From NCBI GenBank assembly GCA_030248195.1, contig JASAND010026017.1, positions 35,737-99,736 on the forward strand: a stretch of DNA of 64,000 nucleotides. Direction: 5' to 3'. This DNA comes from Trissonchulus latispiculum (lineage: Eukaryota; Nematoda; Enoplea; Enoplida; Ironidae). Of the stretch, positions 1-64,000 are shown piece after piece. How positions within the stretch are numbered: the stretch's first letter is position 1; every line of letters begins with the position of its first letter. Below the pieces are notes generated by a model, which saw nothing but the letters and a program-made list of their open reading frames with translations, was not told where the DNA came from and did no database searches. A program made the translations under genes and the position numbers.

Positions 1-1248
1 TACATCTTTTCAGCAAAATCAAAGACAAAAAATTTTTCGGTTTCCCTTGGTCCCCCCTTAGAAATCGAAAAAATCGAATTTCGCGAAATCGAAAAATTTT
101 GCGATATTTGAACTCAGCGTGGTCGAAAACATACCCACACCAAATTTTAGCTCATTTGGTCAAGTTTTAAGGAGTTTGAGTACTGGGGGGGGGTAATCGA
201 GACAAGACCCTAGTTTTCTTTGTGGTTATAAATGAATCAAAAATATCTTTCTTTCAAATCTATCTCAATCTTATCAATGAAAACATTTTCAAAAAAGACT
301 TCCTTCAAACAAAATTCAGATGGAAATTTTAGGAAACTTCTTCTAAAAACTCAGATTTTTGGAAATCACAAAATCTTGCCTTTTTCTCGTTAGGTTCCAC
401 ATCGATTTTTTCCGAAATTTTCAAATTTCAAATTTTAATACAGATGACCCCAGATTAACAATTTACCCCCAAAGGAATTGGAGAGAAATAGTTAGAGATC
501 CAAAATTTAGGAATAAATTAAATTAACTGCTTTCTAATATTCGAAAGCTAATTTTGCAGTGAATCTAATTTTAAAACCTCTAAATAAAATTAAAGATTAG
601 AAACAGTCAGTCAATACGGTTTCTTTCTGAAAACCAATTATTCTGATTCAATACTCAAATCAATCAATATTAAATAAGTCAGGTTTTTCATTTAATTATG
701 TTAGAAAAATTTTTAATGTATACCACACATTTTTTCTGAAATTTTTCAAATTACAGCTGTCAGAGCCAGACAGTGCAATTGGAACTAAAATTTCCAAGAA
801 ATATAAATAACTACATCAGAGCTGTAATCTCTGCTGGCTAGGTTTCACTCCTCCATAAAGCAGTACTTGAAATTCTGTGCTAATGAAGAAGTTTCTCTCC
901 GTTTTAAGGAAATGCAGCATAGACAATAGACTGACACATTTTGCTTGCATGCAACGCATTATTGTGCAAGAAACCAAGCAGTGCTGCTGAAAACTGGTGT
1001 CATTGGCCTATTTTGTTCGGAAGTATAGAACTGTGCAGGTGTCCCCGGACAATAGGATAGCTCATGTTTGTCGACATCCAATCTCGGGAGCTGCACATAA
1101 ACCCGACCCTAAAGTTTGAGGTCAATCCGAAAATCCATCCTAATTATGATCTAGTCTGTGCAGCATTAATGCTAGCAGTCTAACTGAAATATTTCAAATA
1201 CTAACAGTCTGCTGCTAGTGGGTCTATGCCAAGATAAAAGTAGAACTC
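1..1248. other. AT-rich non-coding sequence
   Basis: No open frame of note on either strand, no terminal repeats and no tandem array. The sequence is AT-rich with short homopolymer runs. I see nothing assignable here. Confidence 0.6.
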
Positions 1249-1251
1249 TAA

Positions 1252-1418
1252 GGGCCTTTTCGCGCGCGAGTTAAAAGAGTAGAGTTAAAAAATTTTAACT
1301 CGTTTAACACTGCAGGCGGGTTAAAATGAACTGTTTAACTCTTTTAACCCTGTGCGCGAAAAGGATTGAGTTAATTTTAACTCTTTTAACTCGTTTAACT
1401 CGCTGCGCGAAAAGGCCC
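1252..1418. mobile_element. MITE with GC-rich TIRs and TAA target duplication
   Basis: The ends are mirror images: GGGCCTTTTCGCGC at the left and GCGCGAAAAGGCCC at the right. Both are directly flanked by TAA (1249-1251 and 1419-1421). The inside is made of inverted and direct variants of TTAACTC / GAGTTAAA, so the whole 167 bp can fold back on itself. A 3-bp TAA/TTA target duplication is the hallmark of PIF/Harbinger-type elements, so a non-autonomous Harbinger-like MITE is the best reading. There is no coding capacity. Confidence 0.8.
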
Positions 1419-1421
1419 TAA

Positions 1422-1897
1422 GAACGTCAGAAAAAAGAGGTTCTCAATTTTTTCGTCCGATTGTATCAAATACGCGGTATGACATGCTAAAAAGCAGACG
1501 TCAGAGAAACTTTGTCGTGTTGTTGTAGCTTGTCTACAAATTCCCATAATTAGTGTACTACTTCGGGTGGAGGTCCATGGTCTTTAAATAACGAATTATC
1601 GCTCCACACCAACAAGCAAACAAAAGCATTGCGAATGATTATGAATTTCTAGAGCATATGTAGTTGAGGTTTACTTGTGGGCAGGTCCTCCAGGCTTTCC
1701 TCAAAAATTGTGACAAGTTTTTGCGCACATGTTTGTAAGAACCCTATAGCCATACCCCAGATTCCCGGAAATATAGCTACGTCACAAATAGAATGTGTGA
1801 GTGGAACTTACGTAGTAATGAATCAAATCTCTGACAAAGTTAGGAAACCTAGATTCCTAAAACCACCAGAAAAAGTAAAGCTTGACAGTAAAAGTGT
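1422..1897. other. Non-coding sequence
   Basis: Sequence between the MITE and the SINE. An open frame running in from 1677 ends inside the SINE and has no recognisable domain. I treat it as chance. Confidence 0.5.
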
Positions 1898-2185
1898 GAG
1901 GGAAGCAGGCATAGGAAAGATTGATAAGCCTGATATGGGAGTTCAACTGATGGCTCTGTGGTGTAGTGGGTTAGCACGTATGTCCCGGGATCAGAAGGGC
2001 CTTGGCTTGAACCCCGGCTGGGTTAAATTCTTTACTTTCAATGGTGAGTTGAAATGCTGAACCTCCCTCTTCCCTTCTCTCTTCTAGGTCCTGGTTTCCT
2101 GGGTACGAGGGTGCCAGACGCCTCCCGTTCGGGCTTGTCCTCGGCTTCCTCTTGGTCCACCAGCCCTGGTAGAAGCGCTACAAAA
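1898..2185 (+). mobile_element. tRNA-derived SINE, copy 1
   Basis: The head carries RNA polymerase III internal promoter elements: an A-box-like TAGTGGGTTAGCACG around 1964-1978 and a B-box-like GGCTTGAACCCC at 2004-2015. A non-tRNA body follows (CCTCCCTCTTCCC..., GACGCCTCCCGT..., GAAGCGCTACAAAA). The same arrangement recurs at 6738-7010, and the body alone recurs on the minus strand at 8670-8787, which shows a dispersed family. The common segment begins about 50 bp before the A box with GGGAAGCAGNCATAGGAAAG. This copy has the best-preserved promoter boxes of the three. Confidence 0.8.
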
Positions 2186-5100
2186 GATCAACTCTCCCAG
2201 AGAAGTAAAAACCCCCAAAAAAACTTAGATCTAGATAGTTACGGACCAAAACTCCTTAAGACCCCTTAGAATCCCTAGAATCTCTTTGCAGTATTCAAAG
2301 ATCACTCCAAAACGTTAAGTTTTGATCTGTCTTAACAAAAAATGAAAAGGAATTCCGAGGAAAGTTTTATCTGAAAAACGATTCTTTCTTGTGTGATTTA
2401 TTGCGAAGTTTGGTTGCTCTATTTGGTTTAGTAATTATCAGTACTTCACAGACGTGTAAGCTATGTCAAAGATTCCTAATAAAGTGATCGCGCTGCAATT
2501 TCGAGTAACTTTGTGTTTTTCGTAGACGAGAGGAGCGATTACGCGTACACTACAAAAAAGCAGTGTTTGTGAACATAAGAACTAAAAGTAAATTTAGATT
2601 GAACTTGAGCTTTAACCCTTTCACTGTATTTTAAATTTTCCGTTCCTCCATTGCTCCGTTCACTGCCTACTCAAGAACCTCAACCTCCCTTTTTGAACTG
2701 TTTCTCTGTTGTTCCGTTGACGCACGAATCCACCCTCCCCAGAAGCGAGATTTCTGATCAAAAGAGGTCCAAAAGCAGCCTGTCTAAAAAGCTGTCCACA
2801 AAAGTACAGCTGATATTAAGCTACATACATTAAGCTGTTCAGGAAGTTGCCAGAAAGTTTCCAAGTTTCTTAAAGTTCCTTAAAGTTCATCAGCTTTCAA
2901 TTCCTGTAAGCCTGATAATATTCCCACCGCCTCTAAGTCTTCTTACGAAAAAAGTGTTAGTCAACCGAATCCCAGTGAAGAATAAAGTTAAAGCTATCGG
3001 ATTAAAGCTGTAGGAACCTATCCTCGAAATATATTTATTAGCAAAAGCCTTGAAGGGATTTCAGTTAATCATAGGGTAAAATTAGAATAATTATAATGCT
3101 CAGTTCCCACTTATTAATGCTCAGGGGTAGTCAGTATGTCAAATTTTCAGAATTTGATGACTAATTTCTACAGGTTAGGCTTCCTTATAGACCCCTCATT
3201 TTGTATCCGAATTTGCGAATTACACTCAGGTGACGTAAGCCAGCCAACTAGTCATCTATCTTCCGTCCAGGCTTACGTCTCATTTCCAGGACCATCCATG
3301 CTAAAAACCGCTTGTTCGATGGAAACATGAACTCATCAAATACTGGCGGAAGGTATACTCACTCACATCTCAAACTAAATACTTTTTTGGTGGAAAATCA
3401 CACCTCCGGAAAAATGTCACCTATGAAGTGAAATAACCTACTTCCTATACCTTTCTTCTTCCAATAACATGCTTAGTAAAAATTTCTCTGGTTCCGGATT
3501 TCCGGAGGGGGGGCAAGACAGATGTAGATGTAAATGCAGAGTTGCCATCAAATTAAATAAACTTTAATAAGTAGTAGCAGTAGTAGTAGAAAAAGGTGCT
3601 TGAGAATTGAACTCATTACCTGTCATGATACCACTTATATGTCAATGATATCTTTCTTCCTTCCCATTCTGCAAGCAGTTTTTCCAGCAAGAAAACTTTT
3701 GGTCGTGGTCGTGGTCCATGAGATGAATTAAGTTTCATCGTTTATTACAGCTTTATCATAAAATAATAAATAAATAATAAAAATAAACAAGGATCTTTAG
3801 TGACAAACAAATTCGACTAGAGAGACGAAAAATTCTTTGAATCGCTGACAGAATCTACGTTCACTTGAGTGATTAATCGTAGCTCATTTCCAGCTGTCCA
3901 GTGATAGCACCAATTATGTATGGCTTAACTTTCTGACGCGGAAAACTGGAATGAACGGGTTGGAAAGTTGACACAAAGTTTAGGTTGGGAAGTATAACAT
4001 TCAAATTCTCATGAAACTTGCAAATACCAAAAAGGGACAAGATAAGAAAAAACGGAATAAATAAAGGCTACAACAGGTTCCTGTCTACTTCGAACTACTT
4101 CGAATCTGTGTTTTAATGCCGAATAAATTTGTACATGCTAAGCTGGAGAAATGTTATGGTAATCCAATATTGAACTGTCTTATTCGAAAAGTAGAATCAG
4201 TTGATTAATGATCGGTAAACCGTCTTTACTACTGTTACTTGCAACTGTCAACAGTTAGATGCTCTTTTAAGTGATTGATACATAGCTAGTCCGACGCACT
4301 CAATAATATCACATGAACGCTGATATTCTGGCAAAATGACATCTAACCTAATAAAGTAGACATCAAATTCGGGGACTGTTCGTCAAAATCAGTAAGTGAA
4401 AGACGACAAAAGAGTCTCAAAGGTAGATACAAGTAGGTACAAAGTGACGGTTCTGCCTCAAAAAACTAAGAAAATATCCCTCCAAAAGTGGTTTCTTAAA
4501 ACTCGGACCCTTCCAAAAATCCTAAAAATGGGAAATATCACAGACGTCAGACGCTAATTACTTAGAACACTAAAATCGTGAATTGAGTCAGAAATACACA
4601 TTTAAAATTAGTCCAGGCCCGACCGACCTGCACTAAGGTTTAACTTTTCCATCCTGACCCAAACTTATTCTACAGGTTGCATGCATAATCACGTCACAAC
4701 ATCGCCTTCCTTTACAGAAGGGCAGGTGCATACAAACTAGCTCAACATGAAACATTCATTTTTTTCAATTTATTTTGTTATGCGAGGTGTCCCGTATACG
4801 TCATAGCTTAATACTTTGCTGACAAACAAAGTTTGGTTACCTACTGCTGAAATTCTATGTGGTTCAGTTTGTTGATAGAATAAAACAAAAATGCTATAAT
4901 ACCTTCCAACAACAAAGTTCTATGACAGTGAAACGTGTGACAAAACTATGATCCGTCGTTGCTGGTTTATTCATGCAATTCTGTAATTCTGTAATTTGAG
5001 CTCTTATCATAGCTGTGTTCTCTGTCTTTTGGTGTATTACTCGCTACTTACTCGAAAAGCATAGAAATGAAAAAACTTAGAAAGAAAAGTAAAAGTATAA

Positions 5101-5335
5101 AGACACAACAGTACTTGCATAAAACTTGCGTAGCATGTAGCAGCTTGGATATAGAGATATAGTCTCAAGCCGATTTCAGTTTATGTATATAACACTTTGA
5201 ATGCAATTCAATTAAGCTTGATTTAATTCATCTGGTCAGCTGTATTTCATTCATTAAGATAGATACAATGTGCACTAATAATTAAAATTCCTTCGGCTGA
5301 ACTCAAACTTAATCATATATACATACATACATACA

Positions 5336-5418
<83 letters not shown>

Positions 5419-6737
5419 TATCTAATTAATAATATCTACAGTGATATGTCTGTTTGTGTACGTACATAACAAAATAAAACTGTGTCTCCCTAATATTATT
5501 GGTACGTATGAATAATTATTTATTGGTGCTAATATTTAGAGATGAGGACAGTTTAGAGATGAGCCAGGATGAGACCCGTTATTTGTGCAACTGCTTTATG
5601 TATGGGGCTACGCCCAGTGTTTATCCATTGACTGCTATTCCATTCTAAGAAATTCCTTACTTTATTAGGGGGTATACCAAATACACTAAATTACAAAAAT
5701 ACTTATATTGCGGTGTAACGTTGTCAAGAATATATTAACTATTTTATTAACTATTTTAGTATGATATGTTTCCTGCGGTCAAAGAAGATGTGCAAGCAAA
5801 CCCCGGGTGTAACCCCCTTAAATACAACGACCAGTCAGAATATTTGATTTTGAAGTTGTGAAATCATTGGTTGGTCTCTAGCATCCATAAAAGGTACCAT
5901 TTGAAATGTCTGCCTGTTCTGAAAGGATTTTCATGTGACAAGCTTAGGAAATCTGTGTTCTATTCATGCCTATTGTTCCGTCAAAATTATAAATTGTAGT
6001 GTTTGGTCTTCATTCAAACTGGTTACAGTGCAGGTTTCAGTTTAACATAACGGAATAACATAATTTCAGTCGCGGTTGCATTTCCAAACTCCTCGAAATA
6101 GTTTCCGTTTAAGTTTCAGTTTCAGTGGCTGAATTGCAAAAAAATGTCTTAAAACATAGAAACCTAAGATCCTACGACAGTTCGTTTCTAAATTTCCGCA
6201 CTGAAAGATTTTCTCTTATGCCTTGAAGCGAATATATTTAAGACAACTGTCCCATCTTGTGCAGAATAAAAAGTTTTTCTCTACATTACAACGGCAAGTT
6301 TAACTCAGTTTAAATCCTGATAGTAACGCCCTGATAAAGATGCATGGAACACAAAAGCGAAGTTCCACTTTCCTGAACCCCACACAGCACTCGCCTTTGT
6401 TTTAAGGCAAAGATTGCATTAAGTTAACCCTAAAGCATCATTCCTTTCATTAGCCCAGCAGGAACTATAATAGGACGCTTCATTTACTACTACGCCTCCC
6501 CGTTCATTACAGATTCTATAAGGGTTAGCCTTCTACAAGGTGTTAACTTCCGTCTTTTCTAAAAGCAAAACTGAAATTCGTTCTTGCACAATTGAAAGAT
6601 CGAACGAAAGTAAAGATGTGCCACTGCAGGTCTGGTACAAAGTTAACTATTAGCTTCAACGCGCAAATATATAATAGGCAAAAGCTACATAATATTATAT
6701 TTGAAACGAAAGTGTTGTACTGGCGAATCACATTGTA
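2186..6737. other. AT-rich intergenic stretch with one microsatellite
   Basis: About 4.5 kb with no ORF above roughly 65 codons and no recognisable domain. The only structured element seen is the ATAC/AT microsatellite at 5317-5412. A TTTCAG-rich patch near 6035-6125 resembles, in reverse complement, the GAAACT repeats at 33127-33260. I see no splice-bounded exons that I could defend. Confidence 0.5.
5317..5412. repeat. (ATAC)n followed by (AT)n microsatellite
   Basis: About 12 ATAC units run straight into about 24 AT units. This is an ordinary compound microsatellite. The AT part is self-complementary. Confidence 0.95.
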
Positions 6738-7010
6738 AGGGAAGCAGACATAGGAAAGATTGATAAGCCTGATATGGGAGTTCAGCTGATGGCCCAGTGG
6801 TGTAGTGGGTTAGCACGCCTGACTGCAGATCACAAGGAGCATTGTTCCAACCCCTGCCATACTATTTCGTTATGTTCAAAAGCTGACCCTCCCTCTTCCC
6901 CTCCTTCTCTTGGCTCCTGGTTTCAAGGGCACATGGTGCCTGACGCCTCCCGTCTTGGGCTTGTCCTCGGTCTTCTCGGTCGACCAGGCCCCGGGAGAAG
7001 CGCTACAAAA
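6738..7010 (+). mobile_element. tRNA-derived SINE, copy 2
   Basis: It aligns with 1898-2185 from GGGAAGCAGACATAGG through the shared TAGTGGGTTAGCACG A-box region to GAAGCGCTACAAAA. The B box is eroded (TTCCAACCCCTG in place of a GGTTCGA-like core). This copy is probably no longer transcribable by polymerase III. The body differs from copy 1 by many substitutions, so the family is not young. Confidence 0.8.
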
Positions 7011-7430
7011 CGCTATAGTGGCAAGTACATGCCAGATCTATTCAGGCTAGCTGAATTCTCAATCACTATGTACTAAAGTAATCTTTACCGATAAGCTTGA
7101 CCTCCAGCAGACCCTGTACCTTCCCGGCCATAGAGTTAACTCTTATTTCTGTACAGCACCGCGCATTCTACCATTCGCTGTCGAAGTGAACGCCTTGTAA
7201 AGGTCTCTGAGGTCCACGAAGGCAATTCATTAGTCCTACTAGGAGTTAAGATCTAAGCTGAAAAATGTGAAGACTGCCAACTCACACCCTGTTCCTATAT
7301 CTATATTGGCACAAGAATCAGTGACAGTAATAGTGTGCTGTGCTACATGTTTGGCTTCCTTGTCATTCTAATCAAAGCTCATATATCCACCAAAAAATGT
7401 TGTCATTAAGCGTTGAAACAAATTCATACT
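7011..7430. other. Non-coding sequence
   Basis: Nothing recognisable between the SINE and the TTAA-flanked element. Confidence 0.5.
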
Positions 7431-7434
7431 TTAA

Positions 7435-8416
7435 GGTGGTGATTCCTTTTGGGCACATATTGTTGATTGACGGCGTAAACCAGGATGAAATTCAACGAAA
7501 CTTTCCAAAATAAGTTGTTTTAGCGTTCTAACACCCTCTGCGCAATCGCGCTTCAAAAATTCAACATTTGCGTTCAGGGCGGTTTTTGCCAATTTCTGAA
7601 CGTTTGGCAGCAGCTGCATGGCTATGACTATATCCATTCGAAAGAACTCGTTAAACTCTACAATTTTGCTTTTGGAAGCAACTTTCTAGCTTTTCCCTAT
7701 CGTGAGATATAGCCAATTTTCTTATTTTGGCGTCAAAAACTTGTCCTTTCTGCAGAAATCAAATAATCCACTACTTCTTGAGCTACGAAAGCCGTAAAAT
7801 TTAACTAAGGGTGTCGATTTAAAGGTCTCACAGAGGCCAATTATCGGAGGCATGACCATCGTACAATTGCTATCCCTTAGGCTGCTATCACAAAAAATGT
7901 AGTTTTTGCAAAAACACGACCAAATTTTTTCCAGCGATTGTGCAGAATTTAGTATGCAAGCTAGAGAGTTGCCACTTAGCAGATGTGTTCTACACAAAAA
8001 TACCACGGGACCCTTTTTTAGTTGCCCCGATAGCTGCTTTCTAACTGAAGTAGTGGCTTGCCAAAGTAGTGAAAAGTAGGCAAAATCCAGGTTGCGCAGA
8101 CATTTTAGTTTATTTCTCCATAACGAAGAGCGATATCACAATAACTAAAAAAGGGTCCCCAGCTATTTGATAGAGGTATCGAATGCTCTAACCGATGTCC
8201 TGCGAAAAAATTTACTTCAGCCTGCAAAAAATCTGAAAAATTATACTTCTTCTAAAATACAGGAAAAACATTTTGGAAAGCCAAACTTAGATTCATTGTA
8301 CTCATTAAAACGAGAAAATGTCAAGCTACATTTTGATATAAAGATGACCTCTTAACTCCAAATAATGAATGAATAATAGTGGTTCAAAGTTGATGTCTCC
8401 AAAAGGAATCACCACC
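7435..8416. mobile_element. TTAA-flanked TIR element (982 bp), complete copy
   Basis: The left end is GGTGGTGATTCCTTTTGG and the right end is its reverse complement, each flanked by TTAA (7431-7434 and 8417-8420). The TTAA duplication is typical of piggyBac and Kolobok superfamilies, but the GGTGGTG terminus does not match the CCY start I know for piggyBac, so the superfamily stays open. The interior has a 68-codon minus-strand frame (7431-7637) that is also preserved as homologous sequence in the second copy at 34919-39617. No transposase motif is seen. The second copy proves mobility as a family. Probably non-autonomous. Confidence 0.75.
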
Positions 8417-8669
8417 TTAAGTAGAAAGTCTTCATCCTACGACTTTAGTGCGAGTGAATTGAGCCTAACGCCTTCTTTCAAGGAAGTTTCTGACACAACA
8501 GTAATACAGTAATAGCTTCCTGCTTTGTTGTACAGTAAACCCTCTACCCATGTCGGCGGAAGTACTATAAGCGTATGCCTCAGTGGTAACTGTAACAGTT
8601 GTAACACTTGTCATATGCCCATGGGAAGATAAAATTGCGTTAGGCCTGTAACATAATTTCCGTAACTGT

Positions 8670-8787
8670 GTAGCGCTTCTACCAGGACTATGAAGAAACC
8701 AAGCAGACAGCACATATGGGAGGCATCAGGCATCCTTGTACCCACGAATCCAGGACCTAGAAGAGAGAAGGGAAGAGGAGGTTCAGC
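8670..8787 (-). mobile_element. SINE, 3' body fragment
   Basis: Read on the minus strand, it matches the non-tRNA body of the SINE: GAACCTCC(T)CTTCCCTTC..., then GATGCCTCCC..., ending in GGTAGAAGCGCTAC. The tRNA-like head is missing, so this is a 5'-truncated copy. It confirms the 3' boundary seen in the other two copies. Confidence 0.75.
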
Positions 8788-9310
8788 TTTTCCAACCTTT
8801 CCTACACCTGTTTCCTTTCCAACTGTATACTTTAATGCAAGTTGGAACGAGTGCGAAAGTTAGCAAAACTCAAGTCCCAAGTTACCACAAAAAGGAGCAA
8901 GGCAAGGTAGGCAACAGCTGGTAAAAGCTTATGTCCAATCATCAGTAGCCTGGTTCCTGGGTCTGCTGCCCAACCTAAGTTGACTGACTCTCCTATTTAT
9001 AGTATTCCTCGAACAATCTAATCTAAAGGACTGTCATCTTTTGGAAGACAACATTGCCATCCCAAACCAACAATACTACAAAAAAGGTAGGGAAAAGTCG
9101 CAAGCATACATTAACACAGGGTCCGATTCTGGGGGGTCTACCCCGACCTCGGCGAGGGGTTCTCCTCTGAAATTAGCAAAAATTGCGAATTTTTAACGTT
9201 TTTGACCAAAAATTAGTCAAGAATAACAATTGTCTGCGATTTTTAAGAAATGTTTTGAAAAAATCGCCAAACTTTGCTAAAAAAATTAAATATTTGTGGT
9301 AAAAATCGCT
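8788..9310. other. Non-coding sequence
   Basis: Lead-in to the minisatellite. It includes GGGGTCTACCCC and related GAGGGGT patches that look like decayed minisatellite units. No gene. Confidence 0.45.
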
Positions 9311-9616
9311 GAGGGGTCTACCGTTTATTCCTTTCTGGACGAGAGGGTCTGCCGTTTTTTCTTTTTCGCTGAGGGGGTCTACCGTTTATTCCTTTCTGGA
9401 CGAGAGGGTCTGCCCTTTTTTCCTTTTCGCTGAGGGGTCTACCGTTTATTCCTTTCTGGACGAGAGGGTCTGCCCTTTTTTCCTTTTCGCTGAGGGGTCT
9501 ACCCTTTATTCCTTTCTGGACGAGAGGGTCTGCCCTTTTTTCCTTTTCGCTGAGGGGTCTACCCTTTATTCCTTTCTGGACGAGAGGGTCTGCCCTTTTT
9601 TCCTTTTCGCTGAGTA
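9311..9616 (-). repeat. 60-bp minisatellite, five units, in-frame on the minus strand
   Basis: Five head-to-tail units of about 60 bp (GAGGGGTCTACC..., GGACGAGAGGGTCTGCCC...), with the first unit one base longer. Because 60 is divisible by 3, the minus strand keeps one open frame (9318-9671) and encodes a 20-residue repeat of the type LSEKEKRADPLVQKGI-x-GRP. Neighbouring units are nearly identical, which implies recent expansion or conversion. I do not claim a protein: there is no promoter, domain or second coding block, and the open frame is an automatic consequence of the period. Confidence 0.85.
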
Positions 9617-10635
9617 GGTCTTCCCGTTTTTTGTTGGTCTGGGGGAATCTGCACACCCCATTCCACCCCACGTTATCCTATGGTTGCAAGGTTAAATTGG
9701 AATCCGGATAACCTCTCGCAGAACAACACTGATTTCAGAAACTTCTTGTACTTTAGTGATCTGGCTTTCCATGTCATGAGTTATAATAGAAACCTAAATC
9801 AACCATTTTTACCTTAAAGGAACCAACAAACTAACAAATTAACTGGTAAACATCATATGCCCAGCCATGTCTAACAAGTTATTGCTGTCTTCGATTTCGG
9901 TACCTATCATGTTTATCACAAAACTTGTGCTTGTTAATAATTAATCTCTGCTCAGATTCTACCTAATCCCCGTGCCTGTGTCTGGCAGGTCATGCGTTGC
10001 TTACATGTGCCGCTATTTCTTGTTTCTAATCCTTTGGGAGAACCCTCTCTGAACCTTCTTCGCTTTCCCGACAACCCCTTACTAGGTTATATTTCGTAGA
10101 AACTTAATCCTTATACTTAAAACTTAAAGACCAATAATGAAACGTTTTGAGTTTTACCTAAATTGCGCGTATGTATATATTTTTCTAGGCATATCTTTAA
10201 AATGCTTCGACAAGTATACTTCCTACATACTACTTTAAAGACTTATACACTACTTTAAAGAAACTAGTAATCTGCAAGTTTTGTATTAAGAATTGCATGT
10301 GTTCACAAAACACAAAGGGTAGTTTCAGCTGTCGAATAAATCACGCAATATTTCCTAAAGTTTATGATTAATGAGAAAAACATTTTTATCTCATGTTTGG
10401 AAAATACTTCCGACGGAGACTCGAGACTTCATTAGTAATAATAGGATATGACCAGGAAGCAGCATCGTTAGTGCCGAGACAAAGACACGAAATTGCTCTC
10501 ACAGGAAAGGGCGTGTCCAAAAAATTATTATTATCCCTTTGGAGGAGAACCTCAATTCGTTAAACCAAAATCGGATGTTAAGGATCTTTTGCGCTTTCCC
10601 CCAGCCCTAACTTTTGATTTTTTGACCAATAACTA
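9617..10635. other. Non-coding left flank of the LTR element
   Basis: AT-rich sequence without recognisable genes. The last bases before the LTR are AACTA. They do not match the five bases following the 3' LTR. Confidence 0.5.
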
Positions 10636-11390
10636 TGTAACGGATCAAGGTTGGCATGGTCAACCTTTCCGTTGCTGGCGGTTGTAGCTAGGCTAGCTAC
10701 CCGCTTGGCTTCCTATAACATCATCATGTGGGCTGGGACACGTTTGCAAGTCACGTAGCTCCCCCAACGTGTATGCGTGGGATTGGGTGGGTTCCCCCCT
10801 CGTGACTTTGGGAGCTACGTGATTTGGGGGAAATTCTCACTAGGGGGCGCTCGTGGGAGGGTCCAACCCATACACTCGCTCCCCTATTCATTCTTGTATT
10901 ATTCTGCCGTTGTGTACAGTTGTGTTTACTCTGCTATTCTCCCCCCTTATTTGCTGTGTATATTATTGTGTCTCTCCCTCAGCTCTCCCCAGAGCTTGGT
11001 ACGTTGGCTGACCCCCGTCAGCCCGCTGTAACTGTAAGTCTAGTATTTTGTGTGTTTGTTTGTGTGTGCTTGAGGGTTCAACCCAGTATTTTATTATTGT
11101 ATTGTTATAATTACTATAACTTGTTGTTTTGTTCTTTATTAAAGTGTATTTAGTTAGGTTTGAGTCTTTCTGAGCTCCTGCTAGGTAGGTAGTTACATCT
11201 TGAGTGAGTGAGAGTGCGAGTCATCTCGCCCTTAGGATCGGACTATTTACTGCGTATATTGTCTGGCGAGGCTGTCCCGACCGTCTCCTGTAGTCGGTCT
11301 GTTATCCATCTGTGCCACGGTCTCCGCGTCCGCTACGTCAGGGCGTGGTAACGGTGTTAGTACGTAGGTTAAACTACTAGCCCCGCTACA
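10636..11390 (+). repeat. 5' LTR (755 bp)
   Basis: It starts with TG, ends with CA and is a near copy of 28871-29618. It contains a 13-bp inverted repeat, TCACGTAGCTCCC (10751-10763) and GGGAGCTACGTGA (10810-10822). It also has a GTAAGT splice-donor-like site at 11034 and an ATTAAA polyadenylation signal at 11138-11143, followed by TG-rich sequence. The signals imply transcription starting upstream of about 11030. I cannot place the exact start. Small open frames inside the LTR are present in both copies only because the LTR is duplicated. Confidence 0.95.
11034..11039 (+). promoter_or_regulatory. Candidate 5' splice site in the LTR
   Basis: The sequence ACT|GTAAGT is an excellent donor match, lying just upstream of the ATTAAA signal at 11138-11143. 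It is conserved in the 3' LTR at 29268-29273. It could supply the leader for spliced RNAs joined at 11836 or 20345. This is an inference from consensus only. Confidence 0.45.
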
Positions 11391-12008
11391 TTAGGCTGCC
11401 AGGAGCTCAGGGATTTCTTGCCTGAACCCCTTCGTAAAATTTTTCAAATTTTTATTTATTTTTGTCTTAGTTTCGTTGGGGTTCCCCCCGTAGTTCTTCG
11501 CGTTCAGCGCACGAATTTTTTTTCCAATTTTCTTAGGTCAGGTAAACCCCCCCTCTAGGGTCAAAAAATCGGAAAATTTTTTTCTCTAGGGTCTGACTGT
11601 TTGTATACGTGTATAACTGTGTACCTGGTTCTCCCCCACATTAGGCTCTAATATAGCATTTATTTTTGGGGTGAGTTAGTCTAAGGCTATTTTTGGGATT
11701 TGAGTTAGGAATTTTTACCAAAATTCGTACCTAATTAACAAATAATTTTGTTGTGATCATTTTTGTTTGTGTTGGTGATTTTGCTTGTCTAATCCCCTTC
11801 ATTTTAGGTTAATTTTGGTAATTGTTTCTTTTTCAGGTCAAAAATAGTAATTTTGTACCACAATTTATATCAATTTGTTGTATTTTGTGTCACTGTTTAT
11901 ATACGTATACATTAGTATTTTTCTGGGGTACCTAAGAATATTTTTGGGTTGTACTAATTGTCATTTTCAAAAAGACCTTTTAGGAAAAGAAGAGAGTGCA
12001 ACTCAAAT
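11391..12008 (+). other. 5' leader of the LTR element
   Basis: T-rich leader between the 5' LTR and Gag. The bases right after the LTR (TTAGGCTGCCAGGAGCTCAG) do not begin with TGG as a standard tRNA primer-binding site would. A pyrimidine tract and CAG at 11817-11836 form a candidate 3' splice site. An open frame extends upstream of the Gag ATG to 11958, but without an ATG. Confidence 0.7.
11817..11836 (+). promoter_or_regulatory. Candidate 3' splice site upstream of Gag
   Basis: TGTTTCTTTTTCAG is a good polypyrimidine tract plus AG. Joined to the LTR donor at 11034, it would remove about 800 nt of leader and leave Gag as the first long ORF. It is consensus-based only. Confidence 0.3.
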
Positions 12009-14480
12009 ATGGACCAAAAGCGCGCAAGCTTACGCTTGAAAGAACGGGAACTACGTCACCAACCTTATTCGGTGACTGGACATCGTGGAGACTCCCATTT
12101 GGACTGTATGGGATGTCGGCCCTCCACGTCGAGAGCGAATTCTGGGTCGTTCGACGACCGGGAACCGGTGCAGAGGATGCGCCCCCGGTCCAGTTCTGCC
12201 ACGACAGCGGATCTGAGAAGAAAAAAGAGTGGCTGGGCATCGGGGACTGCTCGGAAAAGCAGTGCCCCTACTCTGGATCCAGGAATCTCCAGTTCTCTGA
12301 CCACATTATCTGAGCCGGAATCATCAGGAGTGGGTCCGTCATCGGACTCGGCATTTGTGACAGCAGCATCAAGCCTGGTTTCTTTGGATGACAACCATTC
12401 TGATGGTCTAACTGCTCAGACACGAAGCTTCAATGACGAACTGAATAGGACATTGAGCTGGAAAGAACTTGGATTTGATCAGAGGGACTCTCCTCAGAGT
12501 TCTGAGTCGAGTCCCGGGGACCAGACCGTCATCGGTCTTGAGGAGCGCATGGACCTGGGTTCGTCCCCGGACCGTGGGCAGGCTCTACAAGAATCTGATG
12601 ATGATATGACGGCCCTGGGAGCTGCGGCGATGCCTGGATTGCCACCTTTGGACGACCTGGTCAATTCTGTGTACCAGAATCTCGGAATTGATCTGGAACG
12701 CGAGTTCTCGCTTGGAACGGCGGCACTAAATAATTGGGCCATGGATTCGGCAGCACAGCATAGGCTGTCCTGGGACCCATCCTTTGATGTTGGGACCCAG
12801 GCTTTGGCTTCACCGTCTCATCAGCCCAGTCCATCACGGAGCTCCGCGGGTGTCATCACCCCTGTAGCAGTGAACCAAGGAATGGAACAGCAAGTTGTGG
12901 TGCCTCAGCCCTCACAAACGACAGCCAGGGGACAGATGGGCCCAGCCCAACGCCCTGAGGGAGCAGTCGTGATCACATTGAACACGACCGTCGTGAATAA
13001 CCAGATTTTGCGACCGGACCTTTGGTCAACCCCATCACAAACCTCATCACCGGTGACCAGAAGACCAAATATCTTGCGACCATCGGTTCGTGGTGGACGG
13101 ACCGGTCATCGGGTTCATGCTGGTGGTCGGACTTTGATGTCGTCAATTCCGGAAACCAGTCCAGCTGATCATTTGGGACCAATGGAACCATCAACCAGTC
13201 ATCAGCCATCACAGGAACAGCCGGTTCGTCCGACTGTCACCCCACCGCGACGACCATCGTCCGGTGGGTCGGTCAACATGGTCAGAATGACGCCTCAACA
13301 AGTGCAGATGTTGAATGACTACACCAAGTGGTTCAAGTCGATCTCCAAGTTCAAGGGCCGGAAAGGAGCCATCAAATTGTCAACATGGCTGAAGATGTTT
13401 GAGTCAACTTGGGAGGCAAGTGGAGCCGAGCTTGACCTCAAACGGCCATTGTTGTGGTATCTGCTTGATGATGTGGTCAAGCAAGACTTGGAAGGTCAGA
13501 CCATGGGAACTTACGAGGAGTTGGTGTCCATTCTTCATCAGCTGTATGAGCCGGTCACCAAATCGGCCGACAAATATGCTCGGGAATTCTTCGAACGGAA
13601 ACAACTCGCATCGGAATCGAGCCTGGATTATCTCAACGAGCTGAGGTCCCTCGCCTGCAAAGCTTTTCCGACGGCCGAGCTGAAGGAACGAGAGCTAAAG
13701 GTCGTAGAGCGGGCCTCTAGAGGACTCAAAGCGGCATTGCGAGCAAAGGTCGCGAGTTTGTTCGCTGATGCCGAGAATTGGGACCATCGCAGGCCGAACG
13801 ATATCTTCATGCGAGCCGTGCGTATTTTGGAAGCGGTCGAGGATGGTGACACTCAATCAAAGCCAATGGAGACCATCTGTAGCGTTGGTGATGGTGAGAG
13901 GGTTCAGCCCATTGATCAGCAGGAATGTCCAGCGTACGTACGCGAACTCAAACGTGAGCTTCAGGACATCAGGAACTCGATCGTCCAAGGCCAGGCAATG
14001 GCAACAGGTCAACAATCCTGGGACGACGAAGTGGTCGCAGCCTGTGAGATATTGGACGATCCGAACATGCAAGACTTGGACCCGGAGGAAGTCTGTTTTC
14101 TGGTGGAGCAACAGGCGAACACTGGAAACTCAGGAAAGGCATCTTCTAGTCAGGATAGGTCCAATCGTTGTACCTACTGCGCGGAACCTGGTCACAGGTG
14201 GGCACATTGTCCGGTGTATAATAAGAACATCACCTTCTGGGGTGACGACCCACTTTGGCTCAGAATGGTCAACAGCAGGTTCTTCGGATGCTTGCTGAAA
14301 CAGAAGGACGATGGCACTGGTCAATTTGAAGTGAAACGCCCGTCCGGCGGTGGTGGTGCAACGCGTGGTTCGGGTCGCTTCCTGTCATCAGGTCGCGGCG
14401 GTGGTGGGTTCAGGAAAAGAGGTGGTGGTGGTGGAAGCAATGCTGGTCAACGAACTGGTGGCAATTCGGGAAACGAATGA
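12009..14480 (+). CDS. gag: Gag polyprotein of the LTR element
   Basis: This is the structural protein that should assemble the virus-like particle and bind element RNA. It has 823 residues from the first ATG (12009). The frame is open back to 11958 without an ATG. The N-terminal half (about 1-410) is Ser/Pro/Thr-rich and probably disordered. Residues about 423-608 form an alpha-helical capsid-like Retrotrans_gag region (WFKSISKFKG..., TWLKMFE..., SLDYLNELRSLACKAF). A single CCHC zinc knuckle follows at C721-x2-C724-x4-H729-x4-C734. The tail is an RGG/poly-Gly segment, a common RNA-binding composition. At over 800 residues it is long for a gypsy Gag. The stop codon overlaps the first Pol ATG (ATGA), and a slippery heptamer precedes it. 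Confidence 0.93.
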   Translation: MDQKRASLRLKERELRHQPYSVTGHRGDSHLDCMGCRPSTSRANSGSFDDREPVQRMRPRSSSATTADLRRKKSGWASGTARKSSAPTLDPGISSSLTTLSEPESSGVGPSSDSAFVTAASSLVSLDDNHSDGLTAQTRSFNDELNRTLSWKELGFDQRDSPQSSESSPGDQTVIGLEERMDLGSSPDRGQALQESDDDMTALGAAAMPGLPPLDDLVNSVYQNLGIDLEREFSLGTAALNNWAMDSAAQHRLSWDPSFDVGTQALASPSHQPSPSRSSAGVITPVAVNQGMEQQVVVPQPSQTTARGQMGPAQRPEGAVVITLNTTVVNNQILRPDLWSTPSQTSSPVTRRPNILRPSVRGGRTGHRVHAGGRTLMSSIPETSPADHLGPMEPSTSHQPSQEQPVRPTVTPPRRPSSGGSVNMVRMTPQQVQMLNDYTKWFKSISKFKGRKGAIKLSTWLKMFESTWEASGAELDLKRPLLWYLLDDVVKQDLEGQTMGTYEELVSILHQLYEPVTKSADKYAREFFERKQLASESSLDYLNELRSLACKAFPTAELKERELKVVERASRGLKAALRAKVASLFADAENWDHRRPNDIFMRAVRILEAVEDGDTQSKPMETICSVGDGERVQPIDQQECPAYVRELKRELQDIRNSIVQGQAMATGQQSWDDEVVAACEILDDPNMQDLDPEEVCFLVEQQANTGNSGKASSSQDRSNRCTYCAEPGHRWAHCPVYNKNITFWGDDPLWLRMVNSRFFGCLLKQKDDGTGQFEVKRPSGGGGATRGSGRFLSSGRGGGGFRKRGGGGGSNAGQRTGGNSGNE

Positions 14481-14510
14481 TGGGGGAGCGGACCCCCGCC
14501 AAAAAACCGC
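14468..14510 (+). promoter_or_regulatory. Predicted -1 ribosomal frameshift signal, gag to pol
   Basis: GGGAAAC lies at 14468-14474 in the Gag phase G GGA AAC, which is the X XXY YYZ form. A 7-nt spacer follows, then GGGGG (14482-14486) that can pair with CCCCC (14493-14497). The loop bases GCGG (14488-14491) can pair with CCGC (14507-14510) across the A-rich linker GCCAAAAAA. This makes a compact H-type pseudoknot. The shifted frame is Pol, open from 14330. The arrangement resembles the GGGAAAC-plus-small-pseudoknot signals of poleroviruses. An alternative is termination-reinitiation at the ATGA overlap. Confidence 0.7.
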
Positions 14511-17500
14511 AGGCCGGTCATGTTAGCATGATTAGGAGGCCACCCGACCACAGGGGTCACGATTTCCCGAACCGTGGATCATGGGGATCCCAGGTCGACC
14601 ATTGGGTCCGACCAGTCAGCCAGTTCCGTCACTCAGGTCATGTCAATATGTTACGATATCAGCATATTGGGACGCTTTCCGATGAGGAATTGCATACACC
14701 GCGTTGGAAATGCATTGAAGGATACCCCGAAGCTAAGTGCTTCCATATGGCTTGTGTCTTGCATAATGGACGGAAGCAGGATCGCCATTCGGTCGGGGTC
14801 TTCCCCAGAAGACTTCACTTGCCTCAGCGGCAAGACCAGGTTCCTCTGAGACCTCAGGAACATCCGGATTCTGGGCAATCTCAGGAACCTCGGGGACCGA
14901 AAAAGCCGAAAAAGCCCAAGAAGCCCAACAAAAATGGCAAGAAGAAGAAGGGCAAAGCTCAGTCACAGGATGGGTCTGTTTGTCAGGAATCGGATTCGGA
15001 ACAGTCACCCATGAATTCGGTGGCAACACAAGCTGTCACGGTCAAGGACGGCTTGTCTCTTCAGGAGGCTGCATCAAAGGATTGCAATCCGGAACCAAGT
15101 TCACCGGATGCTCGTGCTTCGAACTCGAGTTCAACTCGGGTTTCTAGCACGAGCCCCGGGGACGGCCCTCGTGATCAGCCTACGTCGTCATCGACGTCTG
15201 CTACTGCCAAAAAGACCGAGAACGCGAACTTGGATGCTCCAGCTATTCCGAAATTGAAACTCCAGCGGTCAGCCGGTGATACCTGGCACACTCCACGTAA
15301 AGCCGCGAACCGGACCTCCACCAAAGGTCAGGATGATATTCCGACGTTCAATAGGTTTGATCCGTTGGATTTGTCCAAGGTAGACGCGGACATGTTGGAG
15401 GCATACTGGACTCGACTGACCAAAGCACAAGACGCCTGGAGCCAAGAGGAGGATAAACTGGGGAAAATGGAGGGTGCCGTTCAACGGCAGTCCCCCAAAA
15501 CGAAGGCAGCAGCGAAGACAGTCGTAGACAACATGGAGGATTTCGAGGAGGTTCTGAGTGCCTTCGTGAAGAAATTCCGTCAGGAGGACACCGCCAATGT
15601 GGTCGAAATGGTGTCCAAGGCCACCGAACCTGATGACGACATGGCTCGTCCCTCGACTTCGGGTCATCCCGAAGACGAGGATGACCATGACGGATCGACC
15701 AAAAAGGACATCCGTGAAGCTGTTCGACAGGTCATGAACGGCGAGGCGGTCTATTTTGCGAATTCAGTGGCTTCCATCTCGCTACGTCACTCGCCATATG
15801 TCCTTTTCCGGATTAATGAAGTCACTGCCCTGGGTCTGGTGGACACCGGCGCTTCTGTCTCATTGATCTCAAAGGAGTTCTATGACAGGGTCAAGCATCA
15901 CGCATTGACGCCTATGACAGCAGCGGAGATGCCTAGCATTTCGGCAGCCGGAGAGGGAAACAAATTGACGATCCTTGGTCAATGCAAACTAACGATACGG
16001 TTTTGTCAAACGCAAGGACAGATGGCAGAAAGTACAACTTACAGGTTTTATGTGGTTCCGGAGTTACAACAGGAAATGCTGATAGGGTATGACTTCCTGT
16101 ATGATATGGGCTATAGCATTCATCCTGGTGGTGGTTTCATGTCCAGCTACTATGGAAGAGTGCTCTTTCTGAATTCAGCTGAACTGCAGGGGATATCGGT
16201 GGTGTATAATATCCCAATGGCTGCAGCGGTCAACTTGTGTATCAGGGAAAGGGTCAGAGTGCTCCCTGGTCGAGAAAAGGATGTTCCGGTAAAGGCTACG
16301 ATGGCAGGAGGCCTAGCCGTACCGAAGAGCCAGTTCATGCTGTTTGAAGCGAACCCGGAGGCTATTGAAACATATGGAGTGTTTCCTCAGGCTGGTGTCC
16401 TGACTGTGACGCCAAAGGTCACCTACATTCGTGTCTACAATGGAGGAGACCAAATTGTTGACCTCCCTAAAGGAATGGTTATGGGAGAGGCCTGTCCAGC
16501 AGTCCAGGTTCGCGAGGCGGAACGGCCAACATCCTACGTAATGGAGGCAGGGGTCGATTTGCAGACCATCCATTACAATCTCAATAGATGGTTCGGTCAT
16601 CCGGCCACCTATTCGCTATGGGCGGAACAGGTTGGTGAAAGTGTAAGCAAGTTACACAGGATGTTTCCAGGGTTCTATCCATTGGATTTACCACTACAAC
16701 CATCTATGGAACAAGCTGACGCAGTCGTGGTTCAGCGGCCCAAATCGCCAGTAACTTATGCGGTCCAGGAACCCAAACATAGAACCGAGATCCATAAGTC
16801 AACTGATCCTGATGCGGATAAGGATCGGGAAATGCCTTCAGAGACGACCACTGGTGGACATTTCTACTCTGCTGAGGATCGGGAGCCACGTCCTGAACCT
16901 ACAGAGCAGGAAAAACTGGAGGATATTGAGGCCAATGTAGATTTTGATAAGATGGATTGCTCGGACGACATCAAAGCGGAGTTCAAGAAGATGCTCTTGG
17001 AATACTACGACGTAGTGGCCCGGCCAGGTAATCCTGGTCGGACCAAAATAGATCAGCATCTGATTGACACAGGCAAGGATGGACCTCTGAAGAGCCGTGC
17101 CTATCGTATGAATCCGAAGCAGAAGGCTGAGGTCGAGAAGCACATAAACTCCATGCTCAAGGAAGGGGTATGCGAACCCTCGACAAGTCCGTGGTCTTTT
17201 CCCTGCATTCTGGTTGGAAAGAAAGATGGTTCAACCAGATTGGTCATTGACTACCGCAGGCTGAATAAGATCACCAAGAAGGACAACTACCCACTGCCAA
17301 AGATTGATGAGATCATGGACCAGCTCAAGGGTAGTGCAATCTTTTCAACGATAGATTTAGCAGCTGGTTATTGGCAGGTCGAGGTATACCCTGAGCATCG
17401 GGAGAAGACAGCGTTCGTGTCTCACATGGGACTGTTCCACATGAACGTCATGCCTTTTGGGCTGTGCAATGCGCCAGCCACCTTCCAGAGGATCATGGAA

Positions 17501-19783
17501 AAGGTTTTGACCGGATTGCCTGTCTACATTGATGATGTCCTGATTCCATCACAATCCTTCAGTGAGCATCTGAAAATGCTCAAGGTCGTCTTCCAGAAGT
17601 TGCGTGATAATGGACTACGGATCAAACTGAAGAAATGTGTCTTCATCCGCAAGAAAGTCCCTTTCTTAGGGCATCTGATCAGTCAGGAGGGCTACGAGGT
17701 AGATCCTGACAAGGTAGCTGCAGTGGCCAAGCTACCTAATCCTGTTGATTGCCGTGGCGTCAAGGCGTTCCTCGGAATGTCTGGATACTATCGGAGGTTT
17801 GTGCCCAACTATGCCAAGGTGGCAGCACCGCTCATTGAACTGCTCAAAAAGGATGCCGTCTTCGAGTGGACCGAAGCTAGACAACGGGCGTTCGACGCAT
17901 TGAAGAAAGTTCTGACCGAAGCTCCGGTGTTGGCTTATCCGGATTTCGACAAGATTTTCATTTTGTCGGTGGATGCGAGCCATCATGGCTTGGGAGCGGT
18001 CCTCGAACAGCCCGTGTCGATTCCTCGCAGTCCGAAGAAACCGGGCGAGGCATGGACGGTAAAGACACGTCCAGTGGCGTATGCCAGTCGTACACTCACG
18101 GTGTACGAGAGGAATTATTCGGCCACAGATCTCGAAGGAGCAGGAGTGGTTTGGGCATGTCAGAAGTTTCGCCACTATCTGACGACAAGAGCTTTCATCA
18201 TCAGAACGGATCATATGGCAGTTAAGGACCTCCTTAACAACAGATCAGTGCTGGGAGCTGGAAGACAGGCAAGATTTGCCTTGCGCCTGCAGGAGTTCGA
18301 TTTCATAGTGGATTATCGACCAGGCCGTGACAATGTCGTTCCGGACGCTTTGTCACGTCTTCCAGGCTATGACCGTCCAACGGAAATGGAAATGGATGGG
18401 ACGGAAGTCATGTACCCGCCAGAAATCTGTGCCATTGGTGATGATGTGCTCACCTCCGCCGAGTGGAAACGCGCGCTGCGCAAGGATCCGGAATTCAAGC
18501 CCATGGTGGACTTGATTGAACGGAAATTCCTGCCGGATGATGACCAGGAAGCTGCTCTGCTGCAGAAACTCCGGCCGTACTTCTTCATACAGGACGGGCT
18601 CCTGTTTGTTTGGCACGTGGACGAGAGAGGTCGAAGAAGAGGTGACGCATTCAAGTCGATCGCCGTGCCTTACGATTACCGCGAGGTGATCATGGAAGAA
18701 GTACACACGAGCTTCATGGTTGGTGGTCATCGCAGCCATAAAGCTTGCTACGCGAGCCTCGTGTCACGGTATTATTGGCCGACCATGGCACAGGACCTCG
18801 CTGATTACATCAGAACTTGCAAGGTCTGTGCAAAGTTCAATAAAGGCCCGGCCAGGCCTCAAGCTGGATTGCAAAATGAAGTCCGTGCCAACAGACCTCT
18901 GGATTTGGTCAGTCTGGATGTGATGCATTGCACGAAGAACCGGACCCTTCGAGGCAATACCTGTATTTTGGTCGTCATCGACCATTTTACACGGTATGCG
19001 GAGGCTTTTGCCATGCCCGACGAGAAGGCAGAAACGACGGCCTACTACTATTTCAACGGATTCGTCGCTCGTTGGGGAGTTCCAGTGCATTTGCTGTCGG
19101 ACCGTGGACCAAATTTCATGTCAAAGCTGTTCACGAAACTGACCGAGCTTAGTGGATCTAAACTTCAGCGGACAACGGCTTACCATCCGCAAGCAAATGG
19201 AGTGGTGGAAAGAATGAACAAGACTCTCCGGACCATCTTCATGAAGTATGCGGATATCTACCAAACGGATTGGGATGACTATGTGAACTGGGCGCTTTGC
19301 GCATATAGGAATTCAGTTCATAGTTCAGTGGGTGACACGCCTCATTTCCTGATGACTGGACACGACATCCGGTTGCCTTTGGATCATTTCTTCGATGGTA
19401 GAAATGATGAGGTGGTGGAGAATTATGATTCGTACTCACAATCCCATCTGTTCCGGTTGGAGCGAGCTTGGAAGGCCGCTCGTGAGTCGTTGGAAGCGTC
19501 ATCGCTGAAGAATAGGAAGAATTTCGACAAGAAGGTCAAGGAGGTCCACTATAAGCGCGGGATGCTGGTGATGCGCAAAGTTACAGGAGTAACTCCTTCC
19601 GGTATGTGTGCCAAGATGAGACCAAAATGGGAAGGACCTTACCGGATAGTGGAGAAGATGTCGGAAGTCAACTTCCGAATCCAGAAAGTTGGAACACAGG
19701 ACAAGCCGGATGTGGTTCACATCGAGAAGATCAAGCCATATCATGAACGGCCAGTCAAAGTTCCAACCCAGCCGTTACATTAA
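14477..19783 (+). CDS. pol: Pol polyprotein (protease, RT, RNase H, integrase)
   Basis: It copies the element RNA into DNA and inserts it. Counting from the ATG overlapping the Gag stop, residues 1-430 are a long low-complexity extension with a Lys-rich patch near 143-160. The aspartic protease motif is D456-T-G. RT has TID960 and the YIDD box at 1017-1020, with SVDAS (D1166) starting RNase H. Integrase has an HHCC finger beginning at H1410, then catalytic D1481, D1542 and E1578 (60 and 35 residues between). A GPY (1720-1722) near the end marks a GPY/F module. No chromodomain follows. Domain order protease-RT-RNase H-integrase defines the Ty3/gypsy lineage. The frame is -1 to Gag and intact over 1768 residues, and all key catalytic residues are present. 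Confidence 0.96.
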   Translation: MMGERTPAKKPQAGHVSMIRRPPDHRGHDFPNRGSWGSQVDHWVRPVSQFRHSGHVNMLRYQHIGTLSDEELHTPRWKCIEGYPEAKCFHMACVLHNGRKQDRHSVGVFPRRLHLPQRQDQVPLRPQEHPDSGQSQEPRGPKKPKKPKKPNKNGKKKKGKAQSQDGSVCQESDSEQSPMNSVATQAVTVKDGLSLQEAASKDCNPEPSSPDARASNSSSTRVSSTSPGDGPRDQPTSSSTSATAKKTENANLDAPAIPKLKLQRSAGDTWHTPRKAANRTSTKGQDDIPTFNRFDPLDLSKVDADMLEAYWTRLTKAQDAWSQEEDKLGKMEGAVQRQSPKTKAAAKTVVDNMEDFEEVLSAFVKKFRQEDTANVVEMVSKATEPDDDMARPSTSGHPEDEDDHDGSTKKDIREAVRQVMNGEAVYFANSVASISLRHSPYVLFRINEVTALGLVDTGASVSLISKEFYDRVKHHALTPMTAAEMPSISAAGEGNKLTILGQCKLTIRFCQTQGQMAESTTYRFYVVPELQQEMLIGYDFLYDMGYSIHPGGGFMSSYYGRVLFLNSAELQGISVVYNIPMAAAVNLCIRERVRVLPGREKDVPVKATMAGGLAVPKSQFMLFEANPEAIETYGVFPQAGVLTVTPKVTYIRVYNGGDQIVDLPKGMVMGEACPAVQVREAERPTSYVMEAGVDLQTIHYNLNRWFGHPATYSLWAEQVGESVSKLHRMFPGFYPLDLPLQPSMEQADAVVVQRPKSPVTYAVQEPKHRTEIHKSTDPDADKDREMPSETTTGGHFYSAEDREPRPEPTEQEKLEDIEANVDFDKMDCSDDIKAEFKKMLLEYYDVVARPGNPGRTKIDQHLIDTGKDGPLKSRAYRMNPKQKAEVEKHINSMLKEGVCEPSTSPWSFPCILVGKKDGSTRLVIDYRRLNKITKKDNYPLPKIDEIMDQLKGSAIFSTIDLAAGYWQVEVYPEHREKTAFVSHMGLFHMNVMPFGLCNAPATFQRIMEKVLTGLPVYIDDVLIPSQSFSEHLKMLKVVFQKLRDNGLRIKLKKCVFIRKKVPFLGHLISQEGYEVDPDKVAAVAKLPNPVDCRGVKAFLGMSGYYRRFVPNYAKVAAPLIELLKKDAVFEWTEARQRAFDALKKVLTEAPVLAYPDFDKIFILSVDASHHGLGAVLEQPVSIPRSPKKPGEAWTVKTRPVAYASRTLTVYERNYSATDLEGAGVVWACQKFRHYLTTRAFIIRTDHMAVKDLLNNRSVLGAGRQARFALRLQEFDFIVDYRPGRDNVVPDALSRLPGYDRPTEMEMDGTEVMYPPEICAIGDDVLTSAEWKRALRKDPEFKPMVDLIERKFLPDDDQEAALLQKLRPYFFIQDGLLFVWHVDERGRRRGDAFKSIAVPYDYREVIMEEVHTSFMVGGHRSHKACYASLVSRYYWPTMAQDLADYIRTCKVCAKFNKGPARPQAGLQNEVRANRPLDLVSLDVMHCTKNRTLRGNTCILVVIDHFTRYAEAFAMPDEKAETTAYYYFNGFVARWGVPVHLLSDRGPNFMSKLFTKLTELSGSKLQRTTAYHPQANGVVERMNKTLRTIFMKYADIYQTDWDDYVNWALCAYRNSVHSSVGDTPHFLMTGHDIRLPLDHFFDGRNDEVVENYDSYSQSHLFRLERAWKAARESLEASSLKNRKNFDKKVKEVHYKRGMLVMRKVTGVTPSGMCAKMRPKWEGPYRIVEKMSEVNFRIQKVGTQDKPDVVHIEKIKPYHERPVKVPTQPLH

Positions 19784-20417
19784 GCCTTGGTATGGTCCAA
19801 GAAGGGTAGGTCATCCTACCATCAGGTTGGTCAGGATGGAAATCAACATGCTGTGGTTAAAACCATCATGGGAGATTTGAACTGTATACTGGTGATGTTT
19901 TGTAGGGAATGTATGTTGGTTATATACGTATGTTTGTTGTGAGATTAGCTACCTTATAACATTCATAAAGGTTATCGTATGTATGTGCACTGGCCTTATG
20001 GGGCCCCACTTTGTAGGCCGGTCACGCCAACGTACCAATAACATCACTGGGGGGATAAAATTTTTATGTTTTGGCACTTTTTGGGTCAAGTTTTTCTTTT
20101 TGTGGGGGTTAATTTTTCATTGTTGGGAGGGTTTTGATTCATTACCTTTTCAACAATTTCTCTTAGATTTCTTTTAATTTAATTTCCAATTAATCCCCGA
20201 ATTTAAACTTTTCCTAAGAATCTAATTACTTTAATTTTTATCTCAATACAAAATTTTCCCTATTCCTTGGGTGGGTGGTCCCTTACCGCAAAATTTGGGT
20301 TATTTGTTGCATGTTGAACCTACACCTTTTTGCTTCTTGTTTCAGCTGGTAGTATTCTAGTAGTCGCCATCTGGATCAAATTATTCTGTATTTTTGTGCA
20401 TATCTGGAGAAGTCACC
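19784..20417 (+). other. Untranslated spacer between Pol and ORF3
   Basis: About 630 nt, AT-rich, with no ORF. Its 3' end carries a strong 3' splice site at 20321-20345. Pol and ORF3 are in different frames and too far apart for readthrough, so ORF3 must be expressed another way. Confidence 0.7.
20321..20345 (+). promoter_or_regulatory. Candidate 3' splice site for an ORF3 mRNA
   Basis: TACACCTTTTTGCTTCTTGTTTCAG is a long pyrimidine tract ending in CAG, 72 nt before the ORF3 ATG, with no ATG between. Joined to the LTR donor (11034) it would give a short leader directly in front of ORF3, as retroviral env is expressed. Inference from consensus and position. Confidence 0.5.
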
Positions 20418-23400
20418 ATGCATTTACAGTTCAGGAAGAAAAAGCAGAAGGACGGACACGATCCTATGGTTGGTGAGGGTGCAGCCCAAGCCCAGGCGCC
20501 GGACACCGAGGATTTGGAGCAGTTTCCCCCTCCAGAGGAGCCCAAATCCGTGGTCGAGGACTTGGGATCTGACCACCCCATGGGACAGCATCCAGTTGTA
20601 CCCCCTTGTGTGTCCGAGACATTCCAGGTGCCCGCATCGTCAGCGAGCCCATTATCGGAACTGTTCGAACAATTGGATCCCGCACCATATCAGGACTCGG
20701 ACTCGTACAGTGCCGTGGTCGCCTCGGACGAAAATCGGATGGGCACGGGTCGTTCCAGCGTGTCATCACGTCTGGGAGGCCAACCGGAAGCCCCGTCCCC
20801 AGTGGGTTCATCTAACCCCGGGCAGATGGATCCTCAGTCTTTGCCTGAGGTCTCTGGTGAGCCTACAGAGTTCAGCTCTGTTGGCCACGACCCAGCGACT
20901 GCAGCGCGGGACTGCCCGGCCACGACGACAGGCCACCGTACAGACCATGGACGCCAGGTCCCTATCCCAACTGGCAAGCCCGAACATCAGAATCCTGTCG
21001 GTCCGACGTCCCAGGGAACCAAGCGGTCGGCAGTTGCTGCCAGTGGCGACGCTGATGAAGATTCGGACACTCGGACCTCGGCTCCCAACGGGAAGAAGCC
21101 ATGTGCTTTAGCCAGAAGGAGCAGTCCACCATCTACTTGTTCCACGACCGCGCCTGGAACAAGTCAAGACACTACCCCCCTTAATCCAGGGATTGGATCA
21201 AATCTGTCCCTCAAGGACATTGAGGCACAGATGGCTTTCCTGCAAAGCCAGAAGAAACTGGTCTTACAGAAGCTCCATGGCCAGTCAACAGTTTCTCAGG
21301 ACACTGCTTCTTCAGTTGCCGAGTCATCTCGGTCAACTTCTAATAAATCTAAGACTAAGAAGAGGAACCGTGGTGGTTCTCGGAAGAACTCTAGTGGTGC
21401 CCAGTCAGCTCAATCTGCTACGGAAACTGATGAGCCCTCGCGGAAACCATCAAAGCAAAGCAAACGTTCTGCAGCGAAACAGCAAAAGGCGGGGCCGTCA
21501 TCGGCCGAACCCGTCGTGGTGGACCTGGACACCGACCAACCACCACAGGCTAGCGATTCTACCCTGCAGAAGGCCTCCATGGGTGAAGTGGCCGATGCTC
21601 AATTGAAAGCCGGTCAGCTCGTGGTCCTGGAGGAGGTCAATGAAGACACCGATGGCTCATTGGCAAAAGTGGCAGGAGCGTGCGACGCATCATCGCCACG
21701 GTTAGCGGCAGGAATGGACGACGTTGCTCAGAGCGTCCCTATGGTCCTCGAAGGACATGAGCATGTCCTGCCGAACTATCCTCACATTGTCCTGATGACA
21801 CCACAGGAGAGGGCCACCGCCCTCAGCTATGAAATTCCATCACGAGAGGAGATTGAGGCGGTTCCTGGTAATCTACAAGAAAGAGCCAAGGAACACCTCT
21901 CTGGCATCGCGACCTATGAGCACTATCTGAAGCTGGTGCTACAGAACAGGGAGAATGAGTACGACACTCAACATCCAGAAGCCTGCCTTACTGAAGCCAT
22001 TTGTGACGTTCAGGCGATTTCTAACCCGGAGAAAGATTTTCAGTTCAGCGAAGACCATCTATCTTTGCCGGACAATTTCCAACCTTTACGGTTAATCAGA
22101 ACCCTCCAGGGTCTCTTTGATGCGATTCCGGACATCCTGGAAACGTATCAGTCGACTGGCGTCATCGCCATGGATATTGAAGGCGGCTCGTACACTCAGT
22201 TCGGCAATAAACAGGATGCCGCTATCACCATCATTCAGATCGCTGGACCAGTTCCTTCACGACATCCGAAGGTCTTTATGATTATGGTCAGCGAAATCCT
22301 GGCATCACTGTCGGACTACTATGCGGTCCTCTATGCTCTGAAGATCATTCTTCATCCACCAGAGCCGGTCTATATGGTATTTGCTGGTGGTCAGGCCGAC
22401 TTCCTACGTCTGGCCAAATTCTGTGGTCTCACTGGCATGGAGAACTATGCTGCCGAACTTGGAGCGATCATCGCCCAGTCTGTACCTTATATACAGGCTA
22501 GACGACGACAAGATCCGACGGTTCCTGAGGTCCCTTGGGAAAATATCACCGACACGACCAAGGAATCGTACGTCAACACTCATCACTCCCTGAGCAAGGT
22601 CTGCGAATACTGCGATGTCCCATCTCCTAAAGGACTGCGACCGTTGGACTTTCATGGGTGTTTGGTCTGGCCCACCGTAGAGGAAGCAACGTATGCCCTC
22701 GCTGACATTTTGGCCATCTATGCCTGCTTGGTCAAGGTCGCTAATGCCTTGCCCTCTGATGAGTGGATCCAGGTGATCTACCTAAGCAGTGCACGATACA
22801 CCTTTTCACCCAGCCTATGGCCGAAGATCAACAAGGAAGCCGAACTGGGTGTTGGCCCAATTGCCCAGGCCAGAATGTTCACCCCTGGGAAGTATGCGGC
22901 TTCGCAGATCCTCCATGACCGTCAGATGGAATGCCGACGGAACTTGACTATCAAACGGGGATCAGTGAAGTACCTGAAAGGGAGCTTCGCTTGGTCATTG
23001 TCTGTCCACGAAGAGGAGGGTGGTAATGCTACCCACCCCCTACGAGAGGTTTCCTGGGTGCCCCTGATGGAGTTGCTGACCAACTTCTACGATCTGAAGT
23101 TCATGACCAAACGGCGACGCGATGAGGGTCTGGACTTCAACTGGTATGCGATCGTCGCAAACCGCCACCATCACGCGGATCCAAATGACACTCCGACAAA
23201 CCTACCACCTGATAAGGCCCATCGTTTCCTGCGAAAGGACGACCAACCATCAGATGAGGAGTCTGGGTGGTCACCCACCCCTCCTAACGAGCAGACGCAG
23301 GCCGACGAACCGGAATCATTGGCGGAAGCACGAAAGGCTGCCCAGAAACGGGAAAAGGAGACGAAGTTACCGCCCTTGCCGAAGAAGCTTCCACCATTGA

Positions 23401-26400
23401 CCCACTATAAGGAAGGCACTGGTGATCCGAGGAAGAAGGAGAAGCCTCCGGTGACCTACTCTGGCGGTCACCGCTATGTGGAGGATCGTCCAACATATCA
23501 GACGGCTGGGTCATCCCAGCCGGCCCAAACTGCGGTCACCACGAGCCCACGCAAAACGCGGTCATCTGCTCGTCAGCAGGAAGCTGAGAAACTGGCCAAA
23601 GAAACCGAAGAACCGGAGGTCATTCAGGTGTCCGACGAAGAATACGCGGCGGATGAAGAGCAGCCATCAGAATCGGTCGGGCGTCGTGAACCGACACCTA
23701 CGGACGAAGACGCCCAACGTCAACAGGGCACTTTTCAACCGACCCTTCTGGAGGCCTGTGCACCCAGGCTGACGATGGCCAACCCAGCCCTCCAATCCGG
23801 TTGGCATCCACCTATGACGAACGAACAGCGGGCTCGTCTAGCCTCGCTGGCATCAGGGATCAGGGTTCCCCGTACGTCCGGTTCGTCCGTGACATCGTCA
23901 GGGGCCCCTCAGGCAGTGGACGAGATCCTGACCCAGCACGGAGACATTCCACACGTATCGTATCAGGAGGCCAGACGGTTTCTGGTCTCTTGTAGCGAAC
24001 GCCCTGGTGGTGTAACGGGCCCATCCACCTACCTTCCGGACCTTTATCACTGGAAGTTGGAACAGCCCGTGATCATCAGCCAGTTGGCCACGTCGACGGA
24101 CCCGTCATCAGGGGTTCAGTCGTCTGTCAACGTCTCCATTGCGAGGGTTCAGCCCTATATCCAGATCCTGGTGCCCGAATCAATTCTGACTCTGAACGCC
24201 CTATTTCGAGACTCACCCATTGGCGTTGATCAGCCTAAACGCCATATCTACGTGGTGGGACCCCCTGCGGACCCCGAAATGCCAGGGTACGATCCTGAGA
24301 ACTTTTTCCGGATGGTGGCTCAGGGTAACCCGGTGTTCTGGGAGGTTTATCGGGAGGTTCCCACGGATGGCTCGGGCCCTCCTTTGCGGTGGTCCGATCT
24401 GGTCATCCTGTATCGGAAACGGGACGGTGGTGCTATGGCCCATGGGATCCTGCCCTACATTAACACCTTGAACTCTTTGGGTGTCGGGGACACTAACTTT
24501 TCTGTGGTTATGGGCCCGATGTTCCTGGAAAAGGAGCAGAAGTCGGAGCTCATGCAGGTAATGCAGTTGGCGGAACTGCAGGGACTTAATCCGGTCGTGG
24601 TCATGCGGGAGCATGAGGGACTGTGCAAACGGCCTGGTCACTTCGACATCGGACTCACGGCCGTGACCCAACCGGCTCCGGACCCGTCCGCCTTTGTGGT
24701 TCCTGAACCCCGCCCAACTGGAAATGTGATGATGGGTCCGTCCGTCATCCAAACTTTGATGGGAACGGCGGTCCCGTCCACACCTGCGGCACCCACGGCT
24801 CCCGCGACACGATTCGGCTCGAAACTGCGTCGGGTCGAATCATCCCAGGGCGATACGACCAGCGTCATCGCTTGGTCAGCACCAAAAACCCCGTTGGTTG
24901 GAGCGGAGGCAGCGAGACCTGGTATCTCTGCCTCTCAGTCTGACGTTTTCGGCGGTGTTTCTGGTTCGGGACGAGGCCGTGGCTTTCGTCCTTTCGGATC
25001 CGATTCGGATTCATCAACGGCAACCGCTTTCACGACTCGCTCAACACCTGTGAGTCTCCGTCAACGATCCGGCACACCTGGTCGGGTGGCCTATGTCCCT
25101 CTGGAGGAACCACCTCTGGATTCCCCAGCCCATGACCAGTGGGAGGCCGTCTATCGCGGTCAACGGGACACTCAACCGTCAACATCACGTCAACAGCGGT
25201 CGCCTCGTCGGGAGACTTCTCGTCCTCCCGCCTCCATCGAACCTCGTGATCGTGACTATTCGCGGTCACACCGTCGTGAACCTTCGACTGATCGTCATCG
25301 TCAGCGTTCGTCATCCCGTCGTCGGGATTCCCGTCCATCGTCACGAGCGTCTCGTGGCCAGCGGCCGGAATCTCGCGATGACCGTGGCCAGCGTCCGTCA
25401 ACGAGCCATCACGAGCGTCAACCAGCCCGTGAACGATCACCATCAGCTCGTCGTCGTGACCAGGACCGTCATCGGCAACCATCACGGGATCGTCGTTCGG
25501 ACGAGCGTCAGCGATCGACCGAGCGTCGGCAGGAGTCTCGCGATCATCGCGCTGACCGTCGACCTCCAACCTATCCGAAGGCTCAGCATCACGTAGAGTC
25601 TCGACAGAATCGCGACAAACGTCTAGCGGCCGACGCTTTAAGCCGACAACGACCACAGAAGTCGACTTATAGCGTGCCACGTGTGAAAACTATCAAGAAA
25701 CCTGATGGTCGGAACTCTGCTATTCGGGAACTTCCACCCGAGTATCCCAATAACTATACGAGGGACACTTTTCCGCCATTCCGGGTTTACTTGGTCAATG
25801 TCCTTTGTGACATGCTCAATCAGGACATTGCGCGGTCGGTTTCTCGGGGAACTGAGGACCCGATCTACGACGAATTCAAGATCGAGCAGCCCACACCGGC
25901 TGAAGTCGCTGAGATCAAAATAGACCGTTGGCCCGACGACCCGATTGTTTATTGTCGGGATAACAACCTCCAGTGGATCCCACACAATGTCCCTGGAGAT
26001 CCATCTGAGAAGAAGCTCCATCCTTGGGTGGCCTTGTTTCGCGACGAGGTCCTCAAGTGGATGCAGGCCAACGCCCACGATTCCCAGCGGTTCCCATCGG
26101 ACTTTATGGACACCATCTGGCAACGGATGTGTGCTCGCGACAGCCAGCTGACGAATCACATGACGGCAGATCCGCAGCCTGAACAGACCGGCGGTCGGAC
26201 TGTTTGGCACTCGCGATGGGTCATCAAGGACTACCGTGATCGTCACGGGAAGCTGTTCAAGGGCTTTCCCGTCAACCGCGTTTCGTCGAATGCACGATGG
26301 GCCAACTGCTTGGCCATGGCAGCGCTGGTGCCCGAACTCTTTCGGTACCCGCACCTGATTCGGCGATACGAGTCCCAGCATTTCTACGTGACCCATATGC

Positions 26401-27395
26401 ACGCTCGGCGTCTTCGGACCCGCTGCATGACGGTCCGTCAGGCCATGCTCGGATATCATCGGCCCAACGTCGAGGGCATTGCCAACGTGGACGAAGGCTA
26501 TTTCCTGTGCTTCTACCTGGGGCCGGACTATGCCTTCTCTTTCATGCATAACCATCTGCCGCATGTGTCGTTGCCGGTGGAGCAGCTCGAAAACCAGGGT
26601 TTCCAGACCAAGGAACACCTGTATCAGGGGCGAAAGGGCTGGTTTTGCCAGTCCGACGTCGTCATGGACCTCGTGAGGGAGCATCCCCATCAGGATGGCT
26701 TTGCTATCAAGCGTAGCACCGATCAAGCCATCGCTGCGCTGCCCGCTTGTCGCATAGAGCGCTGGCAGTCGGGTCCTGATCAGCTCACCCAGCGGCTGAT
26801 CATTTTCCACACGTTCTATCAGTCTGTGGAAATGCAGGAGTTCCTGGTCCAGACCATCGGAAGCTATTACGGGAAGGCTTCCACGGATCCTTGGTGGGGT
26901 CTTGGTGTCCGGGTTCCTCGTGGTTTCAAACCCGACGATCTGACTTTTAACGGGAAATATAATTTCCTGTTCAATACGGACAATTGGAACGGGCGAAACA
27001 TCCAAGGGTCTTTGTACACCGAAGTGGGCCTTTGGTTCATGCAGGCGGGCCCTGATGAGCTTTGGGAGGACAGGTTTGACCGTGTCCCATTGAAAGACGC
27101 TCGTCTTGAGGCCTACCTCAATGTCGTTCGAAAGCGCATAGATGCGGCGGCCGAGCGCTATAATCGTGGTCAGCCCGCACCTCCGTTCTTTCGACAGGAC
27201 GCACCGGCGGCCCTGCGAAAGCAGCCGATTGACCTGCCACCCAATTGGACCGGTGTCCACATCGCCGGGTGCGCTCCGCCAGGACAGGAGAAGAACATCT
27301 TCTATCCGTGCTTCGCCCTGACCATTTGGAATCCGTTGGAACCCCATCCAAATGACCACCACAGGTCCACAGAACTGATCATGCGGGAATATTGA
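20418..27395 (+). CDS. ORF3: giant accessory protein with DEDDy 3'-5' exonuclease domain
   Basis: It has 2325 residues from ATG 20418, in an ideal CACCATG context. An open TTG-led extension to 20394 is less likely. Residues 1-260 are disordered. About 263-290 is a possible coiled coil, and basic patches follow near 309-360. Residues about 550-790 look like a DnaQ-fold exonuclease: AMDIEG supplies D586/E588 (Exo I), ADFLRL supplies D661 (Exo II) and YALAD supplies Y759-x3-D763 (Exo III). SLSKVCEYCDVP aligns with the SL..LC..YL segment usual before Exo III. Residues about 1121-1415 are compact but unassigned. About 1588-1718 is an Arg/Ser-rich RS-like tract. About 1755-2325 is a Trp/Tyr/His-rich unassigned domain. 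No signal peptide or membrane segment is seen, so it is not env. Exonuclease activity is predicted from motifs only, and the target is unknown. Confidence 0.85.
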   Translation: MHLQFRKKKQKDGHDPMVGEGAAQAQAPDTEDLEQFPPPEEPKSVVEDLGSDHPMGQHPVVPPCVSETFQVPASSASPLSELFEQLDPAPYQDSDSYSAVVASDENRMGTGRSSVSSRLGGQPEAPSPVGSSNPGQMDPQSLPEVSGEPTEFSSVGHDPATAARDCPATTTGHRTDHGRQVPIPTGKPEHQNPVGPTSQGTKRSAVAASGDADEDSDTRTSAPNGKKPCALARRSSPPSTCSTTAPGTSQDTTPLNPGIGSNLSLKDIEAQMAFLQSQKKLVLQKLHGQSTVSQDTASSVAESSRSTSNKSKTKKRNRGGSRKNSSGAQSAQSATETDEPSRKPSKQSKRSAAKQQKAGPSSAEPVVVDLDTDQPPQASDSTLQKASMGEVADAQLKAGQLVVLEEVNEDTDGSLAKVAGACDASSPRLAAGMDDVAQSVPMVLEGHEHVLPNYPHIVLMTPQERATALSYEIPSREEIEAVPGNLQERAKEHLSGIATYEHYLKLVLQNRENEYDTQHPEACLTEAICDVQAISNPEKDFQFSEDHLSLPDNFQPLRLIRTLQGLFDAIPDILETYQSTGVIAMDIEGGSYTQFGNKQDAAITIIQIAGPVPSRHPKVFMIMVSEILASLSDYYAVLYALKIILHPPEPVYMVFAGGQADFLRLAKFCGLTGMENYAAELGAIIAQSVPYIQARRRQDPTVPEVPWENITDTTKESYVNTHHSLSKVCEYCDVPSPKGLRPLDFHGCLVWPTVEEATYALADILAIYACLVKVANALPSDEWIQVIYLSSARYTFSPSLWPKINKEAELGVGPIAQARMFTPGKYAASQILHDRQMECRRNLTIKRGSVKYLKGSFAWSLSVHEEEGGNATHPLREVSWVPLMELLTNFYDLKFMTKRRRDEGLDFNWYAIVANRHHHADPNDTPTNLPPDKAHRFLRKDDQPSDEESGWSPTPPNEQTQADEPESLAEARKAAQKREKETKLPPLPKKLPPLTHYKEGTGDPRKKEKPPVTYSGGHRYVEDRPTYQTAGSSQPAQTAVTTSPRKTRSSARQQEAEKLAKETEEPEVIQVSDEEYAADEEQPSESVGRREPTPTDEDAQRQQGTFQPTLLEACAPRLTMANPALQSGWHPPMTNEQRARLASLASGIRVPRTSGSSVTSSGAPQAVDEILTQHGDIPHVSYQEARRFLVSCSERPGGVTGPSTYLPDLYHWKLEQPVIISQLATSTDPSSGVQSSVNVSIARVQPYIQILVPESILTLNALFRDSPIGVDQPKRHIYVVGPPADPEMPGYDPENFFRMVAQGNPVFWEVYREVPTDGSGPPLRWSDLVILYRKRDGGAMAHGILPYINTLNSLGVGDTNFSVVMGPMFLEKEQKSELMQVMQLAELQGLNPVVVMREHEGLCKRPGHFDIGLTAVTQPAPDPSAFVVPEPRPTGNVMMGPSVIQTLMGTAVPSTPAAPTAPATRFGSKLRRVESSQGDTTSVIAWSAPKTPLVGAEAARPGISASQSDVFGGVSGSGRGRGFRPFGSDSDSSTATAFTTRSTPVSLRQRSGTPGRVAYVPLEEPPLDSPAHDQWEAVYRGQRDTQPSTSRQQRSPRRETSRPPASIEPRDRDYSRSHRREPSTDRHRQRSSSRRRDSRPSSRASRGQRPESRDDRGQRPSTSHHERQPARERSPSARRRDQDRHRQPSRDRRSDERQRSTERRQESRDHRADRRPPTYPKAQHHVESRQNRDKRLAADALSRQRPQKSTYSVPRVKTIKKPDGRNSAIRELPPEYPNNYTRDTFPPFRVYLVNVLCDMLNQDIARSVSRGTEDPIYDEFKIEQPTPAEVAEIKIDRWPDDPIVYCRDNNLQWIPHNVPGDPSEKKLHPWVALFRDEVLKWMQANAHDSQRFPSDFMDTIWQRMCARDSQLTNHMTADPQPEQTGGRTVWHSRWVIKDYRDRHGKLFKGFPVNRVSSNARWANCLAMAALVPELFRYPHLIRRYESQHFYVTHMHARRLRTRCMTVRQAMLGYHRPNVEGIANVDEGYFLCFYLGPDYAFSFMHNHLPHVSLPVEQLENQGFQTKEHLYQGRKGWFCQSDVVMDLVREHPHQDGFAIKRSTDQAIAALPACRIERWQSGPDQLTQRLIIFHTFYQSVEMQEFLVQTIGSYYGKASTDPWWGLGVRVPRGFKPDDLTFNGKYNFLFNTDNWNGRNIQGSLYTEVGLWFMQAGPDELWEDRFDRVPLKDARLEAYLNVVRKRIDAAAERYNRGQPAPPFFRQDAPAALRKQPIDLPPNWTGVHIAGCAPPGQEKNIFYPCFALTIWNPLEPHPNDHHRSTELIMREY

Positions 27396-28863
27396 GTGCG
27401 TCGTCATCGAGCCTCATGACCCATGGTCCGTTCATTCCATCAGTTATGACTCTTCGCAGTCCGGAAAGTCATCTTTCCTGGTTGTGAAATCCTCTAATTG
27501 TGACTTTTTCTGGCATCCGAGTGGACTTGACCCATGTCCAACCCACCATGATGACGGTTCATCCGATGCTAGACCTGGACTTGACTTTTCTCCATTGATC
27601 TACGGATCCTGATCACATATAGATCATTGTTTTAGCTGTTATTTTGACATTTCTGTTGCATAATTGCATATGTTATTTTGTATTTTAATTCACGAATCTG
27701 GTTTCTTACGAATATGATATTTAGAATTTGGAATTTCTTGTTTTGTTTAGTTTCTTGAATTGTATTATTTGTTACCTAGGACCAGAATCTCTGTGATGTG
27801 CAATGTGTACTTAAATTTAATGTACGTACGTTTTCTTAATTTTCTTTGAATTCATATTTACTCTCTTTGTCAAAATTTCTCTATGAACCTATAATATCTA
27901 TGTTTAGTAATTTTTGAACCTGAATCTGCTGTATTTTCTGTGTTTAGTATATACTAACTGTTATTCTTTGTATTTTGTTAGTTTTGTTAGCTACGAACCT
28001 CGAATTTTCTTAGTTTTGTATTTTTGTTATAACTATGTCGTATGTTAACCGTATAATTTTTCGTATTTTTCTACTAGTTTTATATGCCAATGACATTTGC
28101 TCATAATATGTATAGTGCTTTATTTGAGAGGAATCATTCCATACTGCCATATATATGTGTGCCTTATATTGTCGAAAAACCCAGTGACGAATCTCGTCAT
28201 ATGAAAATACATAATTTTACCTAGGGAGGGTGGGGTTTTTCTTCCCATAGGACCTCCACCTAACGGTGTGTATTTTCTATGGTTATTTTATTATTATGAT
28301 TATTATTATCATAGGCAGTTTGCCTTGTTGAGCGACGGCCTGATAAACCCTAGCTCAGCTTGGTTTAACTTAAATTTAATTAATATTTTATCTGAAAGTT
28401 CAACTTTTATTTCTTTGTTAACATATATTAACACACTCGTTTGACTATACATTCCAAAGGAGGGTAACTCCTCTTTCCCATGAGTTATCTTTGGAAAGTC
28501 ATTTGTATTTTCATATTAAGTTACTTACAATCCCAGTTAATTAATACGGTTCTAGTTTAATACGTGTATTTTTCTTTACCAAATACTTATGCTTAATCTT
28601 TGTCACTTTGTGCTTTAATTTTTGACTGTTACTAGTGCTTCATAGTGCCTAGTATATGCATAATCTCTGTACTATGTAGTATTTAATCACTTATTTTTGT
28701 GTTTTTTCTACACTTGTTAATTTAGTCTAGAGCTTATGACTTGCAGTTGCATTGTACTTGTAGCATCATTGCTCTGTACTGTATGTACTTGTTGAGAGTT
28801 CAGCTCACGTACCAGTTCGCCATTTGTGCAGTGATCCTCTCGGGAGTTCGGATGGCGAGCCCT
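27396..28863 (+). other. 3' untranslated region of the LTR element
   Basis: About 1.47 kb, strongly T-rich after the first 200 nt, with no ORF. I see no extra splice-bounded exon or repeat. Confidence 0.6.
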
Positions 28864-28870
28864 GGGGAGA
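28864..28870 (+). promoter_or_regulatory. Short polypurine tract before the 3' LTR
   Basis: GGGGAGA lies immediately before the TG of the 3' LTR. That is the expected place for the plus-strand primer, though it is short. Confidence 0.5.
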
Positions 28871-29618
28871 TGTAACGGATCAAGGTTGGAATGGTCAACC
28901 TTTCCGTTGCTGGCGGTTGTAGCTAGGCTAGCTACCCGCTTGGCTTCCTATAACATCATCAATGTGGGCTGGGACACGTTTGCAAGTCACGTAGCTCCCC
29001 CAACGTGTATGCGTGGGATTGGGTGGGTTCCCCCCTCGTGACTTTGGGAGCTACGTGATTTGGGGGAAATTCTCACTAGGGGGCGCTCGTGGGAGGGTCC
29101 AACCCAACACTCGCTTCCCCCCTTCATTCTTGTATTATTCTGCCGTTGTGTACAGTTGTGTTTACTACGCTATTTCTCCCCTTATTTGCTGTATATATTA
29201 TTGTGTCTCTCCCTCAGCTCTCCCCAGAGCTTGGTACGTTGGCTGACCCCCGTCAGCCGCTGTAACTGTAAGTCTAGTTTATTGTTTGTCTGTTTGTGTG
29301 ACTGAGGGATCATCCCAGTATTTTATTGTATTGTTATATTACTATAACTTGTTGTTCTATTCTTTATTAAAGTGTATTTAGTTAGGTTTGAGTCTTTCTG
29401 AGCTCCTGCTAGGTAGGTAGTTCTATTCTGAGTGAGTGAGAGTGCGAGTCATCTCGCCCTTAGGATCGGATTACCTGCTGCGTATATTGTCTGGCGAGGC
29501 TGTCCCGACCGTCTCCTGTAGTCGGTCTGTTATCCATCTGTGCCACGGTCTCCGCGTCCGCTACGTCTGGGCGTGGTAACGGTGTTAGTACGTAGGTTAA
29601 ACTACTACCCCCGCTACA
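28871..29618 (+). repeat. 3' LTR (748 bp)
   Basis: Near copy of 10636-11390, with roughly 30-40 substitutions and small indels counted by eye, concentrated in the TG-rich and T-rich parts. It retains the inverted repeat, the donor-like GTAAGT (29268-29273) and the polyadenylation signal. It is followed by ATACAGTC. Confidence 0.95.
29366..29371 (+). terminator. Polyadenylation signal ATTAAA in the 3' LTR
   Basis: CTTTATTAAAGTGTATTT is shared with the 5' LTR (11138-11143). This is the most likely 3'-end signal for the element RNA. Confidence 0.55.
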
Positions 29619-30563
29619 ATACAGTCTTTTAATTAGACCAAATCATGAAATCAAAAAGATTGGCAAATAACAATTTTCCCGACTAATTTTGGATTAATTT
29701 TGATGTAGCCGGCATGAATTTTGTGGTCAATTCAGGGGTTAATTTTAGGGTTATATTCAATAACCTGAAGGGCTTATGATTGAACTTATTTATTTATTAA
29801 CTTCATAATTAATTAATTCTGGTTAACCCAAGGTTAATCCTAGAGTAATAGGAGGTTTCACAAAACCACAGTCCGATAACATCAGTCCTAGAATTGGGAT
29901 TTGCGGCCTACCCCAAAACCACCACACTAAACTAAACACTAAACTAAAAACTGAGTCAACACATTTTTTGATCCCACCGGTGCCCCTTTCTGGTTTATAG
30001 AACACCGAAAATGGAAAAATTAAGCACAAGCCACCAACCAACTCAAAACACAACATCACACATCGCTAAAGCAAAATCCCTATCTCATAAAAGATGTACA
30101 CACTTATGCAATTTTTGCCGTGTAGCTAAAACAAGAACAGTTGGGAGAGCTTGAATTTTCCAACACTATCTATGTATTAACTCTCCTAGTTTTAACCATT
30201 TCCTCTGATGTTCAACTCAACTCCAGAATTGGAAAGCAAACAATAAGGAAATCAGAAAATAAGGAAATAGAACTGGATAAAAAGCCAGATAAAAATAGGC
30301 TCAGCTTACTTCAAGCTTATGCAATTCTTCAGCGCCTAGGAAGCAACTAATTAAGGTTTTGGTGATTATTCTTATTTTTTTAGTTCACTACATTTAGAAT
30401 CAATTACTGCTCTGTCTAGAGACAACTTTGACGCAGGTAGAAAACCTTTGAAACAGTTAAACTTTTCGCAGGTAAGTGCATTGATACTTTTCAGTACAAA
30501 GACAGCTGGGTAAAAGAATTGCGTTATATATATGTAGTTCCGCCTTTATCCAATTCCAATTCT
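29619..30563. other. Non-coding sequence
   Basis: AT-rich flank of the LTR element. Small open frames only, none with a recognisable domain. Confidence 0.5.
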
Positions 30564-30572
30564 TCCGGCACC

Positions 30573-30827
30573 AAGAGTACATAATAGCTAAGAGTGTGAC
30601 AAACGTCACGTTGTATAGTTATTAGGCTTGCGGCATGGCCTGCACGATAACGGCTGACCCCCCCCCACAAATTAGCTCATCACTTCAAAAAAGATTGCAC
30701 GCTATGTTTGTGTGCAGAATCTGGCAACAGACGCACATTGAACCAACTGACTAGTAGTATTTTTGAGCTTTAGAACGTAGGCATACCGTGCCTTGTCACA
30801 CTCTAAAGTTATTTATTTAGTATTCTT
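30573..30827. mobile_element. Diverged foldback MITE, related to 33656-34027
   Basis: The ends are AAGAGTACATAATAGCTAAG at the left and an imperfect reverse complement ending AGTATTCTT at the right, both running into (T)GTGTGACA / TGTCACAC. The left terminus is nearly that of the element at 33656-34027. The flanks TCCGGCACC (30564-30572) and CCCGGCACC (30828-30836) match at 8 of 9 bases and look like a target duplication. An 8-9-bp duplication would fit hAT, Merlin or P types. No coding capacity. Confidence 0.6.
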
Positions 30828-30836
30828 CCCGGCACC

Positions 30837-33126
30837 AATCGTATCGGTGCTCGAAAAAGTGTCAATCACACATGTGCATTTGGAAGGGGTTGGGGTCTTA
30901 TCCACAACCTGAAGCTCATCCCCAGAAACCTGTTTTCCGGTTTTTTGGGCAAGAAATCGGAAATATTTTTCTACTTTTCTGTTGTCAAGTCCAGATACAT
31001 TCGAACACAGATTGAACGGTGGTTAGTCTAAGGATGTAGCTTTACAGAGAGGTGGAGAAGCAAAGTTTCGTTTCAGTGTAAACTGGACCTCTATCCTTAG
31101 TCAAAAAGCAGAAGTTAACTCAAGTTAATCCGCTAACTAACGCAGATAAAACAATTAGAAATGAAAACTTCAACTATTGTTAACTTAGATGTAAGAAGAA
31201 ACGAGAAGCCTCAATTGCAAGTGACATGACATCTGAACCTTCGTTCGTGTTCAACTTCCCTGTTCTCAAAGACCCTTCGTTCTGTCGGTTAAGTTTTAGC
31301 TCCACTAAGCTTTTTACCGGTAGGTAACTGTATTGGGTCATCCCTAACCGGGTTCAGTCACTTCGATTCTATCAACAAATCAGACTGATCACATAAAATC
31401 AGCAACGATTTTCTTTGTCCCTTCCATGTAGGGTAATCGATACCTTGAGACCAACTCAGACCTTAGCCTGAAATTGTGCCAGCCAACATTTACTAGTACA
31501 AACGCCTACTGAAATAGACTGTACCTAAGGAAAATCTGACTCTAATCCAAATTGAGAAATCCGCGAGCTCGCCATTCACCATCCGTCCCCCAATAATTGA
31601 TTCATTTTGAGAGCTAATTCGTTGATAACGGAAGTAATTTTCTACAAAAGTGGGCTTCATCTCCAACTCTACAACAACAGCCTAATGAAGCTTAATATTA
31701 GGCAGGATAGCACCTTTAAACTAATAATAGAATCATATTTTGAGGAAAAGTGTGATTCGAGTGAATAGAGGCTTCCTCAGGAGTCTTTCATTCGACTGAA
31801 CAGAGTGTGACGCTTCTTAGTTCAGTTCATTAATTGATGGAACAGCAATACAGTTCTACACTTCTACGCCTGATGTCTACAGTAAGCCCCAGTGAACACA
31901 CATTACACTGGCATATGTGACACCCTTTCTATGCGTGAGTTGGATAAAATCAAGCTTGTGTCAGAGGGGGGTCTAGTTTGTTGTTCTCCTTTTGAAAAGA
32001 TCCTTGACTCAACCCACCAACCGGCAAACCAACCGTTCTGTCTGTGAAATTTTTACCTATCCAACATGAAATAAAGGAGAATGTTTAGCTAAATGTAGTC
32101 AACTCTAAAATTAAAGACAAAATAGGAGACTTTACATAAAGCTGTCATTGACTATTGACCAAAATATGACAGATTATATATGTCGTGAAACACAAATTTA
32201 TCGTAATTGCAAATTTCGTCAACGAAACGCAAATTTGCGCTTACGTTAACGTAAATTCTAATGGTCCTCGGTTTCAAGACTGAATTAACTATTACCGTTG
32301 TGAACTGTGCGTAAACATGCATATGCAAAAAAAGTTTAAATGTGGGATATGTTGGATATGATTGGACATTAAGAAATCCTATAGCAGTTTAGTGGAGGAC
32401 AACCCAGATGTAGGACAACCCAGAATATTTCCCGTTCAGATGTTGCCCTAGTCAAAGTGTTTTTGCAAAACTGCATTTCTCTATATACATATTTGGACAA
32501 TAAACTTTGTTCCTTTATAAAAAGTTAAGGCGATAAATGCAATTCCAGATAAGTCATAGAGAACGATTCTTCACTTCTGTTTTCATCAATATTAGTTAAG
32601 TTTAAAAGAGAGACAGAGTGAAAGCGGAATTCCCAGTCGGCACCAATTGCGCTGAAAACTGTATCTGTTCGATAACCCAATTCTGCAGAATAATTATTAC
32701 AAGAATTCTTATATAACATTGTAAAATCAAAATGTTTAATCCGGGTTATACTCTATAAGCATAGAAATACTTTTATACTTAAGTAGTAGTCTAATAGTAA
32801 AATTAAAAAATTTGTTTCATATATGGTTAATGTGCAAAAGAGCACGTTTTTTTACATCCGGGCCTGGATCTGGGTCTGGACGGGTCCGAGTCTGACGTGG
32901 CGAGTCCGGGCCGGGTCCGAAAATTTGGACCCAGAGCCAACTCTGCATTATCCGTCTCTTATATTTATACAAAAGCCCTATGACTTACGCCATGGCCTAA
33001 GGCAACTGCCTAAGCAACATTTTCAGGTGCGCAGTAATTAATTACTTTATGTACTTTGTCTCCAATTAATTATCCAAAATACCGGTTATCCTGTACTGAT
33101 CTGCTGAGACCTGTCGATAGTGATGT
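30837..33126. other. Non-coding sequence
   Basis: About 2.3 kb with no gene. A GGGTCC/GGGCC-rich patch at 32855-32945 resembles the end of a decayed non-autonomous transposon but has no partner end that I can find. Confidence 0.45.
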
Positions 33127-33260
33127 TTCAGTCACTGAAACTGAAACTGAAACTGAAAGTATTTGGGAAAGTAGACTGAAACTGAAACTGAATCTGAAAA
33201 GATTTAAGCTGTCCGACTGAAACTGAAACTGAAACTAAAACTATATTCGAAACTGAACTG
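33127..33260. repeat. Degenerate GAAACT hexanucleotide repeat
   Basis: Blocks of CTGAAA/GAAACT separated by short non-repeat segments. Part of a patchy tandem array. No gene. Confidence 0.8.
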
Positions 33261-33655
33261 AAACTGGAACTGGCTGTCTTCAAACTGGCTTCAAACAGGC
33301 TGTCGAGACTTTTGCACTCCATTGAATCTTTTTTCGGAAGTGGTCTAACACGCGAACCATCGTATCTTTGAGGTTCCTTTACCACGAATGGTTCCAGACA
33401 GTTTTTCCTTGTACAAAAGTTGGGTGCTTTTGTGACTCCATTTGAGGTGTACGAAAGCCGCCACCTTCCCTAACTGTGACTGTCACTTGATCGATTAATT
33501 TATAAACCAATAATTCCATTTTTAACGAAACGGTAGATGTAAAGCTTCTAGTATATATGTGTTTCGAACCACTGTTGTTTTGTGAACTGCTTGAAGTAGA
33601 TATCATATCCTAACCACTCATAAGATCGCTCATTCACGTTTACATAAGTTCATGT

Positions 33656-34027
33656 ATCAAGAGTACATAATGATAAGAGTATGACAGCAGGTACACTCCT
33701 GTTATCAGCAGAAAACCATGCTCTGCACGCTAACGCCCTATCCCCCACAAATCTATCCAGTGACCCCCCACAAATGACCCCAGCAGCCACCCCCCACAAA
33801 TCAGACCCTAGTGGTATTTCAATTTCACTAGGTTCTGATTTGGGGGGGGGGGGTGGCTGACTGGGGTCCAATTTGTGGGGGGGTCACTGGATACCGATTT
33901 GTGGGGGGGTCATATCCACTAGGGTCTGATTTGTGGGGGGGTAGGGCGTTAGCGTGCAGAGCATGGTTTTCTGCTGATAACAGGGAGTGTGCCTGCTGTC
34001 ATACTCTTATCATTAGGTACTCTTGAT
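33656..34027. mobile_element. Foldback element with long inverted arms and G-runs
   Basis: The left arm, beginning ATCAAGAGTACATAATGATA, is mirrored by the right arm ending in GTACTCTTGAT. Complementarity continues past the CATGCTCTGCACGCTAACGC block to the centre near 33830. The right arm has an extra insertion and several runs of 7 or more G. Nearly the whole 372 bp can form one hairpin. I found no convincing target duplication. The related copy at 30573-30827 shows it is a family. Confidence 0.75.
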
Positions 34028-34918
34028 GATATTAAGTAACCAGATATCGTACTCAAGCTTGATAAAATGTTAACAAATTGGAAAAACTTGCTAAGAATTT
34101 CTATGGGTTTTTGACACAAGCTTAAGAAATAATATCAAGATCCCTGGTGTGAACAGGTTTTCAGACCGTTCCAAACAGATGTCTAATAAATCATTCACGT
34201 ACAGTCAGTCCGAGTAACCTTATGTCTCCGAATACAAATGAGGAAAAAGTTTCTAAACTCTGGGAAGAAGCAACCAGCAGTAACGAAAGATAACGCTTTT
34301 GGTTGATGGCTACTAAAGGTGAAAGATAACACAGGTTACCAATCTCCCTTCTTGCCCTCCTTTTCAATGACAGTCCCTGTCTAAAAGTGCACTCTGTAAG
34401 TTATATATAAATATACGCTGGTTACAGACTGTAACCAGCGTATATTTCTAAACAGCGTCCTTACTCAGACTAAATTTTCAATTTTGCGTTTCTCTGGAAC
34501 AAATCTATTTTTACTTTAATGGAGACTGTTAAAGTCCTATCTCTTTCAAGAATGTCCACAGCATGTTCTTGACAGAACACTTTTATGAGATTGCCATTTC
34601 CAATACTAGTCGGCTGAATTGAAGGTGTCTAGTGGAGTGTAAAAAGTGCCGTCTTTGCGAAGGATTAAAACACCGCATGTGCTTATTATATACTCTTATC
34701 ATTGGAAGATACGGTGGAAGGCTAAGCAAATGGTCTCCCATAGAGAACGCTATGGAGACATCAACTGCCCGCCCACGTGAGCAGAGTTTTAACCCATTTG
34801 ATCAGGACGATTTATTAAGAGCATCTTAAGATTGGCAATCATATAAGGAAGAGGCACTTCAGTAAATGAGCCAGCACAGACAAGAGAACTCCGCCGTGGC
34901 GACGAGAAGTTCGACTAA
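34028..34918. other. Non-coding sequence with one near-perfect palindrome
   Basis: No gene. It contains the 19-bp-arm palindrome at 34409-34447. It ends at the TIR element boundary, where CTAA replaces the expected TTAA. Confidence 0.5.
34409..34447. repeat. Perfect inverted repeat, 19-bp arms, 1-nt centre
   Basis: AAATATACGCTGGTTACAG is followed by A and then its exact reverse complement. Such a perfect palindrome is too tight for a miRNA precursor. Confidence 0.9.
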
Positions 34919-35132
34919 GGTGGTGACTCCTTTTGGAGACATCAACTTCGAACCGCTATAACTCTTCATTACTTGGAGTTTTGAAGCAATTTTTAAATCA
35001 AATTAATGAAACAAATTTCGGAATTTCAAAACTTTTTTCACTGTAATTCAGAAGGAGTGTATTTTTCCAGAGTTTTTTTGCAGACTGAAGTAAATTTTTC
35101 GAGAGACATCGTTTTTATCATTCGGTAGGTAC

Positions 35133-37295
35133 TAGAGCTGGGGCCGGTTCCACTAGAACCGGTTGGAACCGGAACCGGAAACGGAACCGAACCGGAATGA
35201 TTTTTAGAACCGGAACCGGTAGAATTTGGAACCGGCCGGTTCCAGGCTCAAAAATTGAGCTTGAAGTAAAATTTTTGCCAAATGTAAAATTTTGCAATAG
35301 TTGGATTTTGGGCCTGGATCTTATAATTAGCAGCTTTGATTTATTATGATTTTTTGTCTGCAGTTGAAGCTGGGCTGCGTTGGTACGAATGTAGAATCAT
35401 AGCGAATAATTCGAAATCGGCGGATTACTACATACGATAGTTGTGTACATTCAAGAAGACTTAACGAATAGTGATAACGATTTCTAAATATTTGTTTATT
35501 CTCACTTAGTTAATTGCTTTAAAATTAATACGGAAAATTTTGGTATTTATTGCAGAATTTCGACTCAAGCTAAACTGAATCTAAAATGACCAAAATGTGT
35601 TGATGGTAGTACGTCACGTGCAGCAAACATTGAAAGACTATTATTCAATTTTTGGAGTTCAACGATAATTTTTAAATCATTTTAAAGCTTAGTTAAATTT
35701 AATAATTTTAAAGTTACTACAAGTATGCAGAGTACGCCAGTCTAAAATCGAATGTTCGACTTGGACATGCGATCATACGAAAACAAGCTTTGAACAGGGA
35801 TTGATTTCTCCATGTGTGGGAAGCAAAAGATTGGCGATCTCAGTTCACGCTACAAAAAGCGTCTCCCGAAGGCTATTTGTTCTGAAATTTTTTAATGAAA
35901 ACACAATATTTTGAGAAAATGTAAATTTTATTCGAATTTCGCCAAAAGTTTCAAGTTTGGACGCTTGTATTTCTCTCGAGCAAAATTAAACACAAAACTT
36001 AAAAATTTCTCTGAACAGTTTTCTCAAAAATGTGTGCGTAAAGACGCTATCTAATTGCTGGAATGAGTTGAGAGGAATCCGTGTTCATGAATCTAGCCGC
36101 CATGTTCAAAATTTCGTGTTGCTGTGCTTAGGCAGAGATGCTGCGGAGCAGAGACATCAAACTCGAAAACCAAACCAAATCAAGCCAAAATCAAACGAGC
36201 TTTGAAAATCAATTTTCCTTATTATAATTTAAACCGCAAGGAATCGAAGAATACTTTGAAGAGCAAATTTGTAAGTTTTGGTTAGAGCAATCGAAAGACT
36301 ATAAGTTTGTATATAGTTTTATTTTCATTAATCTCATTACTTTTGCTTCAAAAACGCAGCTGCTTTTGAGAACGCTTCAAATATTCTTTAGACCTAAGCT
36401 GGAGTCAACATCTCCGAAGAAAATTTAAACTTAGCAGGAGCAGAAACATTTCAAAACTGCTAGTACCTATTTTCCTATTTTTCAGGAACTTTTTCTGTAA
36501 GAGAGAAGGTGCATAAAGAGAAAGAGACGTCGGCATAACTAATCTGTTGTTAGGAACTAAATACTTACATAGAGGTGTGTCTGTGTGAAAGAGCACTAAG
36601 TTAAATTTTAATATTTCTATTTTCAAATATATTAACTACATTTAAAATTTCTGGAAACATCTTTCGGAAGCGACCGTAGTTAGTTAAAAGTCAGTTAAAA
36701 GTTAGTTAAAAGAAATTTAAAACTAAGCTTTCAGCAATTCTCATAAATTTTTGAAATATTTTCCTGCTTTTAAGATTTCTTTGGGTTGGTAGGCGCTGTT
36801 GATATACCGCGCTGTTTGTTCATTTTTTCAAATTCATAATTTCAGGATATACCATACAGGCATCATAAACATTTTGATATGCAGTACCCTTGAACAGTCA
36901 ACTGCCGGAACAATTTTGTTTCTTATGACAAAAGTAAATATTAAAAGTTTCAATGTAGGGCATGGTAGGTTACAAGATGTCCAAAAATGTTCTACAGTAA
37001 CAAATCGAAAATTGATTCAGAAAATTAAAAACTGTTGTCTAGTTGCTTGGTATGTTTAATCCAATTGATTTATACCATTGCTTCTTCATTTTGATTGTAT
37101 AAGCCCTATAGGGGCCTACAACAAATGTTAAATAACAAAGAAAATTATCACTACAAATTTTGTACTTGGAACCGGGAACCGGAAGCTAGAACCGGAACCG
37201 GAACCGGAACCGGTACCCTAGAACCCGAACCGGAGCCGGTACCCTCGAACCGGAACCGGAACCGGTTTCGAAAATTGGAACCGGCCCCAGCTCTA
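35133..37295. mobile_element. hAT-like non-autonomous element, 8-bp target duplication
   Basis: The ends are TAGAGCTGGGGCCGGTTCC and its exact reverse complement (37277-37295). They are flanked by a perfect 8-bp direct repeat, GTAGGTAC (35125-35132 and 37296-37303). An 8-bp duplication with a TAGAG-type terminus fits the hAT superfamily. Behind both termini are arrays of GGAACC/GGTTCC hexamers in opposite orientation, extending the inverted ends. The 2.16-kb interior is AT-rich and I see no transposase frame, so it is non-autonomous or a dead deletion derivative. Confidence 0.85.
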
Positions 37296-37828
37296 GTAGG
37301 TACCTCTATCAAATAGCTGGGGATCCTTTTTTAATTATGAAATCGTTCTTCGTTTTGGAGAAATTGGCTTAAATATGCGCGCAACATGGATTTTGCCTAC
37401 TTTCCCCAATTTTGGTATGCGACAACTATAGCCAGAATGCGGCAATCGGGGCAACTAAAAAAGGGTCCCGGAGTATTTTTGTAGAACATATCTACTAAGT
37501 GGCAACCGTCAATCTTGCGTACTAAGTGCTCCACAATTGCTGGAAAAAATTTGGTCGTGTCTATGCAAAAACAATATTTTTATGATAGCAGCGCATAGGA
37601 TAGCAATTGGAAGATGATCATCCTTCGAATAATTTGTCTCCGGGAGACCTTCAAATCGACACCCTTAGCTTAATTTTTCGGCTTGCGCAGCTCAAGAAAT
37701 AAGCGATTATATTTATCTGCAAAATGCCAAGTTTTCAATGCCAAAATAAGAAAACTGGATAGATCTCACGACAGAAAAAGCTAGAAAGATACTTTGAAAA
37801 TCAGAAAAGTAGAGCTCAATGAGATCTT

Positions 37829-38080
37829 TTGAATGGCTCTAAGCTTCACTTCAATAAGATCCTGAGTTTGACCGTACTCCTTTCTTAAAATCGTGATGGC
37901 TTCTTGATAGCTGGAAGCCTGCACTCCCAGACCTTTGATCTTATTGTAGGCTGGACCTCTCAAAACATGATGTAGATAATCTAATTTTTGTTTCTCATGC
38001 AGCTGACTGTGTGAGTGGACATTAACCTCAAACGATTCCCAAAAGTTTTGCCATTCTAGCCAATCTCCGCTAAAAGTTGG
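37829..38080 (-). pseudogene. BEL/Pao gag (DUF1759) fragment, inverted copy
   Basis: The minus strand encodes PTFSGDWLEWQNFWESFEV... to GQTDLI-type residues, nearly identical to residues encoded by 38775-39027 on the plus strand. It is only this about 250-bp piece, with unrelated sequence on both sides. The two copies face each other with about 695 bp between, so a transcript through both would form a long hairpin. Not a functional gene. Confidence 0.85.
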
Positions 38081-38121
38081 TAGCAGGGATTCTAAGTTTA
38101 CAATTATCAACGTTTACTTCA

Positions 38122-39156
38122 ATGGCTAGTGGAATTTCAAAGGATTGCAGCAACCCCTGTGCGAAATGTTTCCAAAACACCGTGGACGGATAATCTGTGA
38201 TCGGTGTTTGGAGTGGTGGTGCTGTCAATGTATTAACAATGGAAATGTCAGGATTCTCACAAAAGAACTTTACTCTGCCCTTACCCAATTCGAAAGTGGA
38301 TTCCCTTGGGTTTGTCAGGACTGTGGTGGCCCAAATATTCTACAACAATTGGACAAGGTTGGTATTTTTACACGGGTTGAACTTTTGGGATTTGGGTGTG
38401 ACACCGCAGTTCTTGGAGAGGGTGATAAGGGTAAGGTTCCCCAGACCAGTCAAGATGGTGGTGGGTCCTCGGGAGCGAGGCAAGACTTGGATAAAGACAA
38501 CCACAAAGACTCGACGACTGATTTATTTCGGATGATGTTAACTTTCATGGAAAGGCAAGAATCACAAAGAAGGGAGGATTTCCTCCAAATGGGAAAGATG
38601 ATGCAAGGCGAAAGACAGGCCAGGAGAGAAGAAATGGATGGTTACCGAGAGGATATGCGACATTTGGTGTATCAACTAGCAAGACCCGCCGAAAATCGCC
38701 AACCGCAATCCTTGACCGGTCCCTTCGGGTCAACAGGTACAGGTAATCTGACTAAATTACCTAAAATAAAGCTGCCAACTTTTAGCGGAGATTGGCTAGA
38801 ATGGCAAAACTTTTGGGAATCGTTTGAGGTTCATGTCCACTCACAAAGTCAGCTGCATGAGAAACAAAAATTAGATTATCTACATCATGTTTTGAGAGGT
38901 CCAGCCTACAATAAGATCAAAGGTCTGGGAGTGCAGGCTTCCAGCTATCAAGAAGCCATCACGATTTTAAGAAAGGAGTACGGTCAAACTCAGGATCTTA
39001 TTAAAGCGAAGCTTAGAGCCATTCAGAATCTACCGATCGTCAAAGAAGGTTACTCTCACTTAGAAAACTTTATCGGCGAGACTAGAGCGCATTCGGTTTC
39101 TCTCAGCAAATTGGGAGTGTCTGAAACTGCTCTAAATTATCAAGTCTACCCACTTT
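38122..39156 (+). pseudogene. gag: BEL/Pao Gag N-terminal part, frameshifted and truncated
   Basis: From ATG 38122 the frame gives a Cys-rich start (DCSNPCAKC). About 65 nt later the reading continues only in another frame as ICDRCLEWWCCQC and WVCQDC. Together these are a PHD-like zinc-finger Cys pattern known at the N terminus of some arthropod BEL/Pao Gags. A Gln/Arg-rich helical segment follows, then the DUF1759 core (LPTFSGDWLEWQNFWE, LRGPAYNKIKGL, YGQTQDLI). The frame is ended by a small MITE inserted at 39159, after which no Gag sequence continues. One frameshift plus the missing C-terminus make it non-functional. It may belong to the same family as the Pol at 61600-64000, which I cannot show. 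Confidence 0.85.
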
Positions 39157-39158
39157 TA

Positions 39159-39290
39159 CAAAAGTTACATAATCGATGAACTGAGTCGACATTTTGTCGA
39201 CTAGATATGTCGATATGTCCTATTTAGATATGCAACCACGCTCTGCTACCAACAAAATGTCGACTCAGTTCATCGACTATGTAACTTTTG
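39159..39290. mobile_element. TA-flanked MITE inside the BEL gag fragment
   Basis: The imperfect inverted ends CAAAAGTTACATA... and ...TATGTAACTTTTG extend about 40 bp per arm, including a shared TGAACTGAGTCGACATTTTG block. TA lies directly outside both ends (39157-39158, 39291-39292). The TA duplication suggests a Tc1/mariner-type MITE of 132 bp. Confidence 0.7.
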
Positions 39291-39621
39291 TAATCCATAT
39301 ACGTAACCGAACATATCCCATCTATCTCCTTTTAGTTCTAATAGTCTACATATTTTAAGTAAGTTTAACTCTTCGCAAACCACTTCTTCATTCACTTTCT
39401 AATCTTTTCTTGACAAATATAGTCGTCACTGTGCAGCTGCAGCTCAACTGTCAGAAATTGGCACAAAAACTGCCCTGAACAGAATTGCCGAATTTTTGAA
39501 GCGATATTGTGCAGACGGTATTAGAAAGCTAAACGACCTAATTTTGAAAAGTTTCATCACATTTCATCTTGATTGGGGCCTTCAGTCAACAATGCGTGCC
39601 CAAAAGGAGTCACCACCTTAA

Positions 39622-40210
39622 GACACGATACTCAGCAAGGCATCCCAGCAGAAAAGTTCTATGACGTTGGGTCATTCCCTCCTGGAAATTACGTGAGTCG
39701 TACTTTGTATTGGGACAAGCGGCTGCCGCAACCCAGTGTCACTGAAAAACTGAATTGGTTGTTCTTAGAGAACAGAATAAACGAACGGCCAGGCAGCACT
39801 AGTTGCGAGTTGCAGCTCTAGTTCTAACCACGCCAACTCTAAGAGAACCCAAAAGTAGTCAGCGCAACTTGGAAACCGAACAGTTGTCGGAATGCAGAAA
39901 GTTGTCTTCAACGTCTCCTGCATTCATCCGACTGCCATTGATGCTGCGATACTCTTCCTTTCGTCCTTGATACTTTTAGCAATAATTTTTCTTTGTCCTC
40001 CTGTAGTCTCTCTCCGATAGTAGCTCTAATGTCAAAACCTCGTCTTATTTCGTCCGCTAAGACAAATACTGTAGTCTAGGCTGGAGTTGAGCTAGTGCTA
40101 GAACCGAATGAATTGGTGATATTTCCAGACGATCTGTGATAGTTCCCAGTAGTGATGCATACGAATATATCCAACTTGGGTTCTCTCCGTAGCGCACCTG
40201 AAGGAGACTA
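39622..40210. other. Non-coding sequence
   Basis: Nothing recognised between the TIR element and the first duplication unit. Confidence 0.45.
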
Positions 40211-42146
40211 TAGCAACCATGTGCGATGTGATTCGTTTCCACTGTCGTTGAAGCTAAGGAGCGCCAACGACACAACAGCTAGCGCATACGACGGGCTGTT
40301 GGATACTGCCTACTATGCAGAATGACTTCGTTCAGTATGTGCAAGGCAGCAAAGGCTTTGTCGCAAATCTATCCCAGGTGGTTCCGAAAATGAATGAGGA
40401 TGAACCAATGAAAAGTTTAACTCGACTTTATGCTTGTGCCAGTTTACTATAAGGTGAGCCATTTTAATGTGGCTTTCGCGGTATAAAGTATTGTTTTGAT
40501 GGAAAAATTACTAGAATAAAGAAATTACAAGCGCTTGAGCCGTATTCCTAAATTTCCAGATTTGAGTTTTTGGGGTGGTGTCTGTGGGCAGGGTTGCTGG
40601 TCTCGGCTCGGCCTGTCTCGCCCAAAAGCCGAGACTTGTCCAGCGTCGGTCATGGTCTCAGTCATACTGGTCTCTCCCTCAATCTCGATTTCATTGAAAT
40701 TTCGTCACGTCCAACCCTGGCAGGGTACACCCCTACATTTCATGGATCAAACACCGAAATTCCAATGTGCCCCCTCCCCGCCATTCCTAAAGCTTCAATG
40801 TTCCTATGCGCAGGTATACCAGCGTCCAGTCTGCCTCCTGTCAAACCCCTCATAAGAAGGCAGACCCCCTTCCCCTATCCGAGCTCGACTACTTTCCCCT
40901 TGTCGTCCTCACAGACCCGTCCCGCCTAAACGGAGTCCAAAAACAGAGGGAAATTAGTTTGCATTCTTTCGATAAGTTTTCCAAGTATTTGAAAAAAGAG
41001 TGAACAGAAATCTTTTATAGGCAGCAGCTGAAGAAATGCGCGAAATAGTATCCTGCGAATATGATAGTTCGTTAGATTTCTTCCCAAGTCAATTGAGCAC
41101 GACCGCTTCAAATAGCTTGAGGACATTACAAACAAGGGATATACCCTATAGTTGGCGCAGTTACTGCGATCTTATTTCTTACGGATCGGAGCTACTACAG
41201 CTGTTCTCCAACTCCGGTATCGCTTTATAGTGTCAAATTAGAGTGACTTGTTCCAGCAGGCTGTCGAGCATCGCATCTACTCCAGCCAGAAACGCTCCAG
41301 GCGTAAATTCCATCTATTCCTGCTGCCTTGTTGTACTTCAGAGACTTCACAACTGCGATGATCTCTTCACGACTGGGAGTCAAAAATAATCTATATTACT
41401 CTCTCTTGTTGGGGAAATCATTCCCTTCCAATTAGGTTCCAGAGGAGGATCTACTTAAGCAGATTATCAAAACGCTCACTCCATAGCCTGACTTAATCTC
41501 TGGGTTTGTGATCAACTCTCCGTTGGTGTTTCGAATAGGGCAATCCAATCGATACTCGGATTTGAACAGCTGCCTGACTTTATCAAAATGTTTGATATAA
41601 TTGTGGACACCAGCGCAGTTATTCAGTTCAGCCAATGCTCGTTTCCACCTCTCATCCATTTCAGATGCAGATTGGAGTCTACACGTTTCTTCAGTTTCCA
41701 ACGTTTTTCCCGTGTGAGGCTAGATTTACGGTAGTGTCAGTTACCAGATGACCTCGTAGGGAGAGACTGGAGCTCAGTTGTGATAATACTTGAAAAATTA
41801 TTCCAAGCAAAATGCACATCTTCTCAATCACCTCTGTAGTCCCCGCTGAAAATGGTTACGGATCTCAGGAATCCTCAATGGAGCAGTGTTCACAGGTCTC
41901 TGTCTGCAGAAGCTCATGAGCGGCTCAACTTGAATCGAGTCCTGAAGATTACCTTCGCATGTTCGGAGCGATGAACACTATTCCAGTAAAATTTTAATTC
42001 GTTTACAGCGCGGTACCAGGAGGTAAATCTATGCTAGTCTCCCTAGCGCCAATGATTAGTTTTTTCAAAACTTCTCCCAAACATCAGCGTACTTGTTTGA
42101 TGTTTATGTTCCACGATACCATAAAGATTTTGGGTGTACAAAACGC
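40211..42146 (+). repeat. Segmental duplication unit D1
   Basis: Nearly identical to 42732-44687, starting TAGCAACCATGTGCGATGTG and ending ...AAAACGCATTT. It differs by scattered substitutions and small indels (for example an extra CATCGAACGCGTT-type insertion in D2 near 44268). It contains a LINE reverse-transcriptase remnant on the minus strand. Plus-strand frames near 40535-40930 are open in both units but have no recognisable domain. Confidence 0.9.
41282..41710 (-). pseudogene. LINE reverse transcriptase remnant (in D1)
   Basis: Reading the minus strand, a linker (ERWKRALAELNNC..., IRNTNGELITNPEIK) is followed, in another frame, by EEIIAVVKSLKYNKAAGIDGI. The GxLITDPE-like linker and the LK..KAAGIDGI box are the classic start of non-LTR retrotransposon RT domains, RTE/CR1-like. 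The RT core itself is absent. Frameshifts and truncation make it dead. Confidence 0.75.
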
Positions 42147-42731
42147 ATTTCAAACATTTCACGCTCCTTAATTCTTTGACTGTCTACACTTTGACGCGAC
42201 TTAAGAAATAATCACACGGTTGACATTGCTGCCTGTCTGAAGAAATGAGCTTTGAGATAAACTCATGGCTAAGTGACAAGTTATTCATAGTCTGAACGAG
42301 TGTGTTCCTTTTAAAATGCAAACCATATTGATTGCTCTAGTCTGGTTACTTTAGTCTTTAGCCTGGTTAATTTTTTCATTAATTTGATAAAACATAAAAT
42401 AAACGTGACCAAAAATGCAGAAACATAGGTTGTTTTCTTAGTATATAAGATAGCTACCATAAACTGCGTCTTTCATAAAGCTAGTAGCGACCAATGATTC
42501 TTTCCGGATTGTGCATAAGGAAAACCTGGAATTTTGCTAACGGACGGCTGACGACGAATGACCTCGAAATTTTCGGAATTCCAAAACTTTGTAACGGGGG
42601 TTTTGCCGTTCGGGAAAGTTTTGTCCGTTGACAGCAATCTGGACTTTCCTTAGCGGATTGCAAACGGTAAGTGTCCAGAAAATAAAACCTAGACAATAGC
42701 TTATATATATATAATGCAGGGAAAACATGCA
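42147..42731 (-). repeat. Repeat module M, minus-strand copy
   Basis: Reverse complement of the module at 48483-49150. It carries TTATGCACAATCCGGAAAG, ACTTACCGTTTGCAATCCG and GCATTTTTGGTCACG landmarks and ends with a short (AT)n next to CCCTGCA. It lies between duplication units D1 and D2, opposite in orientation to the copy following D2. Confidence 0.85.
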
Positions 42732-44687
42732 TAGCAACCATGTGCGATGTGATTTGTTTCCACTGTCGTTGAAGCTAAGGAGCGCCAACGACACAACAGC
42801 TAGCGCATACGACGGGCTGTTGGATACTGCCTACTATGCAGAATGACTTCGTTCAGTATGTGCAAGGCAGCAAAGGCTTTGTCGCAAATCTATCCCAGGT
42901 GGTTCCGAAAATGAATGAGGATGAACCAATGAAAAGTTTAACTCGACTTTATGCTTGTGCCAGTTTACTATAAGGTGAGCCATTTTAATGTGGCTTTCGC
43001 GGTATAAAGTATTGTTTTGATGGAAAAATTACTAGAATAAAGAAATTACAAGCGCTTGAGCCGTATTTCTAAATTTCCAGATTTGAGTTTTTGGGGTGGT
43101 GTCTGTGGGCAGGGTTGCTGGTCTCGGCTCGGCCTGTCTCGCCCAAAAGCCGAGACTTGTCCAGCGTCGGTCATGGTCTCAGTCATACTGGTCTCTCCCT
43201 CAATCTCGATTTCATTGAAATTTCGTCACGTCCAACCCTGGCAGGGTACACCCCTACATTTCATGGATCAAACACCGAAATTCCAATGTGCCCCCTCCCC
43301 GCCATTCCTAAAGCTTCAATGTTCCTATGCGCAGGTATACCAGCGTCCAGTCTGCCTCCTGTCAAACCCCTCATAAGAAGGCAGACCCCCTTCCCCTATC
43401 CGAGCTCGACTACTTTCCCCTTGTCGTCCTCACAGACCCGTCCCGCCTAAACGGAGTCCAAAAACAGAGGGAAATTAGTTTGCATTCTTTCGATAAGTTT
43501 TCCAAGTATTTGAAAAAAAGAGTGAACAGAAATTTTTTATAGGCAGCAGCTGAAGAAATGCGCGAAATAGTATCCTGCGAATATGATAGTTCGTTAGATT
43601 TCTTCCCAAGTCAATTGAGCACGACCGCTTCAAATAGCTTGAGGACTTTACAAACAAGGGATATACCCTATAGTTGGCGCAGTTACTGCGATCTTATTTC
43701 TTATGGATCGGAGCTACTACAGCTGTTCTCCAACACTCTGGTATCGCTTTATAGTGTCAAATTAGAGTGACTTGTTCCAGCAGGCTGTCGATCATCGCAT
43801 CTACTCCAGCTAGAAACGCTCCAGGCGTAAATTCCATCTATTCCTGCTGCCTTGTTGTACTTCAGAGACTTCATAACTGCGATGATCTCTTCACGACTGG
43901 GAGGCAAAAATAATCTATATTACTCTCTCTTGTTGGGGAAATCATTCCCTTCCAATTAGGTTCCAGAGGAGGATCTACTTAAGCAGATTATCAAAACGCT
44001 CACTCCATAGCCTGACTTAATCTCTGGGTTTGTGATCAACTCTCCGTTGGTGTCTCGAATAGGGCAATCCAATCGATACTCGGATTTGAACAGCTGCCTG
44101 ACTTTATCAAAATGTTTGATATAATTGTGGACACCAGCGCAGTTATTCAGTTCAGCCAATGCTCGTTTCCACCTCTCATCCATTTCAGATGCAGATTGGA
44201 GTCTACACGTTTCTTCAGTTTCCAACGTTTTTCCCGTGTGAGGCTAGATTTACGGTAGTGTCAGTTACCCATCGAACGCGTTCAGATGACCTCGTAGGGA
44301 GAGACTGGAGCTCAGTTGTGATAATACTTGAAAAATTATTCCAAGCAAAATGCACATCTTCTCAGTCACCTCCGTAGTCCCCGCTGAAAATGGTCACGGA
44401 TCTCAGGAATCCTCAATGGAGCAGTGTTCACAGGTCTCCGTCTGCAGAAGCTCATGAGCGGCTCAACTTGAATCGAGTCCTGAAGATTACCTTCGCATGT
44501 TCGGAGCGAGGAACACTATTCCAGTAAAATTTTAATTCGTTTACAGCGCGGTACCAGGAGGTAAATCTATGCTAGTCTCCCTAGCGCCAATGATTAGTTT
44601 TTTCAAAACTTCTCCCAAACATCAGCGTAGTTGTTTGATGTTTATGTTCCACGATACCATAAAGATTTTGGGTGTATAAAACGCATT
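42732..44687 (+). repeat. Segmental duplication unit D2
   Basis: Second copy of 40211-42146, offset by about 2.52 kb. It is bracketed by module M in inverted orientation (42147-42731 reversed, 44688 onward forward), like a composite block with inverted ends. Confidence 0.9.
43800..44235 (-). pseudogene. LINE reverse transcriptase remnant (in D2)
   Basis: Duplicate of the remnant at 41282-41710, with the same linker and KAAGIDGI-type box and the same truncation. One residue in the linker differs (IRDTNGE for IRNTNGE). Confidence 0.75.
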
Positions 44688-45135
44688 TCCTCACCTCCTA
44701 AGCCCCTATTCCCTTCTACCCGCCTTGCTTATATGCATGTTTCCCTGCATTATATATATAAGCTATTGTCTAGGTTTTATTTTCTGGACACTTACCGTTT
44801 GCAATCCGTTAAGGAAAGTCCAGATTGCTGTCAACAGACAAAACTTTCCCGAACGGCAAAACCCCCGTTACAAAGTTTTTGGAATTCCGACAATTTCGAG
44901 GTCATTCGTCGTCAGTCGTCCATTAACAAAATTCCAGGTTTTCCTTATGCACAATCCGGAAAGAATCATTGGTCGCTACTAGCTTTATGAAAGACGCAGT
45001 TTATGGTAGGTATCTTTAACCGATTTTGACATATTTACTAAGAAAACAACCTATGTTTCTACATTTTTGGTCACGTTTATTTTATGTTTTACCAAATTAA
45101 TGAAAAAATTAACCAGGCTAAAGACTAAAAAAAAG
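44688..45135 (+). repeat. Repeat module M, plus-strand copy, first part
   Basis: It matches 48483-48960 from CTCACCTCC(T)AAGCCCCT through the (AT)n, the TTACCGTTTGCAATCCG block and GGTCACG to AACCAGGCTAAAGACTAAA, where purine-rich sequence begins. The rest of the module resumes near 46170. Confidence 0.85.
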
Positions 45136-46170
45136 AGAAGAGGAACAAATATGGGTTGGTTTAAAGAAAAAAAACGGTTAGAAATGGAAACGGTAATAGG
45201 CAGGGGTTATCCAAAGCTAATTCTCAGAGAGGGGAAAAAAAAAACAAGAGAATAGAGAAAAAGAGCATATAAAAAGCGCATATGCGCGGCGCAAAAAGTC
45301 GAACCAAAAAAAGCAATAGGGGATAATAAAAAGGGGAATTTGGGAATAAAAAAAAGAAAATTCAAAAGGGGGGGGTGGAAAAAAATTAGGAAAAAATAAA
45401 ATAAGAAAGGAGGGTAAAAAAAACAAGCGAGCAAGAAAAAAAAAAGTCAAGTTGTATTGAATTAGTAGTGGAGACAGAAGGGGGCGGTAAGGTTAGGTCC
45501 GACCGGGGAAAGCAGGAGGAGGAGGAAGAAGAGGACAATGCATTGCAGCTAAAGCCCAAAAACAGCGCACGTAGAACGGAGAAATGAAGAATAAGAACAA
45601 GTAAGAGATGAACTGAAGACATGAAGTTGCGATGAGGTTGGAGAGCTATGACGCTTAGCTGATTAGACCAGGCTAAAGACTAAAGAAACGAGGAGAAAAG
45701 AAACATAGGGTTGGAAGGAAAAAGAAAGAACGGTGGAGAAGGTAAAAGAAGGAGTATAAGGAGATTGAGGGGATTTACTTTGTTTATGAAATATGCAATC
45801 GCTTATTACAATAAAATTTTATGCAACACCTTTACTTATTGTATATGACATATTAACTTATGAAGTTATTAGCTTATGAACTTATAACTTATCATTTTTT
45901 ATGCAACGGGCCCAGGCAGAAAAAAGGGACAGGACAGGGAAAAGAAACAAAAGAGGGGCACAGGGGATGAAAAGAGAAAGGGGCAGGGGGGGTGACAAAG
46001 AGACGGGGAGGCGAAGGACCCGGGCACAAGAGGGAAAGGGGCAAGCACCAGGAAAAGACGAGAAGACGGCAGAGGTCAGGACGGGAGCGAAAAGGTGGGG
46101 GGGGGAGGGGGCGGAGGAAGGACAAGAAGCGGGGGGCGTAGACAGAATGGGGAGAGGGAGGGGCAAAGGC
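45120..46170 (+). repeat. Kilobase purine-rich strand-asymmetric tract inside module M
   Basis: Long stretches are almost only A and G on the plus strand (for example 45225-45440 and 45900-46165). The phrase CCAGGCTAAAGACTAAA that opens the tract recurs at 45665, followed by similar GAGAA/AACATAGGGTTGG text, so the tract itself contains a degenerate duplication of about 550 bp. Open frames here (Lys/Arg/Glu-rich on plus, Phe/Ser/Pro-rich on minus) are composition artefacts. Confidence 0.75.
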
Positions 46171-46490
46171 AGACAGTCAGCAATGTCAACCGTGTGATTA
46201 TTTCTTCAGTCGCGTCAAAGTGTAGACAGTCAAAGAATTAAGGAGCGTGAAATGTTTGAAGCCTGTCAAATAAGCGCTTAACATTTCCCACGGAAGTTTG
46301 TTTCTAGGAAATGGAAATGTTTTCCAGTTTGAAGAGGATTCAATAAGATTTATAGAAGAAATACAGTGTCCGCATTTATACGGATCAACCCAACACACTG
46401 GCTTTAATGATAATTCACAAAAAACTATGTTTTTAAAAAGCTCTTACAAAGTTATCAAACAATGAGCGAAATATTGCCAGTACCAAATGG
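46170..46490 (+). repeat. Repeat module M, plus-strand copy, last part
   Basis: GCAATGTCAACCGTGTGATT through GAGCGAAATATTGCCAGTACC matches 49078-49400 closely. This shows that the purine-rich tract interrupts one module. Confidence 0.85.
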
Positions 46491-46810
46491 CTAAATGGTT
46501 AAAGAAGAAACAAGCAATAATTTCTGCAAAAGGTTAAATGTTGTTAGAGGAACATTTCCATAAATTGTAGGCCTGCTGCGCAGCGGAAACAATTTTATGG
46601 TTGAGGTTACTGAGGATTTAAGCTGACTCCCAAGCTTGACCATGCCAGATTACTACTTTTTAATGCAATATATATTTTATTAAACAGACAGCTGCTGTGA
46701 ACTTGAGGCTTCAGTAAACTGTAAAACAAAATCTGTGCAATTTCAAACTGACATGATTTGTGGGGTTTAGACAGCGAGCAGTTTGAGCTTTACGTATACT
46801 TTATAGCACC

Positions 46811-46926
46811 CCTTAGCGTGCATTCACTGATTTATACGCACGCCGTGTGGGAAGCTGCGCACTCGTGCCCCACACGAGGGCTTCCCATGCGACGTGCGCA
46901 GTAGAAATTAGTGAACAGCGCTAAGG
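46811..46926. mobile_element. Small palindromic MITE
   Basis: The left arm CCTTAGCGTGCATTCACTGA... and the right arm ...AGTGAACAGCGCTAAGG are complementary with few mismatches up to the central GTGTGGGAAGC / GCTTCCCATGC. Length 116 bp. I see no target duplication. Confidence 0.65.
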
Positions 46927-47538
46927 TTTTTCCCTTGTAAGTAGTTTATTGGTAAGTAAATACAGCATACTGTTAAAAACAAAACGAACACAAAAATTGT
47001 TGCGTATTAACGCATTGAATTATTCGTAAGGGATCTTGGATCCAGTGAAATCAGGACTATGCTGGCATTTCAAAAAAAGACTGACGGAGTCTACACCCTG
47101 TGTTCTTTCAAATCAATCTTTGCATGATCCTGAATTCCACCGTCGATTTCAACATAAAAAGGGAAACACTGAAAAACAAAAATATAGAAGCAAGGTAAAT
47201 TTAAAAATTAACTAGCAAATTATAGAAAAGTAAAGCATGCTAAAATGACCCAACAAAAATGACAAAACAAAGAAATTTAGCATTTGAGAAACCGCAAATT
47301 AAGGACTAATGAGTAAATAAGTAAATTAGTGTTGCTTCATACTGGGTCTATGTGCTGTCCCTTGTCTCTGGCAATCTGACCATACAGTTGACCAAAGTTT
47401 TCTTCTGACAAAGTAAGTGCTGCTCTTCGCAAACAAAGTTTTAGTCTGAAGTTAAAATATTGCCTGTGCTTTAAAATTTGATTTTGTCTTCAAAGTACTT
47501 TCTACTTATCCATACAATTCTCTTGGCTATTCCTAGCA
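46927..47538. other. Non-coding sequence
   Basis: AT-rich. Nothing recognised. Confidence 0.45.
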
Positions 47539-48480
47539 TCAAGTTCGGTGCTTGACTCGCTTGACTGCTATGTTAATATTAAAATTTCCGTTATATCTTG
47601 TTAGCAATGGCGCGATTAGTCCGTAAATTTGGTCCGTCCTAGGGCACTCCACAAACAAGTGTATAATGTCTTCTCTAACATTTCTCTGCATAATAACTGA
47701 ACAAAATTTGCAAAACTCTGGTTTTGCTAGATTAAAGTTGCATTCTCTAGATCTAGTTAGCAAAGCTTTGTGAAATATTGCATATTGCAAGGATTTGGAA
47801 TAGCCGTCAAAAAGTTTGGTACTCGCTAAAATCCATATTGTTAATTTGCATATTATTAAACTTCCCTATCCAATATTCTCTAATTTTCCTAGGGTGAACA
47901 ATGATGCTTGCATCTAACGAGATAATTGTAAAATGTTTTTAGTCTAGCATCAACCATTTCCATTTCTGTATCTTTCATTCGAAAACGATTATCAGCAATT
48001 TTAACTAAGTTCAATTCCAGCAGCACTGCTTTAATTGTTTTAAAAAGGGATGGTGCTGTAACTTGATCTAAACCGGCTTTCGTCACATTTTCAAATTTGC
48101 TGAAAAAGTAATCAAACAGTGAAAACCATTTTTTTGCATTGCCCTGATTGCCATCTAGATAAAAGAGTCCTTGCTCTCATAGCCTTAACTTTTAGAGGCA
48201 GCATTCAGTAACTAATTCCACCGTCTTCTTTTGGGAGATATAGTATCTCCTTTTTGATTAAATTTTGCTTACTTGGATACCAAAGGTACCTGTCCGCAGC
48301 TGCCTCAAAGCGCTGATGCATATCCAGCGGCATACTAAGAAATTCTAGAGGATACATCAGCTGCGATAAATAATAGGTTGTTATAAACATCATTTTACCG
48401 AAATAAGACAGTTAATGGGGCGGTATTCGTTTACCTAATTGAAATATTGCTTCTTTGCCCTTAACAAAATTTTCGTTTCA
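47539..48480 (-). pseudogene. LINE ORF2 C-terminal remnant (L1/Tx1-like)
   Basis: On the minus strand, three broken frames follow each other in the order of a LINE ORF2 tail. First is MMFITTYYLSQLMYPLEF...FEAAADRYLW...ILYLPKEDGGI, like the 'LPIP...FIW...LPKEEGGL' thumb/connector region. Then comes a linker at 47889-48086, and last a C-terminal zinc-binding motif CKFCSV...HLFVECP (47539-47790). This pattern is typical of the C-terminal zf-RVT region of L1/Tx1-type elements. Frameshifts and loss of the RT core make it a dead fragment. Confidence 0.75.
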
Positions 48481-48482
48481 AA

Positions 48483-48569
48483 CAGGCCCTGACCTCACCT
48501 CCCAAGCCCCTATGCCCTTCTACCCGCCTTCCGCCTGCTGACTTTTGCTTATATGCATGTTTTCCCTGC

Positions 48570-48611
<42 letters not shown>

Positions 48612-49407
48612 CTATTGTCTAGGTTTTATTTTCTGGACACTTACCGTTTGCAATCCGCTAAGGAAAGTCCAGATTGCTGTCAACGGACAAAACTTTCCCG
48701 AACGGCAAAACCCCCGTTACAAAGTTTTGGATTTCCGACAATTTCGAGGTCATTCGTCGTCAGCCGTCCGTTAGCAAAATTCCAGGTTTTCCTTATGCAC
48801 AATCCGGAAAGAATCATTGGTCGCTACTAGCTTTATGAAAGACGCAGTTTATGGTAGCTATCTTATATACTAAGAAAACAACCTATGTTTCTGCATTTTT
48901 GGTCACGTTTATTTTATGTTTTATCAAATTAATGAAAAAATTAACCAGGCTAAAGACTAAAGTAACCAGACTAGAGCAATCAATATGGTTTGCATTTTAA
49001 AAGGAACACACTCGTTCAGACTATGAATAACTTGTCACTTAGCCATGAGTTTATCTCAAAGCTCATTTCTTCAGACAGGCAGCAATGTCAACCGTGTGAT
49101 TATTTCTTAAGTCGCGTCAAAGTGTAGACAGTCAAAGAATTAAGGAGCGTGAAATGTTTGAAGCCTGTCAAATAAGCGCTTAACATTTTTCACGGAAGTT
49201 TGTTTCTAGGAAATGGAGATGTTTTCCAGTTTGAAGAGGATTCAATAAGATTTATAGAAGAAATACAGTGTCCGCATTTATACGGATCAACCCAACACAC
49301 TGGCTTTAATGATAATTCACGAAAAATCACTATGTTTTTGAAAAGCTCTTACAAAGTTATCAAACATTGAGCGAAATATTGCCAGTACCAAATCACTGAT
49401 GATGATC
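48483..49407 (+). repeat. Repeat module M, longest uninterrupted copy
   Basis: This contains all landmarks seen in the other two copies, with a longer (AT)n at about 48572-48609. It runs on through GACTATGAATAACTTGTCAC and GTCAACCGTGTGATT to GCCAGTACCAAATC. It directly follows the LINE fragment in inverse orientation. Confidence 0.85.
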
Positions 49408-51678
49408 ACCAATGATTAAAGAAAAAAAGTTCGGTTTCCTACCATTCAGTTAGGTCTCCTTTACCAGTGTTACTGACCAAGGCAGAAAGGATGTTGTACA
49501 TTTTACGAGAACAGAAACCCCTGCAGCGTGCTAATTGCCTTTTTTCTACTTAAGTCAAAACTCAAAGACACCGGGAGACTTAAACATAGTCAAGCGATGC
49601 CAAAAAACCGGCATTCGAAGTTCCATTTTTCGTCAACATGTTTGAACTCGGTGGGTAAAATGAAATCGTCAAATCAACACGAAAAGACACTGTCGGAGCA
49701 AGTTGTTTAGAGCTAAAACATCCAAAGAAACGAAAAGCACAACTGTGGGGGAGTTGATTTGCAAAATTTAGTCACTAAGCTTTAATATAAAACGTAAGCA
49801 AAAGTGGGTCCACTTTTGGTTGATTTCCAATATTGACTATTTGACGAGTTTGGAAGGCTTAAGTTGGTGTATAAAATATAACATCTAGTTAGTCGCTGTT
49901 TTTTTACTTTTTTACAGCAAATTATTCGAGGGACATCAGCTATGTCGATCAAAATTAGCTTACATTTAATTAGCTTATTAATTGCTTACTTGGCAAGCGA
50001 CCACCACAGTTTAAGCGATAACTCCCCAAACCGGGTATGTGAATTTTCGTAGTTTCTATCAAAATTGACTGTCGCATTCTTTGCACAAAACTGGTTAAAA
50101 TATATGGCGTAGAGAAACGGTAAGTGAAGTATGGTCGTCATTACTTGGAAATGGTATTCAGCTAGACTGTGAACTGCTGGCGTTTTAACTAAATGGCCAA
50201 AACATTGTGTCATTTTAAAAAATGGCTAAAATATTGCAAGTCTTTTGGCCAAGTAGTCAAACACGCTGCCTTTCACAACTCCGTTTGGCTAATTGCTAAA
50301 ATGTTTAGCCATTTATTATTGCTAAATGGCTGAATGGTTAAATGGCCAAATTGATTACTAGGCATAGACATGTATATACGAGTTAAATTTATCCTAAGTC
50401 CATAAACGTTAAACTTGAATAAACATTAAAGTTAAAGTTAATAATTATATAAGCAAACACTAATCATAATCAATCGAGAAAAAGATAAGCATTTTTTCAG
50501 ACTACTGGGCTTGGTTTTTTGTGTATTTACTGTGCATATGCTCTTGTTTTCCAAAACGTACCCTCGAGTTTAGAATTTGCTCTATTTATTATTATTATTA
50601 TTCTTTACTATTTAATCATTATTTATTATTAAACCTTACTATTATTATTTTTAATACTATTATTCCTATTATTCAATTTCCAAAGTGCTCTAAATTTTAA
50701 AAAGAGCTCTGGCGCTTGGCTGGGGACTTCTTATTACTTATTTCCAATCATGGCAACGTCGCTGCGACCTTAAATTTGTGCTATTCTATTTTACTAAAGT
50801 TACTATTTATTGAAATATTATTAGCCAATCGATTGTAAATATCTATGTAGTGTGTGTTCCTTCATCAACAGAAATATACGGCTGGATTTAGCCAATATCT
50901 CTAAAGGTGGGAGTAGGACTACCGGGTTTTACCTTGAACAGACTCTATAAACAGAGAACTTAATGAATCGGCTTGATATTTAGCACATTTGTTCTTTATC
51001 ATGCTGTGCATCAAACACACAGAACACTAAAAGCATCTTAGCTACATTTGACATTTTATACATTACGTATACGAGCATACATGCGTATACACAGCTTAGG
51101 TATTAGGTATATCAACAGATACTAAATATAGTCGTCCTTACACCCCAGCCCAATTTACGCATTTATGTTCCACTTCAAAAAACTAGATAAATAAATCAAT
51201 TTTCTTACTCTGCAACGGTTCGACGAGTACATATAATGCTGCCCTCTAATATAATGGTGTTCAGTAAAAATTACTTTCAGGTATAACATTCCAAAAATTT
51301 ACTACTTCTGGGGGCGCTGCCCCCAGATTTCCCAATGTCAATTGTAATCTGGCTTTCTACGGGGCCATCGATTTATTTATTTAGGGGTTTCAGTTGACAT
51401 CAAGTCGGTCAGGTTTGTAGATTGTTGTTGCAATATTCCCGCTAAGATCGACGAATACAGCTATTTTGACAAGTAAGGTTTCATAGCAACAAGCAACAGC
51501 AGAAACAAAATACTTTGCAGCGATCGAAGGAGCAAGTCATAGGTTTTCCAACGATAATAATAACAAGCTAAACTGGCATGAAGGGTTTGCCGGGTTTCTT
51601 TCTTTCGGCAGGTCAGTTTGTAGTGTCGATTTTCAGTCAAATCGGTGACAAAGCGCATTTTCCGTGCTGTTTTCGGAA
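49408..51678. other. AT-rich non-coding stretch
   Basis: No gene recognised. It contains a short TTA microsatellite near 50588-50605 and a patch of TGGCTAAAT-like words at 50210-50345 that also appears near 46480. Confidence 0.45.
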
Positions 51679-52095
51679 AATGGTTGCCATTAAAGGGCCG
51701 TTGGGATAAGGAGCATTCTTTCAAAATGGTTGCCCTGAAAGTGACAGTTGGGATAAGTACTTTTCCTTGAAGTGGTCGGCCTTGAAAGGGCAGTTGAGAT
51801 AAAGAGTTTTTCTGGAAATGGTTGCCCTTAAAGGGGCAGTTGCGATAAGCAACATTCCCTGGAAATGGTTGCCCTTAAAGGGGCAGTTGGGATAAGCAAC
51901 ATTCCCTGGAAATGGTTGCCCTTAAAGGGGCATTTGGGATAAGGAATTTTTTGGAAATGGTTGCCCTTAAAGTTGCAGTTGGGATAAGCAACATTCCCTG
52001 GAAATGGAATGCCCTTAAAGGGGCAGTTGGGATAAGCAACATTCCCTGGAAATGGTTGCCCTTAAAGGGGTAGTTGGGATAACTAATTTTTCACT
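51679..52095. repeat. 46-47-bp minisatellite, nine units
   Basis: Nine imperfect units of the form ATGGTTGCCCTTAAAGGGGC followed by AGTTGGGATAAGCAACATTC and CCTGGA. The central units are nearly identical and the outer ones are diverged, the usual pattern of a tandem array homogenised in the middle. Confidence 0.9.
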
Positions 52096-52600
52096 GAATA
52101 GTGCTAAAAGTTACTTGATATACCCTCTTAAAGGGTGCCCTACCAAATCCACCAGATCAACGTGACTAACGAGTAAAACGACGACTAACGACTAAAAAAA
52201 CAGGCTTCCTAAAATTAGGCTTCCTAAACAATTTGCTCACTGTTGCGGGTTCCAACAGTGTAACTTTTGGCCATATCTCGAGATCCATAGGAGCTAGAAA
52301 AATTTCGATTGCAGATTTGGAATCTGCGTTCCCGAATTACCCTATGACCGACCAACCAAATCGGACATTAAAAGTTTTTATCCATTTTTGACACCATAAA
52401 AGGGCAGTTGGGATAAGAAATTTTCTATTAAATATCGCTGCAAGTTACTTGACACTTCTTTTTAAAGGTATCCTAGCAAATCCACCGGCTAAACTTGACT
52501 AACGAGTTCAAAAAACACATATATTAGGCATTTCTGGGCAGTTTGCTCACTTTTGCGGTCTCCAACAGTGTAACTTTTGGCCATATCTTGAGCTTCACGA
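52073..52600. repeat. Diverged direct duplication of about 0.3 kb
   Basis: AGTTGGGATAA...GTTACTTGA..., CTAACGAGT and CCAACAGTGTAACTTTTGGC occur in the same order at 52073-52290 and 52398-52600. It carries on from the minisatellite, whose last unit is the first part of each half. Confidence 0.75.
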
Positions 52601-52748
52601 TAACACGACGAGAATAAGGGTTTGCCCTTTTCCTTGGGAAGTAGCGGCAAACCAATAAGTTCAAAATTTGTTGAATACGCCAGCACTAAGTTGTTGAGAA
52701 TTTATAATTTCTGAGATGGGACATCCTTAATATGCTCCAGATTATTTT

Positions 52749-53141
52749 ACTGTATTATTTTACCTCAAGGTGGCGCTTGCATTATCGGGATTATGGATGT
52801 AACATTTGGACAGATTGTTCAATTTTGAATAAATCCTAAATGACTAAATGAGTCTACTTTGGTTGGCGACCTTAATCGTGACAAAGTTTCGAGTGCTGGG
52901 AACATATGATTGGATAGCTAGGTTCATGGCTTAAAAACCGAAATAATATTTAAGCTACATGTGATAAATTTGAATGCCCAGCGTGATAGAGCATAAAAAG
53001 CGCTTTAAGGTGGTGGTAAAGTTTACTGCAGTCATTTTCAAAACGTCATAACTTGTTCAATTTAAGAACGTGTATGGCAAATGATACATCTTAAAGCAAA
53101 TGTAAGGGTGCAAGCGCCACCTTGAGGTAAAATAATACAGT
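52749..53141. mobile_element. MITE with 33-bp perfect TIRs
   Basis: The first 33 bases (starting ACTGTATTATTTTACCTCAA) and the last 33 (53109-53141) are exact reverse complements. The 393-bp element has no ORF. A GGTGGTGG-containing block at about 52990 and the AAGGTGG inside the TIR resemble the ends of the TTAA-flanked family. No target duplication is seen at the outer edges. Confidence 0.8.
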
Positions 53142-53758
53142 CGCCTTATTAACGCCAAAACTCCTCTCCTGTAGAACAATGCTTTTCTTACATCTGTAAG
53201 AAAAGAAGCTAGGGTAGTTTTTAATTGGGGTGGGTTGTTATGAGAGGCATGGGTGGGGGGAAGGGACAGAAATGGGGGGGGAATTGTGTAAAGAGAAAAT
53301 AGTATTGAGTTTGGTGTTGGATGGATAGTGGTGGAATATATCTTCGGTGAGGAGGATAAGCTTCTTGATAAGTGGCTATGAAGTATATATTTTAGTGAAA
53401 AGGGGGTTGGGTTTAAGAAATGAAAAAAACGTGGAACTGGGTATAGGTTATTGTGAGAAAGGGGTGGTGTGGGGTTGATTTAATTAAGTAATGATGGAAT
53501 TAAGGAGAATTATATTATTTAATGTTTAATGTTTTTATTAAGTCAACAGTAATAATGAAAAATTAGATAGGGTGTAGTTAATTGAGTATGTGTAATGGAA
53601 AAGGCAAAATGAACCCTAAAAATGTACAGGGAAAAGCTTAGCTTGTGGGAGATTGTGACTCTTGATGGAAATGATTTGAGCTCTTAATGAATGGCGTGCT
53701 TGTGAAATTTTGATGTGAACTGTGAAACGTCCGAGCATTGTATAAAGTAACTGTTCTG
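53142..53758. other. Non-coding sequence
   Basis: G-rich on the plus strand with poly-G runs. No gene. It ends at the CAGT flanking the next element. Confidence 0.45.
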
Positions 53759-54003
53759 CAGTTACCAGAGTTGCCAGTCAGTGTGAAACCCCCCAGAAAC
53801 TTATTATTAGGGACATAGGTTCTAGTGTAAATAGGAAGAATAAAACATAAAACAGCATTACGCGCACGCAAACGACACGAAAATGGCATGAAATCTTAGC
53901 GGAACGTAGGTTAAGGAAGCTTAGGTAGGTCATCAACCAATAACGGAGGGGTCGTTACCCTTCCCGGGTCAGTAATAGGCCCTAATACGGTTTTCCGTAT
54001 AAT

Positions 54004-54023
54004 GGAAGAGTCGTTACTCTTCC
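54004..54023. repeat. Hairpin, 8-bp stem, CGTT loop
   Basis: GGAAGAGT-CGTT-ACTCTTCC. The same CGTT loop with different but still paired stems occurs at 53947-53962 and 57134-57147. Confidence 0.85.
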
Positions 54024-54545
54024 CAGGCCACGAATAAGGCCTCACATTATCAAGAAACCACTCAGAAACTGTTTAAAATAGCTAAAAATCATCAAGGAAA
54101 ATGAGTTCGACGAAGGAAGTTGTTTAATAACCAGCAATTTAACAAGAAACCACGAGTTTAAAACGTTTTACGCAGCTAATAAGTGCGAATATTGGAAGAT
54201 GGGTCAAAATAAGGCCACAATTCACCCATCAGGGGCATGAAATAGTGTTAAGTAGTGTTCATAGGTACTAATTAGGTATAATCTGCATTACTTAGGCAAT
54301 AATTAGTCAAATTGTGTAATTTTTGGTCAAAATATAAGTTGGTTTTATCTGAAAGGCAATTCTCTGCTGATTCTAAAACTCCAAACCCGGTCACCTAACT
54401 CCCAATATTGCGAAAGTTATAAGCGAAAGAAGTTTTGTTTAAGTTACATTTTAATTTTGTAATATTGGCCTTAAGTGACCTTATAACAATGCGTAACTAT
54501 GTGTGAGGTTACGCCCATTCATGTTTCCATTCACACCCCCAGAGC

Positions 54546-54570
54546 CTCTGCTGGCTCTCTCCCAGCAGAG
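54546..54570. repeat. Hairpin, 9-bp stem
   Basis: CTCTGCTGG, a 7-nt loop, then CCAGCAGAG. Confidence 0.8.
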
Positions 54571-55237
54571 ACTTGCCTCGCAGAGAAGAATTTAACACAC
54601 ATACATAGCAGGAAATTACGTTCGGAGGGGGCTTAACCCCCTCCCTAATAATTTAAAAGAAACGAAAACAGTTAGTCCTAGGTAGTTAAGTACGTAGATT
54701 ATTAGTATCTAGTTTATAACTTCTAGAAAATTACGTAGTTATTAGTATGCATATTTTTATGCAACAATTGCCCTTCCTTTTCCTTTCTAGTTAGACTTAG
54801 AGTCTTGGCGAGGAAGGACAATTGTTGCTGGGATCAACGGGCGGCTTCCCTTGTCTACGGCCGAAAGGTCAAGTCTAAAAAGAAAGAAAGGGGCCAGGAG
54901 ACAAGGGAAGGCCCAAAAATAATAAATATAAAATTTACTAAATAATACGGCCAAAGTGGCAGTTAATATTTATTTTTCCATATTCGGCCCCGAGTGGCCT
55001 CTATTCTGCACAATTTTGTTTTTCAATTCTTTTAATTTCATTTTTAAAGCCAGCAAATTCCCCTTTGGTTACCTTTACGTGGTAACCAAAAAGTCTGCAA
55101 AGTTTCCCAAAATTCAGCTTGGGAAATAAATCAAAATTAGGGTCAGTTGGAGGGTAATAACTCCAATCCCTCGTTAATCTCCCCTCCAACGGACCAGCCG
55201 CGTGGCCAGCCCGAGCTGGGCACACGCTTTAAGATAG

Positions 55238-55265
55238 GGAGCTTCCAGAAATTTCTGGAAGCTCC
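55238..55265. repeat. 28-bp perfect palindrome
   Basis: The arms GGAGCTTCCAGAAA and its exact reverse complement meet with no spacer. Confidence 0.9.
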
Positions 55266-55301
55266 AATAAAAGTCAAAGGAAAACCGACGAAAGGCAAAC
55301 A

Positions 55302-55335
55302 CCAGTGAGCTGTCAGACTCCTGTCAGCTCACTGG
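55302..55335. repeat. Hairpin, 11-bp stem
   Basis: CCAGTGAGCTG and CAGCTCACTGG with a 12-nt loop. Confidence 0.85.
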
Positions 55336-55485
55336 AGATTTTGAATTTCCAGCCAGTGTTCGTCTAAGTCACGGCCGAGAGCGGTCGGTTTCTCCCCCCC
55401 ATTATTAGCACGTCTTCCCGTTGTGCCAGCGTTTTGGCCGGGAATAAAAGACGTGCTCACCCCGGTTAGGACTCGAGTTAGGGCC

Positions 55486-55513
55486 CTCCTCTGACCCACA
55501 CAGGTCAGAGGAG
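55486..55513. repeat. Hairpin, 11-bp stem
   Basis: CTCCTCTGACC, loop CACACA, GGTCAGAGGAG. Confidence 0.9.
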
Positions 55514-55881
55514 AAGATCTAAGTCAACACGACGAACACCGCACGTTGAGGGCCACATGAGCGTGCTATGCTCGGCCGGAATCACGCACTTAGGAACGCA
55601 AAATTAGGGAATTTTAAAGGCCCTTTTGGCCTAAAACTTCATCTTTTGCGGCCTTCGGGCCTTTATCTAAAATTAACTTTATTCAACCAAGCCACGGCCC
55701 GAGTGGCCTTTCATTTTTAATAGGGGCTTAATGCCCATTTTTGTGTTTTTGTATTTTTCGGGGTTTGTAATTATGAATTGGGATTTTGAGTGGGGACCCA
55801 CCCCTGAGCTGAGGTAGGAGGTCCCTTGGTTACGACCTCACATTCAGAACTGAGTTAGTTTAGGGACTGTTTTTCCCCACA

Positions 55882-55904
55882 GCCGGCAATTAGGAATTGC
55901 CGGC
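55882..55904. repeat. Hairpin, 10-bp stem
   Basis: GCCGGCAATT, loop AGG, AATTGCCGGC. Confidence 0.9.
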
Positions 55905-56135
55905 CATAATCGCAAGACGAGGCGCTACTGAAGTAATATTATTGTCTGTAATTGTGTATTGCTATTGTGAAATGTAACCTTGTGTCGGCATCAAAATATT
56001 AGGAGCCCAAAAAGGATCTGAATCATTTTAATCATCAATTATCAAGCTATTTTAAAGGGAATGGCCGAATTCCCTGTGTTAATTTAATTAATACAAAGCT
56101 GTCCTTAGCGGAAATGTTGTGTGATTTGCTTCTTT

Positions 56136-56163
56136 AGTAATAATTGCCCAAGCAATTATTACT
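56136..56163. repeat. Hairpin, 12-bp stem
   Basis: AGTAATAATTGC, loop CCAA, GCAATTATTACT. Confidence 0.9.
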
Positions 56164-57208
56164 CGTTCCTTTTCCCAAAACTACCAAAGTTCTCAAAATC
56201 CAACAAAATTTTCTTTCCTCAAAGTTCTCAAAGTTCCAAAGTTCAAAGCAAAGCTACTGGAAGAGGTTAATCCAAGTTAATCCAGAATTAGAACAAAAAG
56301 TATGCATACTATAAGTAGGTAGGTCTTGTTAGGGAATATTTAGGATGTATTTTGTCTGTGTAATCGTTTGTGTCAATATTGTTGTAAACTGTGGTGTGAA
56401 TGAGACCTCCCCAAATTTACGTAAGTGGCTGCCTGGGTAAACCCCTCATGGAGTGTGAGGTTCCAGAGCTAGCCTCCTTTTGTAAAGTGTGAATTAGGAA
56501 TCAAAACTGTGTGACTGTGAGTGTGAATGAGGGCATACCATGTAAACCCCCTTGTCTGATAAGGGTATTGGGACTGCCAGAATGAATGAGTAAAACATTT
56601 AGATAGTAGGCAGGAAAATGGGCCAAATTGAGTAGCAATTTGGACCCCAAAATATAAGTAAATTAAAATCTGTAATGCTTATTAGTTGGATGTGTAACTG
56701 TGGTAAAAGTGCTAATTTCGGGAGTGACAGTCATAACAATGTGCCTAGGAAATAAAGGTAATTCCGGCGGATTAGGCAGGTTTGGCAGCCTAGGGTCACG
56801 GGGACCCCCATTAGGCCTGCCAAAACCTGCTGGATTTCCGGTCATCCGTGTAGGTTGCCCTGCGGTTAGGGGACGGATGAGTCGCATTCACGGAATCCAG
56901 AATTAGCCAAATCAGGGCCAGATTAGAACGGTTTAAACTATTATGAAATTAATCCAAAAACCTTAGTTTTATAGGGTAGACATCCGATTAGCGGACTAGT
57001 AATTTAGTTAGTTCTAGGTAGGGAAATGTCTGTAGTTTTGTTGTGTTAATTAGTGGATGTTCTTAGATATTGGGAAATAGCTAGCTTTACGATAGGGATA
57101 TTAATGGCCTTGGTTTAGAAATAGCATGGGTTCACGGTCGTTACCGTAATCATTTAACTTCCCATGCGAAAGGCTAAAAGATGAGCCAAACTAAAAGAAA
57201 AGAAGTGG

Positions 57209-57280
57209 ACCCGTGCTGAGATTCGAACTCGGGTCTCTGGATTAATGGATCCAGTGCTCATCCATTTGAGCTGCACGGGT
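57209..57280 (-). tRNA. tRNA-like sequence, probably a tRNA pseudogene or derivative
   Basis: Read on the minus strand it folds as a cloverleaf. The 7-bp acceptor is ACCCGTG/CACGGGT. The D arm is GCTC-loop-GAGC. The anticodon arm is CTGGA/TCCAG. The T arm has the TTCGAAT loop, and its GAGTTCGAATCTC is a good B box. Defects: the anticodon loop is 8 nt instead of 7, and the T stem has one C-A mismatch. I therefore do not assign an anticodon. Confidence 0.5.
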
Positions 57281-57600
57281 TATAATTAGAACAAGGTCAA
57301 GCCAGCCAGTAGGTTTTACTCTAAGTCTGCTGTTTCAGTCCCAAACCTGCAAGCAAATAGTAATAAGGATGTTACATTAAAACACCCGGTACTTGAAAGT
57401 TAACATTAATATTAAGAAGGCTTTAGTTAGTTCACAAAGTAACATTAATATTACGCAGGCTTCAGTTAGTTAGCATAAGTAGGTAGGTAGGCATTAGTTA
57501 AGGTAATTATTATACGTACTTAGCAAGTGACCATCTTCCAATATCAGAAATGCACTCCAAAATGTCCAGTTTCGTACATATGTTTGATGTAATCCTTGGG

Positions 57601-57628
57601 TCACGGGAAATGAACCCATTTCCCGTGA
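57601..57628. repeat. Hairpin, 12-bp stem
   Basis: TCACGGGAAATG, loop AACC, CATTTCCCGTGA. Confidence 0.9.
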
Positions 57629-58073
57629 CAAACCATCAAAATCAGGCCAAACACAGGCCGAAAATGTTAATATTCGCCAGTATCACAAGTGGCTCTGAAG
57701 ATTGTGCAGGATTTAACTAGAATCAGTATTTTTACACCAGAATGGCCCTAGAAGGCCGGTCTGTGCAAGGAAAGCACCAAAAGCGAATGAAGTCTGAATT
57801 TAGGTCGCAAACAGTACAGTTTTTGTACATCTCTCAAGAACATTTTGTGTAATTACCAATTCAGTTAGGCCCAGCCGGGCCCAAGGTGGAAACCTTACGA
57901 ATCACTTCGTTCAAGCCGAAATTACGGCAAGTTTAACTAAATTCTGATAATATTAGTCAACAGAGGCCAGGAAGGCCCAATTGGTGACAAGAAGTTACCA
58001 GAAACGGTTAATATTGTCAAACAGGCAATAACCAACGGTTTTCAGTCAATTCTCAAGCTACAAGTTCAAATGG

Positions 58074-58097
58074 GGCCCAAAATGCACATTTTGGGCC
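58074..58097. repeat. Hairpin, 11-bp stem
   Basis: GGCCCAAAATG, two bases, CATTTTGGGCC (the central TGCA is itself self-complementary). Confidence 0.85.
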
Positions 58098-58158
58098 TGG
58101 AAAGCAAAGGAACGAGTAATGGTTGCTGGGTTCGATTCCCGCACCATAATCTTGTACT

Positions 58159-58176
58159 AATGGGTTTTAACCCATT
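58159..58176. repeat. Hairpin, 8-bp stem
   Basis: AATGGGTT, loop TT, AACCCATT. It lies just after a B-box-like GGTTCGATTCCC at 58130-58141. Confidence 0.8.
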
Positions 58177-59043
58177 TGATTCAGGTGCGGAGACGAAGCT
58201 ACGCTGCTCTATCCGAATCTGAACTGCCCGTGGATCTTATCAGTCTTGTGTCTCTAAGATAGTCGTATTCAGTTGCTCAGTAGTGGACCGCAGGAGTCCG
58301 GATCAGTATCGAATCAGTCAGTCAGTCAGGAACAGTCATTTTGGAAGGTACATAGACGGCTTGTATTGCCGAGTAGCGGATTTAAGACAGAGACAGCGAG
58401 CGTAGCACCACCTGATCAAAGAGGGAGGTTAAACCAGAAACTGAAAGGCCTAAACGTAACGCTTGAAAAAGGACTAAAACACCGATTCTCTTTTTCAACA
58501 TTATCATGAATTCAATCCTTTTCATCATCAGTTTTAAGTCGGGAGGCGTTTCTCCCGTGTCTCTGGCCTAAGCGCCACCCCATCATCAGTGAAGAAGAAG
58601 AAGCCGTAGATTTGTTGAACTGTGTAGTTGGTTAACTTTTATTAATCAGGAATAAGTAAGGCAGAACCAGGAAACTCCCCACTTTTCTGTAATTCCTCAA
58701 AAAGCCAGTTCCGTACAGTAACCCTGTCTAGGTGTTGGAGCGGACCTTCGGGAAAGCAGTGTCCAACGATTCGGGGACTCACCCATAGACCGACCCCAGG
58801 TTTATCTCAGTTAATAATTGTTTGGTTGTAGTTTGCTGATTTGTAGTTTGATAATCCGTGTGTAAGGACGGATAAAGAGTCGCACAGCACAAGCATATAG
58901 GCGCACGAGAAAGCATATAGGTATTTGGTTAAGTAGAGAGTTGGAGACAGTGTAATAGTTAGGTAGTGAAGACAGAGTTTAAGAAAAGGAAGAAGAAGAA
59001 GTATCACTGAACCTTGTCCCTAACCTAAAACCTATAACTTGGG

Positions 59044-59072
59044 TAATATTATCCTAAATTAGGATAATATTA
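59044..59072. repeat. Hairpin, 13-bp stem
   Basis: TAATATTATCCTA, loop AAT, TAGGATAATATTA. It is close to the right end of the 5.35-kb element. Confidence 0.9.
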
Positions 59073-59109
59073 ATAATAACCTTAAAGAGGGTAACTGGCA
59101 ACTCTGGTA

Positions 59110-59680
59110 CAGTAAATTGTATACTGTACTGAATTGTAATTGTCTCTGTTTTGCACAGTTTGTAACGACCCCTGTTAGTAACGCATTTTGTGTTGTAATT
59201 TGTAATCTTGTCAAAGAGTGTACCCATCATACCTGTAATCAGTTTAGTAAATAATTGGTGTGTCAGACCTAGAGTCTCAGAGTTTAACAGAGAGGCGCGA
59301 TTGTCTCTGAAAGTCAGGCGCGTTAGCCTAAAGATTGGATCAGGACTACTCAAAGGTAAGTTCTGGTCAGGAAGCCGAAGACTCATCATCAATCCAGCGA
59401 TCAAATCCAAGCAAGCGCTGACCCCTCTTGCTGATCAGCTGGAATCCAGTGCAACAAACGAACTCACGAAGAAGACCCCTACAAAGGTTGGCTGCAGGGA
59501 ATCTCTGATTTTGGAACACCACCTTTCGGAGATCCGGTGCCTAAGTCTACTTTCCCTAAGTGGACGCGCTGACCTTCCGTGTAATCAAGTGCAGAGCGTT
59601 TTCTGTCACTAGACCGGAGAGCAGAGCGTTTTCTGTCTCTGGAGACTAGCAACTTCATTACACATGCTATAATTCTGTCT
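59110..59680. other. Non-coding sequence right of the hairpin-rich element
   Basis: An open plus-strand frame (59208-59612) crosses here without a domain or homology that I recognise. I do not support it as a gene. Confidence 0.4.
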
Positions 59681-59760
59681 GGGGAGGGGGGGGGGGGGGG
59701 GGGGGTGGGGGTTTTTTCTTTGAGGGGGAGGGGGGGTTTTTTTTTTGGGGGGGGGTGGGG
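59681..59760. repeat. Poly-G / G-T low-complexity tract
   Basis: Runs of up to about 20 G interrupted by single A or T bases, then T runs. It may be real, or partly an artefact of sequencing or assembly. Confidence 0.8.
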
Positions 59761-61599
59761 AAGGAATTAAAATTTAGAAGTTGGGGACACTTGAAGACAC
59801 TGCTTAGTATGTAAAACATGGATTGTGAGACACTTCGCCACACTATTGTTCTCTCTGGGTACTTGACCTTAGTCTTAAGGAAAGGAAAGAATTAGTGTAG
59901 AGATGCATTTAAAGGGAGCGGCACGTTATAGGAAAAACAAACTAGCAATGCTTTTAAATGTATGTTGTAGTTTGAATTTGTTAAATAAATCTGTATGTGT
60001 GAAAACTACTGAAAGTTAAAATAGCATTTAACTTTTAAAAGTTAATTAATCTATAATCTATAATTAAGCCTTAATTAAATGTTTTGATTTCTTGTTTTAA
60101 GTACAAAGTTTTCGTTGATTAAGAGTTATGCCAGGGATTACCTACAAAGTACAACTTTTAAAATTAAAACTAATTTTTTAACTAATAATACAACACATTT
60201 GACAGTTAATATTATTCCTGCTGCGCCTCAGCGCAGCAGGTCTCTTATGTTTGCTCTGCCCGGGCCCTCACACGCATTTTGCTTGATAAATATACTGTTC
60301 ACCGTAAATGCGTGTAAACAATGCTTTAAGATAGGGCTAGTATGATTTGTGTGTGAAATCTTTTCTTTCATTCCAAAGAACTTCTGTTTCCGATTTATAT
60401 ACATATTACGCATATGTATGGGATTACTTTCAATTCCAAAATCGGAAATGTCTATTTTCTGTTCTAATTGATGACTCATCATCGTTACAGTTAAACTTTT
60501 GTCATTCGTAATAAGACTTGTCAAATATGATAAAGTTTACAGGAACATGTGCTAATACACATACAAATGCTGAACAGTTTAAACTTCATTTTCGATATAA
60601 AGGTGAATTCCTCAAGCTTTATAAAGAATCTTTAAACAATGTTTTGCATGAATATTTTCTGTAGTATGCAATTAAGAGCTCTCTTATAAAGTAATTAACT
60701 GCGCAGCAGGTTTACAATTGCTTAAATGTCCGTCCAGCGGAAACTGAACCTTTTGCACAAAATCTGGCTTGTTTCCGCTAAAGTTCTAAAATTCACAAAA
60801 CGTTAATTGACTTTACTAGAATGAACGCACATTATAGTTTTATCATGGCCCCCTCATATCTTTAATGTGTAACAATTTCCTGTAAACTGGATTATTTCTG
60901 CACACTTAGAAAAGGGGTAATTAAAGTATGGAGCAGTGACTCACTACCTAAAACATGATTGGGCGTAGTAATGCACCTGCTACCCATGTAGCAATTAGAG
61001 AAAGTGAGGGAGGCAATTAAGTAATTATAACACAAAGGTTTAGAGGAGGCCAATTTTAAGGCACTCCTTTTGAAGAAGCAAGATTACGAAAGCAAAAGTA
61101 ATGTTACAAAAACATTTTTGCTTATAACTTGCTTATATTACTTATATTATTTTTAAGAGTTAGAAAGTGGGGTTTGGATTTTAGAAATCAGGAGAAACTC
61201 GCCTTTCAGAGGAACTCAAGTCATATCATCACATAAAATTATTAAAATTAATTAAGCATTGCTTAATTAACAAAAATTAACCTACGTTCTAAAGATACCT
61301 ACTTAGCTAATTACAACCTAAATCCGAACCATCTTCTAATAATTTGCTATTTTTCCAATAACTTTCGTTCTGTTGTGAAAGGCTCGTCCTAATCACAAAT
61401 AAATTGAAATCCAAATTAATTTAATACAGGACAAAAATAAGCAGAACTATAACCGGCTAAGAACGAGAACACGTTAAGTTAGACATACAAAACCAGACAA
61501 TCAAACAGGCGAGTAAACAATGATAGACGGAAGAAAAGTTAATTTGCATATTGTAAGTTCAAACAAGGAAGTAAAAGTTGTTGCCTAGAAGAAAGATGA
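59761..61599. other. AT-rich sequence, probably including the 3' end of the BEL/Pao element
   Basis: No gene. It contains a perfect 10-bp hairpin at 60217-60240 (CCTGCTGCGC, loop CTCA). The BEL/Pao 3' LTR should lie here, on the left of the Pol stop at 61600, but with no second LTR copy in the window I cannot place its ends. Confidence 0.45.
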
Positions 61600-64000
61600 T
61601 CAATCTTCGCGTTCTTCGCGACACTCCCGCCCGAAAGTGTTCCTGATCCATTCCATGCATTTGGCAGCAGATTGTCGCTGTGGTCGCTGACCAACGGGCG
61701 GAATCGATGGGAGTTCTTCAGCAACGTCACCCAAAGAATCGTCGTTTGATGCGGTTGACGATACCTCGATAGGAATCAAGTTCTTGATTGGGCGCTGAAT
61801 GGATTTTCCAGAAGGAAGGCGGACCCATGCCGATCGGCAATTTCCATCTGAACCCAAATTGAGCTGGGTTAATCGACCCAATTTCCACTGTCCCCTAGGA
61901 AGTTCAGACTTCACCAAAACCACATCACCGGATTTTGGAACAGAAGGAAAGGACCCACGAGGATCCTTCGACATTGACCGTTCGCGAAGACTACTAAGGT
62001 ATTCCTTGCGCCAAGATGACCAAAATTCCTCCAGACGCTTTCGTGAAGACTTCCATAGACGGAGAAGGCTATCAGCAGAAGTTTCCTTGCCACCGTAATC
62101 TTCGTCTTGACAGTTCGTATCATTCGGATGAAATCCTAAAACAAGATTTCCACCCAAGAAATGAGCTGGAGTAAGGATCAAACCTGGTTCTAAATCGCTA
62201 TCAAAGTAAACCAGAGGTCGGCTATTCAAGATTGCTTCAACTTCCGTTAGAGTTGTCATCAATTGATCTGAAGTGAAGCGGAATTTACCAATCATCTTCT
62301 TTAGGCTTCGCTTCACAGACCCGACCAGCCGCTCGTAGAAGCCTCCCATCCATGGAGCACGCTCTGGAATAAATTTCCATTGAATTCCTCGATGAGAGCA
62401 GTAGTCTTGGATATCCTCGTCAATGCTTGACTGAGAGTTCCGCAGAATCTTACTAGCAGCCTTAAACTGCTTAGCATTATCTGATATGATCACATCGGGA
62501 CAGCCTCGACGTGCAATGAACCTTCGCAGACCCAGCAAAAACTGTTGTGCCGACAGATCCTGCACCAGCTCCAGATGAACCGCCCGAACTACACCGCATG
62601 TAAACAGGCAGATCCAAACCTTCTTCTCAGATGAATCTTCGGAGATAACATAGAGAGGGCCTAGATAGTCTAACCCGACAAACTGGAATGGTGCTGATTC
62701 TCGGACTCTCTCTGTAGGCAACGGTGTAGGAGGAGGAACCAAAAACTGGCCTCCTTCCCACTGTCTGCACACTCTACAATTCTGAATCGTCTTTCGAACT
62801 ATAGACCGCCCATGTATTATCCAATATTCCGATCGCAACTGCGAAAGAACATGCCGAAAACCGGCATGTCCTAATCTCTCATGCTGTGCTATGATGACCA
62901 GCCTGGTAAAGGGAGAATTCTTTGGCAAAAGCTTTGGATGTTTGGCATCATAGTCAAGGCTGGTGTTGGCAAATCTACCTCCGCATCTCAAAACTCCGTT
63001 ATTGTCGACGAATGGCCGCAGAGAACGATTAATGCTCGTATTTCTCGTCTTCGCAATGTCATCTAGGATATGACTTAGGTATGTTTTCTGCGTGTAGATT
63101 TCCCACAGTTTCGTAGCTTGCGCCAACTCATCCACAGTGAGCGGACCACTTTGTCTCTGCGCTGAGGTTCGAAGATTCAAAACGAATCTTCTGGCCCAGG
63201 CAGTCACTTTGACCAATCTGATCAACTTCGAAAACGAAGTTATATCCAGTCCAAATGAGGGTTCACATGTCTTCTGCTCACCAGCGATCAAACCACCGCT
63301 GGCATCCTTCACATCTGATTCAGCGGATTCATATTCTTTTCGGTACTCAGTTTCCAGCGACTCAGGTGGCCAGTCTTTTTCATTCAGTGCCAGTCAATTG
63401 GGCCCCTCCCACCAAAGACGATTGGTGAGAAGCGAATTCAAATCACAACCCCTGCTGGGCATATCAGCGGGATTAGCTGCGGATGGTACGTACTTATGCT
63501 CGACGTGCTCATACTTTCTGATTTCGGACAATCGATTTTCGATAAAGACTGGTTGAAGGCGAGTGCCTCTAATCCAATAGAGGACACACTTTGAGTCTGA
63601 CCAAACAATCTTTCTGCTGACGACCAATCCCAACTGTTTCTCCACATAGGATAGGGCTCGATGACCAATCAGACAAGCCATCAGTTCCAATCTTGGCAGT
63701 GTAACCTCTTTCAGAGGTGCCAATCTCACCTTTGAAAACAGAAGATGGGATGTGGCATATTCGCTATTTGTAGTATCTCGCAAACAGAGATAGATACAAG
63801 TAGCATAAGCTTTAGCTGAGGCATCACAGAAGCAGTGAAGCTCTGTGGACTTGTCAGTTCGAGAGCCAAGATAACGAGCCATTGAAAATCTGGAGATTTC
63901 GGGCAAAACCTCGATTATTTGAAGACATCGAGGCACAAACTCCTGCGGAATAGCTTCATCCCATGGCTGCTTGATTCTCCACAAATCTTGGACAATAAGT
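61600..64000 (-). CDS. pol: BEL/Pao Pol, C-terminal part (RNase H, integrase, DUF5641-like), one internal stop
   Basis: The frame runs in from beyond the window edge. RNase H has FCDASAKAY (D at 63823-63825), E at 63685-63687, SDSKCVLYW (D at 63595-63597) and NPADMPSRG (D at 63463-63465). A TGA at 63394-63396, right after LWWEGPN where the family usually has Trp, interrupts the frame. Reading continues in the same frame to 61600. Integrase: HX4H and CX2C finger (H144, H149, C179, C182 counted from the ATG at 63312), then D215, D278 and E327, with 48 residues between the last two, the wide spacing usual for BEL/Pao. The tail (RPLVYFDSD, GDVVLVKSE, W-KLGRLTQL) fits the DUF5641 region found at the end of BEL/Pao Pol. 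The stop probably inactivates it. Confidence 0.92.

Follow-up and report, generated by a model that had tools for sequence, protein, structure and literature searches.

A complete Ty3/gypsy-type element in the nematode Trissonchulus latispiculum with a very large separate ORF3 and a NADAR-like C-terminus

The stretch of Trissonchulus latispiculum DNA that was analyzed (64,000 nucleotides of contig JASAND010026017.1, referred to as the window) contains a structurally complete LTR element of the Ty3/gypsy type at positions 10636-29618, with a length of 18,983 bp. Between its LTRs the element carries Gag, Pol and a separate third ORF, ORF3. We tentatively read it, at a little less than even likelihood, as one complete and apparently autonomous element whose ORF3 product would be an intracellular, non-envelope protein that acts on the RNA or the particle of the element itself. 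An initial annotation of this DNA had recognized a gypsy-type element of about 19 kb with paired LTRs and, inside these, an intact Gag and Pol followed by a separate intact ORF3 longer than Pol. All of this was borne out: the frames of Gag and Pol are open and the motifs of protease (PR), reverse transcriptase (RT), RNase H and integrase (IN) are present, while ORF3 combines an open frame with a Pol-like codon usage and exceeds Pol in length (2325 versus 1768 residues). The analysis likewise supports the accompanying proposal that a structurally complete Ty3/gypsy element encodes a very large accessory protein which is not an envelope and is probably intracellular.

The described features of the element all lie on the forward strand. 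The 5' LTR (10636-11390, 755 bp) and the 3' LTR (28871-29618, 748 bp, with TATATA at 29192 and ATTAAA at 29366) are direct repeats with TG...CA ends, in keeping with the Ty3/gypsy assignment, and the 3' LTR is adjoined by a putative polypurine tract (GGGGAGA, 28864-28870). A primer-binding site with a TGG start was not found adjoining the 5' LTR. Just 3' of this LTR, the leader at positions 11400-11410 could pair with an 11-nt stretch inside the LTR (11170-11180), an extent of complementarity that was equalled in 6 of 2000 shuffled leaders; the site adjoins a misplaced TATA signal. The complementarity might reflect self-priming of the element, a reading that was not retained.

The Gag ORF (12009-14480, 823 residues) gave no match to a gag domain in Pfam and contains one CCHC zinc knuckle (CTYCAEPGHRWAHC, residue 721), a motif that again fits a Ty3/gypsy element. 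The Pol ORF (14477-19783) has a frame that is open upstream to position 14330, resulting in an overlap of 151 nt with Gag in the -1 frame, so that Pol may be translated either by frameshift or by restart. Its order of PR-RT-RNase H-IN, followed by a GPY/F-like module (GPY), is that of Ty3/gypsy elements, and the motifs are intact throughout (DTGA in the protease, YIDD in the reverse transcriptase, those of RNase H, and H2C2 and DDE in the integrase). In Pfam, Pol matched the reverse transcriptase (4e-32), RNase H, the zinc-binding, core and C-terminal parts of the integrase and, weakly, the protease; there was no match to a dUTPase. By tblastn, Pol residues 873-1737 matched at 37.1% a gypsy-like sequence in NZ_CP087956.1, a record titled as a moth Wolbachia plasmid. 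This record may represent host gypsy-like DNA that was filed as a plasmid.

Over the 757 columns of their alignment the two LTRs show 35 difference events; the mismatches number 26, with a few indels in addition. If this divergence reflected age, the 14.7 kb of coding sequence should have gathered about 257 substitutions and 90-100 indels (the latter range follows from the 10 gap events of the LTR alignment, one of which is situated at the alignment edge), yet all three frames are open. The differences are clustered (p=0.0008 in a variance test and p=0.018 for the longest identical run) and there is no target-site duplication (the flanks read AACTA and ATACA). Such a duplication is usual for a fresh insertion, and is not diagnostic of the Ty3/gypsy family. 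The clustering of the differences together with the missing duplication suggests recombination between related copies; the LTR data are most simply read as the outcome of recombination or conversion between two such copies, or of a join made in the assembly. In the case of recombination there would have to be a second copy, which need not carry ORF3; a search of the window for further copies of the LTR and the ORFs found none. The element as read might thus combine two copies, through recombination or an assembly join, instead of being a single insertion, in agreement with the clustered differences, the unmatched flanks and the three frames that are open against expectation. Nevertheless, the internal order and the motifs are coherent, the purine tract and the LTR ends are in place, and ectopic recombination of two full copies would still leave a real element structure. 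On balance we consider it unlikely that the element is such a product.

The surroundings of the element in the window include several other repeats. At 40210-44582 lies a near-identical direct duplication whose copies are spaced about 2.5 kb apart (2521-2538) and share 98-100% identity across the blocks listed, and a perfectly complementary inverted repeat of 565 nt has its arms at 42149-42713 and 48598-49162, 5.9 kb apart. A BEL/Pao gag-like DUF1759 sequence at 37781-39179 is adjoined by an inverted partial copy of 258 nt, and a BEL/Pao remnant with Peptidase_A17 and integrase in separate ORFs lies on the minus strand towards the end of the window (61603-63984). Tandem arrays are found at 51670-52092 (units of 47 or 140 bp) and at 9306-9614 (units of 60 bp). 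A tRNA-like match on the minus strand (57208-57280), which scored 41.2 bits and thus above the Rfam cut-off and was not called by ARAGORN, is perhaps a tRNA-derived repeat.

ORF3 (20418-27395) is separated from Pol by 634 nt and from the 3' LTR by 1475 nt, and its length of 2325 residues is counted from the first ATG, a start codon in good context (CACCATGC). Given the frame, base composition yields a probability of about 10^-37 that it would be open by chance. The synonymous codon usage of ORF3 correlates with that of Pol at 0.72, very much like that of Gag (0.73), whereas the control readings of ORF3, in two further frames of the forward strand and one of the reverse strand, reached 0.44, 0.11 and 0.37. 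For a BEL/Pao ORF, comparison with Pol gave 0.46 and comparison with ORF3 gave 0.32. The exception within ORF3 is formed by the Arg/Ser-rich residues 1580-1780, with a correlation to Pol of 0.13. Just upstream of ORF3 a candidate splice acceptor (20326-20345) is predicted; the scan had no shuffle control and listed six candidates for acceptors, spread over two stretches, as well as three for donors. Scans with exact peptide words, the reach of which is confined to close relatives, identified no relatives of ORF3 or of the other parts of the element in viral or genome contigs. In plasmids ORF3 had no match.

These data bear on the question whether ORF3 belongs to the element at all. A host or viral coding sequence could have been captured by chance, as a passenger in one copy and without any role in transposition. 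The fact that only one copy is known, the absence of ORF3 relatives within the reach of the scans, and the codon usage of the SR-rich stretch, so unlike that of Pol, are all compatible with such a history. A stop-free frame of 2325 codons next to a fully open Gag and Pol, and with an overall codon usage that resembles that of Pol, is not what a passenger would lead one to expect, however, and the mosaicism of the LTRs suggests a second parent copy, albeit one for which the presence of ORF3 is not implied. We hold a chance capture to be rather improbable.

ORF3 has a NADAR-like domain in its C-terminal part (residues 2055-2203; 26580-27026; Pfam PF08719, by profile and hhalign). The domain was absent from the initial annotation and is better supported than the nuclease that was put forward there. 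A search of Pfam with the whole of ORF3 returned one weak coiled-coil model only and did not list NADAR. When C-terminal pieces were compared with PF08719, E-values of 2e-5 (511 residues), 1.1e-5 (366 residues) and 2.6e-6 (211 residues) were obtained, with an alignment that spans profile positions 30-158 (129 of 163), and at E<=10 the trimmed domain matched no Pfam family but NADAR. Because the score of 28.2 bits lies under Pfam's curated cut-off of 35.1, as is the case for every piece, we label the domain 'NADAR-like'. An independent profile was built from eight sequences, namely YbiA of E. coli and seven proteins of phages that resemble it. Against this profile the C-terminal 366 residues scored 11.4 bits, versus 3.6 for the best of 1000 shuffles, and the whole of ORF3 matched at E=0.25. 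In hhalign the trimmed domain had a probability of 71% and a score that was reached by none of 150 shuffles; moreover, out of 35 tiles along ORF3 only two had a high score and both of these cover the NADAR-like domain. NCBIfam and PADLOC contained no NADAR for ORF3 and nothing informative, phrog_1017 matches the NADAR-like stretch at E=0.08, and the region had no match in phages. A scan of viral contigs with E. coli YbiA as the query returned one relative. Two single-sequence AlphaFold models, that of the NADAR-like domain (mean pLDDT 33) and another one (mean pLDDT 35), were unusable.

The equivalents of YbiA residues E48, K55, W89, D130 and W133 have been kept in ORF3 (E2066, K2073, W2116, D2157 and W2160). 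We take E48, W89, D130 and W133 to be the four critical residues of YbiA, a reading based in part on the spacing in PMC9303266. At the position of the catalytic acid E125, which is Asp or His in other NADAR subfamilies, no acid was found: by alignment it corresponds to Lys2153 or Gly2152, and we consider ORF3 to have the Lys. A bacterial NADAR lost its activity when the acid at this position was mutated (PMC11543638). Since the equivalent of E125 is essential in the bacterial protein and a Lys in ORF3, binding by the domain is easier to believe than hydrolysis. Taken together, the profile comparisons and the retained positions support a NADAR-like fold in the context of a retroelement.

The nuclease domain that the initial annotation had assigned to ORF3 fared less well. 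Residues 583-767 (22164-22718) do contain a set of DEDDy-like exonuclease motifs (IAMDIEG, IIQIAG, GQADFL and YALADILAI), that is, three Exo motifs with D, E, D and Y-x3-D in the right order, according to a pattern that was written after the motifs had been seen. This post-hoc pattern matches 7 of 8 RNase D-type sequences as well as ORF3, and not Gag or Pol; it turned up in one of 20,000 shuffles of ORF3 and in none of 20,000 shuffles of residues 540-800. Profile support, on the other hand, is lacking. The DEDDy-like part has no match in Pfam and no relative in the PDB, and its comparison with an RNase D profile was weak, with an hhalign probability of 3-5%. Although the hhalign score beats that of all 150 shuffles, tiles that match best at residues 693-713, at a distance from the first motif, come close to this score and the comparison is thus not specific. 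On the strength of the motifs, we are inclined with modest confidence to regard the region as an exonuclease.

The remainder of ORF3 includes an Arg/Ser-rich, SR-like region (residues 1580-1745; 25155-25652) with 30% Arg, 16% Ser and 18 RS/SR dipeptides, and much of the protein is rich in disorder-promoting residues. Its middle (about residues 1150-1420) has no Pfam match at E<=10, and a GDSL/SGNH identity for this part was dropped for that reason. The abundance of disorder-promoting residues, in combination with scores under the curated cut-offs and the weak profile match of the DEDDy-like part, could be taken to mean that both the NADAR-like and the DEDDy-like resemblance are spurious and that ORF3 serves the particle as a structural protein, disordered over most of its length. 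The shuffle and tile controls of the NADAR-like domain, the agreement at the positions of E48, K55, W89, D130 and W133, and the fact that NADAR is already known from other retroelements (PMC12477816) argue otherwise, and we find this reading very improbable.

In a hydropathy analysis two windows of 19 residues in ORF3 reached 1.6, both at residues 757-760 and hence in the putative third exonuclease motif. The earlier claim that ORF3 has no membrane segments holds as far as hydropathy is concerned: there is no strong hydrophobic segment and no convincing membrane segment, and Pfam yielded no envelope domain. That ORF3 would replace an envelope and serve cell-to-cell transfer without being a classical glycoprotein, for which its location at the position of env and the candidate splice acceptor upstream could be adduced, and which Rodriguez et al. 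leave formally open for enzymatic ORF3s (PMC5408684), is very improbable given these negative results and the long low-complexity and SR-like stretches that are typical of nuclear proteins.

The preferred reading, in which an intracellular ORF3 protein acts on the RNA or the particle of its own element, can be worked out as follows. Gag and Pol would be made in the usual way, whereas ORF3 would probably be translated from a spliced mRNA. The ORF3 protein would stay in the cell and act in trans, its target being either the RNA of the element or the particle formed by Gag, Pol and RNA. Docking on RNA-processing factors may be the task of the SR-like stretch, and the trimming or holding of 3' ends that of the DEDDy-like part; the NADAR-like part may bind ADP-ribosylated or other nucleotide adducts, where hydrolysis would occur only if the Lys substitution is tolerated. 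In this manner ORF3 could shield the very long RNA from RNA-based or ADP-ribose-based restriction by the host. It has been reported that NADARs strip ADP-ribose from guanosine in DNA and RNA (PMC11543638, PMC11833690), and that SNA-3, a NADAR protein of nematodes, functions in the processing of RNA in the nucleus (PMC9303266); viral NADARs are thought to counter ADP-ribosylation by the host (PMC9503650). A more far-reaching version holds that an animal Ty3/gypsy lineage, independently of brown-algal Gypsy elements and oyster LINEs, has built a dedicated protein of 2325 residues for RNA handling and counter-defence, in which an SR-like region is combined with a DEDDy nuclease and with a NADAR-like reader of ADP-ribose. 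We deem this version unlikely; if true, it would make the ADP-ribose-linked restriction of retroelements and its evasion testable in invertebrates.

Comparison with described elements puts the find in perspective. The elements Juno and Vesta of bdelloid rotifers (Rodriguez et al. 2017, PMC5408684) share the order LTR-Gag-Pol-ORF3-LTR, and their ORF3s resemble the present one in having DEDDy motifs, no envelope features and an expected intracellular role. Among bdelloid LTR elements such DEDDy ORF3s were acquired at least twice (PMC5408684). However, the Pol of Juno and Vesta comprises a dUTPase, unlike that of the present element, and their LTRs measure 159-551 bp, against 755 and 748 bp here; the part of that description used for the comparison, which was by description only, mentions no NADAR and no SR-rich part (PMC5408684). 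NADAR domains have been found at the N-terminus of Pol in Gypsy elements of the brown alga Ectocarpus and in ORF1 of Tx1 LINEs of the Pacific oyster, and the authors suggest that they process the RNA in transposition (PMC12477816). These elements likewise carry a YbiA-type NADAR domain, whereas in our case the NADAR-like domain forms the C-terminus of a separate ORF3 and has a Lys at the position of the catalytic acid (PMC12477816). With respect to size, the planarian Burro is an oversized gypsy-like element too, larger than the present one and with many extra domains (PMC6431247). In Burro the extra parts belong to a fused ORF1 of nearly 5000 residues that includes an env-like part, while here ORF3 is separate and Gag and Pol have the ordinary order (PMC6431247). 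The plant gypsy elements Retand and Ogre also have a long coding space beyond Gag-Pol (PMC11963269, PMC6431247), but the extra ORFs of Retand are antisense and TRP28-like (PMC11963269), in contrast to the forward-strand ORF3, and the size of Ogre is largely due to very long LTRs (PMC6431247).

Each of the ingredients is thus already known, and it is their arrangement in one separate ORF of 2325 residues for which no description was found: in the portions of the literature that were searched, we encountered no DEDDy and NADAR parts united in one large separate ORF3. The qualification 'undescribed system' in the initial annotation was too strong in view of the published DEDDy ORF3s (PMC5408684), the NADAR-containing Gypsy elements (PMC12477816) and giant gypsy-like elements (PMC6431247). 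As every ingredient has a published parallel, we regard the element as an unusual one and not as a new kind.

The significance of the element depends on the conservation of its third ORF. As a passenger in one copy, ORF3 would be a curiosity. If it is conserved among copies, an animal gypsy element would have a large accessory protein that is not an envelope and, next to those of Ectocarpus and the oyster, there would be another retroelement that has captured a domain of the NADAR type. Captures on several occasions would indicate a common requirement of retrotransposition, either the processing of RNA or the escape from ADP-ribosylation, which is testable.
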